48,778 nucleotides of DNA from Elusimicrobiota bacterium (GTDB taxonomy: Bacteria; Elusimicrobiota; Elusimicrobia; Elusimicrobiales; UBA9959). Below, one piece after another: positions 1 to 48,778 of this stretch (its first letter is position 1; every line of letters starts with the position of its first letter). The notes under the pieces are model-generated. The model had not been told where the DNA came from. It was given only the letters and a program-made list of their open reading frames with translations, and ran no database searches. Position numbers and translations under genes: made by a program. The DNA lies in contig JAUSCK010000145.1 of assembly GCA_030651035.1 (NCBI GenBank), forward strand, positions 1-48,778, given 5' to 3'.

Positions 1-636
1 GAAATACAGGCCGGCGAAATTACCGGGCTGCTCGGCCTCAACGGCGCCGGCAAGACCACGATAATGAAGCTGATAACCGGGCTGCTGTTCCCGACCGCCG
101 GGCAGGTCGGCGTTTTCGGACACTCCCCCGCCGATGTTGCCGCCAAGGCAAGGGTCGGCTTCCTGCCTGAGCTGCCCTGTTTCCCGCCCCAGGTGAAGCC
201 TGCCGCCGCCCTCGCTTATTACGGCCGCCTTTCAGGCCTTTCCGGCGCGGAACTCTCCCAGGCTATAGAGTCTTCCATGCGGAAGACCGGCCTGGAGCCC
301 CACGCCGGCAAGCGAGTTTCCGAATTTTCCAAAGGGATGCTTCAGCGCCTCGGCCTGGCCCAGACGCTCCTGCACAAGCCGGACCTGCTCGTCCTCGACG
401 AACCGGTAAGCGGCCTTGACCCGCTGGCCATACACGATATACGCGCCCTCCTGGCCGGGCTTAACGCCGAAGGGCGCGCCATCTTTCTCTCCTCCCACAG
501 CATTTCCGAGGTTGAGAAACTGTGTTCCAGGGTCCTGATCATGGTGAGGGGCGCCCTGGCCGCGACAGTAACCAGGGCGCAGTGGGAGTCAGCGCCCGGC
601 GGGCTTGAGAAGATCTTTGTCGAGGCCGTGAAATGA
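1..636 (+). CDS. ABC-2 type exporter ATPase, 5' end outside the window
   Basis: The reading frame is open from base 1, so the gene starts before the window; about 211 residues are visible. The P-loop (GLNGAGKTT) is encoded at about bases 37-60, followed by a Q-loop region, a signature variant (EFSKGMLQRLGLAQ) and a Walker B (LLVLDEPVSGLDP) with the catalytic glutamate, then the switch histidine (LSSHSISEVE). The short protein without a C-terminal regulatory domain and the signature SKGM are typical of ATPases that partner ABC-2 membrane proteins such as CcmA/NatA/NosF types. The stop overlaps the next start (ATGA), so it is translationally coupled to the permease at 633-1394. Substrate unknown. 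Confidence 0.93.
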   Translation, partial: EIQAGEITGLLGLNGAGKTTIMKLITGLLFPTAGQVGVFGHSPADVAAKARVGFLPELPCFPPQVKPAAALAYYGRLSGLSGAELSQAIESSMRKTGLEPHAGKRVSEFSKGMLQRLGLAQTLLHKPDLLVLDEPVSGLDPLAIHDIRALLAGLNAEGRAIFLSSHSISEVEKLCSRVLIMVRGALAATVTRAQWESAPGGLEKIFVEAVK

Positions 637-1394
637 ACAACCTGTTCCTTATGCGGGCTGTCGCCTTCAATTCTTTTTCCGAAAGCGTGCGCAACCGCTT
701 TTTCACGCTTTTCGCGGTCTTCGCCTTTACCGCCGTCTACGCTTCCGTGCTGGCCGGCGTGATGGCCGTGGACCAGGAGGCGCGGGTGCTGGCCGATTTC
801 GGCCTGGCCCTGATCGAACTTACCGCGCTGGCCTACTCCCTTTTCGGGGCCTCCTCGGCCCTGCTTAAAGAGGCGGAAACAAAGACCATCTACCTGGTGT
901 TTTCCCGGCCTGTTCCGCGCTGGGCCTATCTTGCCGGCAAGCTGGCCGGCGCGCTTCTGACGGCGGGCCTGATGCTGGCCATGATGGGCGCCATGCACCT
1001 TTCCCTGCTGGCTTTCAGGGGGTTCGGCCTCCCGGACTTTTACGCCTGGGCGCTGGCCGGCACCTTCCTGAAACTTGCCGTCATAATTTCGTTCGCTTTC
1101 TTTGTCTCGCTGTTCTCCACCTCGTCGGTTTCCACCCTGGTCATTTCCTCGATAATGTGGACGCTGGGGCATTTCGCGGCGGAGGCCCGCTTCATGGCCG
1201 AGCAGCTGCCCGGGCTTAAGGGCTTTGTTTTCAATGTTTTTCTGTGGCTTATCCCCAACCTGCAGCTTTTCAACGCGCGCGACGCCGCGGGCGCGGCCTG
1301 CGCCCTCGGCCCGGCCGTCCTTTTCTCCGCCGCCGCCTGGGTTGCGGCGTCCTTCATGGGGGCCCTCTGGCTGCTTTCGCGGAAGGAATTCTGA
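633..1394 (+). CDS. ABC-2 type transporter permease
   Basis: A 253-residue very hydrophobic protein with about six predicted membrane segments, starting with a cytoplasmic amphipathic stretch (MNNLFLMRAVAFNSFSESVR) typical of ABC-2 permeases. The middle part KEAETKTIYLVFSRPVPR resembles the conserved cytoplasmic loop of NosY/ABC-2 family 2 proteins (E-x-x-x-T-x-x-x-x-x-SRPVxR), which precedes the second membrane segment. It overlaps the ATPase gene upstream by 4 bp and the next gene downstream by one base (TGATG), so the three are a tight operon. The exported or handled substrate cannot be told from sequence. Confidence 0.9.
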   Translation: MNNLFLMRAVAFNSFSESVRNRFFTLFAVFAFTAVYASVLAGVMAVDQEARVLADFGLALIELTALAYSLFGASSALLKEAETKTIYLVFSRPVPRWAYLAGKLAGALLTAGLMLAMMGAMHLSLLAFRGFGLPDFYAWALAGTFLKLAVIISFAFFVSLFSTSSVSTLVISSIMWTLGHFAAEARFMAEQLPGLKGFVFNVFLWLIPNLQLFNARDAAGAACALGPAVLFSAAAWVAASFMGALWLLSRKEF

Positions 1395-2272
1395 TGCTCG
1401 GAATTCCCTCCTCTATGGCGGGCGGGCCCCGCACTTTTTCCGAAACGGCCAAAGTGCGGGGCAGGCTCCTTTTGGCCGCGGCAGTTCTGGCCTGGGCCGC
1501 CGGGAGCTTTGTGTCACGGGGCTACCGCAGCCCTTTCCCTCCGCCGTCGGAAATGCGGACCCCGGCCAGCGGGGCCACCGGGGACATGCTGGCCCTGGCT
1601 TTAGGGACGCGGCGGCTTTTTGCGGACCTCTGGTTCATCCGCCTGATGCAGTATTACGGCAGCAGGGAAGTTCGCGAATCTTCCAATGAGCCGGGTCACG
1701 AGGCCCACAGCCATTCCGTCGACGAACAAGGCCGCGCGCACTGCGGAGGCGAGAGTTTCGGCAAGGGCAGGTACCCGGAGTTCCTTCCCCGGGCCCGCCA
1801 CGTGCTGGAGATCGACCCCGCTTTCACAGCCGCGGGGCTTTACGGCGCCGCCTCGCTGGCCTTCAATATGGAGCGCCCGTCCGACGCTGAAGAGCTGCTG
1901 CGCTACGCCCTCGAATATTCCCCGCGGGCGCGGAGCGGGGCGGCACAATTCAAAGAAGACAGGTGGAAATACCTTAATGTGCTGGCCGCCATAGGCTACA
2001 GCAAGGCTAAAAACCCGGCCGCGGTGTCCGAGTCCATAGCGCCGCTCTTAAAGGACCCGGACTGCCCCGTAATGCTTAAGCAGCAGGCGGCCTTCCTGAA
2101 CAAGAAGGCGGGTAATTACGCGGCGGCCGCCGCCATCTACGCCGACATAGCGGCCACTTCCCGCGACGAGGCATACGTGAAGAACGCCCGGCGCCAGCTA
2201 GAGAAGCTGGCCCGCATAAAGAAAATTACATCGATGAACAGGATAGACAGGATTAAAGAAAGAAAAAAATAA
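1394..2272 (+). CDS. membrane-anchored TPR-like protein of unknown function
   Basis: 292 residues. The start is taken as the ATG that overlaps the permease stop (TGATG); longer in-frame starts would lie inside the permease gene. One membrane segment at about residues 22-40, then a region with an odd His/Gly-rich stretch (about residues 100-120), then helical repeats that look like TPRs (A-G-x-Y-x-A-A-x-x-I-Y). It probably is an accessory protein of the ABC-2 transporter, by operon position only. The last codons (MNRIDRIKERKK) are encoded by one arm of a dispersed 9-bp-unit inverted repeat (2237-2288), so the natural C-terminus has apparently been replaced or extended by the repeat. I do not recognise a named family. 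Confidence 0.8.
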   Translation: MLGIPSSMAGGPRTFSETAKVRGRLLLAAAVLAWAAGSFVSRGYRSPFPPPSEMRTPASGATGDMLALALGTRRLFADLWFIRLMQYYGSREVRESSNEPGHEAHSHSVDEQGRAHCGGESFGKGRYPEFLPRARHVLEIDPAFTAAGLYGAASLAFNMERPSDAEELLRYALEYSPRARSGAAQFKEDRWKYLNVLAAIGYSKAKNPAAVSESIAPLLKDPDCPVMLKQQAAFLNKKAGNYAAAAAIYADIAATSRDEAYVKNARRQLEKLARIKKITSMNRIDRIKERKK

Positions 2273-2288
2273 TCCTGTATATCCTGTC
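2237..2288. repeat. inverted repeat built of 9-bp CAGGAT units
   Basis: Left arm 2237-2255 (aacaggatagacaggatta) and right arm 2270-2288 (taatcctgtatatcctgtc) pair with two mismatches around an A-rich loop. Both arms consist of 9-bp units around CAGGAT/ATCCTG. The same unit, again as an inverted repeat, recurs at 9673-9746. The left arm codes the end of the TPR gene; the structure may act as a transcription terminator or mRNA stabiliser. Confidence 0.85.
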
Positions 2289-2329
2289 TATCCATGTTTA
2301 CTCTTTCGTTCGGCGAGCTGGTTAATAAA

Positions 2330-3382
2330 ATGAACATCCTGAACATCTGCGACTCGCCCGACTGGGACATCGTAGCCTACCAGGCGCTGCACATGGCCGC
2401 CCGCTTCTCGAAGCTGGGGCATAACGCGGCGGTGCTGTGTCCCAAAAATTCCCGCCTGTACTCCGAGTGCGGCAAGCTGAAGGTAGCGGTACGCCCGCTT
2501 ACCCTCGGCGCCAGGTTCGGTTTTTTTGAGGCCGGCGGCGGCTGGGATATAGTGCATTTCTACAACCCGTCCGGCCTCCCCCCCCTCTTCTTTAAAAAGG
2601 TCCGGGCCGCATCGCGCATCTTCGTGACCCAGGTAAAACTGGGCAGCAGCAGGAGCTTTGAAAAGCTGGCGGCCCTGCGGCCTTACGTCGATAGCTATAT
2701 CGGGGCCTGCAATTCGGTGCAGGAGGAATTTGCCATAGCCGGAATAGAGCCGCGCCGCACCTTTATGGTGCCCCCCTGCCTGAACACCGGCCGCTGGGAA
2801 AGCGCAATGCTGATAAAGCCCGCCATGATCCAGAAGCGCAAATTTACTGTGGGAACCATAAGCATGGACACCACGCTGAAGGCGCAGGAGCTCTTCCTAA
2901 TGATGGCGAAAGAGGTCCTCGACGTCCTGCCGGAAACCAACTTTTTAATTGTAGGCGTGAAGGACGAAAGGCTGCGGGAGCTGGCCAGGGGCCTGGGGAT
3001 AAACCAGAGGGTGGACGTGCTTTGGGAGCGCAACGATATCCCCGAGGTGATGGCGATGATGGATATCTACGCCAAAACCACAAATCTCGCCGGGCTCTCG
3101 CTGTCCCTGATAGAGGCGCAGGCTTCAGGCGTGGCCTGCGTGATCCCGAGGCTTAAGGGCCTGAGCGACTTTACCGTGCATGAGCGCAACGGCATTATAG
3201 TGGAGCCGGGCGACCCGCTTTCCTGCGCCCGGGGGGTGATACGCCTTATAAGCAACCCCGCCGTCTGCCACAGCATCTCAAAGATGGCTTTTGACTACGT
3301 GAACAACAATATGTCCGTGCCCGTGGTAGCCAATATCCTGCTGCGCCTTTACGAAGACATACTGCAGGCGGAGAAGCGCTGA
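2330..3382 (+). CDS. glycosyltransferase, GT-B fold (GT4-like)
   Basis: 350 residues from the ATG at 2330; an earlier in-frame ATG at 2294 lies in the repeat arm and would add 12 atypical residues, whereas MNILNI is the usual beginning of a GT4 enzyme. The N-terminal domain carries the acceptor-side Rossmann fold (HMAARFSKLGHNAAVL). The C-terminal domain shows FLIVGVKDERLRELA, then VDVLWERNDIPEVMAMMDIYA and the nucleotide-sugar loop SLSLIEAQASGVACVI, with the GT4-type glutamate in IEAQASG. It probably transfers a sugar to a cell-surface glycan or lipid; donor and acceptor are not predictable. No strong ribosome binding site is seen. It is followed by convergent gene 3411-3800. Confidence 0.85.
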   Translation: MNILNICDSPDWDIVAYQALHMAARFSKLGHNAAVLCPKNSRLYSECGKLKVAVRPLTLGARFGFFEAGGGWDIVHFYNPSGLPPLFFKKVRAASRIFVTQVKLGSSRSFEKLAALRPYVDSYIGACNSVQEEFAIAGIEPRRTFMVPPCLNTGRWESAMLIKPAMIQKRKFTVGTISMDTTLKAQELFLMMAKEVLDVLPETNFLIVGVKDERLRELARGLGINQRVDVLWERNDIPEVMAMMDIYAKTTNLAGLSLSLIEAQASGVACVIPRLKGLSDFTVHERNGIIVEPGDPLSCARGVIRLISNPAVCHSISKMAFDYVNNNMSVPVVANILLRLYEDILQAEKR

Positions 3383-3410
3383 GCGCAGGCCGCTTTTATC
3401 CGCAGCCGGC

Positions 3411-3800
3411 TCAGAATTCGCTCCAGAACCTTCCTTTCTCATCCTTGTGCGCGCAGTCTATGTAGAGCAGGCCGAAGTCAGTATCTTTTGAATTGTTCAC
3501 ATAGGCCCAGCCGCCGGTGTCCTTGATAAGCATAGAAGGGGTTTCTCTTACCAAAGACGTTTTCAGGTGCCGGGATAGCTTCAGTTCCGGGGCTTCCTCC
3601 AGCGTGCCGGCCCTCAGCGTCTCTTTGAACGAGGCGGGCAGGCGCCTGTACTCCTGGCGGTACAGCTCCAGCGAGAGGCGCATGCCGGAGAGTTTCTTTA
3701 TAACCTCAGCGGCCTCCATTCCCCGGCTTAAATAGTATCCCCCGCCGGCCGCCAGTAGCGCCGCTGCGCCCGCCAGCGCAATAAAGATCTTGTTTTTCAT
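3411..3800 (-). CDS. small membrane-anchored pseudopilin-like protein
   Basis: 129 residues. MKNKIF followed by an Ala/Gly-rich hydrophobic segment (residues about 5-25), then a helical region (about 30-60: AAEVIKKLSGMRLSLELYRQEYRRLP) typical of the long pilin helix that continues into a P-x-x-F element, and a C-terminal part with DTGGWAYVNN...IDC. This resembles GspG-like pseudopilins in which a processed hydrophobic helix is followed by a short beta region ending in GGW-Y. A classical prepilin peptidase site (G-F-T-L-x-E) is not present, so secretion may be via a plain signal anchor. It stands alone, without secretion-system genes nearby. Function unknown; family assignment is moderate. Confidence 0.6.
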   Translation of the reverse strand: MKNKIFIALAGAAALLAAGGGYYLSRGMEAAEVIKKLSGMRLSLELYRQEYRRLPASFKETLRAGTLEEAPELKLSRHLKTSLVRETPSMLIKDTGGWAYVNNSKDTDFGLLYIDCAHKDEKGRFWSEF

Positions 3801-3884
3801 AATAAAGTGCAGCCTCCCGCAAACTCGCCCGCTATTTTAGTAGAATAATATAAAGTTTTGACGCGCCGCACAAAGCTATGCGGT

Positions 3885-3915
3885 GCCGCTGAAAGAGCTA
3901 TGCTCTTCAAGCGGC
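3885..3915 (+). promoter_or_regulatory. hairpin just upstream of acetate kinase start
   Basis: In the 127-bp gap before ackA, gccgctgaaagagc (3885-3898) can pair with gctcttcaagcggc (3902-3915) with a tat loop and two mismatches. A smaller hairpin (ccgca 3866-3870 with tgcgg 3879-3883) lies just before it. An AT-rich stretch TAGAATAATATAAAG (about 3841-3855) may hold the -10 element. The hairpin ends about 12 bp before the start codon, directly before the ribosome binding site, so it could influence translation; no known riboswitch is recognised. Confidence 0.45.
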
Positions 3916-3927
3916 AAAGAGGGTCAA

Positions 3928-5331
3928 ATGAAAATACTGTGCCTTAACTGCGGAAGCTCTTCCGTGAAATATTCGCTTTTCGACTGGCAGGCAAAAACGC
4001 CGCTCGCCTCCGGCGTGGTGGAGCGCATCGGCATCGGCGGTTCCCTGATAAGCCACGAGGCTTCCGGCCGCGAGAAGGTCGTCGTAAAACAGGACTGCCC
4101 CGGTCATAAAGAGGCTATCACGCTTATCCTGACCACGCTGACGGACGGCGCCAGCGGGGTTATTGACGGCCTCTCCGGGATCTCGGCCGTGGGCCACCGC
4201 GTAGTGCACGGCGGAGAGAGGTTCGTCAAGTCGGTCATCATAGACGATAATATCCTCGATACCTTCCGCGAGCTGTCCTCGCTGGCCCCGCTGCACAACC
4301 CGCCCAATATACAGGGCATAGAGGCCGCCCGCGAACTGATGCCCGGGATCCCCCACATGGCCATCATGGACACCGCCTGGCACCAGACCATGCCCCCGTC
4401 CTCCTATACCTACGCCCTGCCGCGCAAGTGGTACTGGAAATACGGCATACGCCGCTACGGTTTCCATGGGACCTCCTTCCTCTACGTCGCCAAGCGCGCC
4501 GCCGTGCTGCTGAAGAAAGACCCTTTCAAGACGAACCTTGTCATCTGCCACATCGGCAACGGCGCCTCGATTAACGCCGTGAAGAACGGCCTCTCCTACG
4601 ATACCAGCATGGGTTTTACCCCTCTGGAAGGCCTGGTAATGGGCACCCGCTCCGGCGACCACGACCCCGCCATACCGCTTTACGTGATGGCACGCGAGTA
4701 CATGAGCCCGGGCGAGATGGACGCCGTGCTCAATAAGAAATCCGGTATACTCGGGATCACGGAACAGTATACCGACCGCCGCGACGTAGAGGTCGCCGCC
4801 GCCCATGGCGACGAGCGCGCCAGGCTGGCTATCGCCATAGAGACCTACAGGATCAAGAAATATATAGGCGCTTATGCCGCCGCTGTGGGCGGCATCGACG
4901 CGGTGGTGTTTACCGCCGGTGTCGGCGAACTGGGCTCCATCACCAGGGCCGGCGCGCTCGAGGACCTGGACTTCCTCGGCATCAAGTGCGACGCCGAGAA
5001 GAACGACATTTCCAGAACGCGCAACGCTGAAACCGACATTTCCGCCAAAACCGCCAGAGTGAAGGCTTTAGTGATCCCCACCGACGAGGAACGCGTCTTC
5101 GTAGAGGATGTTGCAGGGCTGATGAACGGGAAGTACGATATCCATACCCGTTTCACCTATACCTTCCAGGACCCGGAATACCGCAACAAGCTCCGTGACG
5201 ACGCCTTTGCCAGACAGTGCGCCGATAAGCCCGCCCTGCTCACGGTGGAGGCCAACCCGCCGGCCGGGGCAATGGCGGGCCCGCCGCAAAAGCAGCGCCC
5301 GCCGGGCGGCCAAGCCAAGAAGTCCCCATGA
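3928..5331 (+). CDS. ackA: acetate kinase with C-terminal extension
   Basis: Start at the ATG preceded by GAGGG; the earlier in-frame ATG at 3883 lies in the hairpin. Family signatures in order: LNCGSSSVKYS (about residues 6-16), GHRVVHGG, HNPPN, MDTAWHQTMP, RYGFHGTS, CHIGNGAS, DTSMGFTPLEG...GTRSGDHDP, TAGVGE and IPTDEE. It interconverts acetyl phosphate and ADP with acetate and ATP in the cytosol. At 467 residues it is longer than the usual 395-405; the final 50-60 residues are a Pro/Ala/Gln-rich tail not part of the family fold. No phosphotransacetylase gene is in the window. It overlaps the K+ channel gene by 4 bp. It may harvest the acetyl-CoA produced by the aromatic pathway. Confidence 0.95.
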   Translation: MKILCLNCGSSSVKYSLFDWQAKTPLASGVVERIGIGGSLISHEASGREKVVVKQDCPGHKEAITLILTTLTDGASGVIDGLSGISAVGHRVVHGGERFVKSVIIDDNILDTFRELSSLAPLHNPPNIQGIEAARELMPGIPHMAIMDTAWHQTMPPSSYTYALPRKWYWKYGIRRYGFHGTSFLYVAKRAAVLLKKDPFKTNLVICHIGNGASINAVKNGLSYDTSMGFTPLEGLVMGTRSGDHDPAIPLYVMAREYMSPGEMDAVLNKKSGILGITEQYTDRRDVEVAAAHGDERARLAIAIETYRIKKYIGAYAAAVGGIDAVVFTAGVGELGSITRAGALEDLDFLGIKCDAEKNDISRTRNAETDISAKTARVKALVIPTDEERVFVEDVAGLMNGKYDIHTRFTYTFQDPEYRNKLRDDAFARQCADKPALLTVEANPPAGAMAGPPQKQRPPGGQAKKSP

Positions 5332-6329
5332 GGAATATCAGGTCCGGAATACTTACCCCGATGGCCGCGCTGCTGCTGCTCTGCACCGCCGGGGTGGGCG
5401 GCTATTCCATTATAGAGGGCTGGGGCTTCCTTGACAGTCTTTACATGACGGTGATAACGCTCGGCACTATAGGCTATGGCGAGACCCACCCGTTGTCGAA
5501 TGCGGGGCGCGTTTTCACAATGTGCCTGATCCTGGGCGGCATAGGCGTGATGACCTATATCTTTACCAGCATTACAGAGCTCCTGCTGGAAGGCGGGCTT
5601 AGAGAAGCGATCCGGAGGTTTAAAATGCAGGGAAAAATCGAAGACCTGGAAAACCATTATATAGTCTGCGGCGCTACCCGCTCGGGCCTGAGCGTCTGCG
5701 AGGAGCTGTCAAAGACCGCCAGACCTTTTTCGCTCGTGGTACTTAAGGAGGAGGAAGTAAAGAAGTACATGGCGCGCGGCTGGTGCGTGGTGACCGGCGA
5801 CGCTTCTTCCTGCTCCGTGCTGGAGGCCGCCGGGATAAAGAAAGCCCGGGGGATCTTCTGCGCGCTCTCTAACGATAAAGATAACGCTTTCATCGCCATC
5901 ACGGCCAAGGGCCTCAACGCGGCCGTCAAGATAGTGACGGTGCAGAACGAGCACAATCCGGAGATGACGGACAAGCTTATGCGCGCCGGCGCGGATATCG
6001 TGATAAATCCCTCGCATATCGGCGGCCTGCGCATGGCCTCCGAGATGCTGCGCCCCGCGACGGTGAAGTTCCTGGACTCCATGCTGCGCGGGCAGAAGGC
6101 GGGAGTCCGCTTCGAGGACATGGAAGCGGGCGCCGGGGCGGAAGGCCGGCCTCTGGGCGAGTTTAAGGGAGCGGGCAACAAGGGCGCGCTGGTCGTGGCC
6201 CTGAAAAATCCCGGAAGCCCGGAGTACGAGATAAACCCGCTGCCTGAAGTGAAATTGAAAAAAGGCGATGTGCTCGTGGCCATCGGCACGCCGGAGGAAC
6301 TTAAAACCCTGGCCGCCTCTCTGGCCTGA
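5328..6329 (+). CDS. K+ channel with cytoplasmic RCK (TrkA-N/TrkA-C) domains
   Basis: 333 residues. Two membrane helices (about residues 8-28 and 62-85) flank a pore loop with selectivity filter TIGYGE (residues 47-52). A TrkA-N nucleotide-binding domain follows (HYIVCGATRSGLSVCEEL, then VVTGDASSCSVLEAAGI), and a TrkA-C domain at the end (PLPEVKLKKGDVLVAIGTPEEL). This is the MthK/Kch-like 2TM-RCK layout. The IVCGATRSG loop replaces the usual GxGxxG with GATRSG. It overlaps ackA by 4 bp (ATGA), an unusual coupling of a potassium channel with acetate kinase, and converges with the methyltransferase gene, overlapping its 3' end by 29 bp. Confidence 0.93.
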   Translation: MRNIRSGILTPMAALLLLCTAGVGGYSIIEGWGFLDSLYMTVITLGTIGYGETHPLSNAGRVFTMCLILGGIGVMTYIFTSITELLLEGGLREAIRRFKMQGKIEDLENHYIVCGATRSGLSVCEELSKTARPFSLVVLKEEEVKKYMARGWCVVTGDASSCSVLEAAGIKKARGIFCALSNDKDNAFIAITAKGLNAAVKIVTVQNEHNPEMTDKLMRAGADIVINPSHIGGLRMASEMLRPATVKFLDSMLRGQKAGVRFEDMEAGAGAEGRPLGEFKGAGNKGALVVALKNPGSPEYEINPLPEVKLKKGDVLVAIGTPEELKTLAASLA

Positions 6330-7086
6330 CCCAGGTTATAAGCGCCTTGCGCACCCGGGTCACCTGGCGTACTTTCCCCCCTCTCGCTTTTTGTCCAAGG
6401 CAGGCTGCGAGCCACCTCCTGTCCGGGCGCGCGCCGTTAACCCTGATGGTTACCGTCAGTTCGCGCAGGGTAACGGCCGGCGTGGCGCTTTTTGCCCAGC
6501 TGTCGGTTATATATTTCACGCGCGGACTGCGGCCCAGCGCCCTTAAAACTTTTAGCACGCGCCCCGCGCCCTCCGGCGCCCTGTATTTCAGCCCGTGATG
6601 TTCGTAGACCGCCTCCAGGAAACTGTTCTTCCTGACCCCTGCCCAGCCTATGTAAATGCACCGCTCCCTGGCGGCGGCTTCCATTTTAAGCAGATCGGCC
6701 TTTCCCCGTATCGCCATGGTCATGGACGCCAGTGCTATGTCAAAGCGGTCAAGGACTTCGGCGGACGGGACTTTTCCCCAGGCGGCGGCCCGGCAGCGCG
6801 CGTTCTTTATTTTCCGGGCCCGCGCCTGCGCCCTGAAAACTTTCAGCATCGCCGGTGAAGTGTCGATCCCCAGTATCTTTCCGGCTTTCCCCGCCAGCGG
6901 CAGGGCGTAAATCCCGGTTCCGCAGCCTATGTCCAGTATATCGCGTCCGCCGAGCTCCGCTCCCATGCCCCGGAGCAGGCGCAGTATCCGCCTGGTTTTC
7001 CGCAGTGTGGCGGCGTCGAACGGCAACGGGTAATTCCGGGCCCTGCAGTTCCAGAAGGTCTTTTCATTGCCTGGCGTATTTATCAT
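6301..7086 (-). CDS. class I SAM-dependent methyltransferase
   Basis: 261 residues from the ATG at 7086; a TTG at 7113 would add nine residues but has no better ribosome binding site. Motif I is ILDIGCGTGIYALPLA (about residues 50-65) with LGIDTSPAML as the following acidic beta-2 element, so the SAM site is intact. The C-terminal half is basic and has no recognisable specificity domain. Substrate unknown. The 3' end overlaps that of the K+ channel gene tail to tail. A TATAAT-like -10 (7113-7118, minus strand) would give a short leader. Confidence 0.85.
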   Translation of the reverse strand: MINTPGNEKTFWNCRARNYPLPFDAATLRKTRRILRLLRGMGAELGGRDILDIGCGTGIYALPLAGKAGKILGIDTSPAMLKVFRAQARARKIKNARCRAAAWGKVPSAEVLDRFDIALASMTMAIRGKADLLKMEAAARERCIYIGWAGVRKNSFLEAVYEHHGLKYRAPEGAGRVLKVLRALGRSPRVKYITDSWAKSATPAVTLRELTVTIRVNGARPDRRWLAACLGQKARGGKVRQVTRVRKALITWVRPERRPGF

Positions 7087-7112
7087 ATTAATATTGCGTT
7101 CGGGAATATTCA

Positions 7113-7118
7113 ATTATA
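7113..7118 (-). promoter_or_regulatory. possible -10 element for the methyltransferase gene
   Basis: Minus-strand TATAAT 27 bp upstream of the ATG at 7086. No convincing -35 is seen at the expected distance, so the call rests on the -10 match and its position in a short, AT-rich divergent intergenic region. Confidence 0.3.
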
Positions 7119-7189
7119 CTCAAAAAAACCGCGGTTAATTTGTTAGAATTAGAATAACAAAGCATCAGGGCGATTTGAAAGGGACAGGC

Positions 7190-8407
7190 GTGAAAACCAG
7201 ACTTTTAATCTTAGCCGTTGCCGGGGCGCTCTCCGCCTGCTCCCGCCCCGTCGCCGACACTTCAAAATCCATAGTGGTCTGGGAGCAGGAAGACGCCCAG
7301 GTCGCCCCCTACATAGACTCCGTTTTCGAAGCTTTCAAAAAGCTGCCTGAAAACGCCGGCATCGAGATAACCCGCACCCATTACCAGACCGAGGACCTGC
7401 GCTCCCAGTTCCAGGCCGCGTCGCTGGCGGGCGTTCCTCCGGACCTGCTCCTCGGGCCTTCGGATACCGCCGGGCTTTATGCCGTGTCGGGCTTCATCAT
7501 GCCGCTGGACGGCCATTTCGACTTCTCCCGCTATAACAAGCCCGTGGTGGACGCCATAACCCTCGACGGGCATTCCTGGGGCGTGCCGGTCTCGAACGGC
7601 AACCACCTGATGATGTTCTACAATAAGAAGCTGGTCAAATCCCCCCCTAAGACCACCGACGAGCTTTTCGCTTACTGCGAAGGCCCGGCGAAGCAGCTTA
7701 AGCTGGCGCGCTGCATGGCCTTCGACATGGGCGAGCCGTTCTGGATGATGCCCTGGCTGGGCGCCTTCGGCGGCTGGCCGATGGACGGCAAGAAGCCTAC
7801 GCTCGATACCGCGGCCATGCGCAACACCGTGAATTTTTACCTCGACCTTAAATTTAATAAGAAGTACGTTCCCATGGAGTGCGACTATAACTGCATGGAC
7901 TCCATGTTCAAGGAGGGGCAGACCGCTTTCATCATAAACGGCGATTGGGCGATCTCCATGTACCAGAAGCATTTCAAGAAGGATTTCGGCCTCTGCGTCA
8001 TCCCCAGACTTTCAAAAACCGGGCTTTACCCCTCGCCCATGGTGAGCGGCAAGTATTTCATGGTCAGCGCCGGCGCCAAGCCTGAAAAACTGGCCTTGCT
8101 GAAGCGCCTGCTCGAATTCTATACCTCCAAAGAGAACCAGGTGAAACAGTACCAGGTCCTTACCCGCCTGCCCGCCCTTAAGGCGGCCGGCGCGGCCCCC
8201 GAGATAACTTCCGACGAGGTTTCCCGTATCTCGCTCGACCAGATCCTGAAAGGCCGGCCCATGCCGATGGCCACCGAGATGCGGGCCGTCTGGGATTCCG
8301 CCAGGAATTACCTGGGCATGGCCACCACGCGCAAGCTGGACGTGGATACCGCCGTGCGCAAGATGCAGGAAAATGCCGATACAAAAATAGAGGAAATGAA
8401 CCAGTAA
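7190..8407 (+). CDS. sugar ABC transporter substrate-binding lipoprotein
   Basis: 405 residues from a GTG at 7190 preceded by AAGGGA; this start gives a compact signal peptide (KTRLLILAVAGALSAC) with lipobox LSAC, whereas the longer TTG start would add five residues. The mature protein has the MalE-like order: KSIVVWEQED, then LAGVPPDLLLGPSD, GVPVSNGNHLMMFYNKKLV (hinge), GQTAFIINGDWAI and the C-terminal helix-rich lobe. It captures a sugar or oligosaccharide outside the membrane for the permeases at 8474-10637 and ATPase at 10641-11741. The family is mixed, so the ligand (maltodextrin-like or other) is not settled. Confidence 0.93.
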   Translation: MKTRLLILAVAGALSACSRPVADTSKSIVVWEQEDAQVAPYIDSVFEAFKKLPENAGIEITRTHYQTEDLRSQFQAASLAGVPPDLLLGPSDTAGLYAVSGFIMPLDGHFDFSRYNKPVVDAITLDGHSWGVPVSNGNHLMMFYNKKLVKSPPKTTDELFAYCEGPAKQLKLARCMAFDMGEPFWMMPWLGAFGGWPMDGKKPTLDTAAMRNTVNFYLDLKFNKKYVPMECDYNCMDSMFKEGQTAFIINGDWAISMYQKHFKKDFGLCVIPRLSKTGLYPSPMVSGKYFMVSAGAKPEKLALLKRLLEFYTSKENQVKQYQVLTRLPALKAAGAAPEITSDEVSRISLDQILKGRPMPMATEMRAVWDSARNYLGMATTRKLDVDTAVRKMQENADTKIEEMNQ

Positions 8408-8418
8408 AACATTAGAAA

Positions 8419-8442
8419 TCGAAAGTCGAAAGTCGAAAATCG
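8419..8442. repeat. short tandem of 7-bp tcgaaag units
   Basis: Three units (tcgaaag, tcgaaag, tcgaaaa) followed by tcg lie in the 66-bp gap between the binding-protein gene and the first permease gene. No inverted partner arm is seen. A purine-rich stretch follows up to the next start and provides its ribosome binding site. Confidence 0.7.
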
Positions 8443-8473
8443 GGGAGCGGGGAAAAGAGCTAGGAAGAAGAGA

Positions 8474-9661
8474 ATGGAAACTTTAAAGTCGATATACGAA
8501 GTGACCTGGTTCATCCTCCTCGTGGCCGCCGGCGTGGCCGTGCTGATCGGCTATTTGTATTCGCATTTCAAATTTTACTCCCGCTCCTGGTTCTTCCCGG
8601 CGGCCCTGGCGGCATTTCCCCTCCTTGCGCTGGCGGTTTTCGGCGGCTTGCTGGGAGGCTATACTTTTAAGCTCTGGCTGTATTTCCTGCTGGCCGAAGC
8701 CGCCATAGCCGCGTTCTTCCGTTCTGTGGTCAAGGGCCGCCATACCGTCCCTTACCTCATGCTCGCCCCGGCTTTCGTGGGCCTGGCGCTGCTCCTGGTC
8801 TATCCCTTCATATTCGAGGTCTACCTCTCTTTCCACGACCTGAAGCTTACCACCATCATGACCTGGAAGAATACCGGCACGCTCCCCTTCGTCGGGATCG
8901 ACCAGTATGTCAAGGTCTTCACTACCTCTCCGCTTTCTGAAACTACCTTCTGGCACCTGCTGCTGCGCACGCTGGTCTGGACCTTCTCCAATGTTTTCTT
9001 CCACGTCCTCGGCGGGTTCATCCTTGCCCTGATGCTGAACAACCACATAAAGTTCAAAGGCTTTTACCGCACCCTGCTGGTGATCCCCTGGGCCATGCCG
9101 CAGGTGGTGGCCGTGCTCGCGATGCGCGGCGAGTTCCATTCCACGAACGGCTTTGTAAATATCGTCATTAACAAGCTCCTGGCGGTTTTCCCCTTCCTGG
9201 CCGGCCTGGGCGTGGCCCCGGTGCAGTGGCTGACGGATTACCCTCTGCTTACCTGCACGCTCATTAACATCTGGCTGGGCATTCCTTTCATGATGGTGGT
9301 CATCCTCGGCGGCCTGCAGTCCATCTCCAGCTCGTATTACGACGCGGCGGATATCGACGGCGCCTCTTATTTCCAGAAGCTGCGCTTCATAACCCTGCCG
9401 CTGGTGCGCCCGGTAATGATGCCCGCCGTTACCCTCGGCACGGTGTGGACTTTCAACAACATAAACGTCATCTACCTCGTCACCGGCCAGGCGGGCGGGA
9501 CCGAGCAGGCGGATATCCTGGTGTCGGCGCTCTACAAGGCGGCTTTCACCTATAACCGCTACAGCTACTCGGCGGCTTTCGCCTTAGTGGTGTTCGCCAT
9601 GCTGTTCTTCTTCTCGGTCTTCTACCTCAAGAGCTTCGACGCGGCGAAGGATGAAAGATAA
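8474..9661 (+). CDS. sugar ABC transporter permease, MalF type
   Basis: 395 residues. Three extra N-terminal membrane segments (about residues 10-30, 42-62, 66-85) precede the common core beginning at PYLMLAPAFVGLALLLVYPF. The cytoplasmic EAA loop is YYDAADIDGASYFQKLRFITLPL (E/D-A-A-x-D-G-A...LP). This N-terminal enlargement recalls MalF, which also has extra helices. It forms the membrane channel with the MalG-type protein at 9783-10637; ATP is supplied by the protein at 10641-11741. Confidence 0.92.
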   Translation: METLKSIYEVTWFILLVAAGVAVLIGYLYSHFKFYSRSWFFPAALAAFPLLALAVFGGLLGGYTFKLWLYFLLAEAAIAAFFRSVVKGRHTVPYLMLAPAFVGLALLLVYPFIFEVYLSFHDLKLTTIMTWKNTGTLPFVGIDQYVKVFTTSPLSETTFWHLLLRTLVWTFSNVFFHVLGGFILALMLNNHIKFKGFYRTLLVIPWAMPQVVAVLAMRGEFHSTNGFVNIVINKLLAVFPFLAGLGVAPVQWLTDYPLLTCTLINIWLGIPFMMVVILGGLQSISSSYYDAADIDGASYFQKLRFITLPLVRPVMMPAVTLGTVWTFNNINVIYLVTGQAGGTEQADILVSALYKAAFTYNRYSYSAAFALVVFAMLFFFSVFYLKSFDAAKDER

Positions 9662-9672
9662 TTTATGAAATT

Positions 9673-9746
9673 GAACATGGATAAACAGGATAAGCAGGAT
9701 TTTGTTGCCCCTTTACTATCCTGTCCATCCTGTTCATCCATGTGAA
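9673..9746. repeat. inverted repeat built of 9-bp CAGGAT units, second copy
   Basis: Left arm about 9673-9700 and right arm about 9718-9746 pair along nearly 28 bp with few mismatches around a short loop; each arm consists of CAGGAT/ATCCTG units in 9-bp steps, ending in catgg / ccatg. It sits in the 121-bp gap between the two permease genes of one operon and could cause partial termination or mRNA processing between them. Same family as 2237-2288. Confidence 0.88.
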
Positions 9747-9762
9747 TCTCTAATGAAAAGTC

Positions 9763-9775
9763 CGCACGAAGTGCG
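9763..9775 (+). other. small perfect hairpin before the MalG-type permease
   Basis: cgcac (9763-9767), gaa loop, gtgcg (9771-9775), ending seven bases before the ATG at 9783. No Shine-Dalgarno sequence is seen before this start, so the hairpin occupies the place where one would be expected. Confidence 0.4.
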
Positions 9776-9782
9776 TTAATTT

Positions 9783-10637
9783 ATGAAGAAAAAAATGTCC
9801 GCTGCCGCCAAGAGAAAGCGCCTCAATCACCTGCTCCTGCACACCGGGCTGATCCTCTTCGCCGCCGCCTGCGTCTATCCACTGCTCAGGATCTTCTCCG
9901 TGTCCCTGCGCCCGGGCGACAAACTGGTCTCGATGGACCTTTCCATTATTCCCGCCGGGGCCACCCTTATCTCCTATACGAAGCTGCTGGGCGACACCAT
10001 GTTCCTGCGCTGGCTGTGGAACTCGCTGCTCATCACGCTGGCCACCTCTTTCATCGGCGTGTCGCTGGCCTCCACCGCGGCCTACGCCTTCTCCCGCTTC
10101 CGCTTCCCCGGCAAGAAGGTCGGGATGATACTGCTGCTCTCCAGCCAGATGATACCGGCGGGCATGCTTATACTGCCGCTGTTCCTGATGATAATGAAGC
10201 TGAAGCTGATGAACACCTACCTGGGCATGATCATCGCCTACTCGGTCTCGTCGCTGCCGTTCAGCATCTGGATCCTGAAGGGCTACTACGACACCATCCC
10301 CCGCTCCCTCGAGGAGGCCGCCCTGGTGGACGGCACCAGCCAGGTGGGCGCCTTCTGGCGCATCATCCTGCCGCTGTCCACCCCGGCGCTGAGCATAGCC
10401 TTTCTATTCAACTTTACCACCGCCTGGAACGAATACCTGGTGGCCCGCGTCGTGCTGTTCAGCTCCAAGCAGTACACCTGGACGCTGGGCCTGTTCGAAC
10501 TGCAGGGCCAGTACATAACGCAGTGGGGCATGTTCGCCGCCGGCTCCATGCTGGTCACCATCCCCGTGCTGTGCGTGTTCCTTTATTCCTCCAAGTGGCT
10601 TATTTCCGGCCTGACCCTCGGCAGCGTGAAAGGATAA
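9783..10637 (+). CDS. sugar ABC transporter permease, MalG type
   Basis: 284 residues with six predicted membrane segments and a Lys/Arg-rich N-terminus (MKKKMSAAAKRKR). The EAA loop is LEEAALVDGTSQVGAFWRII followed by LPLSTPA, the strongly conserved contact with the ATPase. It pairs with the MalF-type protein upstream. Start chosen at the first ATG; no good ribosome binding site is visible, and another ATG follows four codons later. The ATPase gene starts 3 bp after its stop. Confidence 0.93.
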   Translation: MKKKMSAAAKRKRLNHLLLHTGLILFAAACVYPLLRIFSVSLRPGDKLVSMDLSIIPAGATLISYTKLLGDTMFLRWLWNSLLITLATSFIGVSLASTAAYAFSRFRFPGKKVGMILLLSSQMIPAGMLILPLFLMIMKLKLMNTYLGMIIAYSVSSLPFSIWILKGYYDTIPRSLEEAALVDGTSQVGAFWRIILPLSTPALSIAFLFNFTTAWNEYLVARVVLFSSKQYTWTLGLFELQGQYITQWGMFAAGSMLVTIPVLCVFLYSSKWLISGLTLGSVKG

Positions 10638-10640
10638 CTT

Positions 10641-11741
10641 ATGGCTACGGTCCAATTTAAGAAGATAATCAAAAAATTCGGCGATAATCTCGTCCTTAAC
10701 GGCGTGGATGTCGATATAAAAGACCACGAGTTCGTCGTCATCGTCGGGCCCTCGGGCTGCGGCAAGACTACCCTCCTCAGGATGCTGGCCGGGCTAGAGG
10801 AAATAACCGACGGCGAGATCTTCATAGATAATTTGCTGGTCAACGAGCTGCACCCTTCCAAGCGCGAGATAGCCATGGTTTTCCAAGACTACGCCCTCTA
10901 CCCCCACATGACGGTGGAAGAGAACATGAACTTCGCGCTGCGCCTGCGCAAGATGCCAAAGAAAGAAATAGCCGCGCGCGTGACCGAGGCGGCGAATATA
11001 CTCCAGCTCAATAAATTCCTGAAGCGCATGCCCAAGCAGCTCTCCGGCGGCCAGCGCCAGCGCGTGGCCATAGGCCGCGCCATCGTGCGCAAGCCCAAGG
11101 TGTTCCTGTTCGACGAGCCGCTCTCCAACCTCGACGCCAAGCTGCGCGAGGAGATGCGCGTGGAGATAGCCAAGCTTTACCAGCGCCTGAACGCCACCAT
11201 AATCTATGTCACGCACGACCAGGTGGAGGCCATGACCCTGGCCGGCCGCATAGTCATAATGAACCACGGCATAGTGCAGCAGGTGGGCTCGCCCATCGAG
11301 GTTTACCGGAAGCCCTGCAACCTCTTCGTGGCCGGGTTTATCGGCAGCCCCACCATGAACCTGCTGTCCGGCCGGCTTTCCATCGCCGACGGCGTTTCGG
11401 TGTTTTTCAACGAATCCCTTACCCTGCCGATACCCGCTTTCGTGCTGCCGCAGAAAGAGGCCCGCGACGGCCGCGAGGTGGTCCTGGGCATACGGCCCGA
11501 CGATGTGCTGGTGGAGCATCCAGGCGGAGAGAAGTGCTCGTCGAAAATAGAGGGCGTGCTTGAGGTCTGCGAGCTGCTGGGGCACCGCGAGAACCTTTAC
11601 CTTAAGGTGGGCGGCCAGCGCCTGCTGGCGACAGTGGAAGCGTTCTTTAACCGCAGCCCCGGCAGCGCGGTGAGCCTGTGCCTCAACTATCAGAACATGC
11701 ACATCTTCGACAAGGTTACCGAGCGCCGGATAAGCGAGTAG
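10641..11741 (+). CDS. sugar ABC transporter ATPase, MalK/UgpC/MsmK type
   Basis: 366 residues. Walker [10 protein letters not shown] (about 37-45), Q-loop [14 protein letters not shown], signature [14 protein letters not shown], Walker [17 protein letters not shown] and H-loop [13 protein letters not shown] are all intact. The C-terminal third forms the TOBE/regulatory domain ([12 protein letters not shown]), as in MalK and UgpC, which is the hallmark of CUT1-type sugar importers. Last gene of the importer operon. One such ATPase may serve several CUT1 systems. Confidence 0.95.
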
Positions 11742-11757
11742 GAAAACGCGATAATTA

Positions 11758-11787
11758 TTGAGTGGCCCGGCAACTTATAGGTATAAT
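11758..11787 (+). promoter_or_regulatory. sigma70-type promoter of the ferredoxin gene
   Basis: -35 TTGAGT (11758-11763), 18-bp spacer, -10 TATAAT (11782-11787). The ribosome binding site GGAGGT (11817-11822) lies at a good distance before the ATG at 11829. Together they make this short gene an independent, probably strongly expressed unit. Confidence 0.65.
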
Positions 11788-11828
11788 TAAGCAGGTAAGA
11801 TTTCAAGTAATAATACGGAGGTATTAAG

Positions 11829-12011
11829 ATGAAAGCAATAATAGACACCGATTCCTGCATAGGCTGCGGCCTCTGCGTCAACGACTGCCCTGAGGTTTTC
11901 GAGATGGCCGCCGACAAAGCCGTTGCAAAAGGCCCCGTGCCCGCCGGGAAGGAAGAAACCTGCAAGACCGCGGCCGCCAACTGCCCGGTGCAGTGCATCA
12001 AGGTGGAATAA
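11829..12011 (+). CDS. small ferredoxin, single [4Fe-4S] type
   Basis: 60 residues. Cys10, Cys13 and Cys16 (C-I-G-C-G-L-C) with Cys52-Pro would hold one [4Fe-4S] cluster; Cys20 and Cys45 are in the positions that form a disulphide or extra pair in Desulfovibrio-type mono-cluster ferredoxins, and Cys56 is additional. It therefore is not the two-cluster clostridial/BzdM type. It could carry low-potential electrons from the 2-oxoacid oxidoreductase to benzoyl-CoA reductase, but it is 6.7 kb from the nearest such gene and on the other strand. It has its own promoter and terminator. Confidence 0.93.
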   Translation: MKAIIDTDSCIGCGLCVNDCPEVFEMAADKAVAKGPVPAGKEETCKTAAANCPVQCIKVE

Positions 12012-12043
12012 CTCAGCTTGCAAGCCGTCCCGTGGACGCACAG

Positions 12044-12084
12044 GCCCGCCTGGGTTCTTGAAAAGGAATGCAGGCGGGCTTTTA
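12044..12084 (+). terminator. rho-independent terminator after ferredoxin
   Basis: gcccgcctg (12044-12052) pairs perfectly with caggcgggc (12071-12079), followed by a short T run. It ends the ferredoxin transcript and lies before the convergent MFS gene. Confidence 0.75.
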
Positions 12085-12122
12085 TGTTGTTTCGATTATA
12101 TGTTTAACCTTTTGTCGCGCGG

Positions 12123-13391
12123 TCAAGCCGTCTTTCCCATGTTTTTAAACTTCAGTAAAGGTATCAGCAACATGCCGGGGATGGTGGCGATGCAGACTAT
12201 TATAAAGAACTTCGGGTAGCCGGCCAAGTCCTGCAGTTTGCCGCTTATAAAACCGGGCAGCATCATGCCCAGGGCCATTATTCCGGTGGAGATGGCGAAA
12301 TGCGCCGTCTTGTACTTTTCCCCTGTCAGCTGTATCATGTAGAACATAAAGGCCGTGGTCCCTATGCCGTAGCCGAACTGCTCCACCCCCACCAGGGTAT
12401 AGATGAAGGTGGTGGGCAGGCCGGTATTGAACGACATGTAAACATATACCAGGTCCGGGGCGTTAAGGGCTAGGGCCATGGGCCAGATGCATTTCTTAAG
12501 TCCGTATTTGGAAATAAGCCAGCCGCCAAGCAGGCCGCCCACTATCAGCGAGGCCAAGCCTATCGTTCCGTAGGCAACTCCCACCTGCGAAGTGGAAAGG
12601 GCCATGCCGCCGACTTCCGCCTTATCCAGCAGGAAAGGGGCCGCCAGCTTAAGCAGCATGGCTTCGCCGAAGCGGTAGGTCAGTATGAAGGCCACGCCCA
12701 GCGCTATGCCCTCCATCTTGAAATAGGCGGCTATAATTTCCCCGAACTCGGCCAGTTTAATTGCTTTGCTTTCGTCGGGCTTGTCAGCCGCCGGCGCCGG
12801 CAGGAAAAGCTTGTGGTAAACAAAGAGCAGGCCGAGTATAGCTGCCGCCAGCGTCAGCACCAGGTTCCAGCTATGAGGGATATTGCCGGTGGTCTTTTCT
12901 ACGCTGCCAGCCAGCATTACCAGTACCCCGGAGCTGAACAGCATGGCCAGGCGGTAGCAAAAGGCGCGTATGCCCACGAAGAAAGCCTGGTTTTTTTCGT
13001 CCAGGGACAGCATATAGAAGCCGTCAACGGCTATGTCGTGAGTGGCCGACAGGAAGGCCACCAGCATGAAGCAGGCCATTGAAACCGGGAGGAAATGCGG
13101 GGTCTTCAGCGAAAGCGCGGACAACAGCACCGCGCCGGCCATCAGGGCCTGGGTCCAGGTGATCCAGTCGCGCTTCGTCGAGTACATGTCTATCAGCGGG
13201 CCCCACAGCATCTTTATTACCCAGGGCAGGTAGAGCCAGGTGGTCCAAAAGGCTATCATAGTGTTGGACACGCCCATCTTCTTGTAGATGATGACGGCCA
13301 GTGAGTTCACTATCATGTACGGCAGGCCTTCGGCAAAATATGTGGTTGGTACGTAGAACCAGGGATTGCGTCTTTCCACTTTAGCTGTCAT
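12123..13391 (-). CDS. MFS transporter, AmpG/PAT-like
   Basis: 422 residues with about 12 predicted membrane segments. The beginning (NPWFYVPTTYFAEGLPYMIVN) and the loop WVIKMLWGPLIDMYSTKRDWI resemble the AmpG/PAT branch, whose members carry muropeptides or acyl-CoA/acetyl-CoA; the conserved D-R-x-G-R-R of other MFS groups is replaced by this K-x-x-W-G-P-x-x-D motif. A ribosome binding site (GGAGA) precedes the ATG. It is a single gene, divergent from 13503-14120. It could import peptidoglycan fragments or another compound; a role in aromatic uptake is not supported by sequence. Confidence 0.82.
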   Translation of the reverse strand: MTAKVERRNPWFYVPTTYFAEGLPYMIVNSLAVIIYKKMGVSNTMIAFWTTWLYLPWVIKMLWGPLIDMYSTKRDWITWTQALMAGAVLLSALSLKTPHFLPVSMACFMLVAFLSATHDIAVDGFYMLSLDEKNQAFFVGIRAFCYRLAMLFSSGVLVMLAGSVEKTTGNIPHSWNLVLTLAAAILGLLFVYHKLFLPAPAADKPDESKAIKLAEFGEIIAAYFKMEGIALGVAFILTYRFGEAMLLKLAAPFLLDKAEVGGMALSTSQVGVAYGTIGLASLIVGGLLGGWLISKYGLKKCIWPMALALNAPDLVYVYMSFNTGLPTTFIYTLVGVEQFGYGIGTTAFMFYMIQLTGEKYKTAHFAISTGIMALGMMLPGFISGKLQDLAGYPKFFIIVCIATIPGMLLIPLLKFKNMGKTA

Positions 13392-13487
13392 GTTGTCTCC
13401 GTTGCTGTGCTTAGCGCCAGGCTATAATAATATTAAATTAAGGCCTATTAAAGCGAAATCCTCCTGGCTACGGGGGCGGCCGCATTT

Positions 13488-13496
13488 TGCTAAAAT
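13488..13496 (+). promoter_or_regulatory. extended -10 element giving a possible leaderless transcript
   Basis: TGCTAAAAT (13488-13496) matches an extended -10 (TGn-TAnAAT). The ATG of the following gene begins seven bases after the last -10 base, where transcription would start, and no ribosome binding site is present between them. The mRNA of 13503-14120 is thus probably leaderless or nearly so. Confidence 0.45.
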
Positions 13497-13502
13497 TATT
13501 AC

Positions 13503-14120
13503 ATGGACTTCCTTTCCCTGCTTTTCTCCCCCCAATCAGTAGCCTGGTCGGTGTTCGTTATCATGCTGGTGGCGGCCGCGGGCCTGGCCATAGGCAACAT
13601 AAAGCTTTTCGGGATAAACTTGGGCATAGCCGGCGTGCTCTTTTCCGGCATCCTGTTCGGCCACTTCGGCCTGGACATAAACCACGAGACGCTGGAATTC
13701 CTGCGGGACTTCGGCTTGATACTTTTCGTCTACTCCATAGGCACGCAGGTCGGGCCCGGATTCTTTTCATCCTTCCGTAAGCAGGGCATACAGCTGAACC
13801 TGCTGGCCGGCGCCGTGGTGCTGGGCGGTGTAGCGGCGACTCTGGCCGTGGCAAAGCTCGCGGGCTTCGACATCTCCACCGCCGTTGGGATGTACGCGGG
13901 CGCGGTTACCAATACCCCCTCCCTGGCCGCCGCGCAGCAGACCCTGGGCGCGGTAAGCCCCGAGGCGGCCAACAGCGCTTCCGTGGGCTACGCGCTGGCC
14001 TTCGCCAACGCGATGACGCCGTCAAATCTTTCCGCCATGTCGTACGCCACGGTTTACCCGCTGGTTATGATAATGCGCATCATCTCCTCGCCGGTTATGG
14101 TGCTGCTTTTTATGAAGTAG
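13503..14120 (+). CDS. half-size AspT/YidE-YbjL-type membrane protein
   Basis: 205 residues with five to six predicted membrane segments. The core LRDFGLILFVYSIGTQVGPGFFSSFRKQGIQLNLLAG and VGMYAGAVTNTPSLAAAQQ are the signature of the aspartate-alanine exchanger/YidE-YbjL duplication domain. Full members have about 550 residues: two such domains with RCK_C domains between. Here only one domain exists, ending naturally at a stop right after YATVYPL. It may work as a homodimer. It is followed 12 bp later by the AEC carrier in the same direction. Substrate unknown; dicarboxylate or amino acid transport is a family-level guess. Confidence 0.85.
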   Translation: MDFLSLLFSPQSVAWSVFVIMLVAAAGLAIGNIKLFGINLGIAGVLFSGILFGHFGLDINHETLEFLRDFGLILFVYSIGTQVGPGFFSSFRKQGIQLNLLAGAVVLGGVAATLAVAKLAGFDISTAVGMYAGAVTNTPSLAAAQQTLGAVSPEAANSASVGYALAFANAMTPSNLSAMSYATVYPLVMIMRIISSPVMVLLFMK

Positions 14121-14132
14121 TATCCGGTCCCC

Positions 14133-15047
14133 ATGATGACCCCGATAATCGCCAACCTCCTGCTCGTGCTCTCTGCCGGCTGGCTGTTCCGCAAGTACGG
14201 CATAGTGCAGGAAGGCGCCGAGAAGGCTTTTAACCAGTACCTGTACTATCTCGCCCTCCCGGCCCTTATCATACTGAAGATCGCCGATACCCCCCTCTCG
14301 GGCCTGGGCTGGCGGTTCCTGGCCGCCAATACCCTGCCGCTCGCGGGCGTGATGGCCGTCGTCTGGGTTCTCTGGAAAGCCGGCGCCCTGGAGTGGCGCT
14401 TCGCGCGCCTGCTGCTTATCGTTTCAGTACTTGGCAACACCGTCTACCTGGGTTTTCCCGTGGCCGTCATGCGCCTCGGCGAGGAAGCGATAGGCTACGC
14501 GGCACTAGCCACGTCGATACAGAACATCTTCATTTTCACTTTCGGCTTTGTGCTTATGACGCTGGTCTGCGACGGGGCCTGCCCCCCCTCCCGTTTCCTG
14601 CGGCTTATAGGGCGCAATGTAGTGCTCTGGGCCTCTGTCGCGGGGCTGGTTATGGCGGCCTTCAGTCTGCGCCTGCCTGAGCTGCTGCACCGCGTGCTGT
14701 CCGACATCGGCAGGACCACTCTGCCCCTTTCGCTGTTTACCATAGGGGTCAGCCTGTACGGCAAGAAGATCGCGCACAACCTGCCGCGCATAGCGCTGCT
14801 CAGCGGCTTAAAGTTGCTGCTTATGCCTTTTTTTTATATTGTCTCGGCGGGGCTTATGGGGTTTACGGGCTTCGTCTCAAAAGTGACTTTTATAGAAATT
14901 GTGATGCCGGTGGCGGTAATGAACTATGTAATTGCCGCGGAATTCGATTTCGACGCCGACCTGGTGAGCCAGAGCATACTGTTTTCCACGCTGGTTTTCT
15001 TCCCGCTGCTGTACCTTTACGATTGGGCGATGAAGGTGTTTCTGTAA
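14133..15047 (+). CDS. AEC-family permease (auxin efflux carrier type)
   Basis: 304 residues with about ten predicted membrane segments in two inverted halves. Typical features: GWLFRKYGIVQEGAEKAFNQYLYYLALPALI at the N-terminus, GNTVYLGFPV in the middle and LPLSLFTIGVSL with MPVAVMNYVIAAEF near the end. Bacterial AEC proteins carry organic acids such as malate and related anions. It is co-directional with the half-size AspT-like gene, 12 bp upstream, so both may serve organic-acid exchange. Convergent with the ABC exporter at 15094. Confidence 0.88.
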   Translation: MMTPIIANLLLVLSAGWLFRKYGIVQEGAEKAFNQYLYYLALPALIILKIADTPLSGLGWRFLAANTLPLAGVMAVVWVLWKAGALEWRFARLLLIVSVLGNTVYLGFPVAVMRLGEEAIGYAALATSIQNIFIFTFGFVLMTLVCDGACPPSRFLRLIGRNVVLWASVAGLVMAAFSLRLPELLHRVLSDIGRTTLPLSLFTIGVSLYGKKIAHNLPRIALLSGLKLLLMPFFYIVSAGLMGFTGFVSKVTFIEIVMPVAVMNYVIAAEFDFDADLVSQSILFSTLVFFPLLYLYDWAMKVFL

Positions 15048-15093
15048 AGGCCAAAGGGCGGAATAAAGACCGCCTCCGCCAGTCATTAAACTC

Positions 15094-16854
15094 CTATTCT
15101 TCAGCCTTTCCGCCGATCTCCTCTTCCAGCTTCCTTCTCTCGTAGATCTGCCTGTATAGGCCGTTCAGGGCCATCAGCTCGGCGTGCGTCCCCCGCTCCG
15201 CCAGGCGCCCTTCCTCCAGGACCAGTATCAGGTCCGAGGTTTCGATGGTCTTGGCGCGGTGCGTGACGGCCAGGCAAAGCGCGTCCGGGTGCTCCCTGCG
15301 GAAGGCGTTCCAGAAATGATGTTCGGTCTGCGCGTCCATCGCGCTGGTGGCGTCGTCGAGCAGCAGCACGTCGGGTCCGGTCAGCAGCGCGCGGGCTATT
15401 GCCACGCGCTGCTTCTGCCCGCCGGAGAGGGCGAAGCCCCGCGTGCCCACCACGGTGTCCAGGCCTTTCGGGAACTTGCTGAGCTCAGCCGCGAGCTGCG
15501 CGGTCTCAAGGGCTTTTTCAAGCATCCCCGGCTTCACGCCGAAAGTGCGGTCCATGAGTATGTTATCGCGCAGGGTGCCGCTGAAGATGGACGCCTCCTG
15601 CGCGGTGTAGCCCACGCGCTCCCGGAAAAGGTGCAGGTTCCATTCGCGGATGTCGGTGCCGTTCACCAGCATCTCGCCCGCGTCATGCTCGCTCAGGCGC
15701 AGCGCCAGCGACAGCAGTGTGGACTTGCCGCAGCCGATCCTGCCGACTACGGCCACGCGCTGGCCGCGGACGGCCTTGAAGCTTATGTCCCGGATCAGCA
15801 TATTGTCGCCCTTGGGGCTTTTCAGGCCGGCCCCTCGGAATTCCAGCGTGGTGATGTGGTCCGGAGTGGTCTTGTCCCCCAGCCCCGACTTCAGCGAGGA
15901 GCGGGCCGTCAGCAGCTCGTTGACGCGCGTTATCGAGACCCCGGCGCGGTTGCCCATTACCACGAACTGGCTTATGTCCATCAGCGGCTGCACCACCATG
16001 CTGGCGTAGAACTGGAAGGCTATGAGCTCGCCCAGCGTGGCGCGGCCGTTTATCACCATCAGGCCGCCGGCGGCGTAGAGCAGCGCAATGGAGACGAAGC
16101 CGGCCTCGCTCCAGAAGTAGGAGAAGAAGACCTGCAGCTTCGCGGTGGCGATCTCGGCCTCGCTCTGGGCGGCGGTCCTGGTCTTGAAGTACTCCAGCTG
16201 CGAGGGTTCCTTGGCGTTGGCCTTGATCACGCGGATGCCGGTAAAGCAGGTCTCCAGGAAGTCGAAAAGGTTGGTGATGGATTCCTGCAGCTCCTTGTAC
16301 TTGCCGCTGAGGAGGCGGCCGGTCTTTATGGAGAAGAACAGCACGAGCGGCAGCGGCAGCAGCACGCAGAGCGAGAAGGCCGGGTTCAGGTAGAGCATCA
16401 TGCCCACGGCCGCCGTCAGCGTGAAGGCAGCCTGAATAAAGCGGAAGACGCCGGAGCAGGAGAACCAGGAGATCTTCTCGGAAATGTCGTCCGAGAGGCG
16501 GGCTACGAGGTCGCCGGTGGTGAAGCGGTGGAAGAAGTTGCGGTCCATCGAGATGACGTGGTTGAACGCGTCGCGGCGTATCTCCCATTCCATGCGGGCG
16601 TTCATCCACGCCCTGTTGCGCTGGGCCACCAGGTTAGTCATGAGCAGGCCGAAGCCGACGCCGAGTATCAGCAGCACGTTGTGGCGGAGGTAGCCCTCGT
16701 TCGGGTTGCCGGTGAGGCCGTTAACGATGTTCTTTACCAGCAGCGGGTTGTAGGCCTGCAGCACGGCGCTCAGCATGCCGAAAAGGACGATGACCGCCAT
16801 GCGCACGGCGTGCCGGCGCCAGTAGGGCAGGAGCCACTTCAGCGTGAAGATCAT
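15094..16854 (-). CDS. heterodimeric ABC exporter, subunit with degenerate Walker B
   Basis: 586 residues: six-helix membrane domain (about 1-310) and nucleotide-binding domain. Walker A GRIGCGKSTL, signature LSGGQKQRVAIARA (canonical), Walker B VLLLDDATSAMD with Asp instead of the catalytic Glu, and H-loop VTHRAKTIETSD. The Glu-to-Asp change matches the non-catalytic site of TM287/288- and BmrCD-like heterodimers. Its start overlaps the stop of the partner at 16851-18629 (ATGA). The pair probably exports lipids, peptides or drugs; the substrate cannot be inferred. Confidence 0.93.
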   Translation of the reverse strand: MIFTLKWLLPYWRRHAVRMAVIVLFGMLSAVLQAYNPLLVKNIVNGLTGNPNEGYLRHNVLLILGVGFGLLMTNLVAQRNRAWMNARMEWEIRRDAFNHVISMDRNFFHRFTTGDLVARLSDDISEKISWFSCSGVFRFIQAAFTLTAAVGMMLYLNPAFSLCVLLPLPLVLFFSIKTGRLLSGKYKELQESITNLFDFLETCFTGIRVIKANAKEPSQLEYFKTRTAAQSEAEIATAKLQVFFSYFWSEAGFVSIALLYAAGGLMVINGRATLGELIAFQFYASMVVQPLMDISQFVVMGNRAGVSITRVNELLTARSSLKSGLGDKTTPDHITTLEFRGAGLKSPKGDNMLIRDISFKAVRGQRVAVVGRIGCGKSTLLSLALRLSEHDAGEMLVNGTDIREWNLHLFRERVGYTAQEASIFSGTLRDNILMDRTFGVKPGMLEKALETAQLAAELSKFPKGLDTVVGTRGFALSGGQKQRVAIARALLTGPDVLLLDDATSAMDAQTEHHFWNAFRREHPDALCLAVTHRAKTIETSDLILVLEEGRLAERGTHAELMALNGLYRQIYERRKLEEEIGGKAEE

Positions 16855-18629
16855 CCGCCCTCCCCGAACTGGAGGCGGTAGTACTTGGAATAAAGGCCGC
16901 CCTGCGCAAGCAGCTCGTCGTGCGTGCCGAGCTCCTTCACTTCTCCGCCCGAGATCATCATCACCCGGTCCGCGTTCCTCACGGTGGACAGCCGGTGCGC
17001 GATTATTATCACCGTCTTATGCCGGAGCAGGTTCTTTATGGCCGTAGTGATCAGGCGCTCGGTGTGCGGGTCCATGTTCGAGGTGGCCTCGTCGAGCACC
17101 AGCACCTCCTGGTCCAGCACCATCGCGCGCGCCAGCGAGATAACCTGCTTCTCGCCGATGGAGAGGTTGGCGCCCTTCTCCTGCACTTTCTTGTCGAGCG
17201 GGTGCTTCTTGAAGAAGCTCTCAATTCCCATAAGCCGGATGGCGTCGTGGACGCGGCTGTCGGGGATGGCGGTGTCCATCAGCTTAAGGTTATCCATCAC
17301 CGTGCCGGGGAACAGATAGATGTCCTGCTGTACCAGCCCTATGGCCGCGCGCAGCGAGCCCAGGCTGAGGCTCCGTATATCCGTCCCGTCTATCTCGATG
17401 TGGCCTTTCTGGAAGTCGTAGAAGCGGAACAGCAGGCTGGTCACCGTGGTCTTGCCGCCCCCGGTCTCGCCGAGTATGGCCAGGCTTTTGCCGCGCGGCA
17501 GCGAGAAGGAGACGTCCTTGAGCACCCAGCCGGAATCCTCTTTGTAGCGCATCCAGACGTTGCGGAAATCTATGGAGTCGCGGACGCTGGTCAAATAATG
17601 TGGCTTTGCCGGTTCCGTAAGGGCGGGCCTGAGCGCGAGTATCTTCGATATCCTGTGCCCGGCCGAAAAGGAGCGCTGTATCACGCTGAGGTGCTCGGAG
17701 AAGCGGAAGATGGGCTCGAAGAGGAAGCCGAGGTAGAGAACGAACAGCACGATGACGCCCACCGTCATCTTGCCGGCAATCACCATCCTGCCGCCGAAGT
17801 TGAAGACGGCCGCGGTGGCCGCCGGGTACAGGAAGACGATGCCGAGGAAGAAGACCACCGTATAGATCTCGACGTCCACTTCAGCGCGGAACTTGCGGCG
17901 GTTCAGTTCCTCCATCTTGACCGAGGTGTCAGCCTCGCGGCTGAAGGCCTGCAGCACCCCTATGCCGTTGAGCTGCTCCGTCAGGAACCCCGGCACTTCA
18001 GCGGCCAGCTTGCGGACCTTTATGAACATGGGCGAGGTGATCTTGACGAAGACCCAGCCGAGGGCCGCCAGGACCGGGAACATCGGCACCAGCATCAGCG
18101 TCAGCTTCAGGTTGTAGAAAGCCATCACGCAGAAGACCACCCCGAACATCAGTGCGTCGTTGACGATGGTGATGACGGTGTTGGTGAAGAGGGCGTAAAG
18201 CGTGCTGGTGTCCGACTGCACCCGCGCGTTAAGGCGGCCGACCGGCATGGAGGAGTAAAACTCCAGATCCAGCGAAAGTATATGGGTGAGGATGCGCTGC
18301 TTGAGGTCCACTATCAGGTCCTGGCCGGCCCTGGCCAGCTGGAGGACCTGCAGATAGTTGAAGTACAGGAAAAGCAGGGTGGTGACGATATAGACGGCGG
18401 CGGCCAGCAGCAGCGCCCTGGGGTCCTTGGCGGGGATCGCCGTGTCTATCACGAACTTCGCTATCATCGGGATAAAGAGGTTCAGGAGGGTGGCTGAGGC
18501 CATGTAGACGGAGGCGAAGAGGAACGGGCCCTTGCGCGTCCTGATCAGGCCGGCCAGCAGGCGGAAGGTCGCTTTGTAGTTTATCTTTTCTTTCGGGTCC
18601 TGCCCGTCGTCGCCGATCTCGTGGTGCAT
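16851..18629 (-). CDS. heterodimeric ABC exporter, subunit with catalytic Walker B
   Basis: 592 residues: short hydrophilic start, six-helix membrane domain, nucleotide-binding domain. Walker A GETGGGKTTV, signature LSIGEKQVISLARA (deviating from LSGGQ), Walker B VLVLDEATSNMD (Glu present) and H-loop IIAHRLSTVRNAD. The deviating signature faces the degenerate Walker site of the partner, so both defects fall in the same composite ATP site, and the other site is fully canonical. First gene of the two-gene operon, preceded by a terminator that separates it from the oxidoreductase operon. Confidence 0.93.
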   Translation of the reverse strand: MHHEIGDDGQDPKEKINYKATFRLLAGLIRTRKGPFLFASVYMASATLLNLFIPMIAKFVIDTAIPAKDPRALLLAAAVYIVTTLLFLYFNYLQVLQLARAGQDLIVDLKQRILTHILSLDLEFYSSMPVGRLNARVQSDTSTLYALFTNTVITIVNDALMFGVVFCVMAFYNLKLTLMLVPMFPVLAALGWVFVKITSPMFIKVRKLAAEVPGFLTEQLNGIGVLQAFSREADTSVKMEELNRRKFRAEVDVEIYTVVFFLGIVFLYPAATAAVFNFGGRMVIAGKMTVGVIVLFVLYLGFLFEPIFRFSEHLSVIQRSFSAGHRISKILALRPALTEPAKPHYLTSVRDSIDFRNVWMRYKEDSGWVLKDVSFSLPRGKSLAILGETGGGKTTVTSLLFRFYDFQKGHIEIDGTDIRSLSLGSLRAAIGLVQQDIYLFPGTVMDNLKLMDTAIPDSRVHDAIRLMGIESFFKKHPLDKKVQEKGANLSIGEKQVISLARAMVLDQEVLVLDEATSNMDPHTERLITTAIKNLLRHKTVIIIAHRLSTVRNADRVMMISGGEVKELGTHDELLAQGGLYSKYYRLQFGEGG

Positions 18630-18660
18630 ATCATCTATATTCTATAAAATACCGCAAAGA

Positions 18661-18690
18661 AAAAGGGCCCGGTTCTCACCGGGCCCTTTT
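18661..18690 (-). terminator. rho-independent terminator of the 2-oxoacid oxidoreductase operon
   Basis: Perfect 13-bp arms aaaagggcccggt (18661-18673) and accgggccctttt (18678-18690) around tctc. A and T runs flank both sides, so it can act in either direction; on the minus strand it lies 16 bp after the last oxidoreductase gene. Confidence 0.85.
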
Positions 18691-18705
18691 TCCGTCTTAC
18701 CGCCT

Positions 18706-19245
18706 TCAGTTCAGCTTGAACTCCGCCCCGCGCTGAAGCGCCTTTATGTTGAGCTCTATTACTTCAGGTTTAAGCTTCTTATACACCTTGGGCAGCGCCC
18801 TGGCTATGGCGTCTATGGACATGGCTCCGGTGGCGGCCGCGAAGGCCCCGATGGCCACCATGTTCATCACCTTGGTGTTCCCGAGTTCACCCGCTATCTC
18901 GTTGCAGGGCACGTAAAGCACATTTATGTCCTTGCGGGCGGCCTTGGAGTTCACCAGGGAGCTGTTTATTATCAGCAGGCCGCCGGGCTTGACCATCGGC
19001 TCGAACTTCGCGAGCGACGGCTCGTTTAGCACTATGACGGTGTCGGGCGTGGTAACTATAGGCGTGGAAACCTCGTCGGAAGCCACCACCACCGAGCAGT
19101 TGGCGGTGCCGCCGCGCATCTCGGCGCCGTAGGAAGGGAAAAAGCTGACCTCTTTCCCCTCCATCATGCCGGCCTGCGCCAGCAGCACGCCGGCGGAGAT
19201 CACGCCCTGCCCGCCGAAACCCGATATCCTTATGCCTTGGTACAT
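18706..19245 (-). CDS. korC: 2-oxoacid:ferredoxin oxidoreductase, gamma subunit
   Basis: 179 residues from the ATG at 19245, which has a perfect AAAGGAGAA ribosome binding site; the longer frame upstream is not supported. Gamma-domain signatures: RISGFGGQGVISAGVLLAQA (near residue 5) and FFPSYGAEMRGGTANCSVVV, typical of the POR/KOR gamma domain that completes the heterotetramer. It is the last of four genes (delta, alpha, beta, gamma). The enzyme oxidises a 2-oxoacid plus CoA to acyl-CoA and CO2 and reduces ferredoxin. Confidence 0.93.
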   Translation of the reverse strand: MYQGIRISGFGGQGVISAGVLLAQAGMMEGKEVSFFPSYGAEMRGGTANCSVVVASDEVSTPIVTTPDTVIVLNEPSLAKFEPMVKPGGLLIINSSLVNSKAARKDINVLYVPCNEIAGELGNTKVMNMVAIGAFAAATGAMSIDAIARALPKVYKKLKPEVIELNIKALQRGAEFKLN

Positions 19246-19270
19246 AAATTTCTCCTTTGATTCCTGATTC

Positions 19271-20026
19271 TTAGTTCGTTTTCTGCTGGCCTTTGTATAT
19301 ACCAAGCGGGAATACAGGAAGCATGCTCTCAGCGATGAACTTGGTAGCCTCCGACGGGTTATCAAGCCGGGTGCCCCAGTTGGTCGGGCACATGGAAAGG
19401 ATCTCCACCATCGAGAAACCCTTCCCGTCTATCTGGTTCTGGAAGGCTTTCCGCAGGGCGGTCTTGGTCTTTATCACGCCCGGCACGTTGTGGACGGTCG
19501 TGCGCTCAAGGTAGGTGGCGCCGTCGATGGTGGCCAGCAGCTCGCACATCTTTATGGGGTAGCCGGCCTGCTTGGCGGTGCGGCCTTCGGGGCAAGTGGT
19601 GGCCTTCTGGCCTATCAGGGTGGTAGGGGCCATCTGGCCGCCGGTCATTCCGTAGATGGCGTTGTTCACAAAAACCACCGTTATGTTCTCCGAGCGGATG
19701 GCGGCGTGCACTATTTCCGCCATGCCTATGGAGGCCAGGTCTCCGTCGCCCTGGTAGGAGAATACGATAGTCTCGGGCTTGGCGCGCTTAATGCCGGTCG
19801 CTTCGGCCGGCCCGCGGCCGTGGGGGCCCTGTATCATGTCGCAGTTGAAGTAGGCGTCGGCGAACACGGAGCAGCCAACCGGCACCACGCCTATCGTGCG
19901 GCCGCGTATGCCCAGCTCGTCCATAACTTCGGCTATCACGCGGTGTATCGTGCCGTGGCCGCAGCCGGGGCAGTAATGCATCTTTACGTCCAGCAGGGAT
20001 TCCGGTCTCTTATTTTGCAGCTGCAT
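19271..20026 (-). CDS. korB: 2-oxoacid:ferredoxin oxidoreductase, beta (TPP-binding) subunit
   Basis: 251 residues. The N-terminal MHYCPGCGHGTIHRVIAEV supplies Cys-x2-Cys for the cluster near TPP; QGDGDLASIGMAEIVHAA with VVFVNNAIYGMTGGQ is the TPP/Mg binding motif (GDG...N). It has the short form typical of KorB/VorA-type beta chains. Start at 20026 overlaps the alpha gene by 17 bp; an internal ATG at codon 16 (MHYCPG) is an alternative start. Works with the alpha, gamma and delta chains encoded alongside. Confidence 0.94.
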   Translation of the reverse strand: MQLQNKRPESLLDVKMHYCPGCGHGTIHRVIAEVMDELGIRGRTIGVVPVGCSVFADAYFNCDMIQGPHGRGPAEATGIKRAKPETIVFSYQGDGDLASIGMAEIVHAAIRSENITVVFVNNAIYGMTGGQMAPTTLIGQKATTCPEGRTAKQAGYPIKMCELLATIDGATYLERTTVHNVPGVIKTKTALRKAFQNQIDGKGFSMVEILSMCPTNWGTRLDNPSEATKFIAESMLPVFPLGIYKGQQKTN

Positions 20027-21098
20027 ATTCTTTGGCCCCCTTTTTCACCACGCTCTCAATGGTGGCGCATACCTCTTCGGCGGAGATAAGCGAGCCGCCG
20101 GGCTTTGAATGCAGGTAAACCTCGGCCGCCCCGTTCAGGGAGAGCCGCACGTCGTCTACCATCTGTCCCAGGTTCATTTCCACCGCCAGGAACTTCTTTA
20201 TCCTGTCGGAAAGTTCCAGCAGGCGTTTTTTCGGATAGGGCCAGAGCGTTATGGGCCTGAAGAGGCCCACTTTTATCCCCTTCGCGCGGGCCAGCTTCAT
20301 CGCAGCCACTGAAACCCTGGCCGAAATGCCGTAGGCCACCAAGGCGAGTTCGGCGTCCTCAAGCATCTTTTCTTCGTAGAGGACCTCGCTTTCCTCTATC
20401 TGTTTATAGCGCTTCACCCGCTCTATGACCGTTTTCTCAAGACAGCCCTCGTTGATATAGAGCGATTTGATCATCCGCTTTTCGCGGCCGTTGTTCACGC
20501 CCAGCGCCCAGGCTGGCTCCGGAATTGTCCTGAGATCTATTTCAGGGCGGGTGAAGTCCACCGGCTCCATCATCTGGCCTATCAGGCCGTCGGCCAGTAT
20601 CATGGCCGGCACGCGGTACTTGAAGGCCACTTCAAAGCATTTGTCGGGAAAGTTGGCCATTTCGCTTACGCTGCTGGGGGCCATCACGAAAGTGCGGTAA
20701 TCGCCGTGGCCGCCGCCTCTTGTGGCCTGCCAGTAGTCGCCCTGAGCCCCGGCAATGTTGCCAAGGCCCGGGCCGCCGCGCATTACATTGACTACCAGGC
20801 TCGGCAGGTCCGCGCCGGCGCAGTAGGAGATGCCTTCCTGCTTCAGGCTTATGCCGGGGCTGGAAGAAGATGTCATGCAGCGCACGCCGGTGGCGGCGGC
20901 GCCGTAAACCATGTTTATCGCCGAGACTTCGGATTCGGACTGGACGAAAGTCCCGCCCACCTGCGGCAGGCGCCAGGACATGTACTCGGGGATCTCGTTC
21001 TGCGGGGTGATGGGGTAGCCGGCGAAGAACCTGCAGCCGGCGCGGACCGCGCCTTCGGCCAGAGCTTCGTTGCCTTTCATTAATTTTTTTTCAGCCAT
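20010..21098 (-). CDS. korA: 2-oxoacid:ferredoxin oxidoreductase, alpha subunit (VorB/KorA type)
   Basis: 362 residues from the ATG at 21098 (MAEKKLMKGNEALAEGA), preceded by AGGAGA; the longer in-frame start at 21131 would overlap the ferredoxin subunit gene. Signature stretches: GCRFFAGYPITPQNEIPEYM, MTSSSSPGISLKQEG, and NVMRGGPGLGNI. The sequence style matches the chains often annotated as branched-chain 2-oxoacid (VorB) or 2-oxoglutarate (KorA) oxidoreductases. In Thauera a 2-oxoglutarate:ferredoxin oxidoreductase supplies electrons to benzoyl-CoA reductase; that role is plausible here because of the neighbourhood, but the 2-oxoacid is not determined by the sequence. Confidence 0.94.
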   Translation of the reverse strand: MAEKKLMKGNEALAEGAVRAGCRFFAGYPITPQNEIPEYMSWRLPQVGGTFVQSESEVSAINMVYGAAATGVRCMTSSSSPGISLKQEGISYCAGADLPSLVVNVMRGGPGLGNIAGAQGDYWQATRGGGHGDYRTFVMAPSSVSEMANFPDKCFEVAFKYRVPAMILADGLIGQMMEPVDFTRPEIDLRTIPEPAWALGVNNGREKRMIKSLYINEGCLEKTVIERVKRYKQIEESEVLYEEKMLEDAELALVAYGISARVSVAAMKLARAKGIKVGLFRPITLWPYPKKRLLELSDRIKKFLAVEMNLGQMVDDVRLSLNGAAEVYLHSKPGGSLISAEEVCATIESVVKKGAKEYAAAK

Positions 21099-21108
21099 AG
21101 TAGTTCTC

Positions 21109-21312
21109 CTATTTATAGACCCTGACCGCAAGGTCGGGGCAGATGCGCGCGCAGCTCTGGCAGGCTATGCAGCAGCCTTCCTTGGAGTCCTTGGCCGGGT
21201 AATAGCCGGTTTTGGAGAATTTATCGGATCTTTCGATGCACTTCTTCGGGCAGACTACTATGCACAGGTAGCAGCCCTTACATTTGTCTACGTCTACTTC
21301 CATCTTCGGCAT
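21109..21312 (-). CDS. korD: 2-oxoacid:ferredoxin oxidoreductase, delta (2[4Fe-4S]) subunit
   Basis: 67 residues with two complete cluster motifs: CKGCYLCIVVCP and CCIACQSCARICP, each C-x2-C-x2-C-x3-C-P. Start has a GGAGG ribosome binding site. It passes electrons from the TPP site to a soluble ferredoxin. First gene of the four-gene operon; the alpha gene starts 10 bp downstream. Confidence 0.95.
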   Translation of the reverse strand: MPKMEVDVDKCKGCYLCIVVCPKKCIERSDKFSKTGYYPAKDSKEGCCIACQSCARICPDLAVRVYK

Positions 21313-21467
21313 AGAACCTCCGGGATTTTTGAGGCGCGGCGGGCTGGCTCGGCGGGTGCTGCAGGGAGCGTACTAAGACTTATGTCGGGCTGCCGGAAGA
21401 CGCGCTTGGTGCTTTGCTCTATAAAAAGTATACCAAAATAAGCCGGACTTTTATACGTTCGCCCGGT

Positions 21468-21850
21468 TCAAATACAGAGATTGCGAAAAACCGGCAGAGG
21501 GTAAGTGATCCGTGCTTGATCGCGCGGGTCTGGAATACGCGCCAGGGCGGGAAAGAACTCGGGGACAAAATGCCTGATGGTCCTAAACATGGCTTCCGGC
21601 GGGGTAAGCCCCTCCCCGCCTTCCAGCGCGTAGGCGGCGGCGACATCCTGCGGCCCGGTGATGGCTGCGATTTCAGCGCTTGGCACTTTTGAGCCGCTTC
21701 CAGTACATCCTGGAAATATTCTGCATAAGGTTTTCCGCTTCCCGATAGCGTTCAATCCAGAGCCGTACAGGAGCAATCCATTCTTCCGGGATGCATTTTC
21801 ATCCGGGGCCCGCCCTTGGTGCTGAAGCCGACATACCAGGAGGTATGCCA
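21468..21850 (-). pseudogene. decayed insertion-sequence remnant (DUF6788-like end plus transposase N-terminus)
   Basis: The 614-bp gap 21313-21926 contains no intact gene. On the minus strand two adjacent fragments read as mobile-element genes. The first (about 21850 to the stop at 21673) codes HTSWYVGFSTKGGPRMKMH and, after a frameshift, IPEEWIAPVRLWIERYREAE and further, like the C-terminal half of the small DUF6788-type protein found beside some IS transposases. The second (21590-21468) codes MFRTIRHFVPEFFPALARIP then DPRDQARITYPLPV before a stop, like the first 35 residues of an ISNCY/DDE transposase (DPR...Y-L). No terminal inverted repeats or target duplication found. The rest of the gap (21313-21467) is the leader of the oxidoreductase operon. 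Confidence 0.5.
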
Positions 21851-21926
21851 GTGCCGCCTAGGAGCCTATCCGAACGTGGCTGTGCGCAGCGCTTCTTCGG
21901 CGGAGTTCATCTCCGCCCCCTTCGCG

Positions 21927-23174
21927 CTAAAAAGCCTCTTCGCCGGTAATTTCCCTTCCCACGATGAGCTGGTGTATTTCATGCGTTCCCTCGTACTTCT
22001 TCACCACGTTGATGTTGCGCATATGGCGCCCAGAATGGAAAGCGTCAAAGGTGAAAACATCGGCCGAGAGCAGCTCGCAAGCCATCTGGGCTACCGTCAG
22101 GGCCTTGCTGACATTATTGTACTTGCCCAGGGAAATGTGGACATGGCTCAGGGCTTTCCGCTCTTTCAGCTGTGCCAGCTGCAGCGCGACCATCTGCGCA
22201 TTTTCCGTCTCGTTGAGCATCCAGACCAGCTTTCGCTGGGTCTCCTGCTTGGTGGACAAGGGCGCGCCGAAAAGTTTCCTTTCTCCGGAGAAGCCGATGG
22301 CTTCGTCCAGGCAGGCCCGCGCCGCTCCTACCACGCCCCAGATAATGCTGTAGCGGGCCTCGCTGAGGCAGCGCAGGGGGCATTTCAGGTCATGCGGCTT
22401 AGCCTGTACGGTGCCGGGCATAAGCGCGCTGTCGGGGATCCCGCAGTTGCTGAAGGAAAGCGAGGAGGCCACCCCTGCCCGCAGCGCCCATTTCTCCTCG
22501 TTCCTGTAAGAAAAGCCTTCCGTCCCTTTTTCCACCAGGAACCCACGGATCCCGTCCTCGGTGCGGGCCCAGACAACCGCGACATCCGCGAAGCCGTTGG
22601 TGATCCACGCTTTATTGCCGTCCAGGACCCAGCCGCCGGAAACTTTCTTCGCCTTGGTCAGCATGTTCCCGGGATCGGAGCCGCCCTGCGGTTCCGTCAG
22701 CCCGAAACAGGCCAGGGATTCACCGGTGAAAAGAGCGGGCAGCCATTTCTTCTTCTGCTCTTCTGAACCGTACTGGAAAATGGCGAACATGCAAAGCGAG
22801 CTTTGTACCGAGGCCAGCGACCGCAGGCTGGTGTCGCAATATTCTATCTCGCGCATCGCCACGCCGTACGAGGTGTGGGACAAAGGGGTGAAGCTCAGGT
22901 GGGACAGGTACGGCTCTATCCCCTCTATGGAAGCGCCGAAAAGGGAAAGCTGCCGGGCGTACTTTTTTGCCACGTCCCGGACCAGCTCCTCGTGATTCGC
23001 ATAAGGGGCGGATTTGCCGCTGTCCCATTCGGAAATATGCGGGAACACTTCCTTTTTTACGAATTCGCGCACCGCGTCACGGACCAGCCTGTCGTCCTCT
23101 GAAAGGAACAGCTCGTCCAGCCGGTAATAATCATTGGCAGAGATTTTTTTCCCCGCATTTGCAAGAGTTGTCAT
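21927..23174 (-). CDS. gcdH: glutaryl-CoA dehydrogenase
   Basis: 415 residues, acyl-CoA dehydrogenase fold. Start has AGGAGG. YGVAMREIEYCDTSLRSLAS then VQSSL matches glutaryl-CoA dehydrogenases, including the arginine (Arg118 here, Arg94 of mature human enzyme) that binds the distal carboxylate. FGLTEPQGGSDPGNM is the flavin loop, and YEGTHEIHQLIVGREITG near the end has the catalytic Glu (about 395) in the exact glutaryl-CoA dehydrogenase context. It turns glutaryl-CoA into crotonyl-CoA (plus CO2 if decarboxylating), passing electrons to EtfAB (36144-37868). Last gene of the benzoyl-CoA operon. Whether it decarboxylates cannot be decided here. Confidence 0.92.
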   Translation of the reverse strand: MTTLANAGKKISANDYYRLDELFLSEDDRLVRDAVREFVKKEVFPHISEWDSGKSAPYANHEELVRDVAKKYARQLSLFGASIEGIEPYLSHLSFTPLSHTSYGVAMREIEYCDTSLRSLASVQSSLCMFAIFQYGSEEQKKKWLPALFTGESLACFGLTEPQGGSDPGNMLTKAKKVSGGWVLDGNKAWITNGFADVAVVWARTEDGIRGFLVEKGTEGFSYRNEEKWALRAGVASSLSFSNCGIPDSALMPGTVQAKPHDLKCPLRCLSEARYSIIWGVVGAARACLDEAIGFSGERKLFGAPLSTKQETQRKLVWMLNETENAQMVALQLAQLKERKALSHVHISLGKYNNVSKALTVAQMACELLSADVFTFDAFHSGRHMRNINVVKKYEGTHEIHQLIVGREITGEEAF

Positions 23175-23206
23175 AAAGCCTCCTATGCGAATTAAACGAA
23201 TTTGTC

Positions 23207-24412
23207 TTATTCACCGCTGACGATGGTCGAAATTCCCTGGCCGACCCCTATGCAAAGCGCAGCCAGCCCCAGCCGGGCCTGCCGGCGCTTCATTTCATGC
23301 AGCAGAGTGGTCAAAATACGGGCGCCGCTTGAGCCCAGGGGATGGCCGAGGGCTATCGCACCCCCGTTGGGATTCAGTTTATCCATGGGGATATCGAGTT
23401 CCCTCACGCAGGAAAGGACCTGCGCGGCGAAGGCCTCGTTGAGCTCGATAAGGTCCAGTTCGGCGAGGGTGAGCCCCAGCCGCTGAAGCAATTTGCGCGT
23501 GGAAAAAACCGGGCCCAGCCCCATGCAGGAAGGGTCCAGCCCCGCCGTGGCCGAGCCCAGCCACCTGGCCATCGGTTTTTTTCCGAGAGCCTCGGCCTTC
23601 TCCCGGCTGGCCAGCACCAAGAAGGCCGCCCCGTCGTTCAGGCCGGAGCTGTTCCCGCCGGTAACGGTGCCCCCCTTTCTGAACGCCGCCGGCAAGGCCG
23701 CTAATTTTTCTAAAGATGTATCGGCCCGGGGCGGCTCGTCTTTATCCAGTATCACCGGGGGGCCTTTCTTCGCGGGGATGGAAACCGGGATTATTTCATC
23801 GCTGAAAAAACTATCGCGCGCCCGCACCGCTTTTCTATGGGATTCAAAGGCGTAGCTGTCCTGCTCTTCGCGGCCGATCTTGTACCGCTCGGCCAGGTTC
23901 TCGGCGGTCTCACCCATGCTCAGCAGGGGGATTCTTTTTTCCAGCTCCGAGTTGGGAAATCTCCAGCCGAGCGAGGTGTCATAGGCTGTCATATTGCCGT
24001 GCTGGAAAGGAACACCCGGCTTGCCGATAACCCAGGGCGCGCGGCTCATGCTCTCAACTCCGCCCGCCAGGTACAGATCGCCTTCCCCGGCCAGTATGCT
24101 TTTCGCAGCCAGGTTCACGGCTTCAAGGCCCGAGCCGCAAAGGCGGTTTACGGTGCAGGCGGGGATTTCAAAGGGGAGCCCGGCGAGAAGGACCGCCATG
24201 CGGGCGATATTCCGGTTGTCTTCGCCGGCCTGGTTAGCGCAGCCAAGATACACGTCGGATATCTCACCCGGGTCCAGGGAGTTTCTTTTGCACAGCGCCT
24301 CTATCAAACGCGCGGCCAGATCGTCCGGCCGGATGCCGGATAAAACGCCTCCCAGCCTGCCGATCGGGCTTCGAACCGCGTCCAGGATCACTACTTCGCG
24401 CTTATCGGTCAT
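23207..24412 (-). CDS. acetyl-CoA C-acyltransferase (thiolase)
   Basis: 401 residues, full-length thiolase. Active-site Cys92 in [16 protein letters not shown], His357 in [16 protein letters not shown] and the second Cys387 in CIGVGQG are all present. It cleaves a 3-oxoacyl-CoA, probably acetoacetyl-CoA or 3-oxopimelyl-CoA, at the end of the ring-fission pathway. It lies between the dehydrogenase-hydratase fusion and glutaryl-CoA dehydrogenase. Just before the start there is an extended -10 (24420-24428), with no clear ribosome binding site, which suggests an additional internal promoter. Confidence 0.93.
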
Positions 24413-24419
24413 TCAGGGT

Positions 24420-24428
24420 ATTATAGCA
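24420..24428 (-). promoter_or_regulatory. extended -10 just upstream of the thiolase start
   Basis: Minus strand TGCTATAAT (24428 to 24420). The ATG (24412) begins eight bases after the last -10 base, so transcription would start at or next to the start codon. No good -35 is seen, as expected for an extended -10. This would be an internal promoter for the thiolase and glutaryl-CoA dehydrogenase genes. Confidence 0.45.
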
Positions 24429-24449
24429 ATTAGGATTTTGCTGAAAAAC

Positions 24450-26603
24450 TCAGACCTCCAGCATCTTCTTCAGTTCCGAGCCTATTTTGCCGGTGTGGAA
24501 AGCGGAGCTTACCATAAAACCGGCGGAATGCTTCGCCTGGACCAGCAGCGCCTCGGCGGAAGTAACGGCGCAGGAAGCCAGGATGCACTCCAGGATCGCC
24601 TTTTTTCCGGCTTCCACGGCATTGTCTTCAGCGCCCTGGGCGGTGTCTTTAGGCAGTTTTTTCAGCGGGCTCGCGTTAACTTTACGCAGGGGCAATTTAT
24701 GGTCGGCGCCGGTCACCAGCTTCCAAACCGTCTTCAGGCAGGCGTCTACGGGGCCGGCATAGTCCACCAGCCAGCCTACCGCATCTTTCGCGCGCACCGG
24801 GCGGCCGGTCAACAGGAGCCTGAACAGCTCCGGCCACTTTTCCGGGGCGGTCTTGCGCAGCGGCCAGTGGCAGCCTTCCATGCCCGGAACGACGGGCAGG
24901 GTAACCTCCGGCATCCCCAGGCTGGCGTCTTCAACGCTTACCAGGTAGTGGCAGTGCAGCAGCAGCTCCAGGCACCCGCCGAAGCAGCGCTTGCCGCCGA
25001 TATAGCCCACGGAAACCTTGAAGTCGTCGTTCAGCCGGCGCGCGGTTTTGGACCAATCACGGGAGATACATAGCCCCTCTTTAACGTCCTTCAGCGCCGG
25101 GTAGAAATCCGCCGTATCAGCCCCAACCATCTGCGTAGAGAGGTGGAAATCGCCGGAGATTATAACTTTTTCTATCTTTTCTTTTTTCAGCCAGTCTATG
25201 GCCCGGTTCAGCTCCGCGTCCACGTCGCCGTTATAGCTCTCGCGGCTGATGGTTATCACGCCGGCGCTGCCGTCATGCTCGGCGTTCACGTACAGCTGCT
25301 GCCACTCGGGCGTCCCTATTTTTTCGAACGTCTCGGGATACCAGCATTTCTTTGCTTCGGGATGCAGTTTGTGATACTTGTTCACCAGCTTCGTCGCGGC
25401 GTCGCAGCCCTCGGTGCGTATCACCGAGAGAATGCCGCGCCTGAACTGGGCGCACAGCTCGCCTATGGCGTTGATATGCGTAAGGTGCGAGCGCTTTTCG
25501 TGCAGCAGCAGGCTGGTCATCTGGAACAGCGGGCCCAGGGTGCGGACCTTGAAATCCTCTTCCTCTTCCGGCCCCATTGACCAGTTCACCAGCGGGCGGA
25601 AGTGGTTAAGCGGATAATATTCGGAGCCCGTTTCCTTGCGGTCGTCCAGGTCCGCGTTCGGCCTGAACAGCTCGCCGTACTGCTCGCCGAGGTGGTGCAG
25701 GCAGGACCAGGTAAGGAAGTTCGCCCCTTTGGCGCCTATCGCGTCGTGCGCCCTGAACGGGTTCGCCCCCAGGAGCTTGCGGAAATATTTATCTATCTTC
25801 CAGTACGGCATGTTGGAAGCCTGGTGGTACCTGAGCGCCGCCAGGGTGGCGCCGCAGAACAGCACGTCCAGCACGAAGGACCAGTTGTCGCTTACGGGCA
25901 CGGGGACCATTCCCAGCGCCCACAGGAGCTTGGTGCCGGCGGTGGGTTTGGGCTCCACTATTTCCCAGATCTTGCTTATCTCGTGGGGGAAAGCCGGATG
26001 CGCTATCCCTACCCCCAGCTCGGAACTAGGGAAGCCGGAAGTGACGGAGCGGATGTCCAGACCGGGGAAAGCGCTCCGGAAAATTTTATAATGCTCTTTT
26101 TTTACGTCCAGGATCTCCGGTATGGCTTCCAGGAGAAACCTGGGTTTAAGCCCTTTGAGCTGCGGCGGCAGACTGTGGCCGTTATAGCTCATGCGGATTA
26201 TACTCTCCATTATTCTGCCGGCCCCTTCCCGCCCGAAGGTTTTCGCCAGCCCCGGGTAATGTTTGCCCAGCCCGTCGGGCGCGCCGGGAAAGTCGAGGGC
26301 CACTATAGGTACGCCGAACGGCTGAAGCCTGGAGGCCAGCTGCATCGCTTTGCCGGAGCCCACTATGCCGTTGGCGCCGGAAATGACCAGCGCCCCCCTG
26401 TCCCCGGCTTTCCCGAAAACCTGGTCCACCAGCTCGCCGGCGCCGGCGGGAAGCCGCCCGTTCTTGAAAATTTCAAGCACCGTGCCCAGGCCCAGCGTTT
26501 CCAGGGTGGGCTGTCTCATTGCCGAGATCGTCATAGTCTTTTCCTTGGGAGCGCCGAAAGCGCCCTTTGCCGCGGTGGTCGAAGCGGATGAATTTTTAGC
26601 CAT
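24450..26603 (-). CDS. fused 3-hydroxyacyl-CoA dehydrogenase / enoyl-CoA hydratase (inverted order)
   Basis: 717 residues; start with GGAGG. N-terminal half is a 3-hydroxyacyl-CoA dehydrogenase: Rossmann glycines G76-x2-G79-x2-G82 (SGANGIVGSG), EAIPEILDVK, and a His202...Glu214 pair at the same 12-residue spacing as the catalytic His-Glu of the family. The C-terminal half (about 430-640) is a crotonase: GGCLELLLHC and MPEVTLPVVPG keep both catalytic glutamates. The order is the reverse of FadB and like FadN. Likely substrates are 3-hydroxypimelyl-CoA and crotonyl-/3-hydroxybutyryl-CoA, given neighbours. The N-terminal 60 residues and the middle (about 250-430) are divergent from standard enzymes. 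Confidence 0.85.
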   Translation of the reverse strand: MAKNSSASTTAAKGAFGAPKEKTMTISAMRQPTLETLGLGTVLEIFKNGRLPAGAGELVDQVFGKAGDRGALVISGANGIVGSGKAMQLASRLQPFGVPIVALDFPGAPDGLGKHYPGLAKTFGREGAGRIMESIIRMSYNGHSLPPQLKGLKPRFLLEAIPEILDVKKEHYKIFRSAFPGLDIRSVTSGFPSSELGVGIAHPAFPHEISKIWEIVEPKPTAGTKLLWALGMVPVPVSDNWSFVLDVLFCGATLAALRYHQASNMPYWKIDKYFRKLLGANPFRAHDAIGAKGANFLTWSCLHHLGEQYGELFRPNADLDDRKETGSEYYPLNHFRPLVNWSMGPEEEEDFKVRTLGPLFQMTSLLLHEKRSHLTHINAIGELCAQFRRGILSVIRTEGCDAATKLVNKYHKLHPEAKKCWYPETFEKIGTPEWQQLYVNAEHDGSAGVITISRESYNGDVDAELNRAIDWLKKEKIEKVIISGDFHLSTQMVGADTADFYPALKDVKEGLCISRDWSKTARRLNDDFKVSVGYIGGKRCFGGCLELLLHCHYLVSVEDASLGMPEVTLPVVPGMEGCHWPLRKTAPEKWPELFRLLLTGRPVRAKDAVGWLVDYAGPVDACLKTVWKLVTGADHKLPLRKVNASPLKKLPKDTAQGAEDNAVEAGKKAILECILASCAVTSAEALLVQAKHSAGFMVSSAFHTGKIGSELKKMLEV

Positions 26604-26636
26604 AACATTCCTCCAATAAAAAAGCAGCCTATGCCG

Positions 26637-27833
26637 TTATCCTACCCTGAACAGGGCGGCGATGCCGACGTCGCCGGCGGCGCAGCCCATCAGCAATACG
26701 TAGCCGCCGCCCAGGTCCGTGGCCTCTTCCAGGCCTTCTATCAGCAGGCGGGTGAGCGTCGGGCCCTGCGGGTGCCCCCAGACCAGCGAGCAGCCGGTCC
26801 TGTTCATCTCGCGCCAGTTGTATTTGAACTCTTTGGCGAAGACGGCGTCGTTTATGGCGAACGGGTTGTGGGATTTGACCACAGCGATATCCTTCATCGC
26901 CACGCCCGTCCTGCGCAGCAGGTCCTTCACGGCCAGCGCCGGGGCCTCGGGCATCAGGCTGGGGCTGGTCCTTACCTCGGCCTTGGCCACGAATTGTATG
27001 TCTATCTCGGGCTTGCGGCTGAGCTCCCGGGCTTTCTCGCGGGTGGTGACCAGCATACATGCCATCCCGTCCGACGGGTGGGTCTGGGTTCCGCTGGTTA
27101 TGCAGGTGTCCAGCTCCCGCATCGCCCTGAGCCCGCGCAAAGTGTGGCGGGCCACGCCGGTGTCCGCGTCAATCACGCCCCGTACGCGGCCCTGCACGTC
27201 CAAAACCTCGAACGGCACCAGGACCTTCGCCAAGAAGCCCGACGCCTGGGCCTTGAAGTACTGCTCGTGGCGGCAGAGCGACAGCTCATCCACTTCTTTG
27301 CGGTCCAGCTTATATTTTCTGGCCGCATTGCCGGCGCAACAGATCATGGACCTGCCGGTGGACGGGTCGAAGCCGAAATTGTCCCAGACATCGCTCAGCG
27401 CCTCGGTCCGGCGGTGGGCCCGCCGCTCGGGGAAAATGCCGACCGGAGAATCGCTGGTCCGGTCGAAGGTAAGCACGCCGGCTACGTCGCTGGACCCGCC
27501 GTCCACTTCGGCGGCGGCCACTAGCACGGCCTTCAGGCCGGTGGCGCAGGCCTGCTCCACGTGGCAGCCGGCCACTCTGCGGCCCAGGCAGCTGGCGAGC
27601 ATCGGCGAGTTCCAGAACTTCCAGTGCCAGGGAATGGTGGAGCCGGTGATAAGGTGATCAAGCTCGCTCTTCGGGACCTTTCTCAGGCCCAGCACCTTAT
27701 TCATCGCCTCGGCGGCGAACTGGCCGATATTGACTTCGGCCAGCGGCGAAGCCTGCCAGGCGGGGAAATAGCTGCTCCCCCAGGTCCCATAAGGTATCCT
27801 GGCTCTCGGAAACATATTTTTCTGGATTCCCAT
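26637..27833 (-). CDS. divergent thiolase, possible 3-oxopimelyl-CoA thiolase
   Basis: 398 residues; start with AAGGAG. Thiolase fold with nucleophile Cys96 (VEQACATGL), NPFAINDAVFA in place of NEAFA (Asn kept), His354 (VWGHPQGPT) and Cys384 (LLMGCAAGDVG). The sequence departs strongly from the FadA/AtoB type at 23207-24412. It is directly upstream of, and probably paired with, the dehydrogenase-hydratase fusion, so the two may form a trifunctional-like complex that handles the dicarboxylic 3-oxopimelyl-CoA. That specificity is inference from position; catalytic residues are seen. Confidence 0.8.
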   Translation of the reverse strand: MGIQKNMFPRARIPYGTWGSSYFPAWQASPLAEVNIGQFAAEAMNKVLGLRKVPKSELDHLITGSTIPWHWKFWNSPMLASCLGRRVAGCHVEQACATGLKAVLVAAAEVDGGSSDVAGVLTFDRTSDSPVGIFPERRAHRRTEALSDVWDNFGFDPSTGRSMICCAGNAARKYKLDRKEVDELSLCRHEQYFKAQASGFLAKVLVPFEVLDVQGRVRGVIDADTGVARHTLRGLRAMRELDTCITSGTQTHPSDGMACMLVTTREKARELSRKPEIDIQFVAKAEVRTSPSLMPEAPALAVKDLLRRTGVAMKDIAVVKSHNPFAINDAVFAKEFKYNWREMNRTGCSLVWGHPQGPTLTRLLIEGLEEATDLGGGYVLLMGCAAGDVGIAALFRVG

Positions 27834-27842
27834 GGTAACTCC

Positions 27843-30614
27843 TTATTTCTTGAGCGCTTTTAATCCGTTGAGGACTTTTTCGGCGGTTATGGGCAGCTCC
27901 GTGATTCTTACGCCGGTGGCGTCGTAGATAGCGTTCGCGAGCGCGCCTATAACGGGCAGGGCCGCGCCTTCGCCCACTTCTTTGGCCCCGAAGGGGCCGC
28001 GGGGCTCGTAGCTCTCCACAAAACCGGAATGAATGCGCGGGGTTTCCATGGAAGTGGGGATAAGATAGTCATTTAGGGTCGCATTCGCCACATCCCCCTC
28101 TTTGGTAAACTGGACGTTTTCAGTCAAAGTCTCGCCGATGCTCATCACCACGGCGCCGTGCACCTGGCCGTGGAAAGCGGAGGGGTTCAGCACCTTCCCG
28201 GAATCGTGATAATCGGTGCAGTCGGTGACCTTCGTTTTGCCGGTTTCGAGGTCAACTTCCACCTCGACTATCGTAGTTCCGAAGCTGTAGGCCGGGGAGG
28301 TTCCCACGGCGGCGCCTTTATGTTTGCCGCCAAGCTTTGGCGGCTGGTAGCAGCCCGTGCCCACCAGCGGCCCGCCCTGGGAGAAAGCCAGCCTCGCGGC
28401 CTCGTCCCACGGCATGCCTACGGCGGGCTCGTTCTTCACGAACACCCGCCCCCCCTTCGCCGTCAGGCTCTCGGGGTCCACGCCCAGCTTGGCGCCGGTG
28501 AAAGCAAAGAGCTTGCTTTTCACGTTCGCGGCCGCCATCTTCACGGCATTGCCCGCCATCAGCGTGACCCGGCTTGAGTAAGTGCCCAGGTCCAGGGGGG
28601 CGATGTCGCTGTCGCAGTCGCTCATTAAAATACTGTCGTAGGGGACGCCCAGCTCTTCCGCGGCTACCTGGCACAGCACCGTATCCGAGCCCTGCCCGAT
28701 GTCGGACGCGGCGATAAATAACGTCGAGGCCGTCCCGTCCTCCAGCACGCGGATCATAGCGTTCGAATGGGGAAAATCGCTGCGGTAGATGGGATAGCCG
28801 GCGCCGGAGACGAAGCCGCCGCAGCCCACGCCTATGCCTTTGCCGCGCGGCAGCTTGCCTTTTTTCTCCCGCCAGCCGGAAGCTTCGCGGGCCTGTTCCA
28901 GGGTGGCCTTGAACTCGCACGAGATCACTTCCAGTTCGTTCGCGGTAAGGCTGTTCGGGGTCATCGCGTTCTTCAGCCTGATCTCTATATCGTCCAGGCC
29001 CAGCTTCTCGGCGATAATGGAGAGCATGCTCTCGAAAGCGAACCTGGGGTGGGGGCAGCCATGCCCCCTGAAGGCCCCGCAGGCCGGCAGGTTGGTGTAA
29101 ACCCTGTGGCCCTTGAATTTGTAGTTGGGCAGCTTATAAAGGGTGGGCACCATGGCGCCCGAATAATACGTGGCTACTATGCCGAAGCTGGTATAAGCCC
29201 CGCCGTCGAGGTACGCGGTCTGGTCCACCGCCGTTATGGTCCCGTCTTTCTTCACGCCTATCTTAAGGTCGATGTACTGCATGTGGCGGCCGCGGCCGTG
29301 GTGCAGCATCTCTTTGCGGTCGTACTTCATCATCACCGGGCGGCCGGTCTTTTTCGCCAGGTATACGGAGCAGAAATCCAGCGGCGTGGTTTCGGCCTTC
29401 ACGCCGAAGCCTCCGCCCACCGCGGGCCGTATGACCCGTATCCGGCCCATGGGGATCTCGAGCACCCGGGCCAGCATGTGCTGCACATAATGCGGGACCT
29501 GCGTGGAGGTCCAGATAGTCAGCCGGCCGTTGGCCTCCCACCGGGCCAGCGTGGCGTGCGGCTCCATCGGGGACTGGTAGGTCCGGTTGCCCTTGTACCG
29601 CTGCTCCAGCACCAGGTCCGCCTCGGCGAAACCCTTCTCCATATCGCCGAAGGTGTAATTCACGTCCACGTTCACATTGGTGGGGTACTTCTCGTGGAGG
29701 ACGGGCGCCCCTGCTTTCATAGCGTCGTCTATGGTAAAAACCTCGGGGAGGGATTCAAATTCCACTTTGATCAGGGCCACGGCTTTGGCGGCGGTAGCCT
29801 CGTCGACGGCGGCCACGGCGGCTATCTCGTCTCCGACATAGCGCACCCTGTCTTTGGCCAGGACGTGCTCGTCGTAGCGGGCCGGGCTCACCCCGTAAAG
29901 TATTTCCGAGACGTCCTTCCAGGTGATCACGGCTTTCACTCCGGGCAGCTTCTCGGCCGCGCTCGTATCTATGGATTTTACCTTCGCGTGCGCCACGGGG
30001 CTGGTCAGAATTTTGCCGTGCAGCATCCCCGGCAGGCTCATGTCGCCCGTATACCTGGCGCGGCCCGTCACTTTGTCGGGCGCGTCCTTGCGGTGCAGGC
30101 TCCGGCCCACGCTTTCGGTTTTTTCACCGGCCACGTCATTTAGCTTATCTCCGGAAAAATCTTTCCAGCCTTTTATGGCCTCGATGATCTTCACGTAGCC
30201 CGTACAACGGCAGAGATTGCCGCCGAAAGCACGCTTTATTTCTTCCTCGGAGGGGTTCGGGTTCTTGTCTATCAGGGCCTTCGCGCTCATCAGCATGCCC
30301 GGGGTGCAATACCCGCACTGGACCGCGCCGTTGTGGATGAAGGAAGCCTGGAGGGGATGGAGTTTCCCTTCTTTAGCAAGCCCCTCGATGGTGGTTATCT
30401 TTTTGCCGTCCGCCGAGACAGCCAGCACGATGCAGGAGTTCCTGGGCTCGCCGTCTATGAGCACCGTGCAGGCCCCGCAGACGCCGGATTCGCAGCCCTT
30501 CTTTGTGCCCGTGAGCCCGAGCCCGATGCGGAGCAGGTCCTGGAGCGTCTCGTTCGGCCTGACCGCCAGCGTGTGGTCGTCGCCGTTTACATTGAGAGTT
30601 ATCTTTTTGAGCAT
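27843..30614 (-). CDS. 4-hydroxybenzoyl-CoA reductase-like molybdoenzyme, [2Fe-2S] and Mo subunits fused
   Basis: 923 residues, xanthine oxidase family. Residues 1-160 are the two-cluster ferredoxin part: Cys41, 46, 49, 61 (plant type) and Cys100, 103, 135, 137. From about 168 follows the molybdopterin-binding chain: SPMEPHATLARW, TSTQVPHYVQHMLARVLEIP, VGGGFGVKAE, DIGQGSDT, TYSSRVTLMAGNA and the active-site Glu in KEVGEGAALP. Several of these (TQVP...MLA, GTYSSRVT-x-M-x-GNA) are as in HcrA. In Thauera HcrC (about 160 residues) and HcrA (about 770) are separate chains; here they are one. It would remove the para-hydroxyl to give benzoyl-CoA. Alternative: another aryl/aldehyde hydroxylase of the family with MOP-like domain order. 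Confidence 0.75.
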   Translation of the reverse strand: MLKKITLNVNGDDHTLAVRPNETLQDLLRIGLGLTGTKKGCESGVCGACTVLIDGEPRNSCIVLAVSADGKKITTIEGLAKEGKLHPLQASFIHNGAVQCGYCTPGMLMSAKALIDKNPNPSEEEIKRAFGGNLCRCTGYVKIIEAIKGWKDFSGDKLNDVAGEKTESVGRSLHRKDAPDKVTGRARYTGDMSLPGMLHGKILTSPVAHAKVKSIDTSAAEKLPGVKAVITWKDVSEILYGVSPARYDEHVLAKDRVRYVGDEIAAVAAVDEATAAKAVALIKVEFESLPEVFTIDDAMKAGAPVLHEKYPTNVNVDVNYTFGDMEKGFAEADLVLEQRYKGNRTYQSPMEPHATLARWEANGRLTIWTSTQVPHYVQHMLARVLEIPMGRIRVIRPAVGGGFGVKAETTPLDFCSVYLAKKTGRPVMMKYDRKEMLHHGRGRHMQYIDLKIGVKKDGTITAVDQTAYLDGGAYTSFGIVATYYSGAMVPTLYKLPNYKFKGHRVYTNLPACGAFRGHGCPHPRFAFESMLSIIAEKLGLDDIEIRLKNAMTPNSLTANELEVISCEFKATLEQAREASGWREKKGKLPRGKGIGVGCGGFVSGAGYPIYRSDFPHSNAMIRVLEDGTASTLFIAASDIGQGSDTVLCQVAAEELGVPYDSILMSDCDSDIAPLDLGTYSSRVTLMAGNAVKMAAANVKSKLFAFTGAKLGVDPESLTAKGGRVFVKNEPAVGMPWDEAARLAFSQGGPLVGTGCYQPPKLGGKHKGAAVGTSPAYSFGTTIVEVEVDLETGKTKVTDCTDYHDSGKVLNPSAFHGQVHGAVVMSIGETLTENVQFTKEGDVANATLNDYLIPTSMETPRIHSGFVESYEPRGPFGAKEVGEGAALPVIGALANAIYDATGVRITELPITAEKVLNGLKALKK

Positions 30615-31468
30615 GTGAGCGCCCTTCTGAGTACGCGGATAGTCAGCACCCGGCAGATATCTCGGCGGTACTGCTCCGAGCCGCGGATGTCGGAAATAGG
30701 TTTTACGCCCTGCGCGGCCAGCTCGCCCGCCCGGGCGAAATTCTGCTCCGTGGGCTCTTTGCCTGTGAGGAACTCTCCGGCGGCCGCCAGCAGCAGCGGC
30801 GTGGGCGCGCAGGCCCCGATGGCTACCAGCGCTTTTACGATCTTATTATCCTTCACGGTCAGCCTGGCCGCCGCGCCCGCTATGGCCAGCGCGGAAGCGT
30901 CCCGGGCCTGGAATTTGTCATAAGCGGTGCCCGTTCCCCGGGGAAATTCAGGTATTAAAATCCCGGTCAGGATCTCATCCTGGCGGAGCGCGGTCTTCCG
31001 CGGGCCGAGGAAAAAGTCCTTGAGGGCCAGCCGCCGCTCGCCGGCGCTGGAGGTTAGGACAAGTTCGGCTTCGGCGGTGAGCAGGGAAGGCGGGAGGTCG
31101 GCGGAGGGCACCGCGCTGCACAGGTTGCCGCCTGTGGTGGCCATGCCCCTTACCTGGTTGGCGGCCATGGAGGCCGCCGCTTCCGAAAGGCCGGGGAAAA
31201 TTTCGCGTACCAGGGCGGAACGGTCGAGAGTGTCGGGGCTGACGAGCGGGCCGATCCAGAGAGCGGCGCCCCTTTTCTCTATCTTCTTGAGCCCGTCCAG
31301 GGCGGCCAGGGAAATAAGACTGCCTGCATTTATCCGGTTGCGCTTCAGGTCTGGCAGAATGTCGGTGCCGCCGGCGAAAATTTTCGCGCCTGGGCCGCCG
31401 GAGCTAAGCAGGGCGCAGGCCTCGGCCAGGGAGACCGGAGTATGATATTCCAGTTCTTTTATATGCAT
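30599..31468 (-). CDS. FAD-binding subunit of the molybdoenzyme, lacking the HcrB [4Fe-4S] insert
   Basis: 289 residues, CoxM/HcrB family. FAD loops KIFAGGTDILPDLKR (about residues 30-45) and MATTGGNLCSAVPSADLPP are clear, and the C-terminal CO-dehydrogenase-flavoprotein domain follows. The 4-hydroxybenzoyl-CoA reductase HcrB of Thauera contains an inserted loop of about 40 residues with four cysteines for an extra [4Fe-4S] cluster; this protein is shorter and has no such group of cysteines. The start overlaps nothing upstream, and its 3' end overlaps the fused partner gene by 16 bp. So electron entry or exit may differ from the studied enzyme. Confidence 0.85.
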   Translation of the reverse strand: MHIKELEYHTPVSLAEACALLSSGGPGAKIFAGGTDILPDLKRNRINAGSLISLAALDGLKKIEKRGAALWIGPLVSPDTLDRSALVREIFPGLSEAAASMAANQVRGMATTGGNLCSAVPSADLPPSLLTAEAELVLTSSAGERRLALKDFFLGPRKTALRQDEILTGILIPEFPRGTGTAYDKFQARDASALAIAGAAARLTVKDNKIVKALVAIGACAPTPLLLAAAGEFLTGKEPTEQNFARAGELAAQGVKPISDIRGSEQYRRDICRVLTIRVLRRALTCSKR

Positions 31469-31535
31469 AAAGTTGAAGTTTAACGGTAACCGCGGCCGTG
31501 AGCTGGCGCTGTAATAGAGAGAGAAAAGCTGCGGC

Positions 31536-32351
31536 CTAAGCGGTTTTCGCGCTTACGGCTTCGGCCGCTTTCAACCTTTCCAGCGCGAAGAGCGCCGCGC
31601 CGAGCGCGCACACATATTCAGGCTCTTCGGGAACGTTTACCTGTATGCCCAGTTTAGCCTGGACGGTGGAGATCATGCCCTCCTGCCGGGCCACCCCGCC
31701 GATAAAGGTAAGGGAAGTCCCTATCCCGACGCGCCTTATCAGGGTAAGCGCCCGGTCGGCCAGCGAATCATGGATTCCGCGCACGATGTCCTCTATCTTA
31801 TAGCCGTCAGAAACATTGCTGATGATCTCCGACTCGGCGAGCACCGCGCAGACGCTGGAGATCTCCCGGGGGTCCGAGGAGGTAAGGGAGAGAGTACCCA
31901 TTTCGTCCACGGTGATCTCGAGGTATTTAGCGGCTTTCTCAAGGAAGCCGCCCGAGCCGGAAGCGCACTTCTCGTTGGTCTTGAATTCTTTGACCCTTCC
32001 CTTTTCCCCCACGCGGATGGCGCGCGAGCTCTGCGAGCCGATATCAAGGATGCAGGTCGTATCCGGGAACAGGAACCAGGCGCCGCGAGCCCCGCAGGTG
32101 ATCTCTGTGATCTGAATGTTGCGCGCAGGCACGGCGTAGCGGCCGAGGCCGGTGGTAGCTATATAGGAAATGTCCCGGCGGGTGAGCCCGAGCGGTTTAA
32201 GCACCTCGTCGAGCAACCCATCGGTCAGGCCCACGAAATCAGCCCGGGTTTTGGACCGCGCCTGCCCGAGAACGCTCCTGTCGGCCGCCAGGAGCACCAC
32301 TTTGGTGCTGCCCGCGCCCAGGTCTATGCCGGCGACAAGTCTATCTTTCAT
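31536..32351 (-). CDS. bzdQ: benzoyl-CoA reductase, Azoarcus type, ATPase subunit BzdQ
   Basis: 271 residues of the BadF/BadG/BcrA/BcrD ATPase family. Cys129 (NEKCASGSG) and Cys168 ([10 protein letters not shown]) are the two ligands that, together with those of the partner chain, hold a bridging [4Fe-4S] cluster. The phosphate-binding start [10 protein letters not shown] is intact; the second motif, usually DIGGQDTK, reads DIGSQSSR. It pairs with BzdP to couple ATP hydrolysis to electron transfer into BzdNO. Both ATPase chains being about 270 residues points to the Bzd type rather than Bcr/Bad, where one chain is about 440. Start overlaps bzdP by 4 bp. Confidence 0.88.
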
Positions 32352-33145
32352 TTTTCAGCCCCTATCGCCGCGGCTTTCGCCACCGCGAAGATCGCGGCGC
32401 CGATAGCGCCGGCAAAATGCGCGTCTGGGCTTATGTTTATCTTCAGGCCCAGCCTCTCTTCCAAAGCCTGTACCATGCCGACATTGCGCGATACCCCGCC
32501 GGTGAACGTAACTTCGGGGTCAAGACCAACACGCGCGGCCAGCGACAGCGTGCGCATAGCTATAGCTTTATGGACGCCGGAAAGTATGTCCTCTATCTTC
32601 TTACCCAGCACCAGGTAAGAAAGGATGTCCGACTCCACGAAAACGGTGCAGACGGTGGTAAGCTTCACCGGCCGCGTGCCCTTCAGCGAAATGGGCCCTA
32701 TCTCGTCCAATTCAAGCCCCGCGGCTTCTGCCGCGGCGGCAAGGAAGCGCCCCGTGCCCGCCGCGCATTTATCGTTCATTGAAAAGTCTATGACGTCGCC
32801 CGTCGGCCCTATACGGATGGCCTTGGTGTCCTGGCCGCCCATGTCCAGCACGGTGCGGGTGGACGGGAAAAGGAAATGCGCGCCGCGCGCGTGGCACGAG
32901 ATCTCCGTGATCTGGGACTGCCCGAAGGTTACCTTGTAGCGCCCGTAACCGGTACCTACCACGTAAGCTATGTCCTGCGTGTGCAGCCCCGCCGCCTTGA
33001 CCGCGATGGGAAAAGCTTTCTCCGCCGCCTTTATCACGTTCGCGCCGGTGGGGATTATCGCCTGCCCCAGCACCTTGCGGTTCTCGTCCATGACTACGGC
33101 CTTGGTCTGGGTGGAGCCTACGTCTACGCCTGCGCCGTATATCAT
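32348..33145 (-). CDS. bzdP: benzoyl-CoA reductase, Azoarcus type, ATPase subunit BzdP
   Basis: 265 residues. All activator motifs are canonical: [43 protein letters not shown], and cluster ligands Cys127 (NDKCAAGTG) and Cys166 ([10 protein letters not shown]). It forms the ATPase module with BzdQ, receiving electrons from reduced ferredoxin and delivering them to the BzdNO module at the cost of ATP. It overlaps bzdO and bzdQ by 4 bp each (ATGA), consistent with strict stoichiometry. Confidence 0.9.
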
Positions 33146-34476
33146 ACTCCGGCCCCCTTGGTGCTGTATTTCTTGTGCTCCAGGGCCTCGAAGAAAGCGT
33201 CAAAACGGTTCCTCATCTGGGCGGGAGAATAATAGCGCGGGTCCTCAAGGTCGGACTCGACGTACAGGGTGGGAATGCCCTTGGAAGTGAAGAACTCCCG
33301 CATGTCACCGTGCCCGGCGGAGAAGAGCCGGCAGCTCTTGACCGAATGGATGATCAGGGCGTCGGCGTTCCATTCCTTGATGTAGCGCAGGATCTGGTCG
33401 TAGCGCTGTATATAATTGCGGTTGCAGACATTGTGGACCAGCATATGCCGGGCGATGGAGTTAAGCGGGTCCCTGGGATCGTGCCGGAAGCCGAACTCGA
33501 AAGTTCCGCCCACGCAGGAGTAGGTGGAGGCCACGCTGCAGGCGCCCCAGGTGTTGAAAAGGTCGCGGAAAGCCTTGAAATAGGGATAAGGCGGCGGCGC
33601 TTCCACCACTACGCGGAAGCGCTCTTTCGCCACGGCGCCCACGCCGAGCCGCACCTTCTCCTCCATCTCGCGCAAAGCTTCTTCGAAGAAGCGCACGCCC
33701 TCCGGCGTGCCGCGGCTTACATAGAGGGGACCCATCATCGTGGTGGCGTCGAAGAAAGCTTCGTAGGGCGAGGGATTATTCTTCGCCGTCATTTTTATCG
33801 CGGACCACAGCTCCTCGGAGCGCGCGCTCAGCTTGAGGATCTCCCTCAGCCGGTCGATGTCGAAACTGCGGCCGGAAACTTTCTCCAGCAGCCGGATAAG
33901 GTCCTTGAGCTGGTCCGCCACGTACTTGATCTGCCCGGCGTCAGGCTCCTCGCCCTGCAGGAAAGGTATGTCCAGCGTGAAGAGCGGCGCTTTGGTGAAA
34001 TGGGCCAGGTGCTCGAACCACTTTATATAAGTATTGCAGCCGACGAAATTATTCAGGATCAGGGAGGGCTTCGGGATGCGCGTCCCCTGGGCGGTCTCGG
34101 CCCCTTCAAGGTAGAAAGCCATATCAGCTTTCACATAGCCGCAATTGTCCGTGGAGTAGCCCATATCCTCGGCTTTCAGCAGGTATTCCAGCGCTTTCTT
34201 GCGGATGGCCAGCTGCAGGGCGTTTATTTCGGGATAGACCGGCAGCAGGTCGAAAGCCTGCAGCAGCTCCACGCAGTTGCCGGAGATCATCAGCGGCACC
34301 GCGCCGGTGGCGCCGGACCCGGGCAGCGGCACCGCGTTAGAGGCCTGCTGCCTCTGCCACACGCCGTGCAGTTCTTTGTACCAGCGGGTGATAATTTCTT
34401 TCTGCAGGGCGTGCATCCGGCCCTGGTAGTGCACGTGTCCGGCCGCTTTGGGGTTTTCCTTGGGGGTGTCAGTCAT
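33142..34476 (-). CDS. bzdO: benzoyl-CoA reductase, Azoarcus type, subunit BzdO
   Basis: 444 residues from the ATG at 34476 (overlap ATGACTGA with bzdN); the longer frame to 34509 adds residues inside bzd[49 protein letters not shown], and [12 protein letters not shown] are typical of the BcrB/BzdO/BadE chain. Probable cluster ligands are Cys112, Cys147 and Cys382 by comparison with the family. Together with BzdN it holds the substrate and reduces the aromatic ring of benzoyl-CoA by two electrons to cyclohexa-1,5-diene-1-carbonyl-CoA. Confidence 0.92.
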
Positions 34477-35635
34477 ATGCGAATAGCTGCGATTCCACGA
34501 AAGTTTCAAGCTCCATGCGGGCCTTATCGAAGGTCCACATTTTTTCCTCGAATTCTATCAGCAGGTGCGGTATGCCCTCGCGCTCGAGCACATCCTTGAA
34601 GAGGACATAGTCGAACAGGCCGGGCTCGCAGAATTTGGCGTAGATAAAAAGCACGGCCTGCGCTTTGTTGCTCCGCACCCGCTGCACCATAGCCTCCGTG
34701 CGGGGCACCCCCGGGTTATGCCTTACCGAGGAAGGGACCGGGCTCTTCATATAGGCTTCGGCCAGGGCGGAGAAGGGGTTTCCCTTAACGGGTACGTCCT
34801 GGTCGAACCACCGGCGGCCGATAAGGAGGTCGTCGTCCACAGCGAAGCAGCCGACCGCGTCAAGGAGCTCCAGCAGTTCGATGGGCGGCTGTTCGCAGAA
34901 GGAGCCCTCCACCAGCACCCTTATGCCGTCACGGGGCTTGTTGCTCCGCGCTTCGAAATCCGCCAGACAGTCCGCCAGCATCTTGTTGTGTTCTTCGACG
35001 GGGAGAATGCCTCCGGCGCGCGTCAGCAGGCTGAGCTCCGCGGTGAGCACGTCCTGCGGCCGCTCCGAACGCAATTTGTAGAGGCGGCGATGAAGGCCGC
35101 GGTTGATATTGTAGAGGCCTATGGACTTCCGGATGGCGTCCAGATCCGGCTTGCGCCCGCGCAGGGCGGCCAGCTTGGTATAGATCCTTTCGTACTCGCC
35201 TCCGAGGAACGCCGCTGCGGCGGCCCCGTCCGGTTTCTGGGGCAGGTGGAAGTACTCCATGAACAGTTTGTCCTTAAAATTGCGCTCGAATAGCCAGGCG
35301 AGGTTGCGCGCCGAGTCGCAGATATCGTGGAAGACCACGCCGTCAAGGACGTCCAGGTGGCCCTTCATGCCCAGTTCCATGGTGCTCTTTACTATGGAGC
35401 AGATGAAGGAGCCGAAGCGGGAGTCCGCGGCGGTGATCTCTATCTGGTTGCCGCCGCCGTGCACGGCCACGGGCAGGTAGCCCGCGGCGTGGTATAGCTC
35501 GAGGGGGCTGTAGACGGGGAAGTAGCCTATCGCCCCGTCGCCGGTTTTTTCCTTATGGCTGCGCACGCTGGCGTAGCTCATGTCCTCGGTAAGTTCCCTG
35601 CAACGCGCAAGGGCGGCCTCAAGCTTGCCGCTCAT
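34469..35635 (-). CDS. bzdN: benzoyl-CoA reductase, Azoarcus type, subunit BzdN
   Basis: 388 residues, BcrC/BzdN/BadD family. GYFPVYSPLELYHAAGYLPV at the N-terminus, SRFGSFICSIVKS, VFHDICDSARNLAW and FIYAKFCEPGLFDY give Cys79, Cys106 and Cys336 as probable cluster ligands. First gene of the 13.7-kb operon bzdNOPQ-hcr-thiolase-dehydrogenase-thiolase-gcdH; the gene order N-O-P-Q equals that of Azoarcus. A sigma70-type promoter (35710-35739) lies 75 bp upstream, overlapped by an inverted repeat that could be an operator. Confidence 0.92.
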   Translation of the reverse strand: MSGKLEAALARCRELTEDMSYASVRSHKEKTGDGAIGYFPVYSPLELYHAAGYLPVAVHGGGNQIEITAADSRFGSFICSIVKSTMELGMKGHLDVLDGVVFHDICDSARNLAWLFERNFKDKLFMEYFHLPQKPDGAAAAAFLGGEYERIYTKLAALRGRKPDLDAIRKSIGLYNINRGLHRRLYKLRSERPQDVLTAELSLLTRAGGILPVEEHNKMLADCLADFEARSNKPRDGIRVLVEGSFCEQPPIELLELLDAVGCFAVDDDLLIGRRWFDQDVPVKGNPFSALAEAYMKSPVPSSVRHNPGVPRTEAMVQRVRSNKAQAVLFIYAKFCEPGLFDYVLFKDVLEREGIPHLLIEFEEKMWTFDKARMELETFVESQLFAYD

Positions 35636-35697
35636 ACGTGGTTTCCTGCAACTGCTTTGGCTTCATGATTAAGCATATTTAAAGGATGTCGGATCCG

Positions 35698-35739
35698 GAC
35701 TGCTAAACTATGATAGAAATTCGCCTTCGTAGCAGTCAA
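35698..35739 (-). promoter_or_regulatory. bzdN promoter with flanking inverted repeat
   Basis: Minus strand -35 TTGACT (35739-35734), 18-bp spacer, -10 TATCAT (35715-35710); the bzdN ATG follows after a leader of about 68 bases with AGGAAA as ribosome binding site. Perfect 8-bp inverted arms gactgcta (35698-35705) and tagcagtc (35730-35737) enclose the core promoter, one overlapping the -35 and one at about +1, with 32 bp between equivalent positions (three helical turns). This is a good candidate for a repressor operator pair. No regulator gene is in the locus. Confidence 0.6.
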
Positions 35740-35748
35740 GTTTTGCGG

Positions 35749-36147
35749 TCAGGAGGCCAGCGGCGGCACCGGCGAGGGCCGACCTTTATTATCCACCGCG
35801 ACCATGGTTACATGACAAGTATTGGTGCACTGGCGCTTCCCGCTGCGCAGGTCCTCGGAGAAGACGTCCACAGCGATGGTCATTGAGGTGCGGCCTACGC
35901 GCTCAAGGCACGCTTTCACTATAAGGAGGTCTCCGACCCGCACCGGGACATGAAATTCCACGCGGTCCATGGCCACGGTCACGCAGGTCTGCCCGGAATG
36001 GCGCATGGCGCAGACCCCGGCGGCTTTGTCAGCCATCGCCAGGACTACGCCGCCGAAGGCCGTGCCTTTGTCGTTGGCGTGGGTGGGGAAGATCAGGTCG
36101 GCAAGCTGGGTTTTAGAAGCCGAGGCCGGCTTTGGTTTTAGTTTCAT
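35749..36147 (-). CDS. acyl-CoA thioesterase, hotdog fold (YciA/BACH type)
   Basis: 132 residues, a single hotdog domain. FPTHANDKGTAFGGVVLAM then ADKAA contains the N-x-x-G-x-x-FGG and catalytic Asp typical of YciA/ACOT7-type acyl-CoA hydrolases, and TVAMDRVEFHVPVRVGDLL follows. It hydrolyses acyl-CoA thioesters and may prevent CoA being trapped as aryl- or dicarboxylyl-CoA. It overlaps etfA by 4 bp, so it is the last gene of the upstream operon before the bzdN promoter. Confidence 0.88.
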   Translation of the reverse strand: MKLKPKPASASKTQLADLIFPTHANDKGTAFGGVVLAMADKAAGVCAMRHSGQTCVTVAMDRVEFHVPVRVGDLLIVKACLERVGRTSMTIAVDVFSEDLRSGKRQCTNTCHVTMVAVDNKGRPSPVPPLAS

Positions 36148-37064
36148 ATTTTTTTCAGCTGCGCGGTGAGCGCCGCCACGAAAGGCATCAGGTCGGTTAT
36201 CACCATCACGTCGGCGATCTCGGAGATGGGCGCTTCCTTGTCCTTATTTATGGCCACGATGAACTCGGAGTTGCGCATGCCGGAAAGGTGCTGGATGGCG
36301 CCCGAGATCCCGCAGGCCACATAAAGCTTCGGGGAAACCACCTGTCCCGTGGCGCCCACCTGCCGGGTGTGCTCCAGCCAGCCGGCGTCCACCACCGGCC
36401 GGCTTGCGCCCATTTCCCCCTTCAGGGCGGCGGCCAGTTCGGCGATGACCGGGATATTATCCTTCTTTCCCACCCCGCGGCCGGCGCTTACTATGACTTC
36501 CGCGCCCGACAGGTCGAGCCCGTGCTTTTCGGCCTCTTTAAAGCCGGCCAATTCAGGCCCGGAGCCCGTGCCGGTGGGGACAAGCTTTTCCACTTCCGGC
36601 GTGCCCCCGGCTTTCCCGGTGAAAGGGAAGGCGCCTTCCTGCAGGGTAAGCACCGCCCGCGGGGTGGCGGGGCGCACTAGCCGGCGCATCTTCCCGCTGC
36701 AGCAGCCCACTTCGAATTTCCCGTCGGAGAGCCCGGTGATCTCGGAGATCTGCGCCGCCTTAAGTTTTGCCGCCACGCGCGGGGCCAGGTCCCAGCCGTA
36801 AGGGGCATGCGTGAAAATTATATAGTCCGGGTTTTCTTTCTGAGCCGCCTGCAGGATGATATCAGCGTGCAGCTCCGGGCCGTACTCTTTGCACACCGCG
36901 ATGTCCCCGAGGTAAAGCTTGCCTTCAAAGGCGGGCAGGGCGGACTCTTCTCCGATAAGGACGCCGGCGCACTGCGCGCACAGCCCGGCGGCAAAGTCGA
37001 TAAGCTCCGAATTCCCTTCCGTAAGTTTTCCGCGGCGGTATTCAAAAACAAGCAGTGCTTTCAT
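36144..37064 (-). CDS. etfA: electron transfer flavoprotein alpha subunit
   Basis: 306 residues. The C-terminal FAD domain is complete: AEVIVSAGRGVGKKDN, RPVVDAGWLEHTRQVGATGQ, and PKLYVACGISGAIQHLSGM followed by IVAINKDKEAPISEIAD. The N-terminal domain IV-like part is standard (ADIILQAAQKENPDYIIFTH). With EtfB it takes electrons from glutaryl-CoA dehydrogenase. No ETF:quinone oxidoreductase or FixCX gene is in the window, so the final acceptor is unknown. The gene follows etfB by 21 bp and overlaps the thioesterase gene by 4 bp. Confidence 0.95.
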   Translation of the reverse strand: MKALLVFEYRRGKLTEGNSELIDFAAGLCAQCAGVLIGEESALPAFEGKLYLGDIAVCKEYGPELHADIILQAAQKENPDYIIFTHAPYGWDLAPRVAAKLKAAQISEITGLSDGKFEVGCCSGKMRRLVRPATPRAVLTLQEGAFPFTGKAGGTPEVEKLVPTGTGSGPELAGFKEAEKHGLDLSGAEVIVSAGRGVGKKDNIPVIAELAAALKGEMGASRPVVDAGWLEHTRQVGATGQVVSPKLYVACGISGAIQHLSGMRNSEFIVAINKDKEAPISEIADVMVITDLMPFVAALTAQLKKI

Positions 37065-37085
37065 TACAGGTCTTCCCTCCAGGCG

Positions 37086-37868
37086 CTAACCTCTGAGGAC
37101 GGTGGTTCGTTCTTTGAGAATCTCTATCACTTTCCCGGCCAGCCCGGCGGCTTCTCCCTCAAGAACGAGGCCGCCTCCCTTCCTGACCGGCGCATAGAAC
37201 TTTTCCGTTATCAGCCTGGGGCTTTCAACTCCCAGCTCGGCCGACTTTAGTACGGCTATCGGTTTTTTCCTGGCCTTCATGATATTGGGCAGAGTCGGGT
37301 AGCGCGGGGTGTTAAGCCCCAGCTCGCAGGTGATGACCGCGGGCGGCTTCAATTTAACCACGCTCCTCGCGCCGCCTTCCAGTTCGCGCTCGGCCGTTAT
37401 CACGCCGCCCTCAAGCCCGAAGGCTATCACCGTGGTAGCGCAGGCGTAACCCAGGGCTTCGGCGAGGGTCGGGCCAACCTGGGCGGAGCCGCGGTCCTGC
37501 GACTGCATGCCGGTAAAAATGATATCGAAATTCTCTTTTTCCGCGTAGGCCGCAATGAGCGAGGCTATCTGCCACGGGTCTTTCGTGGAACTTTCGTCAT
37601 CCTCTATGTGCACGCCGCGGTCGCAGCCCATGGCCAGGGCTTTTTTTAGCATCTCCAGCACCCGGGGCGGGCCGACTGAAAGTACTGTCAGCTCGGTCGG
37701 TTCCGCGCCCCGCTGCTCCTTGAGCTTTACGGCTTCCTCCACCGCGTACTCGTCGTACTCGTTGATTTGGAACGGCAGATCGGTCTCATCGAGCCAGAGA
37801 TTCGCGGTGTCGGGCCCCAGCTTCGAAGCCAGGTCAGGGATCTGCTTCGCGCATACCAATATTTTCAT
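37086..37868 (-). CDS. etfB: electron transfer flavoprotein beta subunit
   Basis: 260 residues. Family features: MKILVCAKQIPD, NEYDEYAVEEAVKLKE, VLSVGPPRVLEMLKKALAMG followed by DRGVHI, GMQSQDRGSAQVGPTLAEAL and GLNTPRYPTLPNIMKARKK. It binds AMP or, in bifurcating forms, a second FAD; I cannot decide between these by eye. Upstream of etfA in the usual beta-alpha order, 15 bp after the had gene. Confidence 0.95.
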   Translation of the reverse strand: MKILVCAKQIPDLASKLGPDTANLWLDETDLPFQINEYDEYAVEEAVKLKEQRGAEPTELTVLSVGPPRVLEMLKKALAMGCDRGVHIEDDESSTKDPWQIASLIAAYAEKENFDIIFTGMQSQDRGSAQVGPTLAEALGYACATTVIAFGLEGGVITAERELEGGARSVVKLKPPAVITCELGLNTPRYPTLPNIMKARKKPIAVLKSAELGVESPRLITEKFYAPVRKGGGLVLEGEAAGLAGKVIEILKERTTVLRG

Positions 37869-37883
37869 AGAGGCCCTGTACTC

Positions 37884-38912
37884 TTAGAGCAGTATGATGG
37901 ACCGCAGGAGAGTCTGGTCGTGACTTCTTAGAAGGTCGAAGGCGCTGTTTATATCGCTGAGCGGGAACCTGTGGGTTACGAGCTCCTTGAGCTTTATCTT
38001 TCCGAGCCTTACCATCTCTATTACCTTGGGGAAATCTACAGGCCTGCAGCCCAGGGAGCCGGTAATCTCCATTTCCCTGAACATTATCCTGGCGGGGCTT
38101 ATGGTAAGCGGGTCGGAGCTGTAGCCGAGGACGACCATCTTGCCGCCTGACCTGATAGAGCTGAAAGCTGTCTCCAGGGTCTGGGTCAGACCGATGGCTT
38201 CCAGGGCGATATCAGCCCCCCCGCCTGTCATCTTCCTGATCTTCTTGGCGGTGTCCTCGCCTTTTACGGCCAGCACCGTTTCTGACGCGCCCAGGCTCCG
38301 CGCCAGGTTCAGCTTTCCCTCGACAGCGTCGACCGCTATAACTTTGGCGCCCATGGCGGCGGCCACCTGCACCACGTTCATCCCGACTCCGCCGCAGCCG
38401 AAGACCGCGATAACGTCTCCCGGCTTCAGGTTGGCCCTGTTCTTGAGGGCGTGGAAAGGGGTGGCGAGGGCGTCGGTTATGATCGCGGCTTCCTCTAAAG
38501 GAATTTCGTCGGGAAGCGGGATCACGTCCTTTTCGCTGACCGTCAGGTATTCTGCGAAAGCGCCGTTAATATGGTTGCCCAGCATGATCATGTTCTCGCA
38601 GATATTCTCTTTGCCGGTGCGGCACAGGAAGCACTCCCCGCAGGAAAACACCGGGGGAATTATAACCCTGTCGCCCTTCTTTAATTTCCTGGCGTCAGGC
38701 CCGACTTCCTCCACCACTCCGGAGGGCTCGTGGCCCAGTATGAGCGGCGGCTTTTTGAAAGTGGGCACGCCGTGGTCGAGATAGTGCAGGTCGGTGTGGC
38801 AAACACCGCAGGCCCGTATCTTTATCAGGACCTCGCGCCCCGTGGGGCGGGTGACGGGAATCTCTTCTATTTTAAGCGGGCTGCCTTTTTCGTAAAAAAT
38901 TGCGGCTTTCAT
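37884..38912 (-). CDS. had: 6-hydroxycyclohex-1-ene-1-carbonyl-CoA dehydrogenase
   Basis: 342 residues from the ATG at 38912, which has AAGGAG and overlaps the dch stop (ATGA). Zinc alcohol dehydrogenase: catalytic zinc region Cys35/Cys38 (CGVCHTD) and His61-Glu62 (GHEPSG), structural zinc Cys91, 94, 97, 105, and NAD site [13 protein letters not shown]. Its place between the dienoyl-CoA hydratase gene and etfB, with Oah nearby, is the basis for assigning it to the oxidation of 6-hydroxycyclohexenoyl-CoA to the 6-oxo compound (Had/BzdX). General alcohol dehydrogenase is the fall-back. Confidence 0.82.
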
Positions 38913-39679
38913 GATATTTTTTCTCCTTTTGCCTGCTGCCATACCGGCTTTCTCTTTTCCAGGAAAGCCGCAAGCCCTTCGTTCCCGTCTTCAGTCTTCG
39001 CCAGGACGTCGAGATAGATGTCCTCGGCCTCCTTAAGCTTTGCCGGGAAATCCGCCAAGTGCAGTTTCTTGAACCCCTTCTTGGTGAGATGGAAAGAGGA
39101 ATCGCTCAGGTCGGCGAACCGGAGCAGGTGTTTTTTTGCCTCTTCTTCGAAATTCGCGGCGTCGAGCAGCTTGTTGACCAGCCCCAGTCTGTAGGCCTCG
39201 GCGGCGCTCATTGTTTCGCCGGAGAGGATGAAATCCAGCGCCGCTTTCGGCGGGAAGAAGGCGGGGAAGGCCGCCAGCGCCACCGGCGGAAAAAGCCCCA
39301 GCTTTATCTCCGGCTGGCCGAACTTGGCCTTTTCGCTGGCCAGGACCACGTCGCAGAAAAGCGCCAGTTCGCAGCCGCCGCCCAGGGCCGCCCCGTTGAC
39401 GCAGGCCACTGTTATCCCGTCAAAAGAATGCAGGAGAAGAAAGACCTCGCCGAAGGTCCTGATCATCTCGCTAACCTGCGCCGGGAGGTGCTCTTTTATA
39501 TCCGCCCCGGCGCTGAAAGCTTTTTCGCCGGACCTGAAAACAAGTATCCTGTAAGACCCGCTTAAGAGCTCGCGCAGGGCCGCCTGGATTTCTTTAAGCA
39601 TGGCAATATTCAGAATGTTGTAGGGAGGATTGTTCAGCGTTATTGCGAATACCGGGCCTTCCTTTTCTATTTTGATCAT
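38909..39679 (-). CDS. dch: cyclohexa-1,5-diene-1-carbonyl-CoA hydratase
   Basis: 256 residues, crotonase fold. Oxyanion-hole stretch [12 protein letters not shown] and active-site glutamates Glu104 (GGGCELAL) and Glu124 ([13 protein letters not shown]). The GLFPPVAL region recalls Dch/BzdW/BadK sequences (GVF-P) rather than the GxIPG of standard crotonases. It adds water to the diene formed by benzoyl-CoA reductase, giving 6-hydroxycyclohex-1-ene-1-carbonyl-CoA. Overlaps the SDR gene upstream and had downstream by 4 bp each. Confidence 0.83.
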
Positions 39680-40419
39680 ATGTACTGGCCTCCGTCCACC
39701 TGGATCACCGTCCCGGTGATGTGGTCCGCTTTTTCTGACGCCAGGAAAGCGGTCAGGTGGGCCACGTCTTCCGGCCGGCCCAGTTTTCCCAGGGCGCTTT
39801 CCTTTATCGCCGCCTCCACCGCTTCCGGTGGGAGGGTCTTTGTCATTTCGGTCTCTATCATTCCCGGGGCCACGCAGTTCACGGTGACCTGGTAGCGGCC
39901 AAGCTCCTTGGCCACGGATTTCGTAAGCCCTATCACGCCCGCTTTCGCGGCGCAGTAATTAGACTGGCCGAACTTCCCCCTCAGGCCGTTGATCGAGGCG
40001 ATATTGATTATTTTCCCGCTGCGCTGCTCTTTGAAAAGAGGGGCTGCCGCGCGTATGTGGTTGAAATAGCCCTTCAGGTTAACGCCTATCACTTCGTCCC
40101 ACTGCTCCGGAGACATCTTCCAGATGACCGCGTCCCGCGTTATGCCGGCATTGTTGACAAGGATGTCAAGGCTGCCGAATTCTTTTATGACGCCGCTTAC
40201 CACTTCCCCGACCTGGGCATAGTCAGCCGCGTCCACCGGGAAGGACAGCGCTTTCCTGCCCAGCTTCCGGACTTCTTCGGCTACTGTTTCGCCCTCCGCA
40301 GGCTCGCCCTTGTAATCAAAAGCCACGTCAGCGCCCAGCCTGGCAAGCTCGCGTACGATGGCTTTGCCTATGCCCCGGCTTCCGCCGGTGACCAGCGCTT
40401 TTTTCCCCGTAAGTTCCAT
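39676..40419 (-). CDS. SDR-family 3-oxoacyl reductase / 3-hydroxyacyl-CoA dehydrogenase
   Basis: 247 residues, classical SDR. Cofactor motif TGGSRGIG (11-18), NNAG (89-92), catalytic Ser142, Tyr155 and Lys159 (YCAAKAG). The sequence is of the FabG/PhbB type. In this operon it might oxidise 3-hydroxypimelyl-CoA or 3-hydroxybutyryl-CoA, but fatty acid synthesis-type reduction cannot be excluded. Its start lies just after a dispersed repeat that fills the gap to oah, and it overlaps dch by 4 bp. Confidence 0.88.
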   Translation of the reverse strand: MELTGKKALVTGGSRGIGKAIVRELARLGADVAFDYKGEPAEGETVAEEVRKLGRKALSFPVDAADYAQVGEVVSGVIKEFGSLDILVNNAGITRDAVIWKMSPEQWDEVIGVNLKGYFNHIRAAAPLFKEQRSGKIINIASINGLRGKFGQSNYCAAKAGVIGLTKSVAKELGRYQVTVNCVAPGMIETEMTKTLPPEAVEAAIKESALGKLGRPEDVAHLTAFLASEKADHITGTVIQVDGGQYI

Positions 40420-40430
40420 AGTGTAAGTTG

Positions 40431-40513
40431 TAAGGATTAAGTGGTAAGGATTAAGTAAAGCATAATTCCTAATCCCTAATCCTTAGTACTTAATCCTTAA
40501 TCCTTAATCCTTG
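40431..40513. repeat. inverted repeat of 7-bp aatcctt/aaggatt units between oah and the SDR gene
   Basis: 40431-40456 holds two aaggatt units on the plus strand; 40464-40513 holds five near-copies of the reverse unit (aatcctt). They can fold into a long imperfect hairpin. The array fills nearly all of the 77-bp gap and runs into the oah gene, coding its last residues (ARIKD) and stop. Confidence 0.8.
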
Positions 40514-41642
40514 CCTCCATCGGCTTGGGCAGCACCGCTTCCATGAAAGCTTCATCTACGGGTCTCCCCTTGGCTATCAGCTGTCTGTATTCGACAAAAT
40601 CGATAACGTCCTTGCCTGTCGCCTTCTTCGAATTAAAAGCGTTGAAGCCCATATAGGCCTCGGTGTTCATATTCGCGGCCAGCCAGTGGCGGTTATAGCT
40701 TTTGGCCTGGTCCCAGAAATATTTCTTCTTCGCCCGCATGCTGTCCAGCGTCTTCGCCAGGCAGCCCGGGAAGAGGTTGGTCAGTTTCCAGATAGTGTTA
40801 TTTACGGCTTTGTCGAGCAGGGTGAAATCTATCTGCGCGGTCTTTAGGAACTCCCGCGCCGCCTTCCCCGCCTCCCCCGCGACAAACTCGCCGTAAACTA
40901 TTTCTCCGTCGTCAACGTATTTATCCGTGATGACTCCGGGATTGCGGATGAATTTCCCGTCTTTTTTTATGACCTGCGCCACCTGGCCGATCATTCCCAT
41001 CTTCTTTACCTTGTAAGCGCTCAAAAGCTCGCAGGAGATGCAGTTCCAGATGGCGTCCTCTATGCTCAGGTACCAGGGCAGGAAATCGGTGGAGCCGCCG
41101 TCGGGGGCAGAGCCGTGCCTGGGCCCCGCCTGGCCGAAAATAGCCGTATCGGCGGCGATGGTGATGTCGCAGGCCATACCTATCTCTTGGCCGCCGGCAA
41201 TCCTCATTCCGTTCACGCGGCAGATGGTCGGTTTCTTGCAGTGGAGGATGGAATCCACCATCCCGTTGAAAAGGTCCATGTATTCGCCGTATTCGTTCGG
41301 CTTGCCGGAGTAGTACTGCGCGTACTCTTTGGTGTTTCCCCCGGTGCAGAAGGCCCTGTCCCCGGCGGCGGTGAAAACTACCGCCACCACGGTCCTGTCG
41401 AGCGAGGCGTTATGGAAGCCGGAAATAACGCCTTTCACCATACCGGTGGTATAGGAGTTGAGTTGCGCGGGGTTGTTAAGGGTGATCCAGGCGGAGTACA
41501 GGCCTTCTACTTTCTTGCCCGAAACGTCGAGGATGGGCCTCTTCTCGTACATGGTGCAGGGCGCCTCGGTGCCCCAATGCTCTTTGCCCCAAAGTGAATG
41601 GTCTTTAAGTTCATCATCTTTTATCAGCCAGGATAAGCTCAT
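40497..41642 (-). CDS. oah: 6-oxocyclohex-1-ene-1-carbonyl-CoA hydrolase
   Basis: 381 residues, crotonase superfamily. Distinctive Oah/BamA blocks are all present: SLWGKEHWGTEAPCTMYEKR at the N-terminus, NGMRIAGGQEIGMACDI (about 144-160), and RHGSAPDGGSTDFLPWYL (about 175-192), the region used as a marker of anaerobic aromatic degraders. It adds two waters and opens the ring, giving 3-hydroxypimelyl-CoA. This is the most diagnostic gene of the locus. The last five codons derive from a repeat, so the natural C-terminus is slightly altered without loss of the core. Confidence 0.94.
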   Translation of the reverse strand: MSLSWLIKDDELKDHSLWGKEHWGTEAPCTMYEKRPILDVSGKKVEGLYSAWITLNNPAQLNSYTTGMVKGVISGFHNASLDRTVVAVVFTAAGDRAFCTGGNTKEYAQYYSGKPNEYGEYMDLFNGMVDSILHCKKPTICRVNGMRIAGGQEIGMACDITIAADTAIFGQAGPRHGSAPDGGSTDFLPWYLSIEDAIWNCISCELLSAYKVKKMGMIGQVAQVIKKDGKFIRNPGVITDKYVDDGEIVYGEFVAGEAGKAAREFLKTAQIDFTLLDKAVNNTIWKLTNLFPGCLAKTLDSMRAKKKYFWDQAKSYNRHWLAANMNTEAYMGFNAFNSKKATGKDVIDFVEYRQLIAKGRPVDEAFMEAVLPKPMEARIKD

Positions 41643-41685
41643 GTTTTAGCTCCTTTGACCGCGATTGTCTAATTACAGCTTCTCT

Positions 41686-42648
41686 TCAATATCTGCGCTC
41701 CACTCCCCTAACCAGGGCCGAAATGGCCCTGAGGAACGGAACCGGAACTTTGTTCTCGGCGGCATACTCGCATATCTTCCCGTTCAGGAATTCTATTTCC
41801 GTCCGGCCGGTAGTTCCAACGTCCACGAGCATGGAGGGTTTGTGGTGGCCGGCCTTGGTGAGGTAGGAGATGCAGAAATCGAGGAATTTGTCCGGCAGGG
41901 TGACCCCGCTGCGCCCGGCTACTTCGATCGCCTCCCTGGCCAGTTCCGTGATGAGTTCCCTCGTCGGGGGATACTCCATGGCCTGCTTCATTGTCATCCC
42001 GGTGATGGCACAGACTGGGCTCAGCATTGAATTCAGGATCACTTTCTCCCAGACCTGCCGCTTAATTGCGGGGCTGTACATTGTGACGAGCCCCGCGCGG
42101 GTGAGAACTTCGCAGACAGCCCGGGCTCGCTGAACCGCTCCGGCCTCCAGCGCCCCTATGTAGTTCGGTTTATTGAAAAAGGTTATTTCCACCGCGCCGT
42201 CCGGGGTCAATTTCCCGGCGTAGTTCACCACGGCCCTTAGAACGTTTCCCCGGCCCGCGGCCTGGGCCAGCAGTTCTTCCGTGTCCAGCCCGTTCTGGAA
42301 GCTCACCAGTTTCGGCCCGGCCGGCCCGCCGCAAATCTCCTTAAGCTCCGGGAGCATGGACCTGATGGCCGAGGCCTTCGTACAGATAAAAATGGTTTCG
42401 GCGCCCAGCCGCGCGGCCTCCCGCAGGGAAAGGCAGGTTTTTTTAGCTTTCACCGTGAAAGACCCGTGCGAGAAAGGCGCGGGGTCAAGGATGGACAGCC
42501 CTTCTTTCTTGATCTGCGCCAACCGGCTCTTCAAAGAGTCCGCCAGGATCACCTCTTCCCTGTTTCTCAGGAGGTGGGCCGCCAGAATGGTCCCCACCAC
42601 CCCGCTCCCGACGATAGCGAACCTGTTTTTCTTCATATTCTGGCCCAT
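41686..42648 (-). CDS. PanE/ApbA-family 2-oxoacid reductase
   Basis: 320 residues. N-terminal NAD(P) motif FAIVGSGVVGTILAAHL, then VSFQNGLDTEE (the N-G contact typical of ketopantoate reductase) and the all-alpha C-terminal domain with KRQVWEKVILNSMLSPVCAI (catalytic Lys and Asn). Family members reduce 2-ketopantoate, but some (for instance in Lactococcus) reduce other branched or aromatic 2-oxoacids to D-2-hydroxyacids. No other pantothenate genes are nearby, so a catabolic role is more likely. Start either at 42648 or at the ATG four codons later. Sits between oah and the AMP-forming ligase. Confidence 0.85.
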   Translation of the reverse strand: MGQNMKKNRFAIVGSGVVGTILAAHLLRNREEVILADSLKSRLAQIKKEGLSILDPAPFSHGSFTVKAKKTCLSLREAARLGAETIFICTKASAIRSMLPELKEICGGPAGPKLVSFQNGLDTEELLAQAAGRGNVLRAVVNYAGKLTPDGAVEITFFNKPNYIGALEAGAVQRARAVCEVLTRAGLVTMYSPAIKRQVWEKVILNSMLSPVCAITGMTMKQAMEYPPTRELITELAREAIEVAGRSGVTLPDKFLDFCISYLTKAGHHKPSMLVDVGTTGRTEIEFLNGKICEYAAENKVPVPFLRAISALVRGVERRY

Positions 42649-42676
42649 CGAATTTTAACAAACTCCATAGAGGCTG

Positions 42677-44248
42677 TCAACAGGGCTCAATGCCTGCGCC
42701 TGGCGCGGAGCCGAATTTCCTGCGCAGTTCCCTGTGCAGTATCTTGCCGGTGGGGGTCCTGGGCATCTCGGCCGCCTTGATGAAGGCTACGGTTTTAGGC
42801 TTCTTGAAAGACGCCGCCTTTCCCGCGCAGAAATTTATTATCTCAGCCTCGCTCGCAGTCCCGCCTTCCCGCAGTATCACCACCGCTTTAATGCTTTCTC
42901 CCCAGATCTTGTCGGGAACTCCGATGACCGCTGCGTCAAAAACCGCCGGATGGCCCGCGATCACCGCTTCGATCTCGGACGGGTAGACGTTCTCGCCCCC
43001 CGTTATTATCATATTATCTTTTCTGTCCACAATATAATAATACCCGTCTTCGTCTTCCCTCGCCATATCCCCGGCCGAGAACCAGCCGTCCCTGAACGAC
43101 TGCGCTGTTTTTTCAGGCAGCTTGTGGTATTCGTCGAACAGCATCGGGCCTTTGGAGTAAAGCTCGCCCGCAACCCCGGCGGGAACGGGCCGTCCGTCCG
43201 GGCCGAGTATCCGGACCAGGCTTGTCCCGCACGATTCCCTTCCGATAGAGCAGAGCTTGCTCAGCTGTTCATGCGGCTTGAGCACGGTGACTATCCCGGC
43301 CTCGGTAGAGCCGTAAGCTTCATAAAGCTCTACCCCTTTGAACATCTCCATCACCGCCGTCTTCATCTCCCTCCGGGCCGGGGCCGAGGAGCAGAGAAGC
43401 TTGCGGATCGAACCGAGCTCGTACAGCTTTCTTTTTTCCGCGGGCACGGTAAGCATAAGGTTGTAATGCGTCGGGATGAGGGAGATGAACGTTATTTTTT
43501 CCCGCTGGATAATGTCGAAGATCTCCGCCGGGTCAAAGCGCCGGGCCGGCTGGATGTAGAGGCTTGCGCCGAGGTAGGTGAAGGTGAAGGAGAAAAAAGT
43601 GGAATTAACGTGGCACAAAGGCATCACGTTCAGACAGATGTCAGTCTCGCCGAACCCGAAATCTACGGCGCTTATAAGGTAGAATGCGATATAGGATTCA
43701 TGCGAGCGCACTACGCCTTTCGGCTTTCCTGTCGTGCCCGAGGTGTAAAGCAGTACCCAGGGGTCCTGCGGGTTTAATTCCGCTTTGGGCTCGTCTTCGG
43801 GCGCTGCTGCCAGCAGGGTTTCATAATTGTGGTAGCCCGGCGGCGGGTTGTCCCCTACGGAGATAAAGTTCTTAATACCCGGGAGATGCTCATTTACGCT
43901 GTAGCGGGCGAATTCTTCGTGCGCGATAACCGCTTTCGCGTCCGAGTTGGTGATTATGTATTCCACCTCGCACGCGGCCAGCCTGAAGTTTATCGGGTTT
44001 ATTACGATCCCCGTTTTAGCGGTGGCGAGATAGAGCTCAACGATCTCGATAGAATTCTCCAAGAGGCAGGAAACCTTGTCGCCTTTCCCGAGGCCCAGCG
44101 AAGTAAGCGCGTTAGCCAGGCGGTTGGCCCTCAGGTTCAACTGCCCGAAAGTGAGGGTCCTGTTATTCTCCCTCAGGGCGACCTTGTCCCTGAACTTCCT
44201 GGCGTTCACCGCCGTGATCTCCCCGAGGTTAAGCCAGTGAGCGCCCAT
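42677..44248 (-). CDS. AMP-forming acyl-CoA synthetase, candidate aromatic acid-CoA ligase
   Basis: 523 residues, ANL superfamily. P-loop LLYTSGTTGKPKGVV, A5 motif YEAYGSTEAG, A8 DRKDNMIITGGENVYPSEIE and the catalytic lysine in PRTPTGKILHREL are present. It forms an acyl-adenylate, then acyl-CoA, AMP and PPi. It does not look like the classical benzoate-CoA ligase subgroup but like the broad medium-chain/cyclohexenecarboxylate group, so substrate (benzoate, 4-hydroxybenzoate, cyclohexane acids) is open. Start overlaps the ADP-forming synthetase stop by one base (TAATG). Confidence 0.88.
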   Translation of the reverse strand: MGAHWLNLGEITAVNARKFRDKVALRENNRTLTFGQLNLRANRLANALTSLGLGKGDKVSCLLENSIEIVELYLATAKTGIVINPINFRLAACEVEYIITNSDAKAVIAHEEFARYSVNEHLPGIKNFISVGDNPPPGYHNYETLLAAAPEDEPKAELNPQDPWVLLYTSGTTGKPKGVVRSHESYIAFYLISAVDFGFGETDICLNVMPLCHVNSTFFSFTFTYLGASLYIQPARRFDPAEIFDIIQREKITFISLIPTHYNLMLTVPAEKRKLYELGSIRKLLCSSAPARREMKTAVMEMFKGVELYEAYGSTEAGIVTVLKPHEQLSKLCSIGRESCGTSLVRILGPDGRPVPAGVAGELYSKGPMLFDEYHKLPEKTAQSFRDGWFSAGDMAREDEDGYYYIVDRKDNMIITGGENVYPSEIEAVIAGHPAVFDAAVIGVPDKIWGESIKAVVILREGGTASEAEIINFCAGKAASFKKPKTVAFIKAAEMPRTPTGKILHRELRRKFGSAPGAGIEPC

Positions 44249-46368
44249 TATATTTTGATCCTCATATCCGCCGCGGCCGTCCTGGACGGGTCCCGGTACG
44301 CGAAGATGGGGTTTAAATCCAGCTCGGCTATCTCCGGAATGTCGGTCACCAGCTGCGACAGCCTGATGAGGATTTCCGCGAGCTTTTCCGTATCGGCGCC
44401 CTCTTTGCCCCTGAATCCTTCAAGGATGGCATGACATTTTATCGACGCGACCATTCTTTGGGCCGCCTGCCTGCTTAAAGGCGCGAATTGGAAGACGACA
44501 TCCTTCAGAACCTCTACATAGACGCCGCCCAGCCCGAACATGACAACATGCCCCACCCCGGCCACGGCATGCGCGCCCGCTATTATTTCAATCCCGGCCG
44601 GCAGCTGCTTTTGTACGAGGAAGCGCGGGCGGGAAGCAAGGGACTTCATGCCGTTAAATCCAGCGGCGAGTTCCTTTTCGTCACATATATTCAAAACTAC
44701 CCCGCCGGCCTCGGTTTTGTGAACTACGTCCGCGGAATCGATCTTGAGGACCACGGGGAAGCCGATTTTTCCTGCGGCGGAAAGGCATTCTTGCAGATTT
44801 CCGCAATTTTCGGACGGCGCCCGCGGTATGCCGTACGAATCCAGGATTATCGCGCACTCCCGGGCGCCCAGTATAGTCCTCTTTTCCTTAAGGGCAGCGC
44901 TTATCACCGAGCGGACGGCGGTTTTGTCCACATCCTTGAACGGCGCAAAAACTTCCCTGCTCCGGTTGCGGTACTCCGACATTCTGGACATCGCGCCCAG
45001 CACTTTCGCGGCTGTTTCAGGGAAGTCGTAGACGGGGATGCCGCTTTCTTTTATGATCTGCAGGGTATTGCCCTGCTGCGCCTTGTCCGTCATTATTACA
45101 GCGGCTACCGTCTTTTCCTTCCCCGCGCAGGCCTTGACTATTTCCCGGGCGACGCTCTCGCAGTCGACAAAGAAAGGGGTTATAAAATTAACAAGAATTG
45201 AATCAGTGCCACTGTCCTTCATTAATTCCCCGAGGGCGAGACTATAATGTTCGGGCCTTGCCGTGGCCAGCACATCCACGGGGTTTCTCGTCGCGGCTTC
45301 GGGAAAAAGGCCGTTTTGAAGCGCCTCGCGGGTATTGTCCGGCAAAGGCGGTATAAGCAGCCCGGCCTCAACGCAGCCGTCGACGGCAATGACCCCGTGC
45401 CCGCCCGTGTTGGTGACAATGGCAACCCTTTTGCCTTTGGGGAGCGGCTGCGCGGCGAAGGCGATCGCCGCCTGGCACAATTCATCCTGGTCATTGAAGC
45501 TGACAACCCCGCATTTCTCCAGCATGAGCTCTATGGGGATCCCGCTGCCCATAAGCCGGCCTGTGTGGGAGACGACCGCCCGCGCACCCTCGGCCGTCCT
45601 CCCGGTTTTGATGGCCAGCACAGGCTTCTTTCGGCCGACCCTCGAGGCTATTTCCATGAATTCTTCCGGATCGGCAAGACTTTCCAGGTGGATTATTATT
45701 ACTTTCGTTTCCTCGTCGTCAGCCCAGTAGTTCATTATCTCAGGAATGCTTATGTCCGCCGCGTTCCCGTTCGAGGCGTACATCCTGAAACCCGAGCCGA
45801 GAGAATTCAATCTCTGGATTATTACCTCGCCAACCCCGCCGCTCTGGGCCGCTACGGAGATAGCGCCCCTTGTCAGTTTGGTGAAGGTGAAGTTGCAGTA
45901 CGCCCGGACGCCCGGGTCGGAGTTTATGATCCCCTGGCAGTTAGGCCCGAAGACCCGTATTTTCGCTTTCGCGGCTATCTTGATTATCTTATTTTCAAGA
46001 GCTATCCCTTCCGCCCCCGCCTCGCTGAAGCCCGCCGTATTTATTATCGCCGCCTTGACAAAATTCCTGCCGCACTCCTCAAGCGTCGCGGGAACAAGCG
46101 TATTCTTCACAACGATATGCGCGACATCAACGCCGCCCGGGACGTCCAGTATGGACTTGTAGGTTTTCAGGCCCAGGATCGTATCTTCCACGGGGTGGAC
46201 AGGATAGACCGCCCCTTTATAACCTGAATCTGAAAGATTCCGGAGGATCTGGTGGCCGATGGTAAGCGGCCTGTTCGACGCGCCGATGACGGCGACGGAC
46301 TTAGGCTTGAAAAGGAAATCGAGGGCTACCGGCTTATTGATTATGTCGGGGTTGCGTTGATTTTTCAT
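44248..46368 (-). CDS. ADP-forming acyl-CoA synthetase, fused alpha-beta (Acd type)
   Basis: 706 residues. Order: CoA-binding Rossmann domain (KSVAVIGASNRPLTIGH, about 22-150), succinyl-CoA-ligase-like domain with GNAADIS and the phosphorylated His268 in VVSHTGRLMGS, a linker domain (about 310-460), and a C-terminal ATP-grasp domain (VVLKIDSADVVHKTEAGGV). This is the fused alpha-beta form of ADP-forming acetyl-/acyl-CoA synthetase. It can make ATP from acyl-CoA, ADP and Pi, or activate an acid at the cost of one ATP to ADP. Between the ligase and activator genes, with 1- and 4-bp overlaps, so it is part of the aromatic operon. Confidence 0.92.
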   Translation of the reverse strand: MKNQRNPDIINKPVALDFLFKPKSVAVIGASNRPLTIGHQILRNLSDSGYKGAVYPVHPVEDTILGLKTYKSILDVPGGVDVAHIVVKNTLVPATLEECGRNFVKAAIINTAGFSEAGAEGIALENKIIKIAAKAKIRVFGPNCQGIINSDPGVRAYCNFTFTKLTRGAISVAAQSGGVGEVIIQRLNSLGSGFRMYASNGNAADISIPEIMNYWADDEETKVIIIHLESLADPEEFMEIASRVGRKKPVLAIKTGRTAEGARAVVSHTGRLMGSGIPIELMLEKCGVVSFNDQDELCQAAIAFAAQPLPKGKRVAIVTNTGGHGVIAVDGCVEAGLLIPPLPDNTREALQNGLFPEAATRNPVDVLATARPEHYSLALGELMKDSGTDSILVNFITPFFVDCESVAREIVKACAGKEKTVAAVIMTDKAQQGNTLQIIKESGIPVYDFPETAAKVLGAMSRMSEYRNRSREVFAPFKDVDKTAVRSVISAALKEKRTILGARECAIILDSYGIPRAPSENCGNLQECLSAAGKIGFPVVLKIDSADVVHKTEAGGVVLNICDEKELAAGFNGMKSLASRPRFLVQKQLPAGIEIIAGAHAVAGVGHVVMFGLGGVYVEVLKDVVFQFAPLSRQAAQRMVASIKCHAILEGFRGKEGADTEKLAEILIRLSQLVTDIPEIAELDLNPIFAYRDPSRTAAADMRIKI

Positions 46369-47144
46369 TTCTTCCGTATCACAGCTATCTCTTCGGCGAA
46401 AAGCGCCGCGCCCAGGGCCCCGGCGAACTGCGGGGAGGGCGAGATAAACAGAGGTCTGCCCAGTTTCTTTTCAAGCATTTCCCCCAGGTAAGGATTGTGC
46501 GCTATCACGCCGCCTGTCATCACGATGTCGCCTTCCAGCGGGTCCATTTCGATAATTCTCTTTATGATCGAGCCGAAGACTCCCTTTACAATGTCTTCCA
46601 GCTTAACCCCCTGGGCGATCTTGGAGAGGATCTCGGTCCTGGTAAAGACCGCGCAGAAGGAGCCCAGCTCTATCTCCGTCAGCGCCTTCCGGGCCAGGCC
46701 TTCCAGCTCCCCGATAGAAACCGAAAGCCTGGGCGCAATTTCTTCCAGGAGCGCGCCGGTGCCGGCGGCGCACTTGCGGTTCATCTTGAACGAGACGGGC
46801 TTTCCCGCGTTGTCAAGCTTGATGATCTTGTTGTCCTGGCCCCCGATATCCACTATCGTGCAGGCGCGGGGATGATAAAAGTAGCCGCCTTTGGCGTGGC
46901 AGGAGATCTCTGTTCTTGTGTCGTCGGCGAAGGCCGCATTTCTTCTGCCGTAGCCGGTGGTCACGGTGCAGTCCAACTTGTCCCCGGCCCCAGCGGCGGC
47001 CAGGCACTTTGAGCGCGCCTCCGCAGCGGCCAGCGCGAAGTCCACGCCGGAATTTCTGGTGTAGGAAGCTAGCACCTTCCGGTCCCTGTCGAGAAGGACC
47101 GCCTTGGTAGCCGAAGCCCCTATGTCAATTCCCAGGAACATCAA
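46365..47144 (-). CDS. second BadF-type ATPase/activator paralog
   Basis: 259 residues of the HgdC/BadF activator family. GIDIGASATKAVL, VTTGYGRRNA, TEISCHAKGGYF, VDIGGQDNKII, and cluster ligands Cys125 (NRKCAAGTG) and Cys164 (GSFCAVFTRTE) are all intact. As only one such chain is encoded here, it probably acts as a homodimer, as in 2-hydroxyacyl-CoA dehydratase activators. It is translationally coupled (ATGA) to the upstream gene 47141-48367, whose product it should activate by ATP-driven single-electron transfer. Confidence 0.93.
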   Translation of the reverse strand: MMFLGIDIGASATKAVLLDRDRKVLASYTRNSGVDFALAAAEARSKCLAAAGAGDKLDCTVTTGYGRRNAAFADDTRTEISCHAKGGYFYHPRACTIVDIGGQDNKIIKLDNAGKPVSFKMNRKCAAGTGALLEEIAPRLSVSIGELEGLARKALTEIELGSFCAVFTRTEILSKIAQGVKLEDIVKGVFGSIIKRIIEMDPLEGDIVMTGGVIAHNPYLGEMLEKKLGRPLFISPSPQFAGALGAALFAEEIAVIRKK

Positions 47145-48367
47145 TTCTCCAGTTGTTCTATGAAGGCTTCTATCTTTGTTTTTGACTGTTCTTCCGAGTA
47201 GCAGCGAAGGTCGTTAAGGTCCCCGAAAATGGTAACAGTGCCTATGTCGAGAGTTTTTTGCAGCCTCTCCGGCATCCCGTATCTGCTGTTCGTATTATTG
47301 GGGCAGGTCTTTGAGTCGTGGAAGAGTATGCCGTCAATACCGAATTTCCTGACCATGTCCCTGATATATTCCTCTTTCTTCTCGTCGGAGCGGACAATGA
47401 AGAGCCGCGTGTAGGCCATGGCCATGCTCTTGAAAGGGTCTGCCGGATCAAGATCTTCAAAGATCCAGGAGTTGCAATAGGTGGACGCGGCCACGCAGGT
47501 TTTCAGGCCGGCAAAAAATCCCGAAAGATCCCGCAGTTTTCCCCAGATCGGCATCCCATCCCAGTAAAGCCTGTGTCTTTCCCCTTCTATCGCCCAGACG
47601 CCGTCCTTTATTCTGGTCTGGAGCTCCGCGAGAAAAGTTTTATAGTAATCTACGGCCGGCTTGGTTCCCCGTAAAACCACCGCCGGGCCCATCTGGATGG
47701 TCGCGTCAAAGAAGGTGAGGGGAGAGGGAACGTTGCCGGCGGTCTCCAGGACCTTGCGCCAGAGCCGGCTGCATTCCAAAGAAAGGCTTACAGCCTCTTT
47801 AAGCTTATCCAGGTCGAATTTGCTTCCGGATATCTCCTCGAGTTTCGGGGCCAGGGCAATAAACTGCGCGGCCACGCTGTCGATATGGGCGCTGGTAACT
47901 TCATTCACCCCCCGGGGAGTGCAGACCCCGAGCAGGGGGACCTTGAATTTATCTGCATACCAGGCAAACCAGTCCTGCACGTCCCTGCACTGGTTCGTAT
48001 TGTATACCAGAACGTCGGGCCTGGGCGGCCTCTCTATGCCGGGATAGGCCCTGGAAAGCGGCGTTTCTCCCTTGATACAGGCCCCGACATCGCTTGTAAG
48101 GTAGGAGCAGATCTCCGGGGAATACCCGGCCGCGTTCGCGAGAGGGATGCAGTCCTGGGCCATCCTTGTCGCGCCCAGCATGGCGCCGTGATTTTCCGGA
48201 AAGTAGACAAGAAAGCCCATGGCCCGAAGCAGCTCGGCGGGGCCGACGCTGGTACACCAGGCAATCTTCCGGCTTCCGGTCCTGGCCGCTTCATCCAATT
48301 CGTAAAAATAATCCGCCATGACCTTCTTCATCGCGGCAGTAGAGGTAAATTCTCTTCTTTTGTCCAT
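47141..48367 (-). CDS. lone BzdO/BcrB-like (2-hydroxyacyl-CoA dehydratase family) iron-sulphur subunit
   Basis: 408 residues, homologous along its length to BzdO: GPAELLRAMGFLVYFPEN, GYSPEICSYLTSD, NTNQCRDVQDWF, DATIQMGPAVVLRGT, and DSKTCPNNTNSRYGM align with the corresponding BzdO blocks. Cys87, Cys127 and Cys355 match the three probable cluster ligands; eight more cysteines (38, 73, 97, 149, 199, 291, 298, 389) occur. Other subunits of the family work as heterodimers with a second HgdB/BzdN-like chain, but none is adjacent. It may work alone (compare double-cubane proteins with YjiL-type reductases), or with BzdN. Reaction unknown. First gene of its operon; no clear ribosome binding site. 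Confidence 0.88.
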   Translation of the reverse strand: MDKRREFTSTAAMKKVMADYFYELDEAARTGSRKIAWCTSVGPAELLRAMGFLVYFPENHGAMLGATRMAQDCIPLANAAGYSPEICSYLTSDVGACIKGETPLSRAYPGIERPPRPDVLVYNTNQCRDVQDWFAWYADKFKVPLLGVCTPRGVNEVTSAHIDSVAAQFIALAPKLEEISGSKFDLDKLKEAVSLSLECSRLWRKVLETAGNVPSPLTFFDATIQMGPAVVLRGTKPAVDYYKTFLAELQTRIKDGVWAIEGERHRLYWDGMPIWGKLRDLSGFFAGLKTCVAASTYCNSWIFEDLDPADPFKSMAMAYTRLFIVRSDEKKEEYIRDMVRKFGIDGILFHDSKTCPNNTNSRYGMPERLQKTLDIGTVTIFGDLNDLRCYSEEQSKTKIEAFIEQLEN

Positions 48368-48778
48368 TATTTAACGACTTTCAGCAGTTTCTCTGACCAA
48401 TTGAAACCTCGTCCGACTGAACTCCCCACACCGGCATCTCCCGGCCTGGTTTTTTCACCGCTCGATCGCCCCGCTATTGCTGAAAACCGTCCAACTCCCT
48501 TCAGCCAGCGGTCTTTAGATTATATCCTATAAATTGTAGGAAATATAAGTGCAATTATCGCTGTGCAGCCACAAAGAGTGTGCGGCATAGAATCCTGAGC
48601 AGTCGCTTCTTTCGTAAAATTAAAAAATAACACGTATCAAACAGCAAAACGGGGGACATACGGAGCCTGGGGGCTCCGAGCTTATCGGGCATTTATCCTT
48701 CTGAACGGGGAATTGAAACACAACACACTGGCACTTCCTTCGCAGCAGATGTTTCATCAGCCGCTGTCGAACCTTATC
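48368..48778. other. 411-bp non-coding region at the window end
   Basis: I see no convincing gene here. On the minus strand a TATAAT (48524-48519) lies about 150 bp before the start of 47141-48367 and could be the -10 of the upstream operon, but the -35 is poor. cggagcc (48661-48667) and ggctccg (48672-48678) form a 7-bp hairpin directly after gggggacata, a context often seen at the edges of mobile or REP-like elements; no element could be identified. Confidence 0.4.
48519..48524 (-). promoter_or_regulatory. possible -10 of the activator/BzdO-like operon
   Basis: Minus strand TATAAT in an AT-rich stretch (TTTATAGGATATAATC). The -35 region at 17-18 bp spacing is only AT-rich and does not match the consensus, and the leader would be about 145 bases. 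Confidence 0.3.

Follow-up and report, generated by a model that had tools for sequence, protein, structure and literature searches.

The enzymes closest to the gene described here fall into three groups, each built around HGD-D subunits and each served by activator proteins. HadBC-HadI (PDB 3o3m) is the (R)-2-hydroxyisocaproyl-CoA dehydratase and FldBC the aryllactyl-CoA dehydratase; both combine an alpha subunit, a beta subunit of the HadC/FldC type and a dedicated activator. The class I BCRs (BzdNO, BcrBC and MbdNO, or MBR) likewise pair an HGD-D alpha subunit with a beta subunit, which carries a double cubane in BzdN, and have two activator subunits. Every characterised HAD or BCR is a heterodimer (PMC11971306). 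DCCP/YjiM differs in being a homodimeric HGD-D protein with double cubanes and a dedicated activator (DCCP-R), and so offers an architectural precedent for a one-subunit enzyme, though from the beta side of the superfamily. A 2026 study proposed a route from phenylpyruvate through phenyllactyl-CoA and cinnamoyl-CoA to benzoyl-CoA whose dehydratase was left unassigned (PMC13416013). The same work considered BzS1_13720, a "singular gene" of a benzene-degrading sulphate reducer that is 30% identical to FldB, for cinnamoyl-CoA formation en route to benzoyl-CoA; its product is uncharacterised and was undetected in that organism's proteome (PMC13416013). Geobacter metallireducens encodes an activator homologue without catalytic subunits (PMC1924859). 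We found no published description of an alpha-only HAD in the openly accessible literature.

Here we analyse a 48,778-nucleotide stretch of an Elusimicrobiota genome (the window) that encodes, beside a set of benzoyl-CoA pathway genes, an alpha-type HGD-D protein accompanied by a dedicated activator but by no partner chain (hereafter the orphan; Table 1). The orphan is a member of a widespread, previously undescribed alpha-only variant of the HAD/BCR family. The genes that follow its activator lie on the same strand, overlapping or closely spaced, down to the ring-reductase subunits, and SDR, EtfBA and thioesterase genes are also part of this run. An earlier note on this DNA had named the ring-reductase pair (positions 33142-35635) BzdN/BzdO, an identity that did not survive comparison with curated models. 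The catalytic subunit scored 305.6 against BcrB versus 129 against BzdO, and the second subunit 305.5 against BcrC versus 106 against BzdN (NCBIfam; all below cut-offs). The best solved relatives of the pair are MbdO and MbdN of 3-methylbenzoyl-CoA reductase. On profile scores and solved relatives, then, we class the ring reductase encoded here as Bcr/MBR-like rather than Bzd. The locus also puts a class I set of benzoyl-CoA genes in Elusimicrobiota.

Table 1 Features of the orphan locus, with positions in the window.
Feature	Positions	Strand	Remarks
Alpha-only HGD-D protein (orphan)	47141..48367	-	408 aa, open ORF, ATG start
ASKHA-type activator of the orphan, 2-hydroxyacyl-CoA dehydratase activase	46365..47144	-	Start TTG 47144 or likelier ATG 47141
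ADP-forming acyl-CoA synthetase (ATP-grasp/Succ_CoA_lig)	44248..46368	-	Conserved orphan neighbour
AMP-forming acyl-CoA ligase	42677..44248	-	Conserved orphan neighbour
PanE/ApbA-like 2-oxoacid reductase	41686..42648	-	Conserved orphan neighbour
Oah, 6-oxocyclohex-1-ene-1-carbonyl-CoA hydratase	40497..41642	-	563.9 bits, curated cut-off 464.45
Crotonase, possible dienoyl-CoA hydratase (Dch)	38909..39679	-	Under equivalog cut-offs
Zinc alcohol dehydrogenase, Had candidate	37884..38942	-	Best model dearomat_had, under cut-off
Beta-type ring-reductase subunit (BcrC/MbdN-like)	34469..35635	-	Sole beta-type HGD-D gene of genome
Alpha-type ring-reductase subunit (BcrB/MbdO-like)	33142..34509	-	
BcrA- and BcrD-like activator pair of ring reductase	31536..33145	-	
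Thiolase	26637..27833	-	Far end of orphan's gene run
Divergent FadB-like fusion	24450..26603	-	Far end of orphan's gene run

The orphan belongs to the HGD-D superfamily (PF06050; 208.9 bits, gathering score 28.4). The three cluster cysteines proposed for it earlier were borne out: C87, C127 and C355, invariant in all 89 sequences aligned, match ligand positions of HadB, BzdO and MbdO and correspond to Cys95, Cys128 and Cys380 of BzdO (BzdO residues after PMC11971306). W37 corresponds to BzdO Trp46, and a Val, as in HadB, occupies the position of BzdO His131. S40 (S37 in HadB) and E58 (E55 in HadB, E65 in BzdO) are also invariant (89/89) and, together with the fold, mark the orphan as an alpha-type subunit with the HadB Ser/Glu pair. 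Ser37 and Glu55 have catalytic roles in the HadBC structure. The family carries two additional cysteines, C38 (89/89) and C298 (85/89), for which the alignment gave no equivalents in HadB, BzdO, MbdO or the BcrB of the window. C298 falls in the column of BzdN C263, presumably a double-cubane ligand. C38 lies one residue off the N-terminal double-cubane Cys of BzdN and DCCP, and we dropped it as an exact ligand of that kind since the register does not match.

The activator is intact by profile scores (BcrAD_BadFG, 171 bits; CoA_E_activ, 222 bits against a cut-off of 125.4), and C125 and C164, the two cluster cysteines of HAD activators, are conserved in 75/75 sequences, as is C82. The earlier note had described it as coupled to the orphan by 4 bp. 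The coupling holds, but the 4-nt overlap requires the TTG start at 47144; the ATG at 47141, preceded by GGAG, is more likely and gives a 1-nt overlap (TGATG). Judged from these gene boundaries, orphan and activator are translationally coupled under either start. With a single activator gene beside the orphan, the gene content would be compatible with a DCCP-like homodimer with one activator.

Phylogeny and predicted structure both place the orphan on the alpha side. In the family tree that the earlier note had called for (IQ-TREE), alpha-type and beta-type subunits separated with support of 100/100, and the 28 sampled orphans formed one group of their own (100/99) on the alpha side, the side of HadB, BzdO and BcrB; a FastTree analysis of 111 rows agreed. 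DCCP grouped with the beta subunits, leaving the orphan outside the DCCP side (100/100). Long branches leave the positions of HadB and BzdO within the alpha side uncertain. The AlphaFold2 model of the orphan (mean pLDDT 93, pTM 0.92) matched HadB best (Z 50.8, 1.6 Å over 390 residues), followed by BzdO (Z 47.5), MbdO (42.3) and DCCP (33). The best NCBIfam model was the HadB equivalog NF052455 (194.6, curated cut-off 750), with identity to the HadBC/FldBC group of ~28% and a score far below the cut-off; the BcrB (123, cut-off 487), BzdO (72, cut-off 449) and double_cubane (46 bits, cut-off 350) models also remained under theirs. The former label "BzdO-like" was imprecise: among described proteins, HadB and BcrB/MbdO are the nearest.

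The genome as a whole encodes three HGD-D proteins, namely the orphan and the two subunits of the ring reductase. On the orphan's strand, no ORF occupied the stretch from 48367 to the end of the contig (48778). Since the contig ends there, the upstream region was examined in the two nearest relatives (G006 and G033, 84-86% identity), where 16-17 kb of DNA held acyl-CoA dehydrogenase/EtfBA genes or 2-oxoacid oxidoreductase subunit genes and no HgdB/BzdN-like gene. A beta gene just past the contig end, which would have undone the earlier reading, was therefore dismissed on the evidence of these two relatives. The orphan and its activator are separated in G033 by an insert that carries a DNA methylase-like gene.

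Scanning 84,980 genomes with a sequence pattern yielded 80 orphan loci (about 61-86% identity) from many phyla, with hosts among Desulfobacterota, Geobacter, Chloroflexota, Planctomycetota, Zixibacteria, Delongbacteria and several Elusimicrobiota families. The orphan's operon lacked a beta gene at all 80, and at the two where another HGD-D gene occurred (L071 and L096) it lay on the opposite strand. Of 58 genomes searched whole, seven had no HGD-D gene besides the orphan, though orphan genomes are mostly MAGs, these seven included, and may be incomplete. Geobacter argillaceus, an isolate, carries three HGD-D genes of full length, each next to an activator and all within the orphan clade. Its fourth HGD-D match is a 215-aa fragment corresponding to a beta-type N-terminal half; a search of this genome for the C-terminal half found nothing, and we dismissed the fragment as an intact beta gene. 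A second subunit of the HgdB/HadC type was thus found neither in the orphan's operon at the 80 loci nor in the seven genomes, nor in intact form in G. argillaceus. These data strongly support the earlier view that the orphan comes with a dedicated activator and lacks a partner chain, and the orphan very probably functions without a beta subunit.

Where 3 kb or more flanked the orphan on both sides (45 loci), the neighbourhood is conserved as a module: the activator is nearby in 44, an ADP-forming synthetase in 33, a PanE-like reductase in 26, a thiolase in 23, an AMP ligase in 22 and a FadB-like gene in 13. IorA (15/45), an ACT-domain protein (14/45), PaaK (11/45) and IorB (10/45) also recur and point to aromatic 2-oxo acids. 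At one locus (L040) a FadB-like and thiolase pair, the counterpart of the pair at 24450-27833 in the window, sits directly upstream of the orphan. The module is also linked to benzoyl-CoA degradation. Oah occurred in 6 of 341 Elusimicrobiota genomes, all six among the nine with an orphan (Fisher P 4e-11, uncorrected for kinship), and in orphan carriers outside this phylum an Oah match was present in 37/50, above the cut-off in 33/50. AFOR-family genes, which could include class II BamB, were found in 7 of 8 orphan carriers tested, with several (BamB-family) each in G. argillaceus and G361. Since the locus has its own Bcr pair and these two carriers have AFOR genes, ring reduction need not rely on the orphan.

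Our data suggest that the orphan is probably a dehydratase. Of the options in the earlier note, dehydration of a different CoA ester and a homodimeric build fit best. With a Bcr pair in the genome and AFOR genes in most carriers tested, the formation of an enoyl-CoA would be the most economical role. Taken together, we see about an even chance that the orphan is the alpha subunit of an ATP-activated (R)-2-hydroxyacyl-CoA dehydratase that dispenses with beta, has its own activator and most likely forms a symmetric homodimer. Its likely substrates are aryllactyl-CoAs, an assignment that we hold tentatively and at slightly less than even, from which the product would be an aroyl-CoA such as benzoyl-CoA.

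Under this proposal, the 2-hydroxy acid would come from a PanE-like reductase or else from a flavin dehydrogenase, and the adjoining synthetases would make its CoA ester; the CoA thus apparently comes from synthetases, in contrast to the CoA-transferase of the HadBC and FldBC systems. A homodimeric activator would dock on the symmetric orphan homodimer and, driven by ATP, pass a single electron to the [4Fe-4S] cluster, whose ligands would be C87, C127 and C355. Water would then be lost via a ketyl radical, with S40 and E58 assisting, and the enoyl-CoA would pass to the neighbouring FadB-like and thiolase enzymes. Beta-oxidation could turn it into benzoyl-CoA or a substituted benzoyl-CoA, to be degraded by the rest of the operon.

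Several other explanations fit parts of these data. The orphan could borrow the BcrC-like beta subunit of the ring reductase and make up a second heterodimer, served by the orphan's activator; the BcrC gene lies in the same directional gene run as the orphan, and such a complex would share the heterodimeric build of the characterised enzymes. However, an intact beta-type gene is missing from at least seven orphan-bearing genomes and from the isolate G. argillaceus, and the family keeps all active-site residues in genomes without beta. We therefore regard the pairing as unlikely, although a mixed complex might still form in the present genome, which does encode BcrC, and combination with BzdN, as first suggested, is for the same reason unlikely as a general mode. 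The enzyme might instead be completed by a protein of a different family or by a beta gene that incomplete assemblies hide, since most of the genomes are MAGs, but the pattern recurs in an isolate, and beyond the activator, the synthetases and the PanE-like gene no other neighbour is conserved in most loci, making this highly improbable. Alternatively, the orphan may itself be an aryl-CoA (ring) reductase, a single-subunit variant of the class I BCRs. Its strong co-occurrence with the benzoyl-CoA pathway would suit such a role, as would one Delongbacteria MAG (G349) with oah and the orphan and neither a class I pair nor any further HGD-D or AFOR-type gene on its contigs. These contigs are short (8-11 kb), so that genes may simply be missing, and the oah contig breaks off within an xdhB-like gene, close to a place where bcr genes might come next; we dropped this genome as proof of ring reduction, missing bcr genes being the simpler reading. 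The HadB-type S40 and E58, the Val in place of the acid/base His131 of BzdO and the closeness to HadB in sequence and fold argue against a reductase, as do the ring reductase already present at the locus and neighbours suited to beta-oxidation of an enoyl-CoA. Ring reduction by the orphan thus seems improbable.

The extra cysteines raise a further alternative, a homodimer with a non-canonical cluster in which C38 and C298 bind a second sub-cluster or serve as an extra ligand or redox pair. Their near-invariance in the family, their absence from the alpha subunits compared and the column that C298 shares with C263 of BzdN, a double-cubane protein (PMC11971306), favour this reading. Against it, C38 is out of register, the orphan has no third distal Cys and is alpha-type by trees and fold, and substrate fills that space in known alpha subunits. 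We give little weight either to such a cluster or to what it would imply, a new chemistry of reduction or dehydration intermediate between DCCP and HAD. The earlier suggestion of a double-cubane protein fails in its simple form since the orphan lies away from DCCP, though C38 and C298 may leave room for a modified cluster or active site.

Returning to the dehydratase, a natural alpha-only enzyme with its activator would be a direct test of what the second subunit is for and a simpler system for ATP-driven radical chemistry. The tight benzoyl-CoA link across phyla suggests that aromatic 2-hydroxy acids, as in aromatic amino acid breakdown, enter by a route not yet described. A bolder version, which we consider doubtful, is an alpha-only homodimeric family across phyla in which the conserved C38/C298 pair modifies the cluster or the active site of every monomer; if true, the second HAD/BCR subunit would be dispensable and a previously unassigned route would lead from aryl 2-hydroxy acids to benzoyl-CoA. 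The orphan is a candidate for the cinnamoyl-CoA-forming dehydratase sought in anaerobic aromatic degraders, and BzS1_13720 may belong to the same family.

The window carries a class I benzoyl-CoA gene set, comprising bcrCBAD-like, oah, had-like and dch-like genes, in an Elusimicrobiota genome. Only 6 of 341 genomes from this phylum contain oah, and a literature search combining Elusimicrobia with benzoyl-CoA found no relevant publication. The molybdenum hydroxylase encoded in the window could act on 4-hydroxybenzoyl-CoA, but in a profile search it scores far under the cut-off of the 4-hydroxybenzoyl-CoA family. The 717-aa protein has no Pfam match above the gathering score, and its weak matches to 3HCDH_N, 3HCDH and ECH point to a very divergent FadB-like fusion.

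Coordinates of the features discussed
Feature	Location	Remark
Benzoyl-CoA gene set	window 21927-48367	
Molybdenum hydroxylase genes	window 27843-31468	xanthine dehydrogenase-type; between bcr genes and thiolase
717-aa protein	window 24450-26603	
Divergent orphan paralogue	L096:19387-20706	adjoins own activator and Had-like gene
Insert in G033	L012:18084-19977	
G. argillaceus orphan+activator units	G347:C15 (L036), C28 (L116/L159), C30 (L120/L160)	
Truncated beta-type HGD-D	L125:1381-2028	G. argillaceus; N-terminal half, 215 aa

The orphan (the alpha-type HGD-D protein lacking a beta gene) has a divergent paralogue in which all three cluster cysteines are replaced (by S, G and T) but C38 and C298 are retained. 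Three paralogous copies of the orphan+activator unit occur in the isolate Geobacter argillaceus, and iorAB lies close to two of these copies, which suggests different substrates. In G033, a close relative of the window sequence, orphan and activator are separated by an insert that holds a companion gene alongside one resembling a DNA adenine methylase. G. argillaceus also encodes a beta-type fragment, which may be what is left of a lost partner, or another system.
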